A stretch of DNA of 58,566 bases from an uncultured Bacteroidales bacterium (GTDB taxonomy: Bacteria > Bacteroidota > Bacteroidia > Bacteroidales > Bacteroidaceae). Below the pieces are notes generated by a model. The model was not told the origin of the DNA, made no database searches, and saw only the letters and a list, made by a program, of their open reading frames with translations. The translations under genes and the position numbers were made by a program. Location: positions 1 through 58,566 of the forward strand of contig CACWTU010000013.1 in assembly GCA_902763885.1 (NCBI GenBank), given 5' to 3'. Shown here piece after piece: positions 1 through 58,566 of the stretch (position 1 is its first letter; each line of letters opens with the position of its first letter).

Positions 1-1
1 C

Positions 2-1099
2 AAGACGCTGTCTGAGACTTACTCATACAAGACGGACTCATCGGGTTACTTCGGGTTTGACATAGGAGCTGACTTCTATGACAAGGCACGCTTCTCCATT
101 AGCGCACAGCCCAAGAGGAAACGGCTGATTGGACCTGATGCACGCATAGTGTTTGACCGTTCCATGTCGCCCGCCATACGTGCATTCCAGCCGCAGGAGC
201 TGGTGTTCACGGGACTGATATCGGCTCCCGGAAAAAAGAAAAAGAAGAAAGATGACACAACTCAAGAGGATGACCCGGAGATGCTGATAAGTAAGGACAA
301 GGGTATCGTGCTGCCGGAGGTTGAGATTGATGAGGAGCGCATGTACATAGATTACTTCACGTTCACAGCTTATGACGTGGTAAAGGATGTTGAGGTGGAG
401 CTGGACAAGGGGGACTACTCCACTGACCTTTATGGCTATCTTATGGACAAGGGGTATAATGTTTTTGTGGAAACCAAACCATCAGAAGAAGGGGAAGTGC
501 TCGTGGAATTATTAATAAACGGATTTTGGCCTTTCTTCTATGTCCATGATGCCAATAGGTACAAGTACTCTGGCGTGTTTGAAGACGATCCTCTTGCAAG
601 ACTTGCAATAGACTCAAAGGACATAAAGAGTATCCTGATATATGACCGTCCCATGTATGTGATGGATATACTTTTGCAATGTCCGCTGTTTATGGATAGC
701 CCCAAATATCAGGATTTTATAGAGGGTCTTTTAGCGTCTGGCGGAGGATCGGCTTATACTGAGGCTATGCTTGAGCGCAAGATTCTGATTGATATTCAGA
801 TAAAGGAACCTTACGAGCTCAGTAGCAGAAAAGAAATTTTCAATATAAACAAGCGTTTAACCACCGTTGACGGTTACTCCCGTCCATATGCGTTCTACTC
901 ACCGGAGTATCCCAATGGTCCCATACCGGGTGATGTGGATTACCGCCGCACCCTCTATTGGAATCCCAATGTGGTGACAGACTCAACCGGCACTGCCCAA
1001 GTGGAGTTCTACAACAACAGCTATAGCACCAGGTTCAACATCAGCGGAGCCGGAATCACCGCCTCCGGCATCCCCTACGTCCTCAACCAAAACTGGTGA
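2..1099 (+). CDS. C-terminal part of a large MG2/TonB-plug-like surface protein (5' end outside the window)
   Basis: The reading frame is open from the left edge to a TGA at 1097-1099, so about 365 C-terminal residues are seen and the start lies outside. The end of the protein has the pattern ...RRTLYWNPNV-TDS-G-A-VEFYNN..., which in Bacteroidota closes long secreted proteins that carry an alpha-2-macroglobulin MG2 domain and a TonB-receptor plug-like domain. A run of six lysines followed by acidic residues (around 235-260) is probably an exposed linker. The part that would show the signal peptide is missing. Family assignment is by the C-terminal pattern and is moderately sure; the role is unknown. 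A hairpin terminator follows at once. Confidence 0.55.
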   Translation, partial: KTLSETYSYKTDSSGYFGFDIGADFYDKARFSISAQPKRKRLIGPDARIVFDRSMSPAIRAFQPQELVFTGLISAPGKKKKKKDDTTQEDDPEMLISKDKGIVLPEVEIDEERMYIDYFTFTAYDVVKDVEVELDKGDYSTDLYGYLMDKGYNVFVETKPSEEGEVLVELLINGFWPFFYVHDANRYKYSGVFEDDPLARLAIDSKDIKSILIYDRPMYVMDILLQCPLFMDSPKYQDFIEGLLASGGGSAYTEAMLERKILIDIQIKEPYELSSRKEIFNINKRLTTVDGYSRPYAFYSPEYPNGPIPGDVDYRRTLYWNPNVVTDSTGTAQVEFYNNSYSTRFNISGAGITASGIPYVLNQNW

Positions 1100-1109
1100 C
1101 CCAAAAGTG

Positions 1110-1132
1110 GCCCAAAAGAGTCCCTTTTGGGC
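1110..1132 (+). terminator. Rho-independent terminator after the MG2-like gene
   Basis: A 9-bp perfect stem, GCCCAAAAG (1110-1118) with CTTTTGGGC (1124-1132), has a 5-base loop. The flanks CAAAAGTG and CACTTTG extend the pairing imperfectly, and a run of seven T follows at 1144-1150. Confidence 0.8.
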
Positions 1133-1163
1133 ACTTTGTGACATTTTTTTGAATTTTTAGATT

Positions 1164-1171
1164 TACTTTTG
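1164..1171 (+). promoter_or_regulatory. -7 box of the sigma-factor operon
   Basis: TACTTTTG matches the Bacteroidota primary-sigma -7 consensus TAnnTTTG. It lies 36 bases before the ATG at 1207, so the leader would be about 30 bases. No convincing -33 TTTG at normal spacing was seen. Confidence 0.55.
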
Positions 1172-1206
1172 GAGAGTTTTTGCAGCCTATATATAGAAGG
1201 TTAAGA

Positions 1207-1707
1207 ATGACAAGGCAAGAATTTGACACATTCACGGTAAGGGTCAGGAACAAACTCCTGGCGCTGGCATGGCGTTACAAGGCCAGCGGCGGCATGGATG
1301 ATGAGCCTGAGGACATTGTCCAGGAGACCTTCCTTACACTGTGGCGCCTTATCTCTGAAGGTTATCCCGTAAGAGATCCGGAGGCTATTGCCGTCAAAAT
1401 AGCCAAGAACCTTGCTGCTGCAAATATACGCCGCCAAAAGACTGATACAATATCAGTTATGGAAATCGACATTGAAGGTGGCGCATCGGCGACAGAGCTT
1501 ATAGATGAGCAGGATTGCCAGACAATCCGCCAGGATCTCTACAACTCACTAACCCCTACCCAGGTTCATTACCTGAAACTGAGAAATGAACTGGGCCTCT
1601 CACTTGATGACATAGCCAAGATGACCGGGAAGCCCAAAACAAGTATTAAAACAACCATCTCCAATGCCAGAAAGCAATTACTGGAGCAAATAAAGAAAAC
1701 CATATGA
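1207..1707 (+). CDS. ECF-type RNA polymerase sigma factor
   Basis: This 166-residue protein has the two-domain plan of a small extracytoplasmic-function sigma factor. The sigma-2 region includes the DDEPEDIVQETFLTLWR motif (the usual D-x-x-Q-x-x-F-x-x-x-W) near residues 30-50. The sigma-4 region near residues 105-160 is a helix-turn-helix (LSLDDIAKMTGKPKTSIKTTISNARKQL). The ATG at 1207 is preferred over an upstream TTG at 1180 because it starts at the normal domain edge and has AGAAGG seven bases ahead. The stop overlaps the start of the next gene by four bases, so sigma and presumed anti-sigma are translationally coupled. The regulon is unknown; the neighbouring secreted protein is the obvious candidate. 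Confidence 0.88.
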   Translation: MTRQEFDTFTVRVRNKLLALAWRYKASGGMDDEPEDIVQETFLTLWRLISEGYPVRDPEAIAVKIAKNLAAANIRRQKTDTISVMEIDIEGGASATELIDEQDCQTIRQDLYNSLTPTQVHYLKLRNELGLSLDDIAKMTGKPKTSIKTTISNARKQLLEQIKKTI

Positions 1708-2186
1708 TAAAGGACAGGAAACAGAGACAGAAACTCATAGCCAGATACCTGGAGGCCGATACCACCGTCCAGGAAGAGATTATGCTGGCTGAATACTACC
1801 GGACGCATAAAGCTGAGGCCGATGAGGCAGACATAGCCCGCCTTATCCTGCTGGATTATCCCAAAGCTGAAGTTTTATCGGACCCCGAACGTAAAAGAGA
1901 CATACGTCAGATAAGCCTGGCTATCACAACGATAGCCGCCAGCATAGCCTTGATGGTTATGTTCTTTATGCCACGTACAGAAGGTGAATTTACGCCTATG
2001 GAGGTGGTTGAGAGTATGAATTTACTGATGGAAATGGATGACCAGAACGTTGAATCTATTGTTGCAGAACCTAAGGGTACAAAGGTTATTCTGACAGCAA
2101 AGATGAAGGACGGAAGCTCAAGCACCTTCATCATGGTTCGCGACCGGAAGGACGGTTCCACCAGGATAGTTGCACAAAACGATTAA
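1704..2186 (+). CDS. Probable anti-sigma factor, single membrane helix
   Basis: This 160-residue protein starts inside the sigma gene's stop (ATGATAA). The N-terminal 70 residues are charged and begin with a pattern seen in Bacteroidota anti-sigma proteins (ARYLEADTTVQEEIMLAEYY). One hydrophobic helix follows at about residues 72-92 (ISLAITTIAASIALMVMFFM), then a polar C-terminal region of about 65 residues that should be periplasmic. No zinc-binding HxxxCxxC motif is present, so it is not a ZAS-type anti-sigma. The role is inferred from the size, topology and coupling to the sigma gene. Confidence 0.7.
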   Translation: MIKDRKQRQKLIARYLEADTTVQEEIMLAEYYRTHKAEADEADIARLILLDYPKAEVLSDPERKRDIRQISLAITTIAASIALMVMFFMPRTEGEFTPMEVVESMNLLMEMDDQNVESIVAEPKGTKVILTAKMKDGSSSTFIMVRDRKDGSTRIVAQND

Positions 2187-2198
2187 ATACACAGAATC

Positions 2199-3155
2199 AT
2201 GCTTACAATATTTCTTTCAGTGCTTTTGGCTGCAGCTCCAAATACTGTAGGAACAACAGCAGCTCGAGCCGATACTGTAAAAAATATCTCAGCAGGCGGA
2301 AATGTCAATACAGACGTTGCTGCTACAAATAATCCGGCTGAAACTGATTTTATCTTCTATGTCGATGAAGTTAGAGTGGATAAGGAGACAGCAAAAAAAA
2401 TCAAACTGATTGACATTAAGACCATAACTACCGTCAGGGATCAGGCTGCCATTGACCTATACGGTCCGGATGCTATAAACGGTGTTGTTGACATCAAGAC
2501 AAAAAACTGGAACAAGGAGAATAAACAGCCGGTAATATCCAACAGCAGCAAGAAGAGTCTTGAATATGTCGATTTAGGTTTATCAGTCAATTGGGCCACC
2601 TGCAATATAGGCGCAGAGAGACCTGAGGAATATGGTGACTACTATTCATGGGGAGAGATTGAACCCAAAAGAAGTTACGCTTGGGATAATTATATCCATA
2701 GCAACGGTTCCAATAAAAAACTGACTAAATACTGCAGTGACAGCAGTTATGGCGATAAAGGTTTTACTGATAACAAAACCTCTCTTGACCCGGAGGATGA
2801 CGTTGCTCACATCAAGTTGGGGAAAGGCTGGAGGATACCAACCAGAGAGGAGTTTGAAGAACTTATGCAGAACTGCACATGGACATGGAACACTCTGAAT
2901 GGCGTAAACGGCTATCTGGTTACAAGTAACAAATCCGGATATACAGACCGCTCCATATTCCTTCCGGCTTCCGGGTTGCGTAGTCTGTCAAATCTGTTTT
3001 TTGCGGGTCAGTATGGGTTCTACTGGTCCACTACCACAAGCAATAATTTTCCAGACAGCGCAGTCAGCCTCTACATTTTTTACGGCCAACTAAGCTTAAT
3101 AGAAAGTTCAGCCTACTGCCAAGGCCAATGCATCCGCCCCGTCCACATCAAATGA
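2199..3155 (+). CDS. Secreted protein with TonB-plug-like segment and FISUMP domain
   Basis: A signal peptide (MLTIFLSVLLAAAPNTVGTT...ARA) leads a 318-residue protein. Residues about 48-105 read like the plug of a TonB receptor: a YVDEVRV turn, IDIKTITTVRDQAAIDLYG, then INGVVDIKTK. From about residue 120 to the end is a Fib_succ_major (FISUMP) domain, marked by YVDLGLSVNWATCNIGA, EYGDYYSWGE, GWRIPTREEFEEL and the terminal CIRPV. It lies 12 bases after the anti-sigma gene, so it is probably the effector or signal-sensing partner of that pair. A second FISUMP protein lies at 15157. The FISUMP function is not known; surface binding is usually assumed. Confidence 0.78.
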   Translation: MLTIFLSVLLAAAPNTVGTTAARADTVKNISAGGNVNTDVAATNNPAETDFIFYVDEVRVDKETAKKIKLIDIKTITTVRDQAAIDLYGPDAINGVVDIKTKNWNKENKQPVISNSSKKSLEYVDLGLSVNWATCNIGAERPEEYGDYYSWGEIEPKRSYAWDNYIHSNGSNKKLTKYCSDSSYGDKGFTDNKTSLDPEDDVAHIKLGKGWRIPTREEFEELMQNCTWTWNTLNGVNGYLVTSNKSGYTDRSIFLPASGLRSLSNLFFAGQYGFYWSTTTSNNFPDSAVSLYIFYGQLSLIESSAYCQGQCIRPVHIK

Positions 3156-3191
3156 CACAAATTCCTGTTGTGGAAATGATTCTGGATGCAC

Positions 3192-3377
3192 AGAACTTTT
3201 TGGGGTATCGGTATCGGAAACCATGGCCGCCCGTGGGCTTGTGAACGGGAGGGGCCCGTACTCAAGAAGATGTCCTGGAAGGTAGGAGTTTACTCATGCC
3301 TTTCAGGACGTCTTATTGGGTATGGGAGGGATAGCGCGAAGCGCGTAGTTTCAGATACTGATACCCCAAAAAGTTCC
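3192..3377. repeat. Intergenic inverted-repeat element, copy A (186 bp)
   Basis: The left end reads AGAACTTTTTGGGGTATC and the right end reads GATACCCCAAAAAGTTCC after one mismatch region, so the ends are inverted repeats. The interior holds a 22-base arm (3267-3288), a TTTA loop and a 22-base opposite arm (3293-3314). It is about 85% identical to copy B at 13253. Here both ends have five T/A, while copies B and C have four at both ends, so the length change is matched on the two sides. It sits between convergent genes. Confidence 0.85.
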
Positions 3378-3394
3378 CCAAAAGAATGTATTAA

Positions 3395-3775
3395 TCAGAA
3401 CGGTAAATCGTCCTTCTCGTTTGATGGAGCGAAGGGATCCGGAGCTGCAGCGGCGGGAGCAGCCTGAACGTAAGGCTGGGCTGCAGGAGCGGCGCCGTTA
3501 ACGTCATGACTTACGCGCCAGGCGCGGATATCATTGTACCAGCGGCCGTTGAATTCACGGGCGTTGATATCGAAACTGACTACAACCTCATCGCCTATAT
3601 TGATGGCGGCCTGCTGTATCTTATCCTCACCGAAAATACTGAACATCATCTTCTTGGGATACTGCTCACCGATTGTCTCCAATACGTATTCCTGTATTTT
3701 CCACGGATTACCTGATGCCTTGGCCACACCTGAACGGGGCTCAAGAACTGCAATAATTTTACCTGTAATATCCAT
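3395..3775 (-). CDS. DUF3127 domain protein (OB-fold, SSB-like tail)
   Basis: This 126-residue protein begins MDITGKIIAVLEPRSG and matches the Bacteroidota DUF3127 family, a predicted OB-fold of about 85 residues. A low-complexity Ala/Pro linker follows (AAPAAQPYVQAAPAAAAPDPFAP), then an acidic tip DDLPF. That tip is very like the DDIPF tail with which single-stranded DNA-binding proteins recruit partners, so a role on single-stranded DNA is plausible. The ATG at 3775 is chosen over an upstream frame opening at 3829 because the family starts here. It is transcribed divergently from dnaN. Confidence 0.82.
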   Translation of the reverse strand: MDITGKIIAVLEPRSGVAKASGNPWKIQEYVLETIGEQYPKKMMFSIFGEDKIQQAAINIGDEVVVSFDINAREFNGRWYNDIRAWRVSHDVNGAAPAAQPYVQAAPAAAAPDPFAPSNEKDDLPF

Positions 3776-3804
3776 TATTCTGAGTGTTTTTAAAATTGTT
3801 CCCG

Positions 3805-3812
3805 CGAATTTA
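3805..3812 (-). promoter_or_regulatory. -7 box for the DUF3127 gene
   Basis: On the minus strand the bases read TAAATTCG, one change from TAnnTTTG, 30 bases before the ATG at 3775. Confidence 0.45.
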
Positions 3813-3904
3813 CAACTATTTTCCCTCACAACTAAGAATTTGTTTCAACATTTTTCCACTCATTTTTTAGGCGCAAATTATTTCCGCTTACCATTACTTT
3901 TCAC

Positions 3905-3912
3905 TACCTTTG
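3905..3912 (+). promoter_or_regulatory. -7 box for the dnaN operon
   Basis: TACCTTTG is a perfect TAnnTTTG -7 box, about 62 bases before the dnaN ATG. A TTTC lies about 20 bases upstream (3881-3884) where the -33 element is expected. Confidence 0.65.
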
Positions 3913-3973
3913 TATGAATTAACGCGCCTACATAAAGGCAACAAAACATAGCAAAAACAAAATATAAGCATAT

Positions 3974-5098
3974 ATGAATTTCACAGTATCAAGTTCGGCC
4001 CTTTCAAGCCGCTTATCAGCTATCAGCCGCGTTATTAACCCAAAGGCTATCTACCCAATTCTTGAGGATTTCCTGTTCCGTATCGAAAACGGCAAACTGA
4101 CTGTTACCGCCGCCGATAATGACACCACCCTGGAGACCATTATCGACCTTGTTGAATCAAGCGCCGACGGCCAGATTGCACTGCCCGCCAAGACTCTGCT
4201 CGATGCATTGAAGGAGATTCCGGAGCAGCCGCTCACATTCAACGTAAACGAAAGCAACTATGAGATAACAGTCAACTATCAGAACGGTGAGTACAAGATG
4301 GTTGGCCAGAATGCCGATGAGTACCCCACCCCCGCAGTTCTCAAGGAGGATGCTGTAAGTCTTGAAATATCAGCCCAGATACTGTCTGACGGCCTGGCAC
4401 GCACAATCTTCGCCACTGCCGATGATGAGCTCCGTCCCGTAATGAACGGCATCTATTTTGACATTAATGAGGAGGGCGCCACATTCGTTGCTTCCGATGG
4501 CCACAAGCTGGTATGCAACCGTAACAGCAACGTCAAGGCTGACGGCAAGTCATCATTCATACTGCCCAAGAAGCCGGCTTCACTCTTCCGCTCTCTCATA
4601 GGCAAGGAGGCTGAGACCATCACCATTGAGTTTGACAGCCGCATAGCACGTTTCTCACTGCCTGAGTTCCGCATGGTATGCCGCCTCATTGACGGCCGCT
4701 ATCCCAACTACGGCTCTGTGATTCCGCAGAACAACCCTCACCACCTCATAATAGACCGTCAGACCCTGGTTACCGCTCTGCGTCGCGTATCAGTGTTCTC
4801 ACCTGCCAGCAGCGGTCTTATCAAGCTGCGCATTGAGAAGGATAAGGTTGACATCTCTGCTCAGGATATTGATTTCTCAACATCAGCCAAGGAGAGCCTG
4901 GCATGCCAGTATGAAGGCACCAGCATGAGTATAGGTTTCAAGGCTGGATTCCTGATTGATATACTGAACAACATACCCAGCCAGGAGATTACCCTGCAGC
5001 TGGCTGATCCTTCGCGCGCAGGTGTGATCGTGCCTACAGAGCAGGCTGAGGGTGAGAATCTGCTCATGTTGCTCATGCCAATGGTTCTGAATGACTGA
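3974..5098 (+). CDS. dnaN: DNA polymerase III sliding clamp, beta subunit
   Basis: This 374-residue protein has the normal length and three-fold repeated domain plan of the bacterial beta clamp. Recognisable blocks include the N-terminal MNFTVSSSALSSRLSAISRVI, the middle-domain FATADDELRPVMNGIYF with ATFVASDGHKLV, and the C-terminal end LLMPMVLND, matching the usual LIMPMR/L end. The clamp encircles DNA and holds replication and repair polymerases. The stop shares its last base with the next start (TGATG), so the clamp is coupled to a DnaQ-like exonuclease, a natural partner. Confidence 0.97.
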   Translation: MNFTVSSSALSSRLSAISRVINPKAIYPILEDFLFRIENGKLTVTAADNDTTLETIIDLVESSADGQIALPAKTLLDALKEIPEQPLTFNVNESNYEITVNYQNGEYKMVGQNADEYPTPAVLKEDAVSLEISAQILSDGLARTIFATADDELRPVMNGIYFDINEEGATFVASDGHKLVCNRNSNVKADGKSSFILPKKPASLFRSLIGKEAETITIEFDSRIARFSLPEFRMVCRLIDGRYPNYGSVIPQNNPHHLIIDRQTLVTALRRVSVFSPASSGLIKLRIEKDKVDISAQDIDFSTSAKESLACQYEGTSMSIGFKAGFLIDILNNIPSQEITLQLADPSRAGVIVPTEQAEGENLLMLLMPMVLND

Positions 5099-5862
5099 TG
5101 AAACTCAATCTTGACAAACCGGTAGTGTTCTTTGACCTGGAGACCACAGGCACCAACACAGCTCAAGACCGCATAGTGGAGATTTCATATCTCAAGGTCT
5201 CACCTAACGGCAATGAGGATATGCATACCCGTCGTATCAACCCCGAGATGCATATACCCGAGCAGGCATCGGCCGTACACGGCATTTTTGATGACGATGT
5301 CAAGGACTGCCCCAAATTCAAGGAGGTAGCCAAGGAGATAGCCCGTGACTTTGAGGGCAGTGACATTGCAGGTTTCAACTCAAACCGTTTTGACGTGCCA
5401 CTGCTGGCCGAGGAGTTCCTGCGTGCAGGCGTGGACATAGACCTGAGCCGCCACCGCTTTATTGATGTACAGGTGATATTCCACAAGATGGAGCAGCGTA
5501 CCCTTACCGCCGCATACAAGTTCTACTGCGGCAAGGACCTGACCGATGCACACAGCGCCGACGGTGATACCCGCGCCACATATGAGGTTCTCATGGCCCA
5601 ACTGGACCGTTACCCTGATGACCTCAAGAATGATATGGCATTCCTCTCAGAGTTCTCATCGTTTACACGTAACGTTGATTTTGCGGGCCGTATAGTACGT
5701 AATGACAAGGGGCAGGAGGTGTTCAACTTTGGAAAATACAAGGATATGCCTGTGGTTGAGGTGTTCCGCCGTGATCCGGGATACTACTCCTGGATACTGC
5801 AGGGTGATTTCCCGCTCAACACCAAGCAGGTTCTAACCAGACTTAAATTACAGTCGCGATAA
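5098..5862 (+). CDS. DnaQ-family 3'-5' exonuclease
   Basis: A DEDDh exonuclease of 254 residues. Exo I is FDLETTG near residues 12-18 (D13 and E15), Exo II is GFNSNRFDVPLL around residue 95-106, and Exo III is AHSADGDTRAT near residue 150 with the catalytic His and Asp. The last 65 residues (after FAGRIVRNDKG) form the extra C-terminal domain common to Bacteroidota members (FGKYKDMPVVEVF...YYSWIL). It is probably the proofreading epsilon-type subunit or a repair exonuclease; being coupled to dnaN supports a replication role. It overlaps both neighbours by one base. Confidence 0.9.
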   Translation: MKLNLDKPVVFFDLETTGTNTAQDRIVEISYLKVSPNGNEDMHTRRINPEMHIPEQASAVHGIFDDDVKDCPKFKEVAKEIARDFEGSDIAGFNSNRFDVPLLAEEFLRAGVDIDLSRHRFIDVQVIFHKMEQRTLTAAYKFYCGKDLTDAHSADGDTRATYEVLMAQLDRYPDDLKNDMAFLSEFSSFTRNVDFAGRIVRNDKGQEVFNFGKYKDMPVVEVFRRDPGYYSWILQGDFPLNTKQVLTRLKLQSR

Positions 5863-7943
5863 TGTCACAACTGAACGGTAAACATATTGTCCTGGGCGTA
5901 ACCGGAAGCATTGCCGCATACAAGGCGGCTCTGATAGCACGCTTGCTCATTAAAGCAGGTGCCGAGGTGCAGGTTGTAATCACCCCCGCCGGAAAGGAGT
6001 TCATCACTCCCCTCACCCTCTCCACACTCACACGCAAGCCCGTCATAAGCGAGTTCTTCTCTAACCGTGACGGCTCGTGGAACAGCCATGTCGAACTGGG
6101 TCTCTGGGCCGATGCCATGCTGATAGCCCCCTGTACAGCCTCAACACTTGGCAAGATGGCAAGCGGTGTGGCTGACAATATGCTCATCACCACCTACTAC
6201 TCAATGAAGGCCCCGGTGTTCATTGCCCCCGCAATGGATCTGGATATGTACCTGCATCCTGTAACGCAGCGCAACATGGAGACCCTGCGCTCCATCGGCA
6301 ACATCATTATAGAGCCCGCAAGCGGAGAACTTGCCAGCCAGCTTGTAGGTAAAGGTCGCATGCAGGAACCGGAGGTTATTGTAGCTGCACTTGAGGAGTA
6401 TTTCACACAGCAGGCTCAGCTTTCAAAAAAAAAAGTCCTGATAACGGCGGGCCCCACCTATGAGCAGATTGACCCGGTACGTTTTATTGGTAACTGGTCA
6501 ACAGGCAAGATGGGATTCGCCCTGGCTGAGGAGTGTGCGCAGCGCGGTGCTGACGTAACCCTGATAGCAGGTCCGGTAAGCCTTAAGACTGTTCATCCCG
6601 GAATAAAGAGAATAGACGTCAAGTCTGCCCATCAGATGTATGAGGCAGCTATGGAGCATTTCCCAGGTTCTGATGCCGCCATCCTGTGCGCAGCAGTGGC
6701 CGATTTCACTCCCGCGGTGACATCGGATACCAAAATAAAGCGCAAGGGTGAGATGACAATCACATTGAAACCCACTGAGGATATTGCCGCTTCACTAGGT
6801 GCCGTAAAACGTCCGGACCAACGGATGGTAGGCTTTGCCCTTGAGACCAATGACGAGCAAAGCAACGCCCAGAGCAAGCTTGAGCGCAAGAATCTGGATT
6901 TCATAGTGCTCAACTCACTGCGTGATGAGGGTGCGGGGTTTGGTTATGATACAAATAAGGTTACCCTTATAGACCGCAACGGTAGTGAGGAGCTGCCGCT
7001 GCAATCCAAGAAGAATGTGGCCAAGGCTATAATTGACAAGCTTGCTGGCCTGCTGTTCTGCCTTGCGTTCCTGCTGATGCCGTTCAAGGCACAGGCTCAG
7101 GAGCTTAACCCCACCCTGACCATAAACACATCAAAGATCCAGGGTACTGACAAAGATGTGTTCAAGTCATTGGAGAATACCATTAAGGAGTTTCTCACGC
7201 ATCAGGTATGGACCGGTTATCATTTTGCAGAGAATGAGCGCATTCAGTGCAACTTCAACCTCCTGGTAAACAAATATGAGAAAGAGAGCGGTAAGATGTC
7301 CTGTGAGCTTACCGTCCAGAGCAGCCGTCCCGTCTATGGCTCCACCTATAACACCACCGTATTCAATTTCCGTGATGCCGATGTGGAGTTCTACTATACT
7401 GAGCAGGACCGTATTGAGTATTCATCGGGCATTACCCCTGACAATAATCTTACCGCCATACTGGCCTACTACAGCCTGCTTATAATAGGATTGGATTTTG
7501 ATACTATGTCACCTAATGGCGGTACTGATATCTTAAGACAGGCAGAGAATATAGCAGCCAGCTCACAGTCACTCGGAGGCGGATGGCGTTCTTTCGATAC
7601 CAAGGCCAACCGATACTCAATCATCAATGACTATATGAACGGCACCCTGGCATCATTCCGCCAGCTTCAGTATACCTACCATCGCAAGGGACTGGATGAC
7701 ATGACTGCCAATGCAGACCGCGGGCGTGCCACCATAACCGAGAGCCTCAAGCTGCTATCTGATACCAAGCAGGCCAAGAGCACATCTACCCTGCCTACCC
7801 TTTTTACGGAAATCAAAAAGAATGAACTGATAAGCATATATTCAGCCGGCATAGAGAGCGAACGCACCAAGGTGATAGAGCTGCTCAGCCGCATTAACCC
7901 TTCACTCTCTAATGACTGGAATACCATTAAGGCACAAAACTGA
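5862..7943 (+). CDS. coaBC: CoaBC fused in frame to an exported DUF4835 protein
   Basis: Residues 1-395 form the bifunctional enzyme that makes 4'-phosphopantetheine for CoA. The CoaC half has the GSIAAYKA flavin motif, SHVELGLWAD with its active His, and PAMDLDMY in place of PxMNxxMW. The CoaB half has GPTYEQIDPVRFIGNWSTGKMG, CAAVADF and KIKRK. Where CoaBC normally stops, the frame runs on without a break into a hydrophobic stretch (394-412, LAGLLFCLAFLLMPFKAQA) and a 280-residue DUF4835 domain. That stretch is a good signal peptide with cleavage after AQA. In related genomes the two are separate, adjacent genes before recN. An in-frame GTG at 7017 could start a separate DUF4835 protein. Both neighbours overlap by one base. 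Confidence 0.9.
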   Translation: MSQLNGKHIVLGVTGSIAAYKAALIARLLIKAGAEVQVVITPAGKEFITPLTLSTLTRKPVISEFFSNRDGSWNSHVELGLWADAMLIAPCTASTLGKMASGVADNMLITTYYSMKAPVFIAPAMDLDMYLHPVTQRNMETLRSIGNIIIEPASGELASQLVGKGRMQEPEVIVAALEEYFTQQAQLSKKKVLITAGPTYEQIDPVRFIGNWSTGKMGFALAEECAQRGADVTLIAGPVSLKTVHPGIKRIDVKSAHQMYEAAMEHFPGSDAAILCAAVADFTPAVTSDTKIKRKGEMTITLKPTEDIAASLGAVKRPDQRMVGFALETNDEQSNAQSKLERKNLDFIVLNSLRDEGAGFGYDTNKVTLIDRNGSEELPLQSKKNVAKAIIDKLAGLLFCLAFLLMPFKAQAQELNPTLTINTSKIQGTDKDVFKSLENTIKEFLTHQVWTGYHFAENERIQCNFNLLVNKYEKESGKMSCELTVQSSRPVYGSTYNTTVFNFRDADVEFYYTEQDRIEYSSGITPDNNLTAILAYYSLLIIGLDFDTMSPNGGTDILRQAENIAASSQSLGGGWRSFDTKANRYSIINDYMNGTLASFRQLQYTYHRKGLDDMTANADRGRATITESLKLLSDTKQAKSTSTLPTLFTEIKKNELISIYSAGIESERTKVIELLSRINPSLSNDWNTIKAQN

Positions 7944-9616
7944 TGCTTAAGGAAGTACACATACGCAATTACGTTCTGATAGACCGCCTGGACATAGATT
8001 TCAGGGAGGGCTTCTCTGTTATGACCGGCGAGACAGGTGCCGGTAAGTCTATAATACTTGGTGCCATGAACCTGCTGCTGGGCGGCAGGGCTGATTCCAA
8101 GACAATCATGCAAGGTGCCGATAAATGCACCATTGAGGGCAGTTTCTCTGTCGATGGTTATGGCTTGGAGCAATTCTTTACTGACAACAGTCTTGACTAT
8201 GACCCCAATGACACTATCCTGCGCCGCGAACTGATGCAGTCAGGTAAGAGCCGTGCATTCATAAATGACACTCCGGTATCACTCGCTGTCATGCGTGACC
8301 TGGGTTGCCGTCTTATTGACATACACTCCCAGCATCAGAATCTGGCTCTCGGCACAGAGTCTTTCCAGACAGAGGTAGTTGACACAATTGCCTCCAACAC
8401 CGCCATCAAGGCTGAGTATGAATCATGCTTTGACAAATGGAACGGCTTGAAGGCAGAACTCGTTAGGCTCAAGGCTGAATTTGAATCAGACAATACAGAC
8501 CGCGGCTATCTGGAGTTCCAGCTTGAAGGCATAGAGAAAGCACGGCTCACTGACGGTGAGCAGGAGCAGCTTGAGCAGGAATCAGAGATTCTTGACCATG
8601 CCGAGGAGATAAAGCAGGATCTGTTCCGTGCATCAGAGATCATGGAGGGCTCAGATGAAGGAGGCACAATACAAGCGCTAAAGACCGCTCTGCAGTCACT
8701 CCGCTCCGCACAGAAAAACCTGCCTGATGCCGCAGAACTGGCTGAAAGGCTTGAAAGCTGCCTCATTGAACTGAAAGACATAGCTGCCACCGTAGATGAC
8801 TGTCAGGAGAAGGTAAACTTTGATCCTGCCCGTCTGGAGCAGGTAAACGAACGGCTTGACCTTATATATTCATTGCTTAAGAAGCACAAGAAAAACAGCA
8901 TTGCTGAACTTCTGGAGTATGCGGCATCAATCCGCTCCCGTCTGGACCGCACATACTCATTTGAGGATGACATAAAACGCCTTGAGCAACAGGTCAACGC
9001 AGCCTTCAAGGAGATGGAGAAATCAGCCATACGGCTCACAGATACACGCAAGAAGGCATCGGACACCATAATAAAGCAGATAAAGGCGCTGCTTGTGCCC
9101 TTAGGCATACCCAATTTCCAGTTTGGAATAGAGATAACCCCGTCAACTGGCTATGACCGCAGCGGGCATGATGACCTCAGGTTCATGTTCTCAGCAAACA
9201 AGGCTGTGCCCATGCAGGAGATATCAGAAGTGGCATCGGGCGGTGAGATTGCCCGCGTAATGCTATCCATTAAAACAATGATAGCCGGAGTGCGCACACT
9301 GCCCACGGTAATCTTTGATGAGATTGATACCGGAGTATCAGGTGCGGTAGCTGAGAAGATGGCACTCCTTATGGAGCAGATGTCCCGCGGCGGCCGTCAG
9401 GTTCTGGCCATAACCCACCTGCCGCAGATAGCCGCATTGGGACGCACACACTATAAAGTATACAAGACCGATGAGAAGGATGCCACCCGCACCAGGATTG
9501 CACTTCTTGATTATGATGAAAGAATACGCGAGATTGCCTCAATGATGAGTGGCGCTACACTCACACAGGCTGCTCTTGACAACGCAAAAGCACTGATAGA
9601 CAACAATGGAAGATGA
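7943..9616 (+). CDS. recN: DNA repair ATPase RecN
   Basis: An SMC-like protein of 557 residues, normal for RecN. The N-terminal MLKEVHIRNYVLIDRLDIDF is followed by Walker A GETGAGKS near residue 30. Long coiled-coil arms fill about 150-370. The C-terminal half carries the signature ASGGEIARVMLSIK near 430 and Walker B TVIFDEIDTGVSG. RecN acts early at double-strand breaks. It starts on the stop of the CoaBC-DUF4835 gene (TGATG), and its end overlaps rlmB by 11 bases. Confidence 0.97.
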   Translation: MLKEVHIRNYVLIDRLDIDFREGFSVMTGETGAGKSIILGAMNLLLGGRADSKTIMQGADKCTIEGSFSVDGYGLEQFFTDNSLDYDPNDTILRRELMQSGKSRAFINDTPVSLAVMRDLGCRLIDIHSQHQNLALGTESFQTEVVDTIASNTAIKAEYESCFDKWNGLKAELVRLKAEFESDNTDRGYLEFQLEGIEKARLTDGEQEQLEQESEILDHAEEIKQDLFRASEIMEGSDEGGTIQALKTALQSLRSAQKNLPDAAELAERLESCLIELKDIAATVDDCQEKVNFDPARLEQVNERLDLIYSLLKKHKKNSIAELLEYAASIRSRLDRTYSFEDDIKRLEQQVNAAFKEMEKSAIRLTDTRKKASDTIIKQIKALLVPLGIPNFQFGIEITPSTGYDRSGHDDLRFMFSANKAVPMQEISEVASGGEIARVMLSIKTMIAGVRTLPTVIFDEIDTGVSGAVAEKMALLMEQMSRGGRQVLAITHLPQIAALGRTHYKVYKTDEKDATRTRIALLDYDERIREIASMMSGATLTQAALDNAKALIDNNGR

Positions 9617-10340
9617 GATGATATTCGGCATACGTGCCGTGATTGAGGCTGTAGAAGCTGGCAAGGAAATTGATCGCCTGCTGATTAAGAAGGATATGCA
9701 GGGAGAGCTCTCAAGAGAGCTATTCGCAGCAATCAAAGGATTGGATATTCCAGTCCAGAGAGTGCCTGTGGAGCGTCTAAACCGCATAACACGCAAGAAT
9801 CACCAGGGGGTAATAGCATTTACCACCCAGATAACATACCAGCACGTTGAGGACCTTGTACCCACCCTCTTTGAACAGGGTAAGGACCCGTTCTTTATAC
9901 TGCTTGACGGCGTGACTGATGTACGTAACTTCGGTGCCATAGCCCGTACGGCTGAATGTGCAGGCGTGGATGCAATCATCATCCCTTCCAAGAACAGCGT
10001 AAGCGTAAATGCCGATGCCATCAAGACATCGGCCGGAGCACTGCACACCTTACCCGTATGCCGCGAGAATCAGATAAGCTCTACAATAAAATATCTCAAG
10101 AACTGCGGAATCCGCATCGTAGGAGCCACCGAGAAAGGTGATAAGGACTATACTAAAGGTGATTACCGCGGTCCAGTTTGCCTTATCATGGGAGCTGAGG
10201 ACAAAGGTATTCCGCAAGAACACCTGGCACTGTGTGACGAATGGGCACGCATCCCTATCCTGGGCAAGATAGAGTCCCTGAACGTATCTGTTGCCGCCGG
10301 AGTCCTTATGTATGAGATAGTTAAGCAAAGACTAGCTTAA
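9606..10340 (+). CDS. rlmB: SPOUT rRNA 2'-O-methyltransferase, RlmB type
   Basis: This 244-residue protein has the substrate-binding N-terminal domain (IFGIRAVIEAVEAGKEIDRLLIKK) and the TrmH-type SPOUT domain. Knot motifs are DGVTDVRNFGAIARTAECAG, PVCLIMGAEDKGI and SLNVSVAAGVLMYE. RlmB methylates the 2'-OH of a guanosine in the 23S P-loop; a tRNA target cannot be excluded from sequence. A second ATG four codons in (9618) is also possible as the start. It ends the operon that began at dnaN. Confidence 0.92.
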   Translation: MEDEMIFGIRAVIEAVEAGKEIDRLLIKKDMQGELSRELFAAIKGLDIPVQRVPVERLNRITRKNHQGVIAFTTQITYQHVEDLVPTLFEQGKDPFFILLDGVTDVRNFGAIARTAECAGVDAIIIPSKNSVSVNADAIKTSAGALHTLPVCRENQISSTIKYLKNCGIRIVGATEKGDKDYTKGDYRGPVCLIMGAEDKGIPQEHLALCDEWARIPILGKIESLNVSVAAGVLMYEIVKQRLA

Positions 10341-10402
10341 TCATTTACTTTATTTCCCTAAAGCGCTGATTGTCAATATGTCAGCATATCCTTAAATATC
10401 TA

Positions 10403-10436
10403 CGACATTTTGTCGCAGAATGGCTTGTGGCTTGCT
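10403..10436 (+). promoter_or_regulatory. Sigma-54-like promoter with upstream palindrome for clpB
   Basis: TGGCTTGTGGCTTGCT (10421-10436) matches the sigma-54 consensus TGGCACGnnnnTTGCW at most positions. It keeps the GG and GC pairs exactly 10 bases apart, which is the defining spacing. Directly upstream is CGACATTTTGTCG (10403-10415), an inverted repeat with a 3-base centre, and a related TGTCAATATGTCA at about 10373-10385. Initiation near 10446 would leave a leader of about 29 bases. Confidence 0.55.
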
Positions 10437-10474
10437 TGTTGCGTGTCATTCCATAGAAACAAAAACATACAACT

Positions 10475-12631
10475 ATGGAATACAACCAGAACAATCAGAA
10501 CAAACCGCAAAACCTTGAGCAGTTCGCCATTAACCTTAATGAGCGGGCTCGCAAGGGCAAGCTCGATCCGGTTATAGGTCGAGACGATGAGATAAGGCGT
10601 GTTCTACAGATTCTGAGCCGCCGAACCAAGAACAACCCTATACTTATAGGTGAGCCGGGTACCGGTAAGACCGCCATCATTGAGGGTCTTGCACAGCGTA
10701 TTGTACGCGGTGATGTACCTGAGAACCTTAAGTCCAAGACCGTATATTCACTTGACATGGGTGCACTGGTAGCAGGTGCCAAGTATAAAGGTGAATTTGA
10801 GGAGCGTCTTAAAGGCGTAATCAATGAGGTCATTCAGTCAGACGGAAATTTCATACTGTTCATTGATGAGATCCACACTCTGGTAGGCGCAGGAGCCGGT
10901 GAGGGCGCAATGGATGCCGCAAACATCCTCAAGCCCGCCCTGGCCCGTGGTGACCTGCGTGCCATAGGTGCCACCACACTGAACGAGTATCAGAAATACT
11001 TTGAGAAGGATAAGGCTCTGGAGCGCCGATTCCAGACCGTAATGGTTGATGAACCGGATGTACAGAGTTCCATATCCATACTGCGTGGACTTAAGGAGCG
11101 CTATGAGAACCACCACAAGGTTCGTATCATGGACGAGGCAGTGATAGCCGCCGTGGAGCTCTCCAACCGTTATATCACAGACCGATTCCTGCCCGATAAG
11201 GCCATAGACCTTATGGATGAGGCCGCAGCCAAACTGCGTATGGAGCGTAACTCAGTACCTGAGGAACTGGATGAGATTACACGTAGGCTCAAGCAGCTTG
11301 AGATAGAGCGTGCCGCCATCAAACGTGAGAATGATACGGTAAAACTCAAGCAACTGAATGCTGAAATTGAGGATCTCCAGAAACAGGAAAAGAGCATACG
11401 TGAGAAATGGGAATCAGAGAAGAACCTTGTATCACGCATACAGCAGGACAAGCAGAGCATTGAGCAACTCAAGATTGAGGCCGACAATGCCGAGCGTGAC
11501 GGCAACTACGGCCGTGTGGCCGAGATACGTTACGGCAAGCTCAAGGAACTGGAGGCCGATATAGCCCGCATCCAGGAGGAGCTCCACTCCAAGCAGGGTG
11601 ACAGCGCCCTTGTAAAGGAGGAGGTTACCGCCGATGATATAGCAGAGGTGGTTTCACGTTGGACCGGCATACCGGTTAACCGTATGCTTGAGAGTGAGCG
11701 TGAGAAACTGCTCCATCTTGAAGAGGAACTGCATAAGCGTGTGGTCGGCCAGGAGGAGGCCATAAGCGCCGTAGCAAATGCTGTGCGCCGCAGCCGGGCC
11801 GGGCTGCAGGATCCCAAACGTCCTATAGGCAGTTTCATCTTCTTAGGTACCACAGGCGTAGGTAAGACAGAACTTGCCAAAGCTCTGGCCGAGTACCTGT
11901 TCAATGATGAGAAGCTGATGACACGTATTGATATGAGTGAGTATCAGGAGAAGTTCTCTGTGACACGTCTTATAGGAGCGCCTCCAGGATACGTAGGTTA
12001 TGATGAAGGTGGTCAGCTGACTGAAGCCGTAAGGCGTAAGCCCTACTCCGTAGTGCTCTTTGATGAGATTGAGAAGGCACACCCCGATGTGTTCAACATA
12101 CTGCTTCAGGTACTTGATGACGGACGTCTGACCGATAACAAAGGACGTACCGTCAACTTCAAGAACACCATAATCATCATGACCAGCAATCTGGGCAGTG
12201 ACTATATACGTGAAAAGTCTGCACAGATAGGTACATCTGATGAAAGCCGTCAGCAATGGCTTGAAGAGACCCGCAAGCATCTGCTTGAGATGCTTAAGCA
12301 GACCATCAGACCAGAGTTTCTGAACCGTATTGACGAGACTGTGGTATTCATGCCGCTTAAGGAGACTGAGATCCATCAGATTGTGGCTCTGCAAGTTGAC
12401 TCTGTGGTTAGGATGCTTAAGGAGAACGGTATCACGCTTAACGTTGACGCATCAGCAGTAGAGCTTATGTCAAAGGCCGGATTTGATCCGGAGTTTGGTG
12501 CCCGTCCTGTAAAACGTGCCATACAGAACCTGCTGCTCAACCGTCTGTCAACAATGATCCTGTCAGGACAGGTTGACCGGAACAAACCTGTTACGGCTAC
12601 GGCTCAGAACGATGAGATAGTATTCAGTTGA
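10475..12631 (+). CDS. clpB: ClpB disaggregase lacking the N-terminal domain
   Basis: This 718-residue Hsp100 ATPase is about 145 residues shorter than usual (about 860). AAA-1 has Walker A GEPGTGKT at 59-66 and [12 protein letters not shown]. The middle coiled coil covers about 260-390, which marks it as ClpB rather than ClpA or ClpC. AAA-2 has Walker A GTTGVGKT near 457 and [14 protein letters not shown]. Instead of the substrate-gating N domain there are about 20 Asn/Gln-rich residues ([17 protein letters not shown]). An in-frame TAG at 10454-10456 rules out a longer start. It resembles the short ClpB isoform some bacteria make from an internal start, but here it is the only form. It works with DnaK to dissolve aggregates. 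Confidence 0.96.
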
Positions 12632-12648
12632 AGCCTGAAAATCAGCAA

Positions 12649-12681
12649 CCCCCTTTATGACGCATGAAATCATAAAGGGGG
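12649..12681 (+). terminator. Terminator after clpB
   Basis: A 12-bp perfect stem, CCCCCTTTATGA (12649-12660) with TCATAAAGGGGG (12670-12681), has a 9-base loop. The following ATTTGATTC is only weakly T-rich. The remaining bases up to the tRNA promoter (12690-12919) are A+T rich with no gene that can be supported. Confidence 0.75.
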
Positions 12682-12919
12682 ATTTGATTCAATTATTGAA
12701 AAAGTACTTAAGGGAGGAATAGAATAATTTATTTCTGGAGCAAATGTACTTGTTGAAATATTCATGAATTGATTTATTCTTTGCAAAATGATTAATATTT
12801 GTTCCAAAAACAGGCTTAAAACGCATTTTTATAACTGTTTTACAAATATTCGGATTTACTAACTTTTTTCGGGAAGAAAAAAAACTGAGGCCATTATAAG
12901 CTGATTTCAAAAAAACAAT

Positions 12920-12927
12920 TACCTTTG
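12920..12927 (+). promoter_or_regulatory. -7 box for tRNA-Cys
   Basis: TACCTTTG is a perfect -7 box, 18 bases before the mature tRNA 5' end. Confidence 0.6.
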
Positions 12928-12944
12928 CAACCGCAAATGCAAAT

Positions 12945-13018
12945 GGTACCTTGACCGAGCGGCTAGGTATCGGTCTGCAAAACCGAGTACGGCGGTTCGA
13001 GTCCGCCAGGTACCTCCA
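12945..13018 (+). tRNA. tRNA-Cys (anticodon GCA), CCA encoded
   Basis: The acceptor arms GGTACCT (12945-12951) and AGGTACC (13008-13014) pair. The anticodon stem CGGT/ACCG holds the loop CTGCAAA with anticodon GCA at 12977-12979. The T arm is GGCGG-TTCGAGT-CCGCC. A discriminator T (13015) is followed by an encoded CCA (13016-13018). A transcription terminator follows within five bases. Confidence 0.96.
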
Positions 13019-13068
13019 GAGTAAAAATCCAGTCCAAAGGGCTGGATTTTTGCTTTGGAGGTACCTGG
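13006..13068 (+). repeat. Inverted copy of the tRNA-Cys 3' end around its terminator
   Basis: CCAGGTACCTCCA at the tRNA 3' end (13006-13018) is matched by a perfect 13-base inverted copy TGGAGGTACCTGG at 13056-13068. Nested between them is the 10-bp terminator stem at 13023-13051, so the whole can fold as one long two-part hairpin that would pair up the acceptor end and CCA. Confidence 0.85.
13023..13051 (+). terminator. Terminator after tRNA-Cys
   Basis: AAAAATCCAG (13023-13032) pairs perfectly with CTGGATTTTT (13042-13051) around a 9-base loop; the T-run is part of the stem end. Confidence 0.75.
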
Positions 13069-13078
13069 AGAACCTTTT

Positions 13079-13137
13079 TTTAGATTTGCTTCGCAAAACG
13101 CGCTCACTACGTTCGCTTGGCGGCCTACCCGGCCGCT
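13079..13137 (+). repeat. TTTAGTTTGC-type multi-hairpin repeat, copy 1 (degenerate)
   Basis: The order is TTTAGA, a hairpin TTTGC-TTC-GCAAA (13085-13097), CGCGCTC, CGCTTGGCGG and a GGCC-rich hairpin. The same order of elements occurs at 51056 and, inverted, at 57797 and 57970. Confidence 0.6.
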
Positions 13138-13203
13138 CTCGCTCGAGGTCTCGCTCGCCCCAATACGCTCGTACATGCGTCACGCAGGTGGTTACGTATT
13201 TAT

Positions 13204-13474
13204 AACAAATGGGATGGTTCTATCTGTGTTCTGATAATAATCCAAGGTGCACAGAACTTTTGGGGTATCGGTATCGGAAACCATGGCCGCCCGTGGGCTT
13301 GTGAACGGGAGGGGCCCGTGCTTAAGAAGATGCTCTGGGAGGTGGGAGTTTACTCACACCTTTCAGAGCGTCTTATTAAGGATGGGAGGGATAGCGCGAA
13401 GCGCGTAGTTTCAGATACTGATACCCCAAAAGTTCTCTTGGAAAAAGAACACAGATAGAACCGTCTCATTTGTG
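13204..13474. repeat. 29-base inverted arms enclosing element copy B
   Basis: The left arm 13204-13232 (core GGTTCTATCTGTGTTCT) pairs with the right arm 13446-13474 (core AGAACACAGATAGAACC). The outer 12 bases differ only at sites that remain G-U or U-G pairs in RNA. The arms enclose copy B of the 184-bp element, so the locus is a nested hairpin between tRNA-Cys and menA. Confidence 0.75.
13253..13436. repeat. Intergenic inverted-repeat element, copy B (184 bp)
   Basis: The ends AGAACTTTTGGGGTATCGG and the inverted CTGATACCCCAAAAGTTCT match over 23 bases with one mismatch. The interior stem is 13327-13348 with 13353-13374 around TTTA. Compared with copy A, three base pairs in this stem differ on both sides so that pairing is kept. 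The 21 bases before the left end (from about 13232) are identical to those before copy C. Confidence 0.88.
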
Positions 13475-13494
13475 TTCCCCGCGTTCTTTTTTAG

Positions 13495-13502
13495 TACCTT
13501 TG
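13495..13502 (+). promoter_or_regulatory. -7 box for menA
   Basis: TACCTTTG lies 18 bases before the menA ATG. A TTTG at 13469-13472 may be the -33 element (spacing 22). It overlaps the right arm of the inverted repeat around copy B, so that repeat may affect menA transcription. Confidence 0.6.
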
Positions 13503-13519
13503 CAGGGTATTTTAAGGCT

Positions 13520-14416
13520 ATGACTTTCAAAGCAGTTATTCGTTCAATGCGTTTGCGCACTCTGCCGCTCTCCACGGCAGGAATCGTGCTGGGTATTATG
13601 TTGGCTTGTGCTGAGCATCAGGTGGCATGGTACGTCATTCTGCTTACCATATTGACCACTGTTTCACTGCAGATTCTTTCCAACATGTCCAATGAACTGG
13701 GCGACTGGCTTAGCGGCGTTGATGGGCAAGGACGTGAAGGACCTAAGTACGGGATTGAGGGCGGCGGACTAACTGAGGATGAGATGCGGTCTTGCATCAG
13801 GATAATGGTGCTGGTATGCTGTATCTTTGGACTTGGCATGATACGGGCTTCATTCGGGACCATATTCCGCATTGAATCTGAAATACTGGTAGTACTTGGA
13901 GCTGCCGCCATCTGGGCAGCCATGCACTATACGCTAGGGAACAAGCCTTACGGATACAGAGGCTTAGGTGATATATTCGTATTCATTTTCTTTGGGATTG
14001 TACCTGTTACGGGAGGTTTCTTTGTATGCGCGCAAGCGCTTGAGCTCACCACCCTAATCCCCGGAGCAGCCATCGGACTCTTCAGTGTAGGAGTGCTCAA
14101 CGTGAACAATATGCGTGATATGAAATCCGATGCAGGCACCCGCGTGACCGTACCGCTCAAGTTGGGTGAGCATCGGGCAAAAATATATCACACCATTCTT
14201 ATTATAGGTGGATGGTGCCTTATGCTGCTTTACACGATACTGTTTACAAGCGGCTGGCAGCCATACCTTTATATTATCACTTTGCCGCTTTATGTAAAGC
14301 ATCTGTCAGGCATCTGGAAACGTTCCGGTCGTGACCTGGACCCCATGCTGCCCATGCTGGTAATATCCACATTCATCTTTGCCCTGCTTGCAGGCACAGG
14401 TTATATCTTACAATAG
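13520..14416 (+). CDS. menA: 1,4-dihydroxy-2-naphthoate polyprenyltransferase
   Basis: A 298-residue UbiA-family membrane prenyltransferase with about eight helices. The first Asp-rich motif is NELGDWLSGVDGQGREG (the family NDxxDxxxD variant) near residue 55-75. The second, NNMRDMKSDAGTRVTVP, is near 195-212. MenA attaches the isoprenoid tail to DHNA, the membrane step of menaquinone synthesis. The ATG at 13520 fits the -7 box at 13495 and the family start RSMRLRTLPLS. menG, the next enzyme of the pathway, follows after four bases. Confidence 0.95.
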   Translation: MTFKAVIRSMRLRTLPLSTAGIVLGIMLACAEHQVAWYVILLTILTTVSLQILSNMSNELGDWLSGVDGQGREGPKYGIEGGGLTEDEMRSCIRIMVLVCCIFGLGMIRASFGTIFRIESEILVVLGAAAIWAAMHYTLGNKPYGYRGLGDIFVFIFFGIVPVTGGFFVCAQALELTTLIPGAAIGLFSVGVLNVNNMRDMKSDAGTRVTVPLKLGEHRAKIYHTILIIGGWCLMLLYTILFTSGWQPYLYIITLPLYVKHLSGIWKRSGRDLDPMLPMLVISTFIFALLAGTGYILQ

Positions 14417-14420
14417 TTTT

Positions 14421-15137
14421 ATGCCCAAGAAAGAAGGAATACGCGAGCTTTTTGATGACATTGCAGTCAAGTATGACCGTTTCAACCATATTTCATCATT
14501 CGGTGCTGACCGTTCATGGCGCCGCAAGGCAGTGCGTGCCATAGCCGATATAGACCAGCCCATAGAGGTGCTTGACGTGGCTACCGGCACAGCTGATTTT
14601 GCCATAGCCGTAGCCAGGAAAGCGGCTCAGGGCTCACACATCATCGGGATAGACCTATCAGAGGGCATGCTTGAGGTTGGAAAGGCCAAATGCAAGGATC
14701 TGCCCATTGACCTTGAACCGGGTGATGCTGAGAACCTGCGCTTTGCAGACGGGACGTTTGACCGCGTGTGCGTGGCATTCGGAGTACGCAACTTTGAGAA
14801 CCTCATGAAAGGCCTTAAGGAGATGCTCAGAATGCTCAAACCCGGAGGCAAGCTTATCATCCTTGAGCTATCCTACCCCAAGAACAGATTCATATTCAGC
14901 CTGTACAAGTTCTACTCACTCAAGATACTGCCCAAAATAGGAGCAGGCATGACCGGAAACACCGGCGCCTTTACCTATCTTCCGGACTCCATACTCAAAT
15001 TCCCTCTCCCTGAAAAGTTCATCCCGATGCTCCGGGAGGCCGGATACGCCACAGTCAAGGCACGTCAGTTCATGTTCGGAGTATGCCGTATGTATATAGC
15101 TGAGAAAAAATTATTAACTTCGCAACATGAACAATAA
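14421..15137 (+). CDS. menG: Demethylmenaquinone methyltransferase
   Basis: A class I SAM methyltransferase of 238 residues of the UbiE/MenG family. It has VLDVATGTADFAIAVA for SAM binding near residue 50 and GIDLSEGMLEVGKAKC. UbiE/MenG motifs are CVAFGVRNFENLMKGLKEMLRMLKPGGKLIILELSYP and the end FGVCRMYIAEK. It makes menaquinone by the last C-methylation. The ATG at 14421 (PKKEGIRELFDDIAVKYD) is the family start; an upstream in-frame ATG lies inside menA and is not favoured. Confidence 0.95.
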   Translation: MPKKEGIRELFDDIAVKYDRFNHISSFGADRSWRRKAVRAIADIDQPIEVLDVATGTADFAIAVARKAAQGSHIIGIDLSEGMLEVGKAKCKDLPIDLEPGDAENLRFADGTFDRVCVAFGVRNFENLMKGLKEMLRMLKPGGKLIILELSYPKNRFIFSLYKFYSLKILPKIGAGMTGNTGAFTYLPDSILKFPLPEKFIPMLREAGYATVKARQFMFGVCRMYIAEKKLLTSQHEQ

Positions 15138-15156
15138 CCTAAACAATAATTGCAAA

Positions 15157-15918
15157 ATGAAAAAAACAATTACTTGGGCATTAGCAACAATGGCCCTACT
15201 GACCGTACTGACCGGATGCAAGGAAGAGGATGAAGATGAGATTTCCTCTGGTGACGTAAACAAGGGAGCATTCCTTGTAAGTGACAACGGCAAGGATTAC
15301 TATGTCGTTGACATGGGAGGTTATCCCTTAACCAAGCTATGGGCCACATGTAATATCGGCGCCACAAACTGCAAGGAATATGGAGAATATTTTGCCTGGG
15401 GAGAAACAGAAACCAAAAACGACTATGACTGGCCCACATATGCTCACTGCAATAATGGTAACCGTTTGAAAATAAACAAATACAGTTCTGTAGCCACAAA
15501 TACATATAACAACACGCCTGATAACAAGACGTCATTGGAAGACATAGATGACGTAGCAAAACAGCGTTATGGAAGCAAATGGAGCATTCCCACAAGGGAG
15601 GATTTCCAACAATTGATCAACAGATGTGACTGGAAATGTGGCCATGTAGATGGCGTTTGGGGATATCTGTTTACCAGCAGAGAAAATGGTAACACCATCT
15701 TCTTCCCTCTTGCCGGTGTACGTGACCTGGAAAGTCTGTTACACTCCGGAGCATATGGTTTCTATTGGTCAAAAGAACTCCATAACAGGCTTGTTGATGA
15801 AAACACCAGTAATAATAACGCCAGTACTTTAGAACTGAAAAAGCCTACAAATCCCGTTTGTTCCACATATGAGGAACGTTATATTGGATTGCCCATACGC
15901 CCGGTTCGCAAAAGATAA
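15157..15918 (+). CDS. FISUMP-domain lipoprotein
   Basis: A 253-residue lipoprotein. MKKTITWALATMALLTVLTGC ends in an LTGC lipobox, so Cys 21 should be lipidated, and an acidic stretch (KEEDEDE) follows, the kind of signal that sends Bacteroidota lipoproteins to the surface. From about residue 50 is a FISUMP domain with LWATCNIGATNCKEYGEYFAWGE, WSIPTREDFQQL, FPLAGVRDLESLLHSGAYGFYWS and the terminal PIRPV. It is a paralogue of the domain at 2199. The start at 15157 is chosen over 15127 because it begins the signal peptide. Function unknown; probably surface attachment. Confidence 0.82.
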   Translation: MKKTITWALATMALLTVLTGCKEEDEDEISSGDVNKGAFLVSDNGKDYYVVDMGGYPLTKLWATCNIGATNCKEYGEYFAWGETETKNDYDWPTYAHCNNGNRLKINKYSSVATNTYNNTPDNKTSLEDIDDVAKQRYGSKWSIPTREDFQQLINRCDWKCGHVDGVWGYLFTSRENGNTIFFPLAGVRDLESLLHSGAYGFYWSKELHNRLVDENTSNNNASTLELKKPTNPVCSTYEERYIGLPIRPVRKR

Positions 15919-15949
15919 CAACCATCAGACACAATACAGAATATAAAAG

Positions 15950-16933
15950 ATGTTGGAAAAGCACATTGTCCTGGATGACGCTGACCCCGCGGTTTTTTAT
16001 GGGGTAAATAATACCAATATGCAATTGCTTAAGGCCCTGTTCCCTAAGCTGCGCATAGTGGCACGCGGCAATGTGCTACGAATCATGGGCGATGAGGATG
16101 AGACAGCCCGCTTTGAACAGGCGGTACGCCAGCTTGAGATGTACTGCGCCAAATACAACTCACTCAAGGAAGAGGTTATTGTTGATATTGTTAACGGAGA
16201 AGAGCCTAACGGTGAAAAGAGTTCAGACGTGATACTCTTTGGCGTTACCGGCCGTCCTATCCTGCCCCGTAGCGTGAACCAGAAGAAACTGGTTACTGAC
16301 TACGCTACACATGATATGCTGTTTGCCATAGGCCCTGCCGGTTCCGGTAAGACATATACCGCTATAGCTCTGGCGGTACGTGCCCTCAAGAACAAGGAGG
16401 TAAAACGCATTGTGCTTTGCCGCCCTGCCGTTGAGGCCGGTGAGAAACTGGGATTTCTGCCGGGTGATATGCGTGAAAAGATTGATCCGTTCCTGCAACC
16501 CCTGTATGATGCGCTGCAGGATATGATTCCTACGGCCAAGCTCAAGGAGTACATGGATTTCAACATAATACAGATCGCCCCGCTTGCATTCATGCGCGGC
16601 CGCACTCTGAATGATGCCGTAGTAATTCTTGATGAGGCACAGAACACCACCCCGCAGCAGATCAAGATGTTCCTTACCCGTATGGGCTGGAACACCAAGA
16701 TGATTGTTACAGGTGACCTCACACAGATAGACCTGCCACCTACACAGATATCAGGTCTGGTGCAGGCGCTTGAGGTACTTGACGGAGTTGAGGGACTGAG
16801 CATTATCCGCATGACAAAGAAGGATATCGTACGCCATAAGCTCGTAACACGCGTTGTAGATGCATATGACCGTTACGAGCAAGCCCACAAGACTGATAAA
16901 AAAAGAACAACAAAACATAATAAAGATGAGTAA
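15950..16933 (+). CDS. PhoH-family ATPase
   Basis: A 327-residue PhoH-like protein. A KH-like N-terminal region (about 20-80, [17 protein letters not shown]) is followed by an RNA-helicase-like P-loop domain with Walker [11 protein letters not shown] near residue 128 and Walker [15 protein letters not shown] near 225. PhoH proteins bind RNA and ATP and are linked to RNA turnover and ribosome maturation. The last eight bases overlap purC, so the two are probably co-transcribed. Confidence 0.93.
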
Positions 16934-17873
16934 CGCACTTACAAGAACTGACTTCAACTTCAAAGGACAGAAGAGTGTTTATCACGGCAAGGTACGTGAT
17001 GTGTATAACATTGATGATGACCTGATGGTCATGGTTGCCACAGACCGCATATCGGCCTTTGACGTTATCCTGCCCAAGGGTATTCCCTTCAAGGGCCAGG
17101 TACTCAACCAGATTGCCGCCAAGTTCCTGGATGCCACGGCAGACATCTGCCCCAACTGGAAACTTGCCACTCCTGATCCTATGGTAACCGTAGGCCTCAA
17201 GTGCGATGGCTTCCGCGTTGAGATGATTATCCGTGGCTACCTGACCGGTTCTGCATGGCGTGACTATAAGAACGGCTGCCGTAACCTTTGCGGAAACATC
17301 CTGCCTGAGGGTATGAAGGAGAACCAGAAGTTCCCAGAGCCTCTTATCACCCCCACCACAAAGGCTGAGGAGGGTCATGATGAGAACATCTCCAAGGAAG
17401 AGATTATCAAACAGGGGCTGGTAAGCAAGGAGGATTATGAAGTAATGGAGAAATATACCCGTGCCCTCTTCAAGCGCGGTACCGAGATCGCCGCTCAGAA
17501 AGGCCTTATCCTGGTTGACACCAAGTATGAATTTGGAAAGCGTGACGGAAAGGTATATCTGATTGATGAGATCCACACCCCTGACAGCTCACGTTACTTC
17601 TATGCTGACGGATATCAGGAGAAATTTGAAAAAGGCGAGCCCCAGAAGCAACTCTCCAAGGAGTTTGTACGTCAGTGGCTCATTGAGCACAACTTCATGA
17701 ACCAGCCCGGTCAGGTTATGCCTGAGATTACCGATGCTTACGCAGAGAGCGTTTCAGACCGCTATATCGAACTCTACGAGCACATAGTAGGTGAGAAATT
17801 CGTAAAAGAGAGTGGCACAGATCTGGCCTCACGCATTGAGAAGAACGTAACCAACTGGTTGAACAAGAGATAA
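16926..17873 (+). CDS. purC: SAICAR synthetase
   Basis: This 315-residue enzyme of purine synthesis joins aspartate to CAIR with ATP. Blocks are [13 protein letters not shown] (ATP site) near residue 20, [42 protein letters not shown] and LVDTKYEFG with [13 protein letters not shown]. The length suits the longer Bacteroidota form. The ATG at 16926 overlaps the end of the PhoH gene by eight bases; the frame opens further upstream but there the sequence lacks purC similarity. Confidence 0.96.
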
Positions 17874-18916
17874 TGTTTTCATTATTTATCATATTAGGTT
17901 GCGTACTGTTTGTCATCTCAAAGGCAGTAAACAACGCATTGAATAATCCCAATGATTCCTCTTTCAATAAGCAGGAATCTGCCGATTCACAGCAGTCTGA
18001 GGAGAAGGATCCGGATTTTGAGCCGATACCCACGGATGATGAACCGGAGTTCAAGCCGGCATACAATGAACCGGATCCTGAGCCTGTCTATAATGAACCG
18101 GAGCCGGAACCCGTCTATGAGCAGCCCAAGCCCCAACCTCAGCCTGTAAGCAAGGACTACAGTTCATACGGTCATCTGTTTGGTCTGATAGGCAAACCTT
18201 TGGCCCACTCTACCTCAAAAGTACGTTTCAACCAGTTCTTCAAGAATCAGCATATCAATGCCTATTATGAGAATTTTGAGATTGAAGAGATTGAACAGGT
18301 AAAGAAACTGGTTTCTGCCAACCCCAATCTGTGCGGTTTCAACGTAACCATCCCCTACAAGCAGGATATCATACCATATCTTGACCGACTGGATGAAACA
18401 GCTCAAGCCATTGGAGCGGTCAATACTGTAAAGGTGTTGCACCGTGATGGTGGCATAGAACTTGTAGGATACAATACAGACTGGATTGGATTCAACAAGT
18501 CATTCGGACAATTGCTTGAAGGACACAGCAAAGCACTCATCCTGGGTACCGGTGGCGTTTCAAAGGCCGTCAAGTATGCGCTTGATAAACTTGGCATAGA
18601 GAATAAGTTCGTATCACGTAATTCTACATTTGATATATTGGGTTATTATGAACTGTCACCCTCCATCATGGATGATTATGACGTGATCGTAAACTGCACC
18701 CCCATGGGAATGTGGCCGGAAACAGGCCAGTGCCCCGATATACCATACACCTTCCTGTCAGACAGGCACCTGCTCCTTGACGTGATAGCCAATCCTGATG
18801 AGACTCTCTTCATGAAGAAAGGACGCGAGCATGGAGCTACAGCCAAGGGCGGCAAGGATATGCTTGAGCAGCAAGCTGTTGCCGCTTGGGAGATCTGGAA
18901 CAGCATTGAAGTATGA
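17873..18916 (+). CDS. aroE: Shikimate dehydrogenase with a membrane anchor and Pro/Glu-rich linker
   Basis: Residues 102-347 are a full AroE: GLIGKPLAHSTSKVRFN, NVTIPYKQ (catalytic K163), GYNTDWIGF (D203), NADP loop GTGGVS at 225-230, NCTPMGMWP and the C-terminal GKDMLEQQAVAAWEIW. It reduces 3-dehydroshikimate. Ahead lies a hydrophobic helix (1-19, [19 protein letters not shown]) and an acidic linker (20-100) with repeats of the type EPEPVYNE and PQPQPV, a layout seen in anchors such as ZipA or TonB. No ATG, GTG or TTG suited to start AroE alone was found between 17876 and the core. It overlaps purC by one base and the next gene by four. Confidence 0.92.
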   Translation: MFSLFIILGCVLFVISKAVNNALNNPNDSSFNKQESADSQQSEEKDPDFEPIPTDDEPEFKPAYNEPDPEPVYNEPEPEPVYEQPKPQPQPVSKDYSSYGHLFGLIGKPLAHSTSKVRFNQFFKNQHINAYYENFEIEEIEQVKKLVSANPNLCGFNVTIPYKQDIIPYLDRLDETAQAIGAVNTVKVLHRDGGIELVGYNTDWIGFNKSFGQLLEGHSKALILGTGGVSKAVKYALDKLGIENKFVSRNSTFDILGYYELSPSIMDDYDVIVNCTPMGMWPETGQCPDIPYTFLSDRHLLLDVIANPDETLFMKKGREHGATAKGGKDMLEQQAVAAWEIWNSIEV

Positions 18917-19794
18917 GGAAAACGTTAGTATCGGTTATTCTTGTCCTGCTGTGCGGATTCATATCGGCCAAGGTTTACAAGCCTGCCGATATCACACCAG
19001 TACATCTGCAGGACCAAGGCCGATACACCTCTAATCCTGACGGCATACTGTCTGATCAGGCGGTTACACGCATTGACGCCGCTTTCCGCACCATCGAGGA
19101 CAGCACTGGCATACAGACTCTGGTGGCTGTAGTTGGTGATATTGACCCGGATGACTGCTTTGAGTTTACCCACCAGCTCGCAGAGAAAGTTGGTGTCGGC
19201 CGATCCAGCTCCAACAACGGACTGGTAATCCTGCTCTCCACAGGTGAGCGTTGCGTCCAGTTCGCTACTGGTTACGGCATTGAGGGAGTATTACCCGATG
19301 CCATCTGCAAACGTGTCCAGGAACGCTACATGAACCCACATTTTGCCAATGGCGAATGGGATGAAGGCATGATAGCAGGAGCAGAGGCTCTTAAGGAGAT
19401 ACTACTCAAGGGAGAATATGATGATGACGATGATGATTTGGCTGACACATCGGTTTTATATGTTTTTCTTGGCATATTGTTGCTAATCATCGGATTAGTG
19501 ATTGCTATGTATAGAAAGAGCCGCAAATGTCCCAAATGCGGTAAGATTGCATTGAAACAGGTGAGTATTTCAACTATATCCAATCATAATGGCGTTAAGA
19601 AAGAGCTTCTTACCTTTAAGTGCAGCCACTGTGGTTTTATCACCTCAAGAAACCGCACATCTTATTATTCAACCGGTACAGGAAGTCACGGTAGCGGCCC
19701 ACACATTGGAGGCAGTTTTGGCGGAGGCGGACATATGGGCGGAAGCTATGGCGGAGGCCATTTTGGCGGTGGAGGAGCCGGTTCACGTTTTTAA
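18913..19794 (+). CDS. TPM-domain membrane protein with zinc ribbon and Gly-rich tail
   Basis: A signal peptide (MRKTLVSVILVLLCGFISA) leads a TPM domain at about 30-175, with NPDGILSDQAVTRIDAAFRTIED, NNGLVILLSTGERCVQFATGYGIEGVLPDA and YMNPHFANGEWDEGM. An Asp run (YDDDDDDL) and one membrane helix (about 180-200) follow, then a cytoplasmic zinc ribbon CPKCG...CSHCG. A Gly/His/Ser-rich tail ends the protein, as in the YgcG family. The TPM protein and the LemA protein 29 bases on are a common pair whose role, perhaps membrane-protein quality or stress, is not settled. Confidence 0.88.
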   Translation: MRKTLVSVILVLLCGFISAKVYKPADITPVHLQDQGRYTSNPDGILSDQAVTRIDAAFRTIEDSTGIQTLVAVVGDIDPDDCFEFTHQLAEKVGVGRSSSNNGLVILLSTGERCVQFATGYGIEGVLPDAICKRVQERYMNPHFANGEWDEGMIAGAEALKEILLKGEYDDDDDDLADTSVLYVFLGILLLIIGLVIAMYRKSRKCPKCGKIALKQVSISTISNHNGVKKELLTFKCSHCGFITSRNRTSYYSTGTGSHGSGPHIGGSFGGGGHMGGSYGGGHFGGGGAGSRF

Positions 19795-19823
19795 TTGAAA
19801 GTAAATGTTTTAACTATAGAAAG

Positions 19824-20408
19824 ATGAAAAAGAAAAGTACTTGGATTATCATTGCTGCAATAGCAGTCATTGTAATTTGGGGTATCAAAGTCAACAACAG
19901 CATGGTGACAATGGAAGAGACCGTAAGCAAGGCCTGGGCCAATGTGGAGAACGTCTATCAGCGTCGCGCCGATCTCATTCCCAACCTTGTAAATACCGTC
20001 AAGGGCTATGCACAGCATGAGACATCCACATTTGAGGCTGTTGTTAACGCCCGAGCCAAGGCAACCTCAATCACGGTCAACCCTGAGAATATGACCGCCG
20101 ATCAGCTCAAGGAGTTCCAGAAGGCACAAAACGAGATTGGAGGTGCACTGGGCCGCCTTATTGCCGTCAGCGAGTCTTATCCTGAACTCAAGGCCAATGA
20201 AAACTTCAAGGAACTCCAGGCTCAGCTTGAGGGTACCGAGAACCGCATTGCCGTGGAGCGTAAGAACTTCAACGACGAGGCCTCAAAGTTCAACACTTAT
20301 ATCCGCAAGTTCCCGCAGAGTATCATTGCAGGCATGTTCGGTTTTGAGAAGAAGCCCTATTTTGAGGCTGAGGAAGGTGCAAACAAGGCTCCCACAATAC
20401 AATTCTGA
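19824..20408 (+). CDS. LemA family membrane protein
   Basis: A 194-residue protein with an N-terminal membrane helix (5-25) and the LemA coiled-coil domain: VNNSMVTMEETVSKAWANVENVYQRRADLIPNLVNTVKGYA, then LEGTENRIAVERKNFNDEASKFNTYIRKFPQSIIAGMFGF. These blocks are diagnostic. The C-terminal PYFEAEEGANKAPTIQF is also typical. The biochemical role is unknown. Confidence 0.95.
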   Translation: MKKKSTWIIIAAIAVIVIWGIKVNNSMVTMEETVSKAWANVENVYQRRADLIPNLVNTVKGYAQHETSTFEAVVNARAKATSITVNPENMTADQLKEFQKAQNEIGGALGRLIAVSESYPELKANENFKELQAQLEGTENRIAVERKNFNDEASKFNTYIRKFPQSIIAGMFGFEKKPYFEAEEGANKAPTIQF

Positions 20409-20410
20409 TT

Positions 20411-21574
20411 ATGAACGAACGTTATATGCTGCGCGGCGTATCGGCATCCAAGGAGGATGTCCACAACGCCATCAAGAACATAGACAAAGGCCTCTATCCA
20501 AAGGCTTTCTGCAAGATTATCCCCGATATCCTGGGCGGTGATCCGGAGTACTGCAACATCATGCATGCCGATGGTGCCGGTACCAAATCATCTTTGGCCT
20601 ACGCCTACTGGAAAGAGACGGGTGACCTCTCCGTCTGGAAAGGCATTGCACAGGATGCGCTCATCATGAATATCGATGACCTGCTCTGCGTAGGTGCAGT
20701 CGATAACATTCTGGTAAGCTCCACCATAGGCCGTAACAAGAACCTCGTACCCGGCAGCGTGATAAGCGCCATCATAAACGGTACTGATGAGCTGCTGGCA
20801 GAACTGCGTGAGATGGGCGTAGGAGCCTACGCCACAGGCGGTGAGACTGCCGATGTAGGTGATCTGGTACGCACCATCATAGTGGATAGCACCGTAACCT
20901 GCCGCATGAAACGCAGTGACGTGATCAACAACGCCAACATCCGTCCCGGTGACGTGATTGTAGGTCTGGCATCGTTCGGCAAGGCCACATATGAGAAGGA
21001 GTACAACGGCGGTATGGGCAGCAACGGTCTTACCAGCGCCCGTCATGATGTATTCAGCAAGGATATCGCCAAGAAGTACCCTGAGACATATGACCATGCG
21101 GTACCTGAGGAACTGGTATATTCAGGCGGCCTCAAACTGACCGATAAGGTTCAGGGTTCACCCCTTGATGCCGGCAAGCTGGTACTCTCACCCACCCGTA
21201 CATACGCTCCGGTGGTAAAGAAACTGCTTGACGCACTGCGCCCGCAGATTCATGGTATGGTTCACTGCTCCGGCGGTGCTCAGACCAAGATCCTGCATTT
21301 TGTTGACGGCGTACATGTAATCAAGGATAACCTCTTCCCCATCCCGCCGCTGTTCCGCACTATTCAGGAGCAGAGCGGTACTGACTGGAAAGAGATGTAC
21401 AAGGTATTCAACTGCGGTCACCGCTTTGAAGTCTATCTGCCCAAGGAGTACGCCCAGCAGGTTATTGACATCAGCAAGTCATTCGGCATCGATGCCCAGA
21501 TCATCGGCCGCATCGAACCCTCTGACCACACTCACCTCACCATCCACAGCGAGTACGGCGTATTTGAATACTGA
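20411..21574 (+). CDS. purM: AIR synthetase (phosphoribosylformylglycinamidine cyclo-ligase)
   Basis: This 387-residue ATPase makes AIR from FGAM in purine synthesis. It has the PurM pattern HADGAGTKSSLAY, a Bacteroidota-type long insert, NIDDLLCVGAVDNILVSSTIGRN, GAYATGGETADVGDL and GDVIVGLASFGKATYEKEYNGGMGSNGLT. The C-terminal half has HCSGGAQTKIL and NCGHRFEVYLP. The gene starts three bases after the LemA stop. In related genomes purM is usually followed directly by prfA and pyrF; here prfA comes 19.6 kb later. Confidence 0.93.
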   Translation: MNERYMLRGVSASKEDVHNAIKNIDKGLYPKAFCKIIPDILGGDPEYCNIMHADGAGTKSSLAYAYWKETGDLSVWKGIAQDALIMNIDDLLCVGAVDNILVSSTIGRNKNLVPGSVISAIINGTDELLAELREMGVGAYATGGETADVGDLVRTIIVDSTVTCRMKRSDVINNANIRPGDVIVGLASFGKATYEKEYNGGMGSNGLTSARHDVFSKDIAKKYPETYDHAVPEELVYSGGLKLTDKVQGSPLDAGKLVLSPTRTYAPVVKKLLDALRPQIHGMVHCSGGAQTKILHFVDGVHVIKDNLFPIPPLFRTIQEQSGTDWKEMYKVFNCGHRFEVYLPKEYAQQVIDISKSFGIDAQIIGRIEPSDHTHLTIHSEYGVFEY

Positions 21575-21578
21575 TTCC

Positions 21579-21615
21579 AAGGGGCACAAAGGGGACGGTT
21601 CTTTTTGTGCCCCTT
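21579..21615. repeat. REP-like hairpin, GGGGACGGTTCTTTTTG family, copy 1
   Basis: The ends AAGGGGCACAAA and TTTTTGTGCCCCTT pair as a hairpin around GGGGACGGTTC. The reverse complement of the same unit lies at 21915-21949, so the two form an inverted pair around element copy C. This family type is widespread as REP/REPIN repeats moved by Y1 tyrosine (RAYT) transposases in other bacteria. Confidence 0.82.
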
Positions 21616-21637
21616 CTGATAATAATCCAAGGTGCAC

Positions 21638-21905
21638 AGAACTTTTGGGGTATCGGTATGGGAGCTTCCCATTTGCAGGAGCAGAACTATCAGTTTTGGG
21701 AGCGTCAGTGAAGAGGCGTAAGTGGAGGGCCTTGGAGGATCCCGTTAAGAACGGCGCTTCGTTTAACGACGGTTAGACACCGAAGGTGGCTAAGACGGAG
21801 GCGTTCGCCGTTTAGGGTCCGGAGAGGTCCGGAATAGCCTCGGAACGTCGTCTCCCAAAACTGATAGTTCTGCGGTGTTTCAGATACTGATACCCCAAAA
21901 GTTCT
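21638..21905. repeat. Intergenic inverted-repeat element, copy C (268 bp, different interior)
   Basis: It shares the AGAACTTTTGGGGTATCGG and inverted right end with copies A and B, but the inside is different. A second, perfect 20-base inverted repeat lies within (21683-21702 with 21852-21871; core CTATCAGTTTTGGG). It encloses several smaller hairpins, for example CACC-GAA-GGTG inside GGTTAG/CTAAG, GGCG-TT-CGCC, and a GTTAA/TTAAC stem. The rest of the gap between the convergent genes purM and the permease gene is filled by this element and the flanking REP pair. Confidence 0.85.
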
Positions 21906-21914
21906 CTAAAAAAT

Positions 21915-21949
21915 AGGGGCACAAAAAGAACCGTCCCCTTTGTGCCCCT
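21915..21949. repeat. REP-like hairpin, GGGGACGGTTCTTTTTG family, copy 2 (inverted)
   Basis: AGGGGCACAAAAAGAACC...GTGCCCCT is the reverse complement of the unit at 21579. It ends seven bases from the stop of the permease gene at 21956. Confidence 0.82.
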
Positions 21950-21955
21950 TTGGTG

Positions 21956-22672
21956 CTAGCCCAGGAACTTGCCGCGGTTCTGCAGGCCTAGCAGGCCTGA
22001 CATCAGGAAGATGATGCCGGCCACTACCATGAGGATGCGGTTCTTGAGCAGGATTACGCTCCAGATAGCTGCATTGATGTTCTCCGGCTCCTCATACGGG
22101 TTGATGGTGAAATCCCATACCTTGTTTTCAATAGTTGGAAGACTTCCCAATATCATTGCCAGTATGACAGTAAGTACGGAGAGTACGGCAGCGGCGTTTC
22201 CGTTGCGAATCAGCGTGGAGTACAGGAATGCCAGATTACCGAACAGCATGACCGGAATCATGAGCTGAGCCGCCATAACGAACGGCTGCACCGGATAGAG
22301 CAGAATCCTGGCCATGAAAGCATATACCACAAGAATTAGATATACCTCCACATATATCATCACCAGGCGGAACAGCCATACCTTGTACATGTAGTTTGGT
22401 ATGCCGAACAGGAGTTCCAGGATACGGTGATCAGCATCATTCTGAATTCCGAAACATGCCGGATAGAACACCAGCAACAGGCCCGGTATTGTAAGCTGGC
22501 TGTAAACCATGCTATGACTCAACTCCGTGCCTCTGGATGCTGCTGAGAACATGAGGAAGAAAAACAGGGCCAGACCCACCAGCAGGAACCAGATGAACTT
22601 GCCGGAAAATATGATCCTCATATTGTAACCGCACAACTTACCGAAAGATTTAACTGTATCTAATGCTGACAT
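21956..22672 (-). CDS. ABC-2 type permease subunit
   Basis: This 238-residue membrane protein has about six hydrophobic helices and no ATPase motif. The N-terminal region (LCGYNMRIIFSGKFIWFLLVGLALFFFL) and the block ADHRILELLFGIPNYMYKVWLFRLVMIYVEVYLILV resemble short ABC-2 permeases. It is the last gene of the seven-gene transporter operon, 15 bases after the RND-ABC fusion gene, so the ATPase domain of that fusion is its likely partner. The substrate is unknown. Its function rests on topology and context, not on a sharp motif. Confidence 0.75.
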   Translation of the reverse strand: MSALDTVKSFGKLCGYNMRIIFSGKFIWFLLVGLALFFFLMFSAASRGTELSHSMVYSQLTIPGLLLVFYPACFGIQNDADHRILELLFGIPNYMYKVWLFRLVMIYVEVYLILVVYAFMARILLYPVQPFVMAAQLMIPVMLFGNLAFLYSTLIRNGNAAAVLSVLTVILAMILGSLPTIENKVWDFTINPYEEPENINAAIWSVILLKNRILMVVAGIIFLMSGLLGLQNRGKFLG

Positions 22673-22687
22673 AGTTCAAATTCCATT

Positions 22688-25600
22688 TTAAAGGTTTTTC
22701 AATAAGCATAGGTATGCATCCTCAAGGTTAGGCTCAGCAAGCTCTGCACCAGGCCAGGGGCACACAGGCGATATGTAACGCACCTTGATCTTGTCACCAT
22801 CCTGGATATGATTAGCAATAAGCTTCTCATCCAGTTCAGCTAAGCGTGATGCCTCAATGTCAAACAGCCATACCTTGTCCTTAGCCAGATTTATCATCTC
22901 AGAAGGCAAGCCAAAATACTTGAGCGAGCCCTTCTCAATGACCACAACCTGGTTACATGAGCTGGCAATATCCTCAATGATATGGGTAGAGAATATCACT
23001 ATACGGTCACGGCTCAACTCAACCAGCAGGTTACGGAACCTGATGCGTTCTCTTGGATCAAGACCTGCTGTAGGCTCATCGACCACAAGGATCCGCGGCA
23101 GGTTAAGCAGGATGAGTGCAATACCTATTCGCTGCTTCATACCGCCTGAGAATGAACCAATCTCAGAGTTACGCTGCTCATACATATGTACTGATGTAAG
23201 CACGTACTCCAGTCTCTCACGGCGCGTTTTCTCATCAGTAATACCCTTAAGGATAGCCTGATAGTTGAGGAAATCCCACGCGCTCATGGACTCATACATA
23301 CCGAACTCCTGAGGCAGGAATCCGATAAGGCTCTGCAACTCCTCCCTGTACTTGAGGGTATCCATGCCGTTGATGAACACCGTTCCGTAGCTTTGGCGCA
23401 GGATACCGGTAACTATGCGCATGAACGTGGATTTACCGGCTCCATTGGGGCCAAGCAGTCCGAACATACCGCTATGAATCTCAAACGTGACGCCACGCAG
23501 AGCCTTGAACGGTTTCTTGCGTTTGCCGATGATAGGAATGCTCTTAACGAACACGAACCAAGCCCGACGCATTCCGGCGGTCTCACCCTTAAGACGCTCC
23601 ACGTTTATATTGTTTGCATAAAGATAGTCTGATGTCTTGCGGATGCAGAGTCCAAGAATCCAGACAACCGCAATGAACACCATGAATCCCTTGCTCTCAA
23701 TCTTGTGACTGAGGAATATCATTGCACATATCGGCAATGCCCAGTAGAGAATCTTCTTTATAATTAATACTGCTCTTGCTCCACTCTTGAACTTGTATCC
23801 AATATACTCCAGAACAGCCTTAAGTATATTGTTTATGCCAGCCAGCGTAATGATGGTCATAAGCAGTATCCAGAACTCCTTCTCAAAGTACCATCCGGCC
23901 AGATATCCTGTGTATCCGAACACTACCACCTGCCATATCAGACTCACAAAATCCTTTGCGTGATGGAAACTGCGTGAAAGCCCTAACCTGCGGCGTATGT
24001 TCAGTCCGCTACGCCACTGGCGCAGGAACAGGCTGTACCAGTCATATACCTTGACAAGGTTACGCACCTCAATGACAATAGGCTCATTCTCCTTTACGAT
24101 ATCCTTACGTGCTATCCTTACAGAGCTCTTTATGAAATATGTCACTCCAGGAATGGCAACAGACAGAATGATTATATAAAGAAGTATCATGAACACTCCG
24201 TCCACACTTGTAAAGATCACTATCAGACCCACAATGAACAATATGGCATGCAGGATATGGGTATAGCGGCCCAAGCCCTTATACCAGGCCCTCATATTCT
24301 CAAATGATATGTAGAGCGTAGGTATGAGCAGCAGGGTAAGTATGGCAGAGAACGTGAGTCCGCCTATTACGGTCAGCGCAAAAGGAGCACCTATGGCACC
24401 GGCGTACTCATCATCACCCATAGCCATAGGTATAAGCGTGACGATTGTGGTTATGGTAGTTATGCAGATTGGCCTGAGACGTGAATAACCGCTGGTCATG
24501 ATAGCCCTCATACGGCCATAGCCTCTGCGACGTAATGTAGATGAATAGTCTATCAGGATAATACCGTTGTTAACCACAATACCCAACAGAATAAGGAATC
24601 CCGTCAGGGTATTGGCATTCATCAGGCTGTTACCTGACAGCAACAGTGCCAGCAATGACCCTATGGCGGCCAGCGGTATGGAGAACAGCAGTACCAGAGG
24701 TGTGGTAAGTGACTCAAAGGCCGATGCCAGTATCATGAATATCAGTATTATCGATGCCAGAATCAGGAACTTGAACTCACTGGTAGAGTCATCACCGCGC
24801 TGAACCTCAAGAGCCAAGCCTGAAGGCAGGTTGTAATTGGCTATCAGGTCATCAATCTGGTCATGATAATCATCAAGCACATCTTTAGGCAGATCCTCAC
24901 TCTGCGAAATGGCGTATGTTACATTTACACGGCGGTCACGGTTAACACGCCTTACTTCTGACGGGCCACGGCTCAGACGTATGCTTGCTATCTGCTGGAG
25001 CTCATGAGTACCGCCGTTTGCATCAGTAACGATGACACGACGAAGGTCATCCATGGTTTTTTCCCAACGCTGCATCTCCTCCTCTTCCTCAGTGATGTCA
25101 TCCATTATGACAATGTCATATTCATCAGTACCTACCTTGAAGCTTGCACCAGTACTGGTGGAACGGTTCAGGGAACCCAGAGCCTGGGTGATTGCCTGAT
25201 TGGTGATATTGTAAGATGCCAACGCTACAGGATCAAAGGTAAGCTGTACCTCACGACGTCCACCGGGATTGTCAACCCTAACGTCACGAACAAACTCCAA
25301 CTGTTCCAGATAATACCTGAGGTTATTGGAAACCACACGCATGGTCTCGGTATCAGAACCCTTGACAACTATTCTCTCCGTATTGTCACCCACGCCCAGA
25401 ACGCTCATGAAACGTGTCAGTGAACTGAGTCCTGATGCACTCTGGTTTCCACGGGCATAGCCTGGAGTAACACGCACGTCTATATCGCCATCAAGAGTAA
25501 GCTCATCACTCAGCTGTTCAACAAGTTGGCTTATGGTTACACCACCCTTTTTGTTATAACCATCCTGTAGAGTCAGGGTAATTGAGGCCTGATCTTCCTG

Positions 25601-27385
25601 AATGCGGCTTATCACATCCTTTTTCTGAGGCAGGCTATCCAGACGTGACTCAAGAGTTGCCGTAGCCTCATCGGTATCATCAAGAGTGCTGCCGCTTGGC
25701 ATGGTGATGTTGATATTGATTCTGTCACTGTCCACCTGACGGTTCTGACCGGTATTACGCGACAGGGCGAATATGAATGCAATTACCAGAACGGCTACCG
25801 CAGTGCCGACCGTTGGTCCGGGCTTGCGCAGACAGGTCTTGAGCAGTGTTGAATACATCTGCAACGGACGGTCATGAATGGACATCTTACGGAAGAAGAC
25901 GCTGTTGCCGCCTCCGCCGCGTTCCATCATGGCAGCAGTTGCCATGGGTATGAACGTTACAGCCACCAAGAGTGAGAATATCAGCGTAGAGATGATCGAG
26001 AAGCCTATGTTCCTGCCCAATAGTTTGATCATCGGCTCATCAGAGAACACAAACGGCAGGAAAACCGTTATGGTGGTGAGCGTAGATGCCAAGAGCGCCT
26101 TACGCACCTCCTTTACGCCCTGCATGGCCGCCAATCGAGGCGGCATTCCCATGGAAGCCAGACGGTATATGTTCTCCAGCACCACTATACTGCTGTCCAA
26201 CAACATACCTATAGCCAAGGCCATACCTATAAGGGTAAGGGTATTTATGGAAATGTCCGCAGCATAGAATACATTGAATGCCGATAATATTGAGACAGGT
26301 ATTGACAGTGCTATAAAGAACACCAAGCTCAGGTTGCGCAGGAAGAACCACAACACAAGAATGGCCAGCACGCCACCCATCAAAGCCAATTTGACTATCT
26401 GTGATATGTTGTTGCTTATCTGGTCTGCCGAGTTTGACTGCACCACAAGCTGCAAATCCTGGTTGGCCACTTCACGGTTTATCTCATCAATACGCTTAAG
26501 GGCTCTATTGGAGAGTTCAAGAAGATTCTCGCCGGCACTATTGACCAAAGATACGGAGATGGCATCCATACCGTTCACACGGCTTATGGTAGTCTCTTCC
26601 TTATAGTCAAAGAACACCGTGGCCACATTCTTAAGGTATACAGGTCCATTGGCAACCACCAGGTTCTCCACCTGTGACACATCATCATAGTTGGCGTCAA
26701 GCTGCACATAGTATTTTTTGTCAGGCTCGCTTATAAAGCCCAGGAAAGTACGCTCCTGATTATACTGGCTCAATGCCTGGCTTATCTGTGCATTTGATAT
26801 GTGCAATGCCTGCATAGCCTCCGGGTTGGAGCGTATCTCTATGGATTTGACACGACCACCATAAACAGTTACACCTGCTATGCCGTCTATACTCTCCAAA
26901 CGAGGTACCACATCCTTGTCAACGATGGCTCTCAGACGGTCAACACCACCTGATCCGCGCACCTGCAGTGACATGAACTGGTTACTTATGCCATTGAGGT
27001 TAGCCTGCTGGACATTCACCGTGACATCCGATGGGAAATCGCCCCGTATGGAGCTTATCTTCTCCTGCAGTTTCACGGTGGTCATCTTGAGATTGGTGCC
27101 TCTCTTGAAATCAACCCTGATGGAACCCTGTCGGCCCGATACCGTTGATTCCATGTTCTCCACACCACCTACAGCGCTTATGGCTCCTTCAAGCGGGATT
27201 ACCACCTGCTGCTCCATATAGGCCGGAGTGAGGTCACTTCGGGACGAGGCGGTAATATAAAGCTGAGGCAACTCAGTATTGGGCAGCAACTCAACCGGCA
27301 ACTGCTTGTACGAGAAATAGCCCAGCAGCGTGAGCGCCACCAGAAGCATGCAGATAGTTACCCTTCTGTCAATAAATGACTTCAT
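22688..27385 (-). CDS. RND pump fused to extra membrane domain and ABC ATPase (1,565 residues)
   Basis: Residues 1-1030 are a full RND efflux pump of the AcrB/MdtC class: MKSFIDRRVTICMLLVALTLLGYFSYKQLPVELLPN, two large periplasmic loops, and TM4 GMALAIGMLLDSSIVVLEN (single Asp near 395). After the RND end (LLIPTLYISFENMRAWYK) come two helices to about 1085. The first strand of an ABC ATPase follows (EPIVIEVRNLVKVYDW, about 1098-1113), then an inserted block of about 175 residues with four helices, then the rest of the ATPase from KPFKALRGVTFE (about 1288). All motifs are intact: Walker A GPNGAGKST about 1311, Q-loop LPQEFG, signature FSGGMKQR about 1409, Walker B ILVVDEPTAGLD about 1429, H-loop STHIIED. 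The extra helices are even in number, so the ATPase stays in the cytoplasm. No stop or shift divides the parts. It overlaps the upstream RND gene by one base. Confidence 0.93.
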   Translation of the reverse strand: MKSFIDRRVTICMLLVALTLLGYFSYKQLPVELLPNTELPQLYITASSRSDLTPAYMEQQVVIPLEGAISAVGGVENMESTVSGRQGSIRVDFKRGTNLKMTTVKLQEKISSIRGDFPSDVTVNVQQANLNGISNQFMSLQVRGSGGVDRLRAIVDKDVVPRLESIDGIAGVTVYGGRVKSIEIRSNPEAMQALHISNAQISQALSQYNQERTFLGFISEPDKKYYVQLDANYDDVSQVENLVVANGPVYLKNVATVFFDYKEETTISRVNGMDAISVSLVNSAGENLLELSNRALKRIDEINREVANQDLQLVVQSNSADQISNNISQIVKLALMGGVLAILVLWFFLRNLSLVFFIALSIPVSILSAFNVFYAADISINTLTLIGMALAIGMLLDSSIVVLENIYRLASMGMPPRLAAMQGVKEVRKALLASTLTTITVFLPFVFSDEPMIKLLGRNIGFSIISTLIFSLLVAVTFIPMATAAMMERGGGGNSVFFRKMSIHDRPLQMYSTLLKTCLRKPGPTVGTAVAVLVIAFIFALSRNTGQNRQVDSDRININITMPSGSTLDDTDEATATLESRLDSLPQKKDVISRIQEDQASITLTLQDGYNKKGGVTISQLVEQLSDELTLDGDIDVRVTPGYARGNQSASGLSSLTRFMSVLGVGDNTERIVVKGSDTETMRVVSNNLRYYLEQLEFVRDVRVDNPGGRREVQLTFDPVALASYNITNQAITQALGSLNRSTSTGASFKVGTDEYDIVIMDDITEEEEEMQRWEKTMDDLRRVIVTDANGGTHELQQIASIRLSRGPSEVRRVNRDRRVNVTYAISQSEDLPKDVLDDYHDQIDDLIANYNLPSGLALEVQRGDDSTSEFKFLILASIILIFMILASAFESLTTPLVLLFSIPLAAIGSLLALLLSGNSLMNANTLTGFLILLGIVVNNGIILIDYSSTLRRRGYGRMRAIMTSGYSRLRPICITTITTIVTLIPMAMGDDEYAGAIGAPFALTVIGGLTFSAILTLLLIPTLYISFENMRAWYKGLGRYTHILHAILFIVGLIVIFTSVDGVFMILLYIIILSVAIPGVTYFIKSSVRIARKDIVKENEPIVIEVRNLVKVYDWYSLFLRQWRSGLNIRRRLGLSRSFHHAKDFVSLIWQVVVFGYTGYLAGWYFEKEFWILLMTIITLAGINNILKAVLEYIGYKFKSGARAVLIIKKILYWALPICAMIFLSHKIESKGFMVFIAVVWILGLCIRKTSDYLYANNINVERLKGETAGMRRAWFVFVKSIPIIGKRKKPFKALRGVTFEIHSGMFGLLGPNGAGKSTFMRIVTGILRQSYGTVFINGMDTLKYREELQSLIGFLPQEFGMYESMSAWDFLNYQAILKGITDEKTRRERLEYVLTSVHMYEQRNSEIGSFSGGMKQRIGIALILLNLPRILVVDEPTAGLDPRERIRFRNLLVELSRDRIVIFSTHIIEDIASSCNQVVVIEKGSLKYFGLPSEMINLAKDKVWLFDIEASRLAELDEKLIANHIQDGDKIKVRYISPVCPWPGAELAEPNLEDAYLCLLKNL

Positions 27386-30300
27386 TACTTTCCAGTGATT
27401 CTTATTTTGGCGCTTTCAAATACATAATAAACACAAGGTATCACAACCAGACTCAAAAGAGTTGAAGTGAGAAGACCGCCTATCACGGCAATTGCCATAG
27501 GTGAACTCAGTGATGCGCCATCACCCAGTCCGAGTGCCATTGGCACAAGTGCCAGGATTGTGGTAAGACTGGTCATCAGGATAGGACGGATACGCTGCTG
27601 CCCTGCCTCTGCTATGGCATCGGTAAGGCTCAGACCTGACTCCTTGAGCTGTCCTATACGGTCCACCAGGATGATGGAGTTGTTTACCGCGATACCGGCC
27701 AGCATCACCATACCTATGATACCCATGATATTCACCGTTATACCTGTGATGAGGAACATCAGTACCGCGCCCACCAAAGCCAGAGGAATGGTAAGGAGGA
27801 TGGTAAACGGATGCAGTAGTGATTCAAACTGCGATGCCATGACCATATATACCAGCACGATAGAGAGCACGAGTGCCAACAGTAGGCTGTTCATGGACTC
27901 TGCTCGGCGCTCCTCCTCACCTGTCACGTTAATGGAGTAGTTCTGCGGCAGTTCTATTCCTGATACGGCGTCTCTTACTCTCTGAGCAGCTTTATCAAGT
28001 GATACTGACTCATCGATATCGGCCGTAACGCGTGTCACACGGTTCTGATTGAGACGATAAATCTCCTTTGGTGCAGTACTCTCACTTATCTGGGCCAGCT
28101 CAACAAGACGGAAATCCTTCTGGCCCGATGTTATGACCATACTGTTAAGGTCTGCCAGAGACACGCCCGGAACCTTGATGCTGATATCTCTCATATCACC
28201 CTTGTAGTCCATCTGTCCGGCTTCACGACCGGCCAAGTGCTGCTGTATCTGTGTGATTATGGTTGATACGTTTATGTTGTTCATACCGGCCAGGGCACGG
28301 TCAACCGTGATGATGATTTCAGGTGCACCGCCAGCCAGCGAGCTCTCAACATTATACAGGCAGTCAATTGAGTCAACGGCGGCTTTAACCTGATCTGTCA
28401 GTGAAGCCAGCAGATCCAGATCCTCACCCTTTATCTCAACTACCAGAGGAGCATCTTCAGTACCCATCAGTGAACCCAGCGAGTTGTCATCCTGAGTAAA
28501 TGAAAGTTCCATACCCTCAACGCCGTCTATATAGGCAGACAGCACCTCCGTAAGATAATCAGGAGAAACTGCTGACGCGTTTGAGAGCTGGATCTTCATG
28601 GTGGCGGTATTCTCACCCTCAAAATCCATATTCTGGGCCGATGCACCCGGTCCCACATGAGTGTATATCACACATTCTGGATCCTCAGACAGGTCAAACA
28701 CCAGATTCTCCAGGTTCTCAAGCGTAGATGACGTACGGTCCAGACTTGTACCCTCAGCCATGCGGATCTTCACGTTTATGGTATTGGCATCAGTCTTGGG
28801 CATGAACTCGGTACCCACATAAGGCAACAGGAATATGGTTCCTGCCACTAGGATTACTGAGCATAATATCACCCACCAACGCTTCTCCACCAGTTTCTTA
28901 AGGAATGAGGAGTAACCCTTTATGTTTACTGAACTGAAGTTCTTGAGCGGAGCTACCTTCTTACGGCCAAATATACGCTCATACAGCGTAGGTATCACCA
29001 GTATAGCCACAAACAGTGATGAGAGAAGTGAGAACGTAACAGTCCACGCCTCATCCTTGAACAGTTCACCTGTGGCGCCATGCAGATAGACTATAGGCAG
29101 GAAAACCACAATCGTAGTCAGGGTTGATGCAGATACGGCACCGCCCACCTCAGATGTACCTGTAATTGCGGCGTCACGCACTGATAGGCCGCGTTCCTGA
29201 TTCCTGAATATACTCTCGATAACCACAATGGCATTATCCACCAGCATACCTGCTCCAAGCGCAAGACCTCCCAACGTAAGTATGTTAATGGTAAGTCCGC
29301 TAAAGAACATCAGGTTGAAAGTGGCTATTATGGAAACAGGTATTGAAACGGCCACGATAAGGGTTGTCCCCACCCTGCGCAGGAACACGAACAGTACTAT
29401 CACCGCCAGCAGGATACCCAGCATGGCGCTGTTCTTGACCTCACCTATTGAATCGTTAATGAAAGTGGCCTGGTCACTTATTATCCTGAAATCATATCCG
29501 GGCAGCGACTTCTGTATCTTGGTAAGACTGGTCTTTATACCTTCTACAGCCTTTACAGTGTTGTAATCCATCTCCTTGAATACAGAGATGCCAATACTGC
29601 GGTTGCCGTTCACCCTTACTATGTTCTCCGGTTCACGGTTCTCAAAGTGTATGGTTGCCACGTCACGCAGGTAGATAGGTGCCATGCTTGCCGATGCAAA
29701 CTCACCCACCTGCTGTGCTCCCGGCTGTGCAGACTCTGTATTCTTGTATCCTACTATGATATTACCGAATGCAGTCTCATCAGTCAGCGTATTTGAACCG
29801 GTCACAAGATACTGGTAACCCTGTTCCGTTATCCTTCCGCCCGATACCCTCTGGTTGTTCTCCTGGATACGTGACGATATGTTTTCAACAGTTATGCCAA
29901 AAGCCTGCAGTTTGTAAGGATCAGCCTCTATCACCAGGTTGGTAAACTCATCGCCTGCCAGTGACACATCAGCCACACCCTCAACCCTCATCAGTTCATT
30001 GCACACATATGAGTCAGCCACCTTGCGGAGCTCGGCCATATCGGTGATATCAGGATTGGAGAAACCTATTATCATTATGGGAGCAGTAGTAGGATCCTTC
30101 TGGGATATCCTGAGGTCTGTCACACGGCTGTCCTGAGAGAAACTGCTCATGGCCTTCTCCAGATCCAGGAACGCCTCATCCATATTCTTTCTCCATGCGT
30201 ACTCTACCGTCAGTCTGGCTGTACCCACCTTAACTACCGATGATACATTGCGCACGTCACTCTGACGGGCAATCTGAGATTCCATGCTGCGCACGAACTG

Positions 30301-30486
30301 TTTCTCAATCTCTTCTGGCGGACGCTCGCCAGCGTCTATCTCAACAAACAGGCGGGGGCTGTTCATGCTTGGAAGCAGCTCCACGCTCAGCCTGTCATAT
30401 GATATCTTTCCGAGCAGCAGAATAGCCAGCACCGCCATAGTGACAGTGACCGGATTCCTGACCGCCCAACTAACCAGTCTTTTCAT
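27385..30486 (-). CDS. RND efflux pump, permease subunit
   Basis: A 1,033-residue RND transporter of normal length. The start MKRLVSWAVRNPVTVTMAVLAILLLGKISYDRLSVELLPS is the usual first helix. Two periplasmic porter regions lie between helices 1-2 and 7-8. TM4 reads GGLALGAGMLVDNAIVVIES with one proton-relay Asp near 415 in place of the AcrB pair. The C-terminal half ends MAIAVIGGLLTSTLLSLVVIPCVYYVFES. With the following fusion gene it forms a two-pump pair, as in MdtB/MdtC, so a mixed trimer is possible. Located 13 bases after the adaptor gene. Confidence 0.95.
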   Translation of the reverse strand: MKRLVSWAVRNPVTVTMAVLAILLLGKISYDRLSVELLPSMNSPRLFVEIDAGERPPEEIEKQFVRSMESQIARQSDVRNVSSVVKVGTARLTVEYAWRKNMDEAFLDLEKAMSSFSQDSRVTDLRISQKDPTTAPIMIIGFSNPDITDMAELRKVADSYVCNELMRVEGVADVSLAGDEFTNLVIEADPYKLQAFGITVENISSRIQENNQRVSGGRITEQGYQYLVTGSNTLTDETAFGNIIVGYKNTESAQPGAQQVGEFASASMAPIYLRDVATIHFENREPENIVRVNGNRSIGISVFKEMDYNTVKAVEGIKTSLTKIQKSLPGYDFRIISDQATFINDSIGEVKNSAMLGILLAVIVLFVFLRRVGTTLIVAVSIPVSIIATFNLMFFSGLTINILTLGGLALGAGMLVDNAIVVIESIFRNQERGLSVRDAAITGTSEVGGAVSASTLTTIVVFLPIVYLHGATGELFKDEAWTVTFSLLSSLFVAILVIPTLYERIFGRKKVAPLKNFSSVNIKGYSSFLKKLVEKRWWVILCSVILVAGTIFLLPYVGTEFMPKTDANTINVKIRMAEGTSLDRTSSTLENLENLVFDLSEDPECVIYTHVGPGASAQNMDFEGENTATMKIQLSNASAVSPDYLTEVLSAYIDGVEGMELSFTQDDNSLGSLMGTEDAPLVVEIKGEDLDLLASLTDQVKAAVDSIDCLYNVESSLAGGAPEIIITVDRALAGMNNINVSTIITQIQQHLAGREAGQMDYKGDMRDISIKVPGVSLADLNSMVITSGQKDFRLVELAQISESTAPKEIYRLNQNRVTRVTADIDESVSLDKAAQRVRDAVSGIELPQNYSINVTGEEERRAESMNSLLLALVLSIVLVYMVMASQFESLLHPFTILLTIPLALVGAVLMFLITGITVNIMGIIGMVMLAGIAVNNSIILVDRIGQLKESGLSLTDAIAEAGQQRIRPILMTSLTTILALVPMALGLGDGASLSSPMAIAVIGGLLTSTLLSLVVIPCVYYVFESAKIRITGK

Positions 30487-30499
30487 CCTTTTCTCTGTG

Positions 30500-31570
30500 T
30501 TATCTTTGGATCTTAACCTTTGAACCGTCTCTCAGGGTCTCAAAACCGCGTACAATCAGCTGATCGTCCTTATCAAGGCCACTCAGAACCTCTACGCTGT
30601 TCTTCTCTTCCAATCCCAGCCTTACCTGCTTTGCAACGGCTATACCCTGGTCAACCACAAACACAGTACGTCTGTTACGCTCGTTACGTACAATGTTCTT
30701 GGGTATCACGATAGTGGAGCTGTGGCTCTCAGTAACGATATCGGCCTTTACGAACATACCCGGTCTGATGAGCAGCTTGCTATTATCAATCATAAGCTTG
30801 CCTTTGAATGTACGGGTCTCGGCACTGATAGCCGGAGAAAGCTCTGTAATCTCACCCATGATAGTATCCTTAGGCAGAGTATAATGAGTGATGTAAGCCT
30901 TCTGGCCCACTTTCACCTCATTGATGGCACTCTCAGGCAGGTTGATCTCAAGCAGCATGGAGCTGTAATCCATGATGGTCACCACTGATGTACCGCTGTT
31001 AACCTTGGCCTCCTTTGAGTAATGCGGAAGATTCACTATCACGCCGTCAAACGGAGCACGGATGTTCATCTTCTCAAGATTCATCTGGGCATTCTCATAG
31101 TCCAGACGTGAATTCATGATCTTGATATCCGAGTTCTTGACCTCAGTAAGCGTGGCACCACCCTTGTCATACAGGGACTTGGTCTTGACCTGCTCCTGCT
31201 CAGCCAGCTCCAGGTTCAGACGCTTGGTCTCTATTGATATGCCGTTCTCATATGACTTATCCTCAATACGTACTATCAAGGCGCCTTTCTTGACCTTGTC
31301 ACCCAGTTTGTAGGGTTTACCGGTGGCGGGGTTGTTCTGGAGATGATACTTGCCGGCCATCTCAGTTGACAGTTCAGCCTCGGCACTTGACACAGCCGTG
31401 CTGTTTGTGGTAAAGATCCTGCTTACGGATCCGTAGGTAATGTCAGATACAGATACCGGTGTGGGTATCTCATTACGGTTCATAGTGTTCTCTTGCCTGC
31501 ACCCTGCCATAAGGAGTGTGAGTGCACTCAGTGTAAGTACGCTGATTCCTGATTTCATATGCTGTTTCAT
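30500..31570 (-). CDS. Periplasmic adaptor (membrane fusion) lipoprotein
   Basis: A 356-residue HlyD/AcrA-type adaptor. The signal ends in LMAGC, so Cys 24 should be lipidated. It has a biotinyl/lipoyl-like half (LGDKVKKGALIVRIEDKSY...NIRAPFDGVIVNLPHYSKEAKVNSGTSVVTI), an alpha-helical hairpin (NGISIETKRLNLELAEQEQVKTKSLYDKGGAT), a beta-barrel (VGQKAYITHYTLPKDTIMGEITELSPA) and a membrane-proximal domain. The adaptor joins the inner-membrane pump to the TolC-type channel encoded just upstream (5-base gap). An alternative start four codons in is possible. Confidence 0.94.
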   Translation of the reverse strand: MKQHMKSGISVLTLSALTLLMAGCRQENTMNRNEIPTPVSVSDITYGSVSRIFTTNSTAVSSAEAELSTEMAGKYHLQNNPATGKPYKLGDKVKKGALIVRIEDKSYENGISIETKRLNLELAEQEQVKTKSLYDKGGATLTEVKNSDIKIMNSRLDYENAQMNLEKMNIRAPFDGVIVNLPHYSKEAKVNSGTSVVTIMDYSSMLLEINLPESAINEVKVGQKAYITHYTLPKDTIMGEITELSPAISAETRTFKGKLMIDNSKLLIRPGMFVKADIVTESHSSTIVIPKNIVRNERNRRTVFVVDQGIAVAKQVRLGLEEKNSVEVLSGLDKDDQLIVRGFETLRDGSKVKIQR

Positions 31571-31575
31571 TTTTA

Positions 31576-33078
31576 TTATTTCTTTTTGTCGTTATTCTGT
31601 TCATATGTCATGGGAGCCACCGGCTCATCCTTCTCAAAATCATACAGTGTCAGTATCTTGAGATTAAGAAGCTGAACCTTGTAGTTAATGATAGCCTGTG
31701 TGTATGACATCTTGCTGTTGGAAAGCTGAGTCTGGAACTGGTTCATCTGCATACCAGTAAGCTCACCGTTACGGTAACGCTCCTCATTGAGGTCATAGGT
31801 AAGCTGTGCGTTCTTCTGGCTCTGCTCTGCTATGGATATCTGTCCCAGCAGGTTATCCAGGCTACGGCATGTGCTGCGTACGTTCATCTCTATGCTCTTA
31901 AGCTCCTCCTCGGCACTAAGCTCAAACATCTTGCGTTCTATCTCAGCGGCCTTGATACGTGCCTTACGTGCGCCCCAGTCAAAGATAGGTACGCTGAATG
32001 AGATAGCTATACGCGGGTTGTTGGTGGGATTGTCATAAACATGGTTGAAATCCTCGCTATCACCCATGATACCCAATGAGAGTGAGATATTTCCGTTAAA
32101 GCTGTCATTATCCTTGACCTGCACCATAGACATCTCCTGCTGTTCACGCGATATCTGGCGCTGACGCAACTCCAGTCTGGTGGTTGTGGCGCTCTCAAGA
32201 GCCTTGTTGATATCCACATATACCGGATCAGCCTCGATATCGCATACCACGATGATATCCTCCTCAAGAGGTATGCCAAGCGCCTGCTTGAAATTATCCT
32301 TGGCATTCTCAAGGCTTACCCTCTGGTTCTCCAGGCTTGAACGTGACTGGGCCAGGTTGAGTTCTGCCTGATAGTACTCATCCTTGGTCACAAGGTCAGC
32401 CTCAACCTTATCCTTTATTATATTGAAGTTCTTCTCTGCATTCTCCAGCTCCGACTCACTTATTGCAAGGTTCTGCTGTGATACGAACAGGCTGTAGAAC
32501 TGACTTGTTATGTTACGCTCCACATTCAGCATCTGCAAAGCATAACTTATGCGGGCATTCTCATAATTCATCTCTATCTGACGCATATTCATCTTAGTCT
32601 TGTTGTAAGTGAATATCGGCTGCGTCAGACTCAGGTAAAGACGGTTACTGAATGCACGGTTGCTGTTAGTATTACCTCCTATTGACGATTCATTGTTCTG
32701 CCATGACAGGCTGTTGTTGAGTGACAGCGTGGCATCGGTCCAGATAATAGGCTGTGATATACTGAATGTTCCCGATGATGACAGCGAGCGGTTGGTGTAC
32801 CAGTCTGAGTAACGGCTGTCAAACTGACGGGACTGCGAGTAAGAGAGAGGCTCCAGGTTAAGTGAGAATCTGGACTTGAGTGATGCCTTCTGGGCTATCA
32901 GGTTCTGCTCATACCGCTCCATACTCATACGGGAGTTTATCAGATCGGGATTATGTTGGGCACTGTACTCAAGAGCCTGCTCCATGGTCATGACAATCTG
33001 CGCCTGCGCTCCGGTCTCTATGGCCGAGGCGGCTGCAAGCACAAGAACTGCCTTCTTTAAAAAATCTCTTTTTATCAT
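31576..33078 (-). CDS. TolC-family outer-membrane channel
   Basis: A 500-residue outer-membrane factor with a signal peptide (KKAVLVLAAASAIETGAQA) and two repeated halves. Each begins with a coiled-coil pattern: MTMEQALEYSAQHNPDLINSRMSMERYEQN and later the AELNLAQSRSSLENQRVSLENAKDNFKQALG block. The ends have RNGELTGMQMNQFQTQLSNSKMSYTQAIINYKVQLLNL. It forms the exit duct for the pump. The gene is the third of the transporter operon, 20 bases after the permease fusion. Confidence 0.94.
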   Translation of the reverse strand: MIKRDFLKKAVLVLAAASAIETGAQAQIVMTMEQALEYSAQHNPDLINSRMSMERYEQNLIAQKASLKSRFSLNLEPLSYSQSRQFDSRYSDWYTNRSLSSSGTFSISQPIIWTDATLSLNNSLSWQNNESSIGGNTNSNRAFSNRLYLSLTQPIFTYNKTKMNMRQIEMNYENARISYALQMLNVERNITSQFYSLFVSQQNLAISESELENAEKNFNIIKDKVEADLVTKDEYYQAELNLAQSRSSLENQRVSLENAKDNFKQALGIPLEEDIIVVCDIEADPVYVDINKALESATTTRLELRQRQISREQQEMSMVQVKDNDSFNGNISLSLGIMGDSEDFNHVYDNPTNNPRIAISFSVPIFDWGARKARIKAAEIERKMFELSAEEELKSIEMNVRSTCRSLDNLLGQISIAEQSQKNAQLTYDLNEERYRNGELTGMQMNQFQTQLSNSKMSYTQAIINYKVQLLNLKILTLYDFEKDEPVAPMTYEQNNDKKK

Positions 33079-33098
33079 ATTCTTATCTGTTATTTCGC

Positions 33099-36000
33099 TT
33101 AACGGGAATTTTCTCTCTTAACCAACTTGACGGCATCAGCCACAATCACGTTTACGCCTGATTTGTTGTTCAGCGTAACCTTCACTGTATCCGCCTCAAA
33201 ACGGAACGTACCCAAAAGATTCCATCCCTCATCGGCACGCCACATGTTCATTGAGACACGGTCACTTGAGTTGAACTGCCCTATCTCAAAGTTATAGTCA
33301 TTGGTAACCCTGCGGCCATTGTTGTTATTGTTATTATTGTTGTTCCACCTACGGTTACGATTATTGTCGTTAGACATATCCGGAGACGCGTAGTAATATA
33401 CGTCATAGACTCCGGCAACAGTCAAAGGAATTTTCCATCGTGCATACTGGGAGCCGTCACCCGGGGATATGATATATGCCGAGCGTATATAATCACCGTA
33501 CAGGTTCTGGTCTGTCACCAGCGTCCACTGGCTGTATGTACGCCAATCGGAGAAGCCCTCATATATGAACTCATTGTTTTTCTCCCTGGACTTGTCTATC
33601 CATTTTGACAGATAACCGGTCCTGAGAGGTCTTGAAAGGGAGAACAGTTCACTGTCCTCATTATCCACGATTATCTCACCCGGAAGCGCGTTATCCACTC
33701 CGCCGTTAACAGTATAGACTCCCTCGGGAGTGAGTTCCGTACCGGTATATGTACTCCAGTCTGCACTGTTAAGAGTCACATCATGCGGCAGGTTTGATGA
33801 GAGCATGGTGTTTACCCTTATTAAGCCGGGAGTATTGAACCAGTGAGTCACAAGCCTGTGTGTCTCATGGGCACCTACGCTCATGGTCATGCTTGTGGGT
33901 TTGTCTTCATCACCGGCGTTCTCAATCTCATAGAATACGAACTCCACATTGACGTAACCAGGATTGTCCGATATATTCTCAAACGCTATCTCAGCCTGAT
34001 AAATATCAGCTGTATCAGTAGTGACAGTTGTAATCTGCGGAGTACCTACCTTGAAGCAAGCCAACCGTGCCGGCTGGTTCCAACTCTCAATCTTATCTGT
34101 CAGGTCAACACCTGAGTAGCTCTGCACCCAGTCCAGGATTGAATCAAATGATGAATTGGTAAACTCTTTTGCTCTGCTCCAGGCGGTAATAGAGTCAACC
34201 ATGGCCTCATAACCCATTGCAGCCGATACCGGAGCAAAGAAATCTCTTGTCTTGAGTGCCAATGCATTATCAGCCAGGTCCTCCCACTCCGGGTCTGACA
34301 TGACACGGTCAAAACCGTACTTTCCCATCAGTATCAGAGCCTTCTCATCCTCTGACAGGCCGTTCATTCTCCTCATCCATTCCGATGTTCCTGATCCGGT
34401 CGAGTTAGTTACAGTCTCAACCATACGGTTTGCCATAGGCCAATTGGACGAGTAGATGTTATACCTGAAATTGTAGAACAACGGTCCATAATAGTAAGGA
34501 TTATCTACCTGTGTCATGCTGAACTGTCCGTTACGGTTGCTGCCGCTGAAACTGTTGGACTGCATCATGAATGACATGGCACTGTAAAGGACGTTGTAAA
34601 GGATCTCCTTCTCAGACATATCGGTATTACGGCGGTTAAAACGTCCGCCACCATACATACGCTTCATATTCTCAAACTGGAATTGACGCATGTCATAGCC
34701 TCGCTCATGAATCAGTGCCATCTCCGGCTGCAGATTCTCATAAACCGATGTCCACACACGCTTGTATGAGGTGAAATGGGCCGGTACCTCAACTATATTG
34801 AAACGTTTGAACGGATAAGCCATATCAGCAGTATATTCCATGTTACGGCGTATGCCACGTAATACGACAGGTATAGTATCACTGATGGAATCAAACGTCT
34901 CAAACATATCATTCCAGTGTCCAAGCTCCCAAACGGTATAGACGGTTGAGTCAACCGTTATGGACTTGGGGGTGTAATCTCCTATTATAAGCGATACTGA
35001 CGGTAATGATGACTCCGGCGTGAATGTGTATGTGGTAGAGTCGGCATTTACCATGCACATACCCTGTGATATAGGTGTCAGACCGGGATTAGGCGTCACG
35101 CTGACATTGAAATCAGTAAAGTATGACATCTGCCATTCTGGACTCTGGTCACTGTATGCCACGCCGGGACGCGGATACCAGTAACTCTCAGGCGTAAGCA
35201 TGGTAAACTCTTTGTCCTGGAACAGATAACGCTTGCCTACGTTAAGCATGGAAAGAACCTTACTGTTCTCAATCAGCTTGTCTGCCTGGATATCCAGATA
35301 ACAGATGCGCTCATCGGCCTTACCGCTGTACTCAATGACAATTATTACAGGTTCATCGGCATGCAGGTTATCCTCAAATTTAAGGATGACAAGATGCATA
35401 AGCCTCTCATAACTGATTTTATGTCCGGCAGCACTTACGCTTGTAATATTGAAACCTGGATTGAGAGTGAACACCAACTGTGTGTCATCCTGACGGGGAG
35501 AGACGGTCATATCAGCTCTAACACTGAGAGAATCACCGCTTTGGGTTACGGTAAGTTCACATGACTGGGCCACAGCACTGCCCACATTTACGAACCTGTT
35601 ATTCAGCTCCACCATATCGGCCCTGAATATCTCATCTACCTTGTAAAGATGTACATGCCTATATCCGGCATAAAGGCCTCCGGCAAGGAACAGCACCGCA
35701 GCTATGCGCCAAGGCAACAGGCTGTAGCGGGAGTTGGCAAGACGATGGAACAGCGATACATCCGTAAGTATGAGCCCTATGCCAAGCAACAGATAGCACA
35801 ACCTGTGATTTATCAGCCTGCCCAGTCCGCTGAAGCCCGTTATCATAGACTTGAGCATAGGCAGATTGAAACCTATGTAATCAAAGAGATAATAGTACAG
35901 ATTATCTATATAAAACAGCGTCACGCCTATATACGCAAGCAGGATAACCATCGTAATGGCCTGGTTGTTGAGTATAAGCATCAAGGTGGTTGACAGACCT

Positions 36001-36485
36001 ACTATAAACACCAGGGTAGGAACTGACAACAGCAGGAAATACCATATATAACTCAGATAGTCCAGTGCAAAGCCGTACTTGACAAGACTCATTACCAATG
36101 CTATTGCCGCTACTATCAGATCAAGTATGAAGAACACCTTGAGTGTAGCCCACATCTTACCAAGCAGATACTCGGCATTACTCAGAGGACGGGTGTAGAA
36201 TACTTCTGATGTATCAAGCTGTTTGTCACGTTTAAGATACTCCGATGCCAGGAAAACCGACACCACGGCCTGCCCCACATTCATGATAAGCATGAACATG
36301 TATGGGATGACCGACCTGTTGATCATCTGGGGTTGCGGGAACTGTGTGAGTATGTAGATGGAACCCAAAATCAACGCCGCAAGGAGTGACAGGAAGGCAA
36401 ACACCTTGAAGAACCAGCCACGTACAAGCAGTTTTGTCTCGTACTTGGAGACTATGCGTATGTTATATAATCCAAGCATCATCAC
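33099..36485 (-). CDS. ABC permease fused to inactive M1-type peptidase fold and golvesin-like tail
   Basis: Residues 1-270 are an ABC-2 permease with about seven helices (YETKLLVRGWFFKVFAFLSLLAALILGS, TSEVFYTRPLSNAEYLLGKMWATLKVFFILDL). From about 290 a long periplasmic part has the order of an M1 aminopeptidase (beta-domain, then FTMLTPESYWYPRPGVAYSD and FKRFNIVEVPAHFTSYKRVW). The zinc motif HExxH is replaced by HERGY near 590 (MALIHERGYDMRQF), so the second zinc His is lost and peptidase activity is unlikely. The last 160 residues are a golvesin-like beta domain (YARWKIPLTVAGVYDVYYYAS, WNLLGTFRFEADTVKVTL, ADAVKLVKR). A nine-Asn run lies near 1042. The gene overlaps the ATPase gene by four bases. 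Confidence 0.85.
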   Translation of the reverse strand: MMMLGLYNIRIVSKYETKLLVRGWFFKVFAFLSLLAALILGSIYILTQFPQPQMINRSVIPYMFMLIMNVGQAVVSVFLASEYLKRDKQLDTSEVFYTRPLSNAEYLLGKMWATLKVFFILDLIVAAIALVMSLVKYGFALDYLSYIWYFLLLSVPTLVFIVGLSTTLMLILNNQAITMVILLAYIGVTLFYIDNLYYYLFDYIGFNLPMLKSMITGFSGLGRLINHRLCYLLLGIGLILTDVSLFHRLANSRYSLLPWRIAAVLFLAGGLYAGYRHVHLYKVDEIFRADMVELNNRFVNVGSAVAQSCELTVTQSGDSLSVRADMTVSPRQDDTQLVFTLNPGFNITSVSAAGHKISYERLMHLVILKFEDNLHADEPVIIVIEYSGKADERICYLDIQADKLIENSKVLSMLNVGKRYLFQDKEFTMLTPESYWYPRPGVAYSDQSPEWQMSYFTDFNVSVTPNPGLTPISQGMCMVNADSTTYTFTPESSLPSVSLIIGDYTPKSITVDSTVYTVWELGHWNDMFETFDSISDTIPVVLRGIRRNMEYTADMAYPFKRFNIVEVPAHFTSYKRVWTSVYENLQPEMALIHERGYDMRQFQFENMKRMYGGGRFNRRNTDMSEKEILYNVLYSAMSFMMQSNSFSGSNRNGQFSMTQVDNPYYYGPLFYNFRYNIYSSNWPMANRMVETVTNSTGSGTSEWMRRMNGLSEDEKALILMGKYGFDRVMSDPEWEDLADNALALKTRDFFAPVSAAMGYEAMVDSITAWSRAKEFTNSSFDSILDWVQSYSGVDLTDKIESWNQPARLACFKVGTPQITTVTTDTADIYQAEIAFENISDNPGYVNVEFVFYEIENAGDEDKPTSMTMSVGAHETHRLVTHWFNTPGLIRVNTMLSSNLPHDVTLNSADWSTYTGTELTPEGVYTVNGGVDNALPGEIIVDNEDSELFSLSRPLRTGYLSKWIDKSREKNNEFIYEGFSDWRTYSQWTLVTDQNLYGDYIRSAYIISPGDGSQYARWKIPLTVAGVYDVYYYASPDMSNDNNRNRRWNNNNNNNNNGRRVTNDYNFEIGQFNSSDRVSMNMWRADEGWNLLGTFRFEADTVKVTLNNKSGVNVIVADAVKLVKRENSR

Positions 36486-37363
36486 TCCTTATCCCTGATT
36501 TCAGTAAAATATACATATGCATGCTCCAGATTTGGAGGATAACTCACTGCACCATAACCGGGTGATTCCTTGGCCACCACCTGCAGATCCCATCCCAAAC
36601 CATGCGGTATGGTTGAAATCACTGCGTATTTCTGGTTTATCTCAGCATACTGTTCATTGGTTACCTGCATGCGCCACACCTTACCCTCAGTCTCCTTGAG
36701 CATTCCGGCAGGTGACCCTCTGAACATGACCTGGCCCTGATTGAGCATGGCCATCTCCGTACATGAACTTGAGATATCACCTACTATATGTGTTGACAGG
36801 ATTATCGTGGTGTCCTTTGAGCTGGCCTCACTAAGCAGGTTACGGAACCTGATGCGCTCCTCCGGGTCAAGTCCTGTAGTAGGCTCATCCACCACCAGGA
36901 TCTGAGGCTTGTGTATGAGAGCCTGTGCAATACCCAGACGTCTCTTCATACCACCCGACAGATTCTGTGCATAACGGTCACGTGCTTCATAAAGCCCCAC
37001 CTGCTCCAGCATGGCGTCAACAGCCTTGCCGCGCTCTGAAGAATTAGTCATACCCGTAAGTGCAGCAGCATACTCCAGGAATTCACGCACCTTGTACTTG
37101 GCAAAGAAACGGAAATCCTGTGGCAGATAACCCAATATGCGTCTCACCTCCTTGCGTTGCGTGCGTATATCATATCCGCACACATCAATCTGCCCCTCCG
37201 TGGGTTCCATCAACGTAACCAGAATACGCATCAGAGTGGATTTTCCGGCACCGTTCGGTCCCAAAAGGCCGAACATGCCTGAAGGTATCTCCAGGTTAAT
37301 ATCGGTCAGCGCTCTCTTGCCGTTAGGGTAATAATGGCTTAAGCCTTTTATAGATATAGACAT
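36482..37363 (-). CDS. ABC transporter ATPase subunit
   Basis: A 293-residue ABC ATPase, first gene of the operon. Walker A is GPNGAGKST near residue 37, Q-loop LPQDFR near 87, signature LSGGMKRR near 138, Walker B ILVVDEPTTGLD near 158 and H-loop STHIVGD. It resembles the ATPase half of the fusion protein further down the operon (both have SGMFGLLGPNGAGKS and EERIRFRNLL or RERIRFRNLL), so the two probably arose by duplication. A C-terminal extension of about 80 residues ends NLEHAYVYFTEIR, like NLEDAYLCLL in the fusion. It should power the permease encoded next. Confidence 0.94.
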   Translation of the reverse strand: MSISIKGLSHYYPNGKRALTDINLEIPSGMFGLLGPNGAGKSTLMRILVTLMEPTEGQIDVCGYDIRTQRKEVRRILGYLPQDFRFFAKYKVREFLEYAAALTGMTNSSERGKAVDAMLEQVGLYEARDRYAQNLSGGMKRRLGIAQALIHKPQILVVDEPTTGLDPEERIRFRNLLSEASSKDTTIILSTHIVGDISSSCTEMAMLNQGQVMFRGSPAGMLKETEGKVWRMQVTNEQYAEINQKYAVISTIPHGLGWDLQVVAKESPGYGAVSYPPNLEHAYVYFTEIRDKE

Positions 37364-37381
37364 GCAGTGTCGTATTTTTCA

Positions 37382-37389
37382 CAAAAGTA
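37382..37389 (-). promoter_or_regulatory. -7 box for the transporter operon
   Basis: The minus strand reads TACTTTTG, a perfect TAnnTTTG, 19 bases before the ATG at 37363. A TTTG lies 23 bases upstream. The operon therefore has its own promoter after the GH9 gene. Confidence 0.6.
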
Positions 37390-37443
37390 CGCTCATTATA
37401 TGAAATGGCTTACAAATAAGAATCAACAAGTATTAATAAAACA

Positions 37444-40086
37444 TTATTTGTTGAGAGCGGCGGCAACCTCTTCAGCACCTATGGAGAGTGTCACATATGA
37501 TGGTACGGTACGTGTGCAGCACTCGTTCTCACCCCACAGGAACGGATAGTCATCCTTGTGCTCAAGGAAATCCGGCTGGAGCAATACCAATCCGGGAGCG
37601 ATACCTCCGGGAATGAATGTATAGTCTGCACGGTTGTTGCCGTATGCCACCTTCTTGGTATTGACACCCACTGCAGTCACGAATGATACGTTTGAGTACG
37701 GATGGTTGCCGTATATGAAGTTAAGACCTGACAGCACCAGTTCCGGATCAATCAGATCAGGGTAGTAGCGCCATACCATATAGTTGTTCTGAGCCCAGCT
37801 GATAACCCGCTCACTACCGCCCCAGGTACCTCCTGCCACAGGAACACCGTAAGGAGTTGACTCGGCCGTACGCTTGGCATCCTCAACGAATACTGGGATA
37901 ACCTCACGCACCTGAGCCTTGAAATCATCATCCATATAGGGCAGCAATGAGAGTGCTGTGGTAATGTTCACACGCGGGGCACGCATGGCGCTGCCACCAC
38001 CTGTACGATTATCCTCAACACCCTGCGGGGCATTCTTGGCAGCCTCAATCTGACGCATCACGCCAGGTAGGAACATATCCTTGTACTTCTGCTCACCGGT
38101 AAGCAGCCAGAGCTGTATTGCGGCTGCTGAGCGGTCACCACCGCGGCCTCCACCCCACTGGCCGTTACGCTGGCCGTTGGACTGCTGTTGCTGCTGAGGA
38201 CGGTTGGCCATCCGAGCCTGATAGTCATCCATCTCCTTCCAGAGCTTGAGAGCATTCTTCCTGCAACGCTCAGCAGTCTCAGGAATGTACGGTGCAAGCA
38301 CACGGGCAGCATGCGCAAGAGCGGCGCACACATTAGCGTTACCCATAGGGTTACCGGCATTATTGGTAAATGCAAAGCGGTCATCGAGTGTACCTGAACG
38401 GTTGCCACGCACCTCATAAGGTTTGAGGCTGGGATCATATATATATCCGTCAGTAATGGTCACAGCATCACCCAGATGATGATACTGATGCATATTGCCC
38501 TGTACTATACCACCAGCTATAAAGCCGATGTTCTCAATCTGTGCACACAGGTTAAGAGCTCCATGCTCCACCTGCTGTATGACATCAGGCAGACCGTCCG
38601 GACGATGAATATCCACGAACTGGGTCTTCTGGTCAATGAAAGTCTGGTCACGTTCAGGCTTGAGTATATCCCAAACCTCAGCCAACTGGTTAGTAAGGCC
38701 GATAACCGTACCTGACTGAATATCAAAGTCACCCGCATCATACCATGCGCCTACTGCCAGGCCGGGGATATGCTCGTATGGCTTGTACTTGGTATTGGTT
38801 GAGTTACCCATTCGGTAACCGTCATGCTGCTGATAATTGGTAGGTGCCTGGATGGCATCATCCATATGGGAACGGCCGTGCCATACACGATATGCCTCAT
38901 TGACCATCATGTGGTCCATCTGTACAGGAAGCCATACATCCATGGTGTTGTGCCACTTGCCCTCATAGACATTCTTGTTGATGGGGAACGGATTGGTCCT
39001 TACACCATTATACTCTATATAATAGGTGCCGGGCTCACGTACCGCACTGAAATCACACTGCGCATAGTTGTAACGGTCATAGAATACGCCCCACTCCTTT
39101 ACAGCCGGTTCCAGAACCAGAGTATTGCTGCCGTCTGCATTAACACGGTATATCTTAGCCTTTGAGGCCACCTTGTCATTACGGTCCAGTTCTATCACAG
39201 CCACCTTCTTCTGTGCAGGAGTATAGCCTATCTGTGAGAATCCCACATTGGGCTCACGTATCCAGTCAGAGTTTGGAGTTGGTTCCACATACCATTCCAA
39301 CACTGTTCCGGTCTTTCCGGCGGGCAGATATGAACGTACCACATATGTACCGTTCTGTGACAGGTTACGTCCGTCAAACAGATTCAACTCTGCATCTGAC
39401 TGGAACAGCACACGCAGAGACTCATCCTCAGGAGCCACCACAATGGTATGACCCTTTGAAATAGGTTTGGGTACTATGAATTCATCACGGCCACGGTCAT
39501 CGAAAGTGGAGAGCCCCCAGAACTGGTTGATCTTTTCAGAGTTGGGGTGCATCTCGGTATCACTTGACGGATAACGGGGGAATATTTCTGACTGGCCATC
39601 CACAAGATAGGTCTTGCCGTAGTATGTGGCCGGGAAGAACTCCATGTTGAGACCTGCCTTGCCTACAAGATTTGCAGGCAGCGGTTCATCCAGTTCCACT
39701 GAAATGCGTACTCCCTTACCCTCTTGCTTTACGGTAAGTCCGTACTGGAAACTGTAATCCTGATAATTGAAACGGCAGTTTATCACTCCGCCCAGAGTGT
39801 CTATGGTACGCTCCGTAAGTGTTGAATATATATCCCACTGCTCAGGAGTGTTCATCAGACGCACGCCACCACCGGTAGCAATACGTACGCCACGCTGAAT
39901 TATTTCTATTCCAGCAGTCTTCTCATCACAGAATACGCCCTGATATCTGTTTGAGTAAACAAGAACATTGACACCTTGGGTCTCGAAATAACCCTTTTCA
40001 TTGATCTCAAGCTTTCCCTGATCTGACTTATTGACACAGGAAACCAACGCACATAATGCGGCAATAATCGGCAGTAAACGTTTCAT
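37444..40086 (-). CDS. Glycoside hydrolase family 9 lipoprotein (cellulase-like)
   Basis: An 880-residue lipoprotein. MKRLLPIIAALCALVSC ends in a lipobox at Cys 17. A beta-rich N-terminal region fills about 25-280, then an Ig-like CelD_N domain (VGFSQIGYTPAQKKVAVIELD..., about 285-375). The GH9 (alpha/alpha)6 domain runs from about 385 with GAWYDAGDFDIQSG near 443 (catalytic base Asp pair) and WGENE near 849 (acid Glu). A Gln/Gly-rich insertion (RPQQQQQSNGQRNGQWGGGRGG) interrupts it near 640. GH9 enzymes cleave beta-1,4-glucans; beta-glucan or xyloglucan side substrates are possible. It has its own promoter and lies alone between two transcription units. Confidence 0.87.
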   Translation of the reverse strand: MKRLLPIIAALCALVSCVNKSDQGKLEINEKGYFETQGVNVLVYSNRYQGVFCDEKTAGIEIIQRGVRIATGGGVRLMNTPEQWDIYSTLTERTIDTLGGVINCRFNYQDYSFQYGLTVKQEGKGVRISVELDEPLPANLVGKAGLNMEFFPATYYGKTYLVDGQSEIFPRYPSSDTEMHPNSEKINQFWGLSTFDDRGRDEFIVPKPISKGHTIVVAPEDESLRVLFQSDAELNLFDGRNLSQNGTYVVRSYLPAGKTGTVLEWYVEPTPNSDWIREPNVGFSQIGYTPAQKKVAVIELDRNDKVASKAKIYRVNADGSNTLVLEPAVKEWGVFYDRYNYAQCDFSAVREPGTYYIEYNGVRTNPFPINKNVYEGKWHNTMDVWLPVQMDHMMVNEAYRVWHGRSHMDDAIQAPTNYQQHDGYRMGNSTNTKYKPYEHIPGLAVGAWYDAGDFDIQSGTVIGLTNQLAEVWDILKPERDQTFIDQKTQFVDIHRPDGLPDVIQQVEHGALNLCAQIENIGFIAGGIVQGNMHQYHHLGDAVTITDGYIYDPSLKPYEVRGNRSGTLDDRFAFTNNAGNPMGNANVCAALAHAARVLAPYIPETAERCRKNALKLWKEMDDYQARMANRPQQQQQSNGQRNGQWGGGRGGDRSAAAIQLWLLTGEQKYKDMFLPGVMRQIEAAKNAPQGVEDNRTGGGSAMRAPRVNITTALSLLPYMDDDFKAQVREVIPVFVEDAKRTAESTPYGVPVAGGTWGGSERVISWAQNNYMVWRYYPDLIDPELVLSGLNFIYGNHPYSNVSFVTAVGVNTKKVAYGNNRADYTFIPGGIAPGLVLLQPDFLEHKDDYPFLWGENECCTRTVPSYVTLSIGAEEVAAALNK

Positions 40087-40112
40087 AAGTTTTGGTTAGT
40101 TGACTTATTTTA

Positions 40113-40120
40113 CAAAAGTA
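40113..40120 (-). promoter_or_regulatory. -7 box for the GH9 gene
   Basis: The minus strand reads TACTTTTG, 27 bases before the ATG at 40086. Confidence 0.55.
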
Positions 40121-40211
40121 ACACAATCCATGGGAAAACAGAAGCAGTTAACTAATTTTATAGTGAATAGTGAAAGGTTATAAATTAGGCCGACCCTCTA
40201 CAAAAAATGAG

Positions 40212-40219
40212 TATCTTCG
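40212..40219 (+). promoter_or_regulatory. -7 box for the 2-hydroxyacid dehydrogenase operon
   Basis: TATCTTCG, one change from TAnnTTTG, 19 bases before the ATG at 40238. The identical box precedes the gene at 51983. Confidence 0.5.
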
Positions 40220-40237
40220 CGAATCAAAATTACAGGT

Positions 40238-41218
40238 ATGAAGAAACGTGTTCTTGTAACATACAACATGTTCCGTACAGGATATGCGGAACTGATTGAG
40301 AAATATGATGTTACATTCCCCCCTGAAGGCCGTGAGACTTTCACATATGATGAGGTGTATGAGATGCTCCCGGAGTATGACGTACTGCAGTCCATGTTCA
40401 ATTTCCCGGTTGACCGCAAGCTTATGGAGCGCGGCCTGCCCCGCCTGGAACTGGTAAGCAACTACGCCGTAGGGTTTGACAACATAGATATCCCTACAGC
40501 AACCGAACTTGGCATTGCTGTAACAAATACCCCTGGCCCTGTAACTGAGCCCACCGCCGATCTGGCATTCGGACTTATGCTGACCGTAGCACGCCGCATC
40601 ACAGATGTTGACCGCCGTCTGCGCATTCCGGGGGCACTGGAGTGGACACTTCTGGCCAACTTAGGTTACTCACTTGGAGGCAAGACATTAGGCATCTTAG
40701 GCATGGGACGCATCGGCCAGGCTCTGGCACGCCGCGCCAAGGCCAGCTGCATGAAGGTAATATATCACAACCGCCACCGCGTAAGCCCTGAGATTGAGAA
40801 GGAGTATGATGCCACCTACGTTGAGTTTGACGAGCTGCTCAAGACTTCTGATTTCATATCAGTGAACGTGCCCTACTCCAAGGATACATGGCATCTGATA
40901 GGCAAGGAGCAGATAGAGCTCATGAAACCCACCGCCATACTGGTCAATACAGCACGCGGCCCTATCGTTGATGAACTTGCCCTGGCCGATGCACTTAAGA
41001 ACAAGCGCATCTGGGGTGCAGGACTTGACGTATTTGAGTTCGGTGACAAGGTAAGCCCCGAGATACTGGCATGTGAGAATGCAGTCATCACCCCGCATGT
41101 AGGCACACAAACCTACGATGTCCGCAATGAGATGGCAGAATTCGTGTCACGCAACATCATCAACTTCTATGAGGGCGGTCCTGTTGCATACGTTAATAAC
41201 GTTCCTAAGAAAAAATAA
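40238..41218 (+). CDS. D-isomer-specific 2-hydroxyacid dehydrogenase
   Basis: A 326-residue NAD(P)-dependent dehydrogenase. The nucleotide loop is GKTLGILGMGRIGQALARRAKA near residue 150. Catalytic residues are Arg in VNTARGPIVDE, Glu in GLDVFEFGD and His in ITPHVGTQT. The nearest named enzymes are glyoxylate/hydroxypyruvate and phosphoglycerate dehydrogenases, but the substrate cannot be told. The stop is directly followed by prfA's ATG (TAAATG), so they share a transcript. Confidence 0.9.
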   Translation: MKKRVLVTYNMFRTGYAELIEKYDVTFPPEGRETFTYDEVYEMLPEYDVLQSMFNFPVDRKLMERGLPRLELVSNYAVGFDNIDIPTATELGIAVTNTPGPVTEPTADLAFGLMLTVARRITDVDRRLRIPGALEWTLLANLGYSLGGKTLGILGMGRIGQALARRAKASCMKVIYHNRHRVSPEIEKEYDATYVEFDELLKTSDFISVNVPYSKDTWHLIGKEQIELMKPTAILVNTARGPIVDELALADALKNKRIWGAGLDVFEFGDKVSPEILACENAVITPHVGTQTYDVRNEMAEFVSRNIINFYEGGPVAYVNNVPKKK

Positions 41219-42328
41219 ATGGCTGCATCAGAGAGTCTGCTTGACAAACTTGACGGTCTGGAGGCACGCTTCCAGGAGGTTAGTCTGCTCATAACAGACC
41301 CGTCCGTTATAGCCGATATGAAACGGTTCGTAAAACTGAACCGTGAGTACCGTGACCTGGAACCCGTAGTTGCAGCCCGCAAGGAATACATCCAGTTGCA
41401 GAAAAGCATTGAGGAGGCACGTGAACTGCTATCTGAGAGTGACCCGGAGATGCGCCAGATGGCCCGTGAGGAGCTTGACAGCGCCACAGCACGCCTGCCC
41501 CAGCTTGAGGAGGAGATAAAGCAGATGCTCATACCTGCTGATCCGCAGGATGACAAGGACGTGATAATGGAGATACGCGGCGGCACAGGTGGCGATGAGG
41601 CTGCCCTGTTTGCCGGCGACCTGTTCCGCATGTACTGCAAGTTCTGTGAGGCCAAAGGCTGGAAATACGCAGTATCATCATATTCCGAAGGTGCATCGGG
41701 CGGATATAAGGAGATCATTTTCACCGTAACGGGAGAAAAAGTTTACGGTACGCTCAAATATGAATCCGGCGTACACCGCGTACAGCGCGTGCCTGTTACC
41801 GAGACCCAGGGCCGCATACACACATCGGCAGCCACGGTTGCCGTTTTGCCTGAGGCCGATGCCTTTGAGGTTGAGATAAACGAGGGCGAGATAAAATGGG
41901 ATACATTCCGCAGCGGCGGCGCCGGCGGCCAGAACGTGAACAAGGTAGAGAGCGGAGTGAGGCTCCGTTACAATTGGAAAAATCCCAACACCGGAGTTGT
42001 CGAGGAGATACTCATAGAGTGCACCGAGACCCGTGACCAGCCCAAGAATAAGGAGCGCGCTCTTTCACGCCTGCGCACCATGATATATGACCGCGAGCAT
42101 CAGAAATACATGGATGACATTGCGGCCCGCCGCAAGACAATGGTCTCCACCGGTGACCGGTCAGCCAAGATCCGCACATACAATTATCCGCAGGGTCGCA
42201 TAACCGATCACCGCATAAACTGGACTTCATACAATCTGCCGGCATTCATGGACGGTGACATACAGGACTGTATTGACCAACTCACCATTGCTGAAAATGC
42301 AGAACGTATGAAAGAGGCCGAAATGTAA
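41219..42328 (+). CDS. prfA: Peptide chain release factor 1
   Basis: This 369-residue class I release factor reads UAA and UAG. The stop-recognition motif is PVT within RVPVTETQGRIHTSAATVAVLPE, which identifies RF1 rather than RF2 (SPF). The catalytic loop is GGAGGQNVNKVESGVRL near residue 235. An N-terminal coiled coil and ECTETRDQPKNKERAL are also typical. It starts on the base after the upstream stop. Confidence 0.97.
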   Translation: MAASESLLDKLDGLEARFQEVSLLITDPSVIADMKRFVKLNREYRDLEPVVAARKEYIQLQKSIEEARELLSESDPEMRQMAREELDSATARLPQLEEEIKQMLIPADPQDDKDVIMEIRGGTGGDEAALFAGDLFRMYCKFCEAKGWKYAVSSYSEGASGGYKEIIFTVTGEKVYGTLKYESGVHRVQRVPVTETQGRIHTSAATVAVLPEADAFEVEINEGEIKWDTFRSGGAGGQNVNKVESGVRLRYNWKNPNTGVVEEILIECTETRDQPKNKERALSRLRTMIYDREHQKYMDDIAARRKTMVSTGDRSAKIRTYNYPQGRITDHRINWTSYNLPAFMDGDIQDCIDQLTIAENAERMKEAEM

Positions 42329-42352
42329 AGAGATTTCATAATTAGAACAGAT

Positions 42353-43168
42353 ATGACAAGAGACGAACTTTACGCCAACATCAAGCGCAAGAAATCATTT
42401 CTGTGCGTAGGTCTTGACACCGATCTCAAGAAGATCCCGGAGCATCTGCTCAAGGAAGATGATCCCATATTCGCATTCAACAAGGCAATAATAGATGCTA
42501 CAGCAGACTATTGCATTGCATACAAGCCCAATCTGGCATTCTATGAGAGCGCCGGACTGAAAGGTCTGCAGGCCCTCTACAAAACCATAGATTACCTCCG
42601 CGCCAATTATCCGGACCAGTTCATCATAGCCGATGCCAAGCGCGGCGACATAGGCAACACCTCAATGATGTATGCCGACAGTTTCTTTAACGAAATGAAC
42701 GTTGACGCCGTAACCGTTGCACCTTATATGGGTGAGGACAGCGTGACACCGTTCCTGGGACATGACGGCCGCTGGGTAATACTGCTGGCTCTGACCAGTA
42801 ACAAGGGTGCTGCCGATTTCCAGTACATTGAGGACGCACAGGGCACACCTCTGTACCAGAAGGTACTGGCCAAGTCACTTGAGTGGGGCGGAAATGCCGA
42901 CAACATGATGTATGTGGTAGGTGCCACACGCGCCGATATGCTCACTGACATCCGCAAGACCGTACCTGACAGTTTCCTGCTGGTTCCCGGCATCGGTGCA
43001 CAGGGCGGCTCGCTGGCTGATGTATGCAAATACGGTCTTAACAGCAAGTGCGGCCTGATAGTAAACAGCAGCCGTGCAATCATTTACGCCGATAAGTCTG
43101 CAAACTTTGCCCAGGTGGCCCGCACCAAGGCCATGGAGGTTCAGCAGGAAATGGCGCAGTACCTATAA
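42353..43168 (+). CDS. pyrF: Orotidine 5'-phosphate decarboxylase
   Basis: A 271-residue type 2 OMP decarboxylase that makes UMP. The catalytic block is [14 protein letters not shown] near residue 85-98 (the DxKxxD triad). [14 protein letters not shown] and [12 protein letters not shown] lie ahead, and [12 protein letters not shown] is the phosphate site. It follows prfA after 24 bases. Confidence 0.96.
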
Positions 43169-43232
43169 ATTTTAGCGTTGGCTTTAGCCAAAGTTAATCT
43201 CTGTCAAATTCATAGAATTTGAACAATTTTAC

Positions 43233-43240
43233 TATATTTG
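43233..43240 (+). promoter_or_regulatory. -7 box for the lpx operon
   Basis: TATATTTG is a perfect TAnnTTTG, 30 bases before the lpxD ATG at 43270. Confidence 0.55.
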
Positions 43241-43269
43241 CAAGTCTTATATAGAAATTGCATAAAAGC

Positions 43270-44313
43270 ATGGAATTTACAGCAAAACAGATAGCAGAGT
43301 TCCTGGGCGGCACCGTTGACGGCAACGAGAACGCAGCAGTCCATACTTTTGCCAAAATTGAAGAGGGTGTACCTGGTGCACTCTCTTTTCTTTCTAACGT
43401 AAAATATACGCAGTACCTATATTCAACCCAGTCAAGCGTAGTTCTGGTAAACAAGGATTTCAAGGCTGAGCAGCCCGTGAGCGCCACTCTGGTAAGGGTT
43501 GACAATGCCTATGAGAGCCTGGCCAAGCTCATGTCACTGTACGCATCCATGAAACCGGGCCGTACGGGCATAAGCTCGCTGGCATCGGTTTCAGAAAAGG
43601 CCAAGATAGGCAAGAACGTCTATATAGGTCCCTTCTCTGTGATTGAAGATGGTGCTGTGATAGGTGACAACACGCAGATATATCCTCACGTAATTGTGGG
43701 TGAAGGCGCATCAGTTGGTTCTGACTGCATACTTTATCCGCACGTGACAATCTATTACGCCTGCAAGGTAGGTAACCGTTGCATACTCCACGCCGGATGT
43801 GTGATAGGTGCTGACGGATTCGGCTTTGCACCCACGCCAAACGGCTACAACAAGATTCCGCAGATAGGAATTGTTGAACTGGAGGATGACGTTGAAATTG
43901 GCGCCAACACATGTATTGACCGTTCCACCATGGGTAGGACCATTGTCCATAAGGGTGTCAAACTTGACAATCTCATTCAAATAGCCCATAACGTGGAGAT
44001 TGGCGAGAATACTGTCATGTCAGCCCAAACCGGTGTAGCTGGATCGAGCAAGGTTGGCTCATGGTGCATGGTTGGAGGGCAGGCTGGTATATCTGGGCAC
44101 CTCAACATCGGCAACAAGGTCAATGTTGGAGCACAGACCGGTATCATAAGCAATATCCCTGACGGCGAAGGAGTAATGGGATATCCATCAATAGGATACC
44201 GCAACTTTTTGCGCTCATCACTGATATTCAGGGATCTTCCTGAAATCAGCAAGACCGTAAGTCAACTCAAAAAAGAAATAGAAGAACTGAAAGCCCAGCT
44301 TGCCAGCAAGTGA
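43270..44313 (+). CDS. lpxD: UDP-3-O-acyl-glucosamine N-acyltransferase
   Basis: A 347-residue lipid A enzyme that adds the N-linked acyl chain. The N-terminal uridine-binding domain has [19 protein letters not shown] and [18 protein letters not shown]. The left-handed beta helix follows with many hexapeptides ([31 protein letters not shown]) and the catalytic region [17 protein letters not shown]-terminal helix ([14 protein letters not shown]) ends the protein. The ATG at 43270 is the family start; an ATG four codons upstream is also possible. Confidence 0.96.
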
Positions 44314-44336
44314 CGCTTTAAGACAAACACTATAAC

Positions 44337-45725
44337 ATGTACAAACAGAAGACTTTAAAGAGTAGTTTTTCACTCAGCGGAAAGGGGCTTCACACTGGTC
44401 TTGACCTGACCGTGACATTCAACCCGGCTCCCGCTGACTACGGATACAAGATACAGAGAACTGACCTGGAAAGCCAGCCCATCATTGAGGCATACGCCGA
44501 GAACGTACGCGAGACCCAACGCGGTACCGTGCTGTTCAAGGGCAATGTCAAGGTAAGCACCGTTGAGCATGGTCTGGCAGCCCTCTACGCCGCAGGCATT
44601 GACAACTGTCACATTGAGGTAAACGGCCCTGAGTTCCCCATCCTGGACGGCAGCGCCATTGAGTATGTAGAGAACATACAGCGCGTTGGTATCAAGGAAC
44701 TGGATGCCCTCAAGGACTACTATGTAGTCAAGAACAAGATTGAGGTCAAGGATGAAACAACAGGTTCATCCATCATACTGCTCCCTGATAATGAGTTCAG
44801 CGTAAACGTACTCATATCATATGAGTCAAAGATACTCTATAACCAGTATGCTTCATTGGATGACATGCGTGATTTCCCCACTGAGATAGCCAAGAGCCGT
44901 ACATTCGTCTTTGTCCGTGAGATAGAGCCTCTGTTGGGACTGGGCCTTATCAAGGGAGGTGACCTTGACAACGCCATAGTTATTTATGAGCGTGAGATGC
45001 CCCAGGAACGCTATGACAAGATCTGTGAGGTTATGGGTGTACCCACAATGGATGCCACCAAGCTGGGTTACATAATGCACAAGCCTCTGCAGTGGGACAA
45101 CGAGCCTGCACGCCACAAACTGCTTGACATAATAGGTGACCTGGCACTTGTAGGCAAACCCATCAAGGGCCGTATCATAGCCACCCGTCCGGGCCATACC
45201 ATCAACAACAAGTTTGCCCGCATACTGCGCAAGAACATAATACTGAACGATGTCCAGGCACCCGCATATGATCCTTCTGTTCCGCCGGTAATGAACCTGC
45301 AGCAGATCCAGGCCGTAATGCCGCACCGTTACCCGATGCAGCTTCTTGATAAGGTAATTGCGCTAACAGACCTTTATGCTGAGGGTGTCAAGAACGTTAC
45401 CAACAACGAGTTCTTCTTTACAGGACACTTCCCGGAGCACCCCATCATGCCGGGTGTACTCATCATTGAGGCTATGGCACAGTTAGGAGGAACCCTTGCA
45501 CTGCAATATACAGGAGAACCTAAGGATTATGAGGCCATGTTCGTAAAGATAGACAACACCCGTTTCCGTCAGGCCGTAGTACCAGGCGACACCCTTCTGA
45601 TGCGTGTTGTAAGGACTGCGCCTATACGTCATAACATACTATCAATCAAAGGATACGCCTTTGTAGCCGACAAACTGGTTGCAGAGTCGGAATTCATGGT
45701 TCAAATTGTAAAAAGAGAAAACTGA
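44337..45725 (+). CDS. lpxC-fabZ: Bifunctional LpxC deacetylase / FabZ dehydratase
   Basis: A natural fusion of 462 residues, typical of Bacteroidota. Residues 1-310 are LpxC, the zinc deacetylase of the committed lipid A step: [42 protein letters not shown] with a zinc His, and [19 protein letters not shown]. Residues about 320-462 are Fab[21 protein letters not shown] and the catalytic [25 protein letters not shown] with its His and Glu. Linking both sets the balance between lipid A and fatty acid flux. It shares one base with lpxA. Confidence 0.97.
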
Positions 45726-46498
45726 TGATAAGCCCGTTAGCATACATCGACCCTTCCGCCCAGATAGGCGAGAATGTTGAAATAGGTCCATTCTGTTTCA
45801 TTGACAAGAATGTGATAATCGGTGACAACAACATTATCATGCCCCACGTGAACATCATGTACGGCTCACGCATAGGCAATGGTAATCAGATACATCCCGG
45901 AGCCGTGATAGGCGGTATCCCGCAGGATCTTAAGTTCCAGGGTGAGGATTCAACCGCTGAGATTGGTGACAACAACCGCATCCGCGAGAATGTGACCATA
46001 AACCGCGGAACAGCCTCTAAAGGCAAGACTATCGTAGGCAACAATAACCTCCTTATGGAGAATATGCACGTAGCGCATGACTGTGTAATCGGCAACAACT
46101 GCATATTGGGCAACAGCACTAAGATAGCAGGCGAGGTAGTTGTTGATGACTTTGCCATACTCAGCGCCTGCGTACTTATTCACCAGTTCTGCCATATTGG
46201 AGGCCATGTCATGATTCAGGGCGGTTCAGGATGTAGCAAGGATATACCTCCCTATATCATCGGAGGCCGCCATCCGCTTGTATACGCCGGTCTGAACATT
46301 GTAGGTTTGCGCCGCCGCGGATTCAGCGATGAGATCATTGAGGCCATACATAATGCCTACCGTATCATTTACCAGAACGGCCTTAATGTAAGCCAGGCTA
46401 TTGCAGCCCTCAAGGATGATCCAATCTCCAAATATCCCGAGGTGCAGTACATCATAAGGTTCGTGGAGAGTTCGGAAAGAGGTATAGTCAGAGACTGA
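45725..46498 (+). CDS. lpxA: UDP-GlcNAc acyltransferase
   Basis: A 257-residue beta-helix acyltransferase, first enzyme of lipid A synthesis. Hexapeptides run through the N-terminal two thirds. The catalytic His lies in NLLMENMHVAHDCVIGNNCILGNS, with the family block CHIGGHVMIQGGSGCSKDIPPYIIGG. The C-terminal helices have GLNIVGLRRRGFSDEIIEAIHNAYR. It starts on the stop of lpxC-fabZ, so the order lpxD-lpxC/fabZ-lpxA is one unit. Confidence 0.97.
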   Translation: MISPLAYIDPSAQIGENVEIGPFCFIDKNVIIGDNNIIMPHVNIMYGSRIGNGNQIHPGAVIGGIPQDLKFQGEDSTAEIGDNNRIRENVTINRGTASKGKTIVGNNNLLMENMHVAHDCVIGNNCILGNSTKIAGEVVVDDFAILSACVLIHQFCHIGGHVMIQGGSGCSKDIPPYIIGGRHPLVYAGLNIVGLRRRGFSDEIIEAIHNAYRIIYQNGLNVSQAIAALKDDPISKYPEVQYIIRFVESSERGIVRD

Positions 46499-46516
46499 TA
46501 ATTAAAACAAAAAGCT

Positions 46517-47086
46517 ATGATATACAGATTCATTTTCATTTCCGATGAGGTTGATGACTTCTATCGTGAAATACAGATCAATTCATCAGCATCATTCCTG
46601 GATTTCAGCAACGCCATTCTGAAATCTGTAGGATATCCCGATGACCAGATGACCTCATTCTTTATCTGTGAGGACAACTGGGAGAAGCGTGAGGAGATTA
46701 CCCGTGAAGAGATGAACACCAGTTCAGAAGTTGATAACTGGGTAATGGCCGATACCCCGCTTGACGAGCTGATAGAGGATGAAAAGCAGCGTCTGATTTA
46801 CATCTTCGACCCTTTAACAGAAAGGTGCTTTTTTATTGAATTAAAGGAGATTATCACCGGCAAGACTCTTAAGGAAGCCGTCTGCACCGCAAGCCAGGGC
46901 AACCCACCCAAGCAGACCATTGACTTTGATGAGATGGCCAAGGCCAACCCCACCATTGACGTGGATGAAAACTTCTATGGCGATGAAGGATTTGAATCCG
47001 ATGAGCTTGATGAGGAAGGATTCGGCATGGAAGGCGGCGAAGGAGGAGGCACAGTGAGCCTGGATTCCATTGACGACCTTTACTAA
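46517..47086 (+). CDS. pRiA4b ORF-3-like acidic protein
   Basis: A 189-residue protein. MIYRFIFISDEVDDFYREIQINSSASFLDFSNAIL followed by CEDNWEKREEIT and a short basic-free middle matches the plasmid pRiA4b ORF-3-like (IS1096 TnpR-like) fold. The C-terminal 45 residues are highly acidic with Gly (DEGFESDELDEEGFGMEGGEGGG). It lies between lpxA and miaA as it does in other Bacteroidota. No function is known; nothing here suggests transposition. Confidence 0.7.
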   Translation: MIYRFIFISDEVDDFYREIQINSSASFLDFSNAILKSVGYPDDQMTSFFICEDNWEKREEITREEMNTSSEVDNWVMADTPLDELIEDEKQRLIYIFDPLTERCFFIELKEIITGKTLKEAVCTASQGNPPKQTIDFDEMAKANPTIDVDENFYGDEGFESDELDEEGFGMEGGEGGGTVSLDSIDDLY

Positions 47087-48007
47087 GTGAAAAATCTGGT
47101 TATCATACTTGGACCTACCGGCGTGGGGAAGACTGAATTATGTCTGACCCTCGCCGATTTGTTTCATACACCTATAATTTCCGCTGATTCAAGACAGATG
47201 TATGCAGACATTCCTATATGCACAGCCGCTCCTACTCCCGCAGAGAGAGAACGAGCCACGCATTATCTGGTAGGAAACCTTGGACTTGATGACTATTACA
47301 GCGCTGCGAGGTACGAAGAGGATGTGATAGCACTTGCCAACAGACTCTTCGCAGAGCATGACATACTACTGGTCACAGGTGGGTCAATGATGTATATAGA
47401 TGCCCTCTGCTATGGTATAGACCAGATTCCCACCATTCCGGATGACATCCGCACCCCCCTTTTGGAGCGTTATCAGAAGGAAGGTCTGGACAATCTGGTA
47501 CAGGAACTCAAAATTCTGGATCCTACCTACTATAAAGAGGTGGATAGAAAGAATCCCAAGCGTGTTTTGCACGCTCTTGAGGTCTGTTATCTGACCGGGC
47601 ACCCCTACTCTGACCTGCGTAAAGGAGAGAAAGCTGAGCGTCCGTTCAACATAGTGCGCATAGGACTTACCAGACCTCGTGAGGAGTTATACGAACGTAT
47701 AAACCGGCGCGTTGACAAGATGGTGGAGAACGGACTGATTGATGAGGCACGCCGCATGTATCCCAAGAAAGGGCTCAACTCACTCAACACCGTGGGCATG
47801 AAGGAGCTTTTCAACTGGATGGACGGTGCCTTGACCCCTGAAGGCAAGCCCTGGACGCTTGAGTTTGCCATAGAAAAGATAAAGCAGAACACGCGTATAT
47901 ATTCACGTAAACAGATGACGTGGTTCAAGCGTGACGAGAATACGCGCTGGTTTAACCCAGATGACGTAGAGTCTATAATAGGATATATAAGAGAGAGGAC
48001 ATGCTGA
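47087..48007 (+). CDS. miaA: tRNA dimethylallyltransferase
   Basis: A 306-residue MiaA with P-loop [10 protein letters not shown] at residues 8-17, [34 protein letters not shown] and [26 protein letters not shown]. It adds the isopentenyl group to A37 of UNN-reading tRNAs. The start is GTG at 47087, directly after the TAA of the preceding gene; no ATG suits the family start. It overlaps the next gene by seven bases. Confidence 0.95.
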
Positions 48008-48612
48008 TAAGACTGTATGAGAAAAATCCCAGCCAGCGCGATATAGACCGCGTCCTGGACATCTTGAACGGAGGGGGCGTAATAGTATTCCCCACAGATA
48101 CGGCATATGCACTTGGATGCCACGCCTTAAAGGAACGTCCCATAGAGCGTATCTGTAAGATCAAGGGCATGAACCCGCAGAAACACCGTTTCTCCATAGT
48201 ATGCTATGACCTGAGTGACATAAGCCAGTATGTCCAGATAGACAACGCCACCTTCAAGACGATGAAACGCAACCTGCCCGGCCCGTTCACCTTTGTATTG
48301 CGTGCCGGCAGCCGTCTGCCCAAAATATTCAGCAACCGCAAGGAGGTAGGAATACGCGTGCCAGACAATGATATCACGCGCGAGATTTGCCGTCAGCTCG
48401 GTGCTCCCCTGCTCTCCACCACCGTCCCGTATGATGAATCTGATGACATAGGCTACCTGACCGACCCTGAACTCATTGACGAGCGCCTGGGTGATGATGT
48501 GGATCTTGTAATCAACGGCGGAGCCGGCGGGTTCGAGTACTCCACCGTGGTCTATTGCGTGGATGGGGATCAGGAGATTATCCGGCAGGGAAAAGGGGTC
48601 TTAGACAATTGA
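48001..48612 (+). CDS. Sua5/YciO/YrdC-family protein
   Basis: A 203-residue YrdC-fold protein: [59 protein letters not shown] and [28 protein letters not shown]. It lacks the extra C-terminal domain of Sua5 and resembles YciO/TsaC. If a true TsaC, it makes threonylcarbamoyl-AMP for t6A37 in tRNA, which fits with miaA next to it and mtaB later in this window. The YciO branch is possible. Confidence 0.85.
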
Positions 48613-48719
48613 AAATTGAAAATTGCTATCCCGAGTCGCGACAAAAATCATGGAACGAAGTGACATAATTGAGAATTATTCAATAATAGACTATATAACA
48701 ATTGATTAGACACAGCAAT

Positions 48720-50918
48720 ATGAAGAGGTTTAATATATTTGTCGTTGCAGTGCTCACAGCTCTGTCACTGACAGCTCAGAACAAGAAAATTACTCTTGAT
48801 GATGTTATCGGAGGTAAATTCTTTGGCAACGGCGCCCCAGCCATAACCCCTATGGCCGATGGTGAGCACTATCTGAAGGCAGAGGGTAACTGTATCCTGA
48901 AATATTCATTCAAGACCGGCGCAGTAACTGACACCGTACTGAACCTGCGCACTGCACGCGGTGAGAAACTCTATACGCTGGGCCGTTTCATACTCTCACC
49001 TACTGAGGATATCATCCTGCTTGAACAGTATGACCAGAAGTTATTCCGCCATTCATATACCGCAAACTATTACATATTCACCATACGCAACAACAAGATT
49101 GATCCGCTCACCACAGGCGGTCCCGTACAGGTGCCTACATTCTCACCTGACGGCCATAATATAGCATTCGTCCGTAATAATAACATATTCTTAGTCAAGC
49201 TATTATTCAATAATGCTGAAGTTCAGGTGACCAAGGATGGAGAGCTTGGAAAGGTACGCAACGGCATACCTGACTGGGCATATGAAGAGGAGTTCGGACT
49301 GGTACGTGCATACGAGTTCAGCGCTGACAGCCGCATGCTTGCCTGGATCAGGTTTGATGAGTCAAAGGTTGGCAGTTACCAACTTCCATTCTTCCTGACA
49401 GATGTGGACCGTGAATCATACTCGCAGGAGCTGATCTCATACCGCCCACAGCAATACCCCACTGCCGGAGGCACAAACTCAAAGGTATCGGTCCACTCAT
49501 TTGACATCAAGAGTTCAGTAATCCGTGATATCGACCTCAAACTTGACAGCACCAGCTATATTCCGCGCATCAAGTTTGTTGAAAATGAGGATAACAGCCT
49601 GTTCATTTTCACCCTTAACCGCCTCCAGAACAAGCTTGAGATATACTCTGCCAATCCCCGCTCCACCCTATGCACACTCATTCTGCGTGAGGAGGATGAA
49701 CGTTATATAGATGAGACAAGTTATATGGAGACTGAGTTCTATGGTGACCGCTTCATTATGCAGAGCGAACGTGACGGACATAATCACCTCTATCTATATG
49801 GCTTGAACGGCAGGCTCCAGAAACAGATTACCAGCGGTAATTTTGATGTCCTGGCACTCCATGGTTATGACGCAAAAACCGGCGCTGTCTATTATGAGAG
49901 CAATGAATCAGGCATATATGACTGCGCTGTATGGAAGATTGACGGCAAGGGCAAGAAAACCAGACTATCCCAGGAGAAGGGCACCAACCATGCTGTTTTC
50001 AGTACTGACTACAAGTATTTCATAAACACTTGGTCTGATATGAATACCCCGTACGTGGTATCCCGCATGGATGCAAGCGGCAAGATACTGGCTGTCATTG
50101 ATAATAATACCGATGTCATACAGGCTGCAGCAGAATACGGCCTGCCCAGGAAAGAGCAGTTCTCATTCCAGACTGCTGATGGAACAACACTTTATGGCTG
50201 GATGATCAAACCCGCCGGAGCAGATGAATCACACCCCTGCCCCGTTATCATGTTCCAATACAGCGGTCCCGGCTCAAATAAGATACTCAACCAATGGAGT
50301 GTTGGATTCTACCCCGGAGCCAGCCTTGAATCCCTCTTAACCTATCAAGGTTATGCTGTAGCAGTGGTTGACGGACGCGGTACAGGCCGCCGTGGAGCCG
50401 ATTTCAAGAAGCAGACCTACAAGCACCTGGGTGTGATGGAAGCGCAGGATCAGGTTGCCGCAGCCAAATACTTGGGTTCACTCCCCTACATTGATGCTGA
50501 CCGCATTGCAATCTGGGGCTGGAGCTACGGTGGCTACAACACCCTGATGTCCATGAGTGAGGGTACACCAGTATTCAAATGCGGCGTTGCAGTAGCTCCA
50601 GTAACTGATTGGCGCTACTATGATGCCATCTACGCCGAGCGTTTCATGCAGGAACCCAAGCAGAACGCTGACGGCTACCACGATGCCTCAGCCATTGACC
50701 GCGTAAACAAACTCCACGGCCGTCTACTCATAATCCACGGCCTCGATGATGACAACGTATTCTTCAGCAACACCGCAGCCTACATCAACGCCCTCATCAA
50801 TGCAGGAGTTGATTTCGATATGCAGCTCTACCCCGGCAAGGACCACAGCATCACCGGCTACTCCACCCGCAAACACCTCTTCAACAGGATATTAAGGTTC
50901 TTTGAGGAGAATCTATAG
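48720..50918 (+). CDS. S9 family prolyl dipeptidyl peptidase (DPP-IV type)
   Basis: A 732-residue secreted serine peptidase with a signal peptide (MKRFNIFVVAVLTALSLTA). The beta-propeller fills about 60-470, with YEEEFGLVRAYEFSADSRMLAWIRFDE, holding the DPP-IV Glu motif that binds the substrate N-terminus. The alpha/beta hydrolase part has WGWSYGGY (Ser near 602), HGLDDDNV (Asp near 676) and KDHSITG (His near 708). It removes X-Pro dipeptides in the periplasm. The start at 48720 begins the signal peptide; a longer in-frame start at 48702 would spoil it. Confidence 0.94.
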   Translation: MKRFNIFVVAVLTALSLTAQNKKITLDDVIGGKFFGNGAPAITPMADGEHYLKAEGNCILKYSFKTGAVTDTVLNLRTARGEKLYTLGRFILSPTEDIILLEQYDQKLFRHSYTANYYIFTIRNNKIDPLTTGGPVQVPTFSPDGHNIAFVRNNNIFLVKLLFNNAEVQVTKDGELGKVRNGIPDWAYEEEFGLVRAYEFSADSRMLAWIRFDESKVGSYQLPFFLTDVDRESYSQELISYRPQQYPTAGGTNSKVSVHSFDIKSSVIRDIDLKLDSTSYIPRIKFVENEDNSLFIFTLNRLQNKLEIYSANPRSTLCTLILREEDERYIDETSYMETEFYGDRFIMQSERDGHNHLYLYGLNGRLQKQITSGNFDVLALHGYDAKTGAVYYESNESGIYDCAVWKIDGKGKKTRLSQEKGTNHAVFSTDYKYFINTWSDMNTPYVVSRMDASGKILAVIDNNTDVIQAAAEYGLPRKEQFSFQTADGTTLYGWMIKPAGADESHPCPVIMFQYSGPGSNKILNQWSVGFYPGASLESLLTYQGYAVAVVDGRGTGRRGADFKKQTYKHLGVMEAQDQVAAAKYLGSLPYIDADRIAIWGWSYGGYNTLMSMSEGTPVFKCGVAVAPVTDWRYYDAIYAERFMQEPKQNADGYHDASAIDRVNKLHGRLLIIHGLDDDNVFFSNTAAYINALINAGVDFDMQLYPGKDHSITGYSTRKHLFNRILRFFEENL

Positions 50919-51055
50919 GTTCCTACATCACGCCAAGGTGTACCACAGCTGGCTCTCACACCTTCGGTGCTCGATGGTTTTTGACTTTTATGGCCCTTTC
51001 AGGGCCTAAAAAGTCGTTAGATGGAAACTTATCTGCGTATTTGACACAACCTTTT

Positions 51056-51133
51056 TTTAGTTTGGGGCGGCGACGCCCCAAACCCGTTCCGCGGGATAAA
51101 ATCCCGCTCCACTCTGCCGGCCTCCGGCCGGGT
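51056..51133 (+). repeat. TTTAGTTTGC-type multi-hairpin repeat, copy 2
   Basis: TTTAGTTTG begins a row of hairpins: TTTGGGGCG/CGCCCCAAA (51061-51082), GCGGGAT-AAA-ATCCCGC (51091-51107) and GCCGG-CCT-CCGGC. The order matches the repeats at 13079 and, inverted, 57797 and 57970, with different bases in the stems. Confidence 0.65.
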
Positions 51134-51178
51134 AAAACAATACCCTCGCTAGCTTTGCTCGCGAGGGTATTGTTTTAC
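51132..51178. terminator. Strong two-way terminator between convergent genes
   Basis: GTAAAACAATACCCTCGC (51132-51149) pairs perfectly over 18 bp with 51161-51178 around an 11-base loop. The A- and T-rich stem ends give U-runs in both directions, suiting the convergent peptidase and methyltransferase genes. The rest of 50919-51226 holds the hairpin repeat above and two GTGCAAATGGAA direct repeats, and no gene. Confidence 0.8.
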
Positions 51179-51226
51179 TTGGTGCAAATGGAAGCTTTGC
51201 TGGTGTGTGCAAATGGAAAGAATTTA

Positions 51227-51931
51227 TTACCTATAAATCAAAAATATACATGGAATCTTATCCAAATTCGGAAGTTTTCCACCCCACTCCTTTACAGTGC
51301 GGGTGCGGATGTACTCGTCGGGTGTGGTTAGGCCGGCAGCAATGCAGAGGTGGGTTTGTGGGCGACAGGCTTTCAGGATGTCGGCCATCATTTTGGCGTT
51401 GCGGTACGGGGTTTCTATGAAGAGTTGAGTTTGATTCTCGGTGTAGGCGCGCTGTTCCAGCTTTTTTAGGGTTTTGATGCGGTCGTCGGGCTCTATGGGC
51501 AGGTAGCCGTTGAAGGCGAAGCTTTGGCCGTTGAAACCGGAGCCCATTACTGCCAGGATTATGCTTGAGGGGCCTACCAGAGGCACCACCTTCAGGCCTT
51601 TGCGCTGCGCTATTGCCACTACATCGGCTCCGGGATCAGCTACGGCGGGGCATCCGGCTTCTGATATCACTCCCATTGCATTACCCTCCTCCAACGGTTT
51701 GAGCATTCCGGATATCTCATCGGGCTTGGTATGCTTGTTAAGGGTGTAGAACGTGAGCTGGTCTATGTCTATACTACGATCTACTTGCTTGAGGAAACGG
51801 CGGGCGGTGCGGACATCCTCCACAATAAAGTGGCGTATGCCCATGATTATCTCATGATTGTATGCGGGAAGCACCTGCTCCACCGGAGTCTCGCCCAAAA
51901 GATTGGGAATTAGGTATAAAGCGGGAATCAT
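51227..51931 (-). CDS. RsmI-like SAM-dependent methyltransferase
   Basis: A 234-residue tetrapyrrole-methylase-fold protein related to the 16S rRNA cytidine 2'-O-methyltransferase RsmI. Blocks are LYLIPNLLGETP (in place of LYVVATPIGN), FIVEDVRTARRFL, GVISEAGCPAVADPG for SAM binding, VVPLVGPSSIILAVMGSGFNG and IETPYRN. Bacteroidota carry this shorter form alongside true RsmI, so the exact target is uncertain. The ATG at 51931 is chosen as it starts the family sequence MIPALYLIPN. Confidence 0.85.
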   Translation of the reverse strand: MIPALYLIPNLLGETPVEQVLPAYNHEIIMGIRHFIVEDVRTARRFLKQVDRSIDIDQLTFYTLNKHTKPDEISGMLKPLEEGNAMGVISEAGCPAVADPGADVVAIAQRKGLKVVPLVGPSSIILAVMGSGFNGQSFAFNGYLPIEPDDRIKTLKKLEQRAYTENQTQLFIETPYRNAKMMADILKACRPQTHLCIAAGLTTPDEYIRTRTVKEWGGKLPNLDKIPCIFLIYR

Positions 51932-51956
51932 GATGCTAAGGTAGCGCATTTTGCAT

Positions 51957-51964
51957 TATCTTCG
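51957..51964 (+). promoter_or_regulatory. -7 box for the double ATPase gene
   Basis: TATCTTCG lies 18 bases before the ATG at 51983, the same box as at 40212. On the other strand TACCTTAG (51936-51943) could serve the methyltransferase gene. Confidence 0.45.
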
Positions 51965-51982
51965 CACTACATTCAGCAAATA

Positions 51983-53431
51983 ATGGAACAGAACAGCGCA
52001 TTCGTACTCAGAATAACAGATGGCGTGGCATGTACGCCCAAGTATCGTCTTGACATCCCTATCAACATCTGCCTGGCACCCGGCCAGCAGACAGCCATTG
52101 TGGGGCCAAACGGTGCGGGCAAAACCCTGCTTGTAAACACCCTGCTGCGCCAGTATCCGCTCATGAACAACCGTGAGGTGGAGTACGGCAGCGGCATATC
52201 CGGGGCCGATATCCGCAACATAACGTTCCGTGACAGCTACGGCAGTGCCGATGCCACCTACTTTTATCAGCAGCGCTGGAATATGACTGAGATGGGTGAA
52301 TCGGCCATTGTGCGCGATGCGTTCCCCGACATCAAGGATTCTGTCTGGAAAGAGCGCCTACACACTCTTTTTGCACTGCCCTCAATCTGGGATAAGCAGC
52401 TTGTAACCCTCTCCAGCGGCGAGATGCGCAAGTACCAGCTGGCCCGTGCCCTGGCCGTACGCCCCAAGATGGTGATAATAGACAGCCCGTTCATAGGTCT
52501 GGATGTCCAGACACGCGATATGCTGTGCCGTCTGCTTGAGAACCTTATCAGCGAATGGAAGATACAGATAGTGCTGGTTGTGGCACGACGTGAGGATATA
52601 CCGCAGTTCATTACGCATATTATAGAGGTAAAAGACCGCCGCTGTACCGGTGTAATGCCAATTGAGCAGTATCTGGCACAGCCGCTTGATCCACTTCCCC
52701 AGCCTCTTCTGCCGCAAGAAACGGTAGAGTTGATGCACAACCTCCCTGAGAACGGGATGCAGTCCGATGAGATTGTACGCTGCAACCAGGTAAGTCTGCA
52801 ATACGAGAACCGCCGCATACTGGGCCCTCTTGACTGGACCATACGTAAAGGTGAGCATTGGGCGCTCCTGGGCCCCAACGGAAGCGGCAAATCAGCACTG
52901 CTGAGCATGGTGTATGCCGATAATCCGCAGTCATACGCATGTGACATAGCCCTATTTGGACGTCCTCGCGGTACAGGCGAGAGCATCTGGGAGATAAAAA
53001 AGCACATAGGCTACGTTTCACCTGAGATGCACCGCTCCTATTGCCGCCGATATCCCGCCATCGACATAGTGGCATCGGGACTGCATGACACCATCGGTTT
53101 GTATAAAAAAATTACTGCCGATGAACGTGACCGCTGCCGCGTATGGATGAGCATATTCCAGATATCGGATTTGGAGGAGCGTGACTTCCTGGAACTCTCA
53201 AGCGGAGAGCAGCGCATGATACTGCTGGCCCGCGCATTTGTAAAGAACCCCTCCCTACTCATTCTTGACGAGCCTCTTCACGGACTGGACCGCCAGCGCC
53301 GCGCCCTTGTAATGGAAATAATAAAGGCCTTCTGCGCCAACCCGCAAAAGACCCTCATCATAGTAACCCATTACCCCGAGGAACTCCCCCACACCATCGA
53401 TCACACCCTCACTCTAGTGCGCTCGCACTAG
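51983..53431 (+). CDS. Two-domain ABC ATPase without membrane part (ModF-like)
   Basis: A 482-residue protein with two ABC ATPase domains in tandem. The first has Walker A GPNGAGKT near 41, signature LSSGEMRK, but Walker B VIIDSPFIGLD with Ser in place of the catalytic Glu, and VVARRED in place of the H-loop. The second is complete: Walker A GPNGSGKS near 291, LSSGEQRM, LLILDEPLHGLD and VTHYPEE. The layout resembles E. coli ModF, whose role is not settled. No permease gene lies nearby. The stop TAG is formed together with the first bases of the repeat at 53430. Confidence 0.87.
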   Translation: MEQNSAFVLRITDGVACTPKYRLDIPINICLAPGQQTAIVGPNGAGKTLLVNTLLRQYPLMNNREVEYGSGISGADIRNITFRDSYGSADATYFYQQRWNMTEMGESAIVRDAFPDIKDSVWKERLHTLFALPSIWDKQLVTLSSGEMRKYQLARALAVRPKMVIIDSPFIGLDVQTRDMLCRLLENLISEWKIQIVLVVARREDIPQFITHIIEVKDRRCTGVMPIEQYLAQPLDPLPQPLLPQETVELMHNLPENGMQSDEIVRCNQVSLQYENRRILGPLDWTIRKGEHWALLGPNGSGKSALLSMVYADNPQSYACDIALFGRPRGTGESIWEIKKHIGYVSPEMHRSYCRRYPAIDIVASGLHDTIGLYKKITADERDRCRVWMSIFQISDLEERDFLELSSGEQRMILLARAFVKNPSLLILDEPLHGLDRQRRALVMEIIKAFCANPQKTLIIVTHYPEELPHTIDHTLTLVRSH

Positions 53432-53464
53432 GGGCACAAAGGGGACGGTTCTTTTTGTGCCCCT
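53430..53464. repeat. REP-like hairpin, GGGGACGGTTCTTTTTG family, copy 3
   Basis: AGGGGCACAAAGGGGACGG...GTGCCCCT is the same unit as at 21579. Its first bases AGG form the end of the upstream gene's TAG stop. Confidence 0.82.
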
Positions 53465-53495
53465 ACGAAAAATTCCGACAAATAAGACAAATATA

Positions 53496-53530
53496 AGGGG
53501 CACAAAAAGAACCGTCCCCTTTGTGCCCCT
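53496..53530. repeat. REP-like hairpin, GGGGACGGTTCTTTTTG family, copy 4 (inverted)
   Basis: This is the reverse complement of copy 3, 31 bases away, making a REPIN-like pair. Its end overlaps the TAG stop (53529-53531, minus) of the glycosyltransferase gene. Confidence 0.82.
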
Positions 53531-54551
53531 ATTCTGACATCAACTGATTATAGGTTTTCTGGCGTTTTGCGTAGTAGCGCCAGAGGAGGCTGAAGTTTAC
53601 GCGCTCGGGGATGTCTGTGATTGATGCCTCCTGGAGGTTCTCCTGGCGGCTGTCCTGGAATTCAGGTTTGAGACGGCGGAACTCACGGCGTGCACGGAAT
53701 ACTGCCTTGAAATCACCCCAATGGAATTTAAGAAGGAACATGAGTGCAGCCAAGCCATCCAGCCAGAAACGCGCCCGCATAACCTTGCGGAGCTCATTCT
53801 CCGGCAGATTCTTATAGAGCATGAGCAGATTATTGCGGAAATTCAGGAACGTCTTATATGGATTTGACTTATTAAGTGTTGCGCCGCCTACATGATATAC
53901 CACGCTCTCCGGAATGCATACGATCTTGCGGTTGCGGCTACGCAAACGCCAGCAAAGGTCAATCTCCTCCTGATGAGCAAAGAAACGGTCATCAAGTCCT
54001 CCGGCAGCCCAATAATCAGCGCTGCGAACCATCAGACAGGCACCCGTAGCCCAGAAAACATTGGCAATGGTATCATACTGCCCCAGATCCTTCTCGATGA
54101 CATCAAACACCCTGCCGCGACAGAACATATAACCATACTTATCCATATATCCACCGGCACCACCTGCATACTCAAACAACTCAGGAGCCTTGAAGTCAAG
54201 CAGTTTAGGCTGACATGCAGCCACCTCAGGATGCACCTCCATATAGCTAAGAAGCGGCAAAAGCCAATCCTCAGATACCTCAACATCAGAATTGAGAAGG
54301 ATATAGTATTCAGCCTCAACCTCACGCAACGCCATATTGTAACCCTTGGCAAATCCCCAGTTCTTCTCCAGACGGATAAGCGGAATCTCCGGAAATTCAC
54401 GACTCATCATCTCCATAGAGTCATCCGATGAGGCATTATCGGCCACATAAATCTCCACGCCCTCCATCCTGGAGCATTTGATGAGTGTAGGCAGATAACG
54501 CTTAAGCATTGCGCTGCCGTTCCAGTTCAATATGACTATCGCAACTTTCAT
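53529..54551 (-). CDS. Family 2 glycosyltransferase
   Basis: A 340-residue GT-A enzyme of the rhamnosyltransferase-like GT2 group: VAIVILNWNGSAMLKRYLPTL, IYVADNASSDDSMEM, EKNWGFAKGYNMAL, and the metal site LLNSDVEVSEDWL. Later ATGACLMVRSADYWAAGGLDDRFFAHQEEIDLCWRLRSRN holds the acceptor-site Glu-Asp block. It probably adds a sugar to a surface glycan or lipopolysaccharide. It lies one base after mtaB, and shares its transcript. Confidence 0.92.
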   Translation of the reverse strand: MKVAIVILNWNGSAMLKRYLPTLIKCSRMEGVEIYVADNASSDDSMEMMSREFPEIPLIRLEKNWGFAKGYNMALREVEAEYYILLNSDVEVSEDWLLPLLSYMEVHPEVAACQPKLLDFKAPELFEYAGGAGGYMDKYGYMFCRGRVFDVIEKDLGQYDTIANVFWATGACLMVRSADYWAAGGLDDRFFAHQEEIDLCWRLRSRNRKIVCIPESVVYHVGGATLNKSNPYKTFLNFRNNLLMLYKNLPENELRKVMRARFWLDGLAALMFLLKFHWGDFKAVFRARREFRRLKPEFQDSRQENLQEASITDIPERVNFSLLWRYYAKRQKTYNQLMSE

Positions 54552-54552
54552 A

Positions 54553-55872
54553 TCACTTTATGATTGTACCCGTAAGAGCATCGGCGGCAGCATTGAAACC
54601 GCCCAAGAGCACCCTTACAAGGCTGTTTTCCTGTACCTGAGCCGAATCCAACTCCACCCTGATATAATTATCCGTAAACCCATGTGCCGGCATACCGCGA
54701 CGCGGCTTCTCCACTAAAACAGTTGCTTCATGACCGATATGCGCCTCATAGAATGCCCTTGTTTTACGGTCCGACAGTTCCAGCAAACGTTGACTGCGCT
54801 CATGTTTGGTCTGAGGCGAAACCTTATGAGGAATCCTGAGAGCCGCCGTTCCCGGACGCTCCGAGTAGCTGAACACATGCAGCTGAGTCACATCCAGGCT
54901 CTCAATGAAGCGGTAAGCATCCTCAAACAGTTCATCGGTCTCGCCACGCATACCCACAATAACATCAACACCGATGAACGCATCGGGCATAACACTCTTG
55001 ACACGACGAACCTTATCAGCAAACACCTCACGCTCATAACGGCGGTGCATAAGCTTGAGCACCTCATTCGATCCGCTCTGCAGCGGGATATGGAAATGGG
55101 GCATGAACGCCCTGGAACCAGCAACAAAGTCAATAACCTCATCAAGCAGGTTAGGCTCAATAGACGATATACGGTAACGGGATATCTCCTCCACCTTATC
55201 CAGCTCACGGATCAGGTCAATGAAACTGTCACCTGTGGATTTTCCAAAGTCACCGATGTTCACACCGGTTATGACAATCTCGCGGCCACCCTCCTGCCCT
55301 GCCTGACGAGCCTGAGCAACAAGGCTCTCAATTGACGGGTTACGGCTGTGTCCGCGTGCATAAGCCACGGTGCAGTAAGTGCAATAGTAGTCACAGCCGT
55401 CCTGAACCTTGAGGAAGAACCTGGTACGGTCACCGCGAGAGCAGGATGGAACAAAGTTCTTTATGTCATTCGTACCCACAGTTTTGGATATGCCGTGGTC
55501 ACGCTTAACAAGTCCATTCAAATTCTCCAGAACATTGCCCTTCTGATCCTGTCCAAGCACGATATCCACACCGGGAATATCGGCCACAGTACCGGGCTGA
55601 AGCTGTCCATAGCAGCCTGTAACCACGATATACGCATCGGGATTCTCACGGACTATCTTGTGGATAGCCTGACGGCACTTCTTATCGGCTACCTCAGTAA
55701 CCGAACAGGTATTGATAACGCAGATATCGGCCTTCTCTCCCTTGACAGCCTTATGTGCACCAGCCTCTATCAACTGACGCATAATAGTGGATGTCTCCGA
55801 GAAGTTAAGCTTGCATCCCAGAGTAAAGAAAGAGGCGCTGCGGCCCTCTAATGTGAATTCTGCGTTCCCCAT
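54553..55872 (-). CDS. mtaB: t6A37 methylthiotransferase
   Basis: A 439-residue radical-SAM protein of the MiaB/MtaB group. The N-terminal UPF0004 domain has FFTLGCKLNFSETSTI, NTCSVTEVADKKCR and VVTGCYGQL, holding the three Cys of the auxiliary cluster. The radical-SAM motif is QDGCDYYCTYCTVAYARG. A TRAM domain ends the protein. The GCKLN and VTEVADKK blocks point to MtaB (t6A to ms2t6A) rather than MiaB. Confidence 0.92.
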   Translation of the reverse strand: MGNAEFTLEGRSASFFTLGCKLNFSETSTIMRQLIEAGAHKAVKGEKADICVINTCSVTEVADKKCRQAIHKIVRENPDAYIVVTGCYGQLQPGTVADIPGVDIVLGQDQKGNVLENLNGLVKRDHGISKTVGTNDIKNFVPSCSRGDRTRFFLKVQDGCDYYCTYCTVAYARGHSRNPSIESLVAQARQAGQEGGREIVITGVNIGDFGKSTGDSFIDLIRELDKVEEISRYRISSIEPNLLDEVIDFVAGSRAFMPHFHIPLQSGSNEVLKLMHRRYEREVFADKVRRVKSVMPDAFIGVDVIVGMRGETDELFEDAYRFIESLDVTQLHVFSYSERPGTAALRIPHKVSPQTKHERSQRLLELSDRKTRAFYEAHIGHEATVLVEKPRRGMPAHGFTDNYIRVELDSAQVQENSLVRVLLGGFNAAADALTGTIIK

Positions 55873-55886
55873 AACCTAATATGATG

Positions 55887-55894
55887 CGAATTTA
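55887..55894 (-). promoter_or_regulatory. -7 box for mtaB
   Basis: The minus strand reads TAAATTCG, 14 bases before the mtaB ATG at 55872, so the leader would be only about eight bases. Confidence 0.45.
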
Positions 55895-55930
55895 GCAAAT
55901 AAATCCTTTGCCGCCACATATATAAACAAT

Positions 55931-55957
55931 GAAGGATGACCCTATGAGCCATCCTTC
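55931..55957 (-). terminator. Terminator after rplI
   Basis: GAAGGATG (55931-55938) pairs with CATCCTTC (55950-55957). In the minus direction the stem is followed by CATTGTTTATA. Confidence 0.65.
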
Positions 55958-55980
55958 AACTATTTTATGATTACCGTTGA

Positions 55981-56430
55981 TTACTCAGCAGCCTCAGCCA
56001 CAACCTCGAAAGCAACCTCAGCCTTAACCTCCTTGTGGAGATTGATGGTAGCGGTGTACTCACCGATAGCCTTAACGGTCTCAGCAACGATAGCCTTGCG
56101 ATCTACCTCAAAGCCCTTAGCAGCGAGAGCCTCAGCAACCTGAGCTGCACCTACGCCACCAAAGATAGTGCCGTCCTCGTTAACCTTAGCGCTGATAACA
56201 ACCTTAACGCCATTCAGCTTAGCAGCCTGAGCCTCAGCATCAGCCTTGATCTTAGCGAGCTTGTGAGCGCGCTGACGCTCGTTCTCAGCCAGAACCTTCT
56301 TAGCTGACTCAGTAGCAATAACTGCCTTTCCCTGGGGAATCAGATAGTTACGACCGTAACCGTCCTTAACCTTTACTATATCGTTCTTGTATCCAAGATT
56401 GATAACATCTTCCTTAAGAATAATTTCCAT
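55981..56430 (-). CDS. rplI: 50S ribosomal protein L9
   Basis: A 149-residue L9: MEIILKEDVINLGYKNDIVKVKDGYGRNYLIPQGKAV is the rRNA-binding N domain, followed by the long connecting helix and the C domain ending IGEYTATINLHKEVKAEVAFEVV. Last gene of rpsF-rpsR-rplI, 20 bases after rpsR. Confidence 0.98.
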   Translation of the reverse strand: MEIILKEDVINLGYKNDIVKVKDGYGRNYLIPQGKAVIATESAKKVLAENERQRAHKLAKIKADAEAQAAKLNGVKVVISAKVNEDGTIFGGVGAAQVAEALAAKGFEVDRKAIVAETVKAIGEYTATINLHKEVKAEVAFEVVAEAAE

Positions 56431-56450
56431 AGTCTTTCAAGATTTAAAGA

Positions 56451-56720
56451 TTACTTCATCATATCAGTTACATAAGGAAGCAGAGCCAAATGACGTGCTC
56501 TCTTAACGGCCTGAGCCACGCGACGCTGGAACTTCAGTGAAGTACCGGTGATACGACGGGGCAGAAGCTTACCCTGCTCGTTGAGGAAACGCTTAAGGAA
56601 TTCGGGATCCTTATAATCGATATACTTGATACCTGCCTTCTTGAAACGGCAATATTTCTTCTTCTTGATATCCTGAGTCTGAGGTGCAAGATATCTGATT
56701 TCTGATGTCTGCTCTGCCAT
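56451..56720 (-). CDS. rpsR: 30S ribosomal protein S18
   Basis: An 89-residue S18 with [64 protein letters not shown], the standard S18 core. It pairs with S6 on the ribosome; the genes are two bases apart. Confidence 0.98.
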
Positions 56721-56722
56721 AA

Positions 56723-57070
56723 TTATGCCTCCTCTGCTTTAGATTGTCTAAGACTTCTTCTCTTTGCTGCGTATTCAGCTGCATACTTGTCCTGCTTGAT
56801 GGTCAGGAAACGGAGCACGCGCTCGTCACGACGGAAGTTCACTTCAAGCTTCTCTACAACTGTAGGCTCAGCATTGAACTCGATAAACTCATAGAAGCCG
56901 GTTGACTTCTTCTCAATAGGATAGGCCAGCTTACGCATACCCCAGTTCTCTTCATTGACAATCTCAGCGCCCTCAGCTGTGAGAATGCCCTTGAATTTCT
57001 CTACCGCTTCCTTCATCTGAACATCAGATAAAACGGGAGTCAAAATGAAAACGGTTTCGTACTGATTCAT
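56723..57070 (-). CDS. rpsF: 30S ribosomal protein S6
   Basis: A 115-residue S6: [30 protein letters not shown], then [27 protein letters not shown] and [22 protein letters not shown]. First gene of its operon, behind a consensus -7 box. Confidence 0.98.
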
Positions 57071-57115
57071 TTGTTTTTAATTAAATAAATAGATAGTGTT
57101 TGCAAAATGCGGATG

Positions 57116-57123
57116 CAAAGGTA
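57116..57123 (-). promoter_or_regulatory. -7 box for the rpsF operon
   Basis: The minus strand reads TACCTTTG, 45 bases before the rpsF ATG at 57070. The A/T-rich leader shows no clear hairpin. Confidence 0.6.
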
Positions 57124-57196
57124 CTTTCACCCGCACAACCTTTTTTGCAGCAAAAACATGCCTAAGCCTCTATTTTATACCATTATAAGCATTCCC

Positions 57197-57212
57197 GATT
57201 AACGCGTTAATC
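57197..57212. promoter_or_regulatory. 16-base perfect palindrome between divergent genes
   Basis: GATTAACGCGTTAATC is a perfect palindrome between rpsF (minus) and the 56-residue membrane protein gene (plus). It may be an operator, but no regulator is known. The rest of 57124-57318 is A+T rich. Confidence 0.35.
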
Positions 57213-57318
57213 ATTTTTTACTTATGACGTGAAACATAAATGTGCCTATTGTTTCATTTTTCGGATAAAAACCATTTATTTTGCACCCAAGAGAAAAAAC
57301 AAATAAAACATCATAACA

Positions 57319-57489
57319 ATGAACAGCTTTAAAAAGTATTTAGGAGCCATCATAGTAATTCTTGCTGCTGCTCTGCTCATCGTTAGCTATTTCATGGGTT
57401 GGAACAGCTACAACGGAGTCCAGATCGGAGCCTTGGCTATGATGATAGTAGGCCTGCTCCTCCACATCTTCCTGGGCAAAAAAGCATAA
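57319..57489 (+). CDS. 56-residue membrane protein
   Basis: ATG at 57319 to TAA at 57487. The protein has two hydrophobic helices, YLGAIIVILAAALLIVSYFMG (about 7-27) and VQIGALAMMIVGLLLHIFLG (about 34-53), with a polar turn WNSYNG between and Lys at both ends. Similar small proteins of unknown role are common in Bacteroidales. A TTATTTTG box (about 57278-57285) can act as the -7 element and a strong terminator follows, so it is a complete single-gene unit. Confidence 0.75.
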   Translation: MNSFKKYLGAIIVILAAALLIVSYFMGWNSYNGVQIGALAMMIVGLLLHIFLGKKA

Positions 57490-57508
57490 CAGCAACCCCA
57501 GACGCAAC

Positions 57509-57543
57509 AAAAAGAGGTGAGCCTTATGGCTTCACCTCTTTTT
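57509..57543 (+). terminator. Terminator after the small membrane protein gene
   Basis: AAAAAGAGGTGA (57509-57520) pairs with TCACCTCTTTTT with a short GCC/GGC extension around TTAT, and ends in a T-run. Confidence 0.85.
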
Positions 57544-57557
57544 GTTTACGTCAACTC

Positions 57558-57772
57558 AAAATGTGCCATTGGGGTCAGTCCCCTTTTGCACTTGAAATGT
57601 ACCATTGGGGTCAGTCCCCTTTTGCACTTGTTGAAGTGAGCGATTATCGCTTACCTATTCAGGTAACAGAATGTACCATTGGGGTCAGTCCCCTTTTGCA
57701 CTTGTTGAAGTTAGTGACTGTCGCTTAACTAATCAGGTGACAAAAGGGGACAGACCCCAATGGCACATTGAA
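57558..57772. repeat. Cluster of GGGGTCAGTCCCC-type REP repeats (three direct, one inverted)
   Basis: Three direct copies of ATTGGGGTCAGTCCCCTTTT start near 57564, 57604 and 57675; each forms a GGGG/CCCC hairpin. An inverted copy (AAAAGGGGACAGACCCCAAT) lies at about 57743-57762. Between copies 2, 3 and the inverted one are related spacers with GTTGAAGT-AG and TCGCTTA. It is the kind of repeat linked with RAYT transposases, but no such gene is in the window. Confidence 0.8.
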
Positions 57773-57882
57773 AAAGCCTGCGAACTTGATGTAAGGTAAC
57801 GGCCAGCGGCCGTTACCTGGCCGGAGGCCAGCAAGCGGAATGAAATGGAGCGAGTTTGCGTAGCAAACTAAAAAAAGGTACA

Positions 57883-57917
57883 GGGTACTGCGTAAGTGGG
57901 AGAGTAGGTCGCTGCCG
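57883..57917 (+). pseudogene. 5S rRNA 3' fragment 1
   Basis: GGGTACTGCGTAAGTGGGAG...GTAGGTCGCTGCCG matches the last 35 bases of the 5S gene at 58244, with one change. It lies on the opposite strand to that gene. The 5' two thirds of 5S are absent. Confidence 0.8.
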
Positions 57918-58113
57918 TGCTGGCAGGAAGCAGCAATAAAAAAAAATGGTAAAGCATGCGAACTCACCGTAAGTAACGGCTCACGGAGCCGTTACCTGGC
58001 CTGGAAGGCCAGCAAGCGACTGAAAGGAGCGCGTTTGCGGAGCAAACTAAAACAAGCGACCTACTTTTTCAAAACGCACAGATTTAACGCGGGTGATAAA
58101 AAAGGAATTATTT

Positions 58114-58163
58114 GGTACTGCTTCAAGCGGGGGGAGTAGGTCGCTGCCGTTTTTCAGGACGCC
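58114..58163 (+). pseudogene. 5S rRNA 3' fragment 2 with part of the rrn terminator
   Basis: GGTACTGCTTCAAGCGGGGG...GTAGGTCGCTGCCG is followed by TTTTTCAGGACGCC, which continues the match into the start of the 5S terminator. It forms an inverted repeat with 58231-58280. Confidence 0.8.
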
Positions 58164-58204
58164 AAAATAGAAACCACAATACTTTTGGATATAGATAAAA
58201 AAGA

Positions 58205-58238
58205 AGGACGCTCCGGACTCGATTGTCCAGAGCGTCCT
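58205..58238 (-). terminator. Terminator of the rRNA operon
   Basis: AGGACGCT (58205-58212) pairs with AGCGTCCT (58231-58238), with an inner GGAC/GTCC stem. In the minus direction it is followed by TCTTTTTTAT. Confidence 0.8.
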
Positions 58239-58243
58239 GAAAA

Positions 58244-58348
<105 letters not shown>

Positions 58349-58419
58349 AAAACGATTTGCTAATCTATTACCACTTGGATTATCTACTCTCTAGCGTCAC
58401 TTTCACAAGTCTTTTTGAC

Positions 58420-58566
58420 TTAAGGAAAAATTCGGGCAATTAGTACTGCTCGGCTTTGACGTCACCGCCTTTACACCTGCAGCCTATCAACGTCGTAGTC
58501 TACAACGACCCTCAAAGGAAATCTAATCTTGCGGCCGGCTTCGCACTTAGATGCATTCAGCGCTTA
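58420..58566 (-). rRNA. rrl: 23S ribosomal RNA, 3' end (continues beyond the window)
   Basis: On the minus strand from the right edge the bases match the 23S 3' region (GAATGCATCTAAGTGCGAAG, then GTGTAAAGGCGGTGACGTC and TACTAATTGCCCGAA). The exact 3' end is approximate. A spacer of about 70 bases separates it from 5S. Confidence 0.93.

Follow-up and report, generated by a model that had tools for sequence, protein, structure and literature searches.

What does an ABC ATPase domain do at the end of an RND pump, in an operon that encodes further ABC components alongside it? The question is raised by seven genes on a contig of an uncultured Bacteroidales bacterium (CACWTU010000013.1, assembly GCA_902763885.1), which was analysed as a single stretch of 58,566 nucleotides, referred to here as the window. 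Tripartite exporters are described with an ABC, an RND or an MFS transporter as the energised part (excerpts of PMC8277102). A sequence-only reading of the window knew of no characterised example of an exporter that combines the two, and a full-text literature search (subscription papers and preprints lying outside its scope) likewise returned no description of an RND-ABC fusion. The answer that we favour, with a probability of roughly 0.55, is a tripartite exporter of an amphiphile that runs on two energy sources, its ABC half being covalently tethered to an RND trimer.

The seven-gene locus and its distribution

The features of the locus are listed below in the order of transcription.

37382..37389, minus strand: putative -7 promoter element TACTTTTG, 18 nt upstream of the gene 1 start codon
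36482..37363, minus strand: gene 1, free ABC ATPase, 293 aa; Walker A/B, LSGGM signature and H-loop all canonical
33099..36485, minus strand: gene 2, ABC-2-like TMD with degenerate M1-aminopeptidase-like ectodomain and Golvesin_C, 1128 aa; GTG start as called
33753..35606, minus strand: gene 2, M1-like ectodomain, residues 294-911; no HExxH at the M1 place
33120..33533, minus strand: gene 2, Golvesin_C domain, residues 985-1122 (Pfam PF25275)
31576..33078, minus strand: gene 3, TolC-type outer-membrane channel, 500 aa (PF02321 OEP, 1.5e-48)
30500..31570, minus strand: gene 4, periplasmic adaptor (RND_mfp), 356 aa, lipoprotein by lipobox, Cys24 (TIGR01730 above cutoff)
27385..30486, minus strand: gene 5, RND pump, 1033 aa (PF00873, residues 5-1023, 1.5e-215)
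22688..27385, minus strand: gene 6, RND pump fused to ABC ATPase, 1565 aa; single open frame, same in relatives
24302..27385, minus strand: gene 6, RND part, residues 1-1028 (PF00873, residues 2-1028)
24122..24268, minus strand: gene 6, two additional predicted membrane helices past RND TM12, residues 1040-1088 (AF2)
24041..24079, minus strand: gene 6, first NBD strand and A-loop, residues 1103-1115 (ATPase N-terminal profile)
23516..24040, minus strand: gene 6, membrane insert within the NBD, residues 1116-1290, about four helices (AF2 helices 1143-1257 and hydropathy)
22691..23515, minus strand: gene 6, remainder of the NBD, residues 1291-1565, with Walker A, Q-loop, FSGGM, Walker B and H-loop (PF00005)
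21956..22672, minus strand: gene 7, small multi-TM permease, 238 aa; matches TMD1 of stand-alone two-TMD/M1 permeases

The seven open reading frames fill positions 21956-37363 and are separated, in transcription order, by -4, 20, 5, 13, -1 and 15 nt, which confirms the tight spacing that the sequence-only reading had described. Among the window proteins, genes 1 to 5 match the Pfam and NCBIfam families ABC_tran, Golvesin_C only, OEP, HlyD/RND_mfp and ACR_tran, respectively. The lipobox cysteine of the adaptor, Cys24, is kept in 66/66 orthologues.

The arrangement is found well beyond the window. After exclusion of four loci with fusion fragments (L065, L066, L118 and L138), 76 loci with the fusion were compared, two pairs of which are duplicate sequences (L068 = L124; L063 = L116). 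All seven genes are present in 56 of them, in one order and on one strand in every case, and the other 20 are truncated by contig or fetch ends; these counts refer to loci selected by the presence of the fusion, many of them MAG contigs, and to protein profiles built partly from the same loci. Median intergenic gaps across the complete loci range from -1 to 19.5 nt, with individual gaps of up to 947 nt. The earlier proposal that ABC and RND components form one hybrid unit around a single adaptor and a single channel is thereby supported, and the ABC and RND genes, which that reading had asked about as possibly lying apart in most genomes, lie together in all of the complete loci. The seven-gene cluster is a conserved unit in Bacteroidales and some relatives.

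A query of the genome collection with the fusion returned 38 loci, of which two are unrelated ATPases. The other 36 lie in MAGs whose titles name Bacteroidales, Bacteroidaceae or Prevotellaceae and which derive mainly from gut samples of ruminants, horses and other sources. With the window's own genome and its single copy included, long matches to the fusion or to its linker and NBD occur in 26/37 genomes of the genus, 40/295 of the order sample and 3/295 of the class sample; in the phylum sample long fusion matches occur in 4/296 genomes, one of them in another class. The order count comprises matches of at least 411 bits, and the other matches shown there score at most 249 bits and span little beyond the NBD. 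The 11/37 genus genomes that lack a match are mostly incomplete, yet include three of the eight good assemblies, so that the system is either dispensable or was missed there. Fusion sequences fall into 74 clusters at 99.5% identity and 28 at 70%, and the lowest pairwise identity between full-length copies is 41%. Since the fusion recurs across the genus, order, class and phylum samples with copies this divergent, it is not an assembly error.

In the order sample the gene 7 profile matches 40/295 genomes, the same 40 that have the fusion when the listings are compared by hand (in G392 the two sit on separate contigs). The gene 2 profile matches 42/295. Five genomes have gene 2 and no long fusion match (G309, G430, G475, G480 and G569), and their loci (L102, L104, L099, L166 and L165) all stop at contig ends; three fusion genomes (G306, G555 and G575) have no gene 2 match. 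Unfused or partial versions were sought in 20 stretches around operon-like or related ATPases. Three of these (L099, L102 and L104) represent the operon truncated at contig ends, and L114 has it complete. In L113 the ATPase and a portion of gene 2 are present, and the fusion of that genome (G374) sits on another contig. Flanks were tallied for 10 of the remaining 15, omitting L098, L107, L108, L109 and L111, and in 10/10 a stand-alone ATPase adjoins a permease of about 1200 aa. No unfused precursor of gene 6 was found in the 20 stretches, where fragmented genomes could hide one.

Transcription from a single promoter is only suggested, by a motif count. The motif TAnnTTTG, which we take to be the Bacteroidetes -7 consensus, is found in the 100 nt preceding gene 1 in 8/31 loci and ahead of the other six genes at 7/336 starts (0, 1, 1, 2, 1 and 2 of 56). 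By eye, no flanking gene is common to loci outside the genus, in a comparison that used ORF starts only and in which many loci lack upstream sequence. A GH9 gene lies 80 nt upstream of the operon in the window, and a homologue adjoins the operon in L066; most loci compared have too little upstream sequence to judge.

The fused pump and its divided ATPase domain

In gene 6, a match to ACR_tran (residues 2-1028) is followed in one open frame by a match to ABC_tran (residues 1296-1440), and the RND-ATPase fusion noticed at the outset is borne out by its recurrence in relatives. The second ATPase had also been called complete, and here the picture changes, for the domain is interrupted. Its first strand and A-loop come before, and the rest after, some 175 inserted residues that contain roughly four membrane helices, an arrangement found in 66/66 orthologues. 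The ATPase N-terminal profile ranks the position of the first strand and A-loop top in all 66 fusions, two residues of this segment (K1112 and Y1114) are invariant among them, and fold-match alignments of the gene 6 NBD (VIA-align) begin at the same place. By hydropathy, the insert has four segments in 11 of 13 orthologues and three in the other two, and the region past RND TM12 has one to three. The AF2 models are mediocre (pLDDT 66.6 and pTM 0.34 for gene 6; 67.9 and 0.54 for gene 2), and the VIA-align list for the fusion model was filled by NBDs, a comparison that barely covers the insert's own fold. We know of no ABCA-, LptB2FG- or MlaFEDB-like NBD that is interrupted by membrane helices next to its A-loop, and a domain divided in this way would be an unusual ABC domain. 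Its catalytic motifs are kept in 66/66 orthologues; the Walker B Glu is E1437 here and E160 in gene 1. The linker was also considered as a third ABC permease, a candidate that was rejected on hhalign probabilities of 1.0 against gene 7, 2.1 against gene 2 and 0.3 against the stand-alone permeases.

The position of the insert allows a different use of ATP. The insert adjoins the A-loop, which contacts ATP, and about two more helices follow RND TM12; the NBD pair could therefore act on the RND trimer itself through this membrane bundle, with genes 2 and 7 as scaffold or substrate receptor, and since the insert resembles neither of these two gene products nor the stand-alone permeases, it may serve to couple the parts as an element in its own right. 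We consider ATP-assisted RND transport of this kind improbable, however, as both pumps retain the relay Asp, Arg and Thr, and genes 2 and 7 resemble the two permease halves of an ABC exporter.

In the tethered exporter that we prefer, the RND half would draw on the proton gradient, and both pumps have the full-length ACR_tran architecture, with MdtB as their best solved match. The relay Asp, Arg and Thr are invariant, as D417, R965 and T972 of gene 5 in 67/67 sequences and as D397, R969 and T976 of gene 6 in 66/66. These are the places of AcrB D407, R971 and T978; at the places of AcrB D408 and K940 both RNDs have neither Asp nor Lys. Between the two pumps, identity is 27.8-31.0% (13 loci). 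Known heterotrimer partners of the MdtBC clade (Clade B) are about 50% identical, and in a survey of 6205 RND proteins all 203 tandem repeats fell within that clade (excerpts of PMC10872679). With 28-31% against about 50%, heterotrimerisation is not a given, and membership of the MdtBC type was rejected on identity; tandem genes and one adaptor are present. Another tandem RND pair is found elsewhere in the window's own genome (L161).

The ABC half and its stand-alone relatives

The motifs of the free ATPase are conserved in 56/56 gene 1 orthologues, with variation only between S and T in Walker A and between V and I before Walker B. PADLOC matches lie solely inside the two ATPase domains. By sequence, the nearest solved NBDs to those of the operon are ABCA lipid transporters (ABCA4, ABCA3 and ABCA1 for gene 1), a likeness that serves as a lead only and tells little of the cargo. 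The gliding-motility ATPase GldA was rejected as an identity, the TIGR03522 scores of 172.9 and 196.8 bits falling under the curated cutoff of 402.6.

Gene 2 had been read as a permease fused to an M1-like fold, and the fold holds up, in a form that has lost the zinc motif. Among 26 orthologues, Golvesin_C is matched in all, ABC2_membrane_4 weakly in 16 (best E 0.00048) and Peptidase_M1 weakly in five, and the protein aligns to the stand-alone two-TMD/M1 permeases from their residue ~310 onwards (hhalign P 97.4). HExxH is absent in 38/38 gene 2 proteins and, in a wider set, in 65/66, the sole such string being at residue 885 in L115, away from the M1 place. It is present in 10/10 stand-alone relatives. 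An M1-like ectodomain without its zinc motif is a candidate cargo receptor.

Such an ectodomain could also receive a signal. BceAB-like modules provide a precedent for an ABC receptor, and a large non-catalytic ectodomain with Golvesin_C, in a protein whose likes also occur without the operon, would suit an ABC half that senses envelope stress and leaves transport to the RND half only. We judge this highly improbable: the channel, the adaptor and both pumps are present in 56/56 complete loci, and no shared regulator was recognised by eye beside the operon in the short flanks listed.

Under the exporter reading that we favour, gene 7 would supply the other permease half. Its profile matches columns 90-265 (TMD1) of the stand-alone permease profile, a modest match (hhalign P 66%, E 5.4e-5). 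The window protein has no Pfam match and 20 members have none that convinces (E up to 1), the profile found a single chance match among solved structures (E 0.33), and no likeness to gene 2 was detected (hhalign P 0.4). FtsX/MacB_PCD is the permease type of the MacB family, and no Pfam match to it was seen among the 20 gene 7 members (E up to 1) or the 26 gene 2 members (E up to 0.1). The sequence-only reading had counted two complete ATPases and two ABC-2 permeases as if for two ABC systems. The profiles point elsewhere: with the modest link of gene 7, the ABC genes look like one exporter spread over four polypeptides and related to the two-gene system of an ATPase and a two-TMD/M1 permease.

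In the tree of the ATPase domains, the fused NBDs form one clade (18 rows, 100/99) and the stand-alone ATPases another (9 rows, 100/98), and these two join before the operon ATPases. The tree is midpoint-rooted with three long outgroups; rooted in this way, it gives at most a tentative order of events and no support to a recent origin of the fused NBD by copying of the operon ATPase.

That the two kinds of NBD are kept apart is also what one would expect of separate machines sharing an operon, with genes 3-6 as a tripartite RND pump and genes 1, 2 and 7 as an ABC exporter. Since only one ATPase gene adjoins the stand-alone relatives, the exporter could be run by a homodimer of the free ATPase, the adaptor scores as RND_mfp, and the gene 6 NBD would be an ATP-sensing module for regulation or assembly. 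We regard this arrangement as unlikely. Catalytic motifs in every gene 6 NBD would be unusual for a mere sensor, the fusion and gene 7 co-occur in the same genomes of the order sample, and the ABC genes are missing from 0/76 fusion loci where room existed.

A proposed exporter among known systems

In the tethered ABC-RND exporter, the gene 1 ATPase would pair with the gene 6 NBD to hydrolyse ATP and so power a two-TMD ABC exporter, with TMD1 from gene 7 and with TMD2, the M1-like ectodomain and Golvesin_C from gene 2. That these NBDs and TMDs join in one complex is suggested by gene linkage. With one of its NBDs continuous with the RND polypeptide of gene 6, the ABC exporter would be physically bound to the RND pump. 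The two RNDs, genes 5 and 6, probably assemble as a heterotrimer, and a 2:1 trimer with a single gene 6 subunit would offer exactly one NBD for one free ATPase. The ABC half may then lift or flip an amphiphilic substrate, which the sequence-only reading took to be perhaps a lipid or lipopeptide, from the inner membrane, the M1-like ectodomain would take it up and hand it on, and the RND half would drive it through the lipoprotein adaptor and the channel.

A bolder version holds that ATP, through the ABCA-like pair, and the proton gradient, through the RND heterotrimer, drive one exporter simultaneously, the motors being mechanically coupled via the membrane-split NBD with its roughly four-helix insert alongside the RND. 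This is tentative, and we put it at somewhat under even odds. If true, it would make the operon a categorically new class of transport machine; otherwise, the operon would be a variant of the tripartite exporter. In either case, a conserved RND-ABC polypeptide with intact motifs, encoded beside what looks like the remainder of an ABC exporter, means that coupling between ATP hydrolysis and proton-driven export can be tested directly.

Several known systems share parts of this design. MacAB-TolC likewise joins ATP-driven transport to an adaptor and a TolC-type channel, but in MacB the NBD is joined to the system's own permease (excerpts of PMC8277102), whereas the permeases of the operon are ABC-2-like and its NBD is fused to an RND pump. 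In P. gingivalis, also a Bacteroidales species, the neighbouring loci PGN_0444-0448 provide a channel, an adaptor, two ABC permeases and an ATPase, with neither an RND pump nor a fusion listed there (excerpts of PMC3764172). The ABCA lipid transporters, LptB2FG and MlaFEDB are neighbours of the operon NBDs by sequence or fold, yet none carries an RND.

The stand-alone Bacteroidota pair of an ATPase and a two-TMD/M1 permease comes with an ATPase 40-45% identical to the fused NBD and the same TMD2-M1 layout. It differs in that HExxH is intact there and lost in the operon, and in that both TMDs lie in one protein there and are split in the operon. Beside it, the stretches fetched contain no RND or channel profile match and one weak adaptor match, in L098. 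On the RND side, MdtABC and MuxABC resemble the operon in having two RND genes with one adaptor, and MdtB is the top solved match noted above; for MdtBC, a stoichiometry of MdtB2C1 is given (excerpts of PMC7015380). Unlike those systems, the operon pairs RNDs of 28-31% rather than about 50% identity, one of which bears an ABC ATPase, with the presumed rest of an ABC exporter encoded alongside.

Permeases and possible partners outside the operon

L168:8373-11849, gene 2-like permease
L169:10637-14032, gene 2-like permease
L170:6296-9664, gene 2-like permease
L171:2574-5900, gene 2-like permease
L095:16441-17115, small-protein gene
L097:18222-18896, small-protein gene
L100:18280-18981, small-protein gene
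L110:4911-5600, small-protein gene

At four fetched loci (L168 to L171), permeases resembling gene 2 stand without other operon genes adjoining. The HExxH motif was flagged in none of these four, and the genomes that hold them (G471, G571, G382 and G583) also carry the RND-ABC ATPase fusion. The L170 reading frame is broken into two pieces, and L171 has a tandem pair of such genes. Directly upstream of stand-alone ATPase/M1-permease pairs, short genes in L095, L097, L100 and L110 encode products 224-233 aa long whose N-termini resemble signal sequences; they are a possible partner of the stand-alone system.

A second tandem RND set

L161:741-9567, channel-adaptor-RND-RND set, own genome

Here another tandem RND pair lies together with one adaptor; a search of this set with ABC profiles gave zero matches.

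Surroundings of the operon

12945-13018, tRNA-Cys
21575-21955, 381-bp inverted-repeat element, between an AIRS-domain gene and gene 7
37444-40086, operon strand, GH9/CelD_N gene, 80 nt upstream of the operon
58242-58566, 5S rRNA and 23S rRNA end, at the contig edge

A homologue of the GH9/CelD_N gene also adjoins the operon in L066. On the other flank, the repeat element, bounded by 36-bp perfect inverted repeats, has two more near-full copies (85-86%) and 111 additional partial matches, some overlapping one another, in its own genome, and it resembles MITE/REP-like elements.
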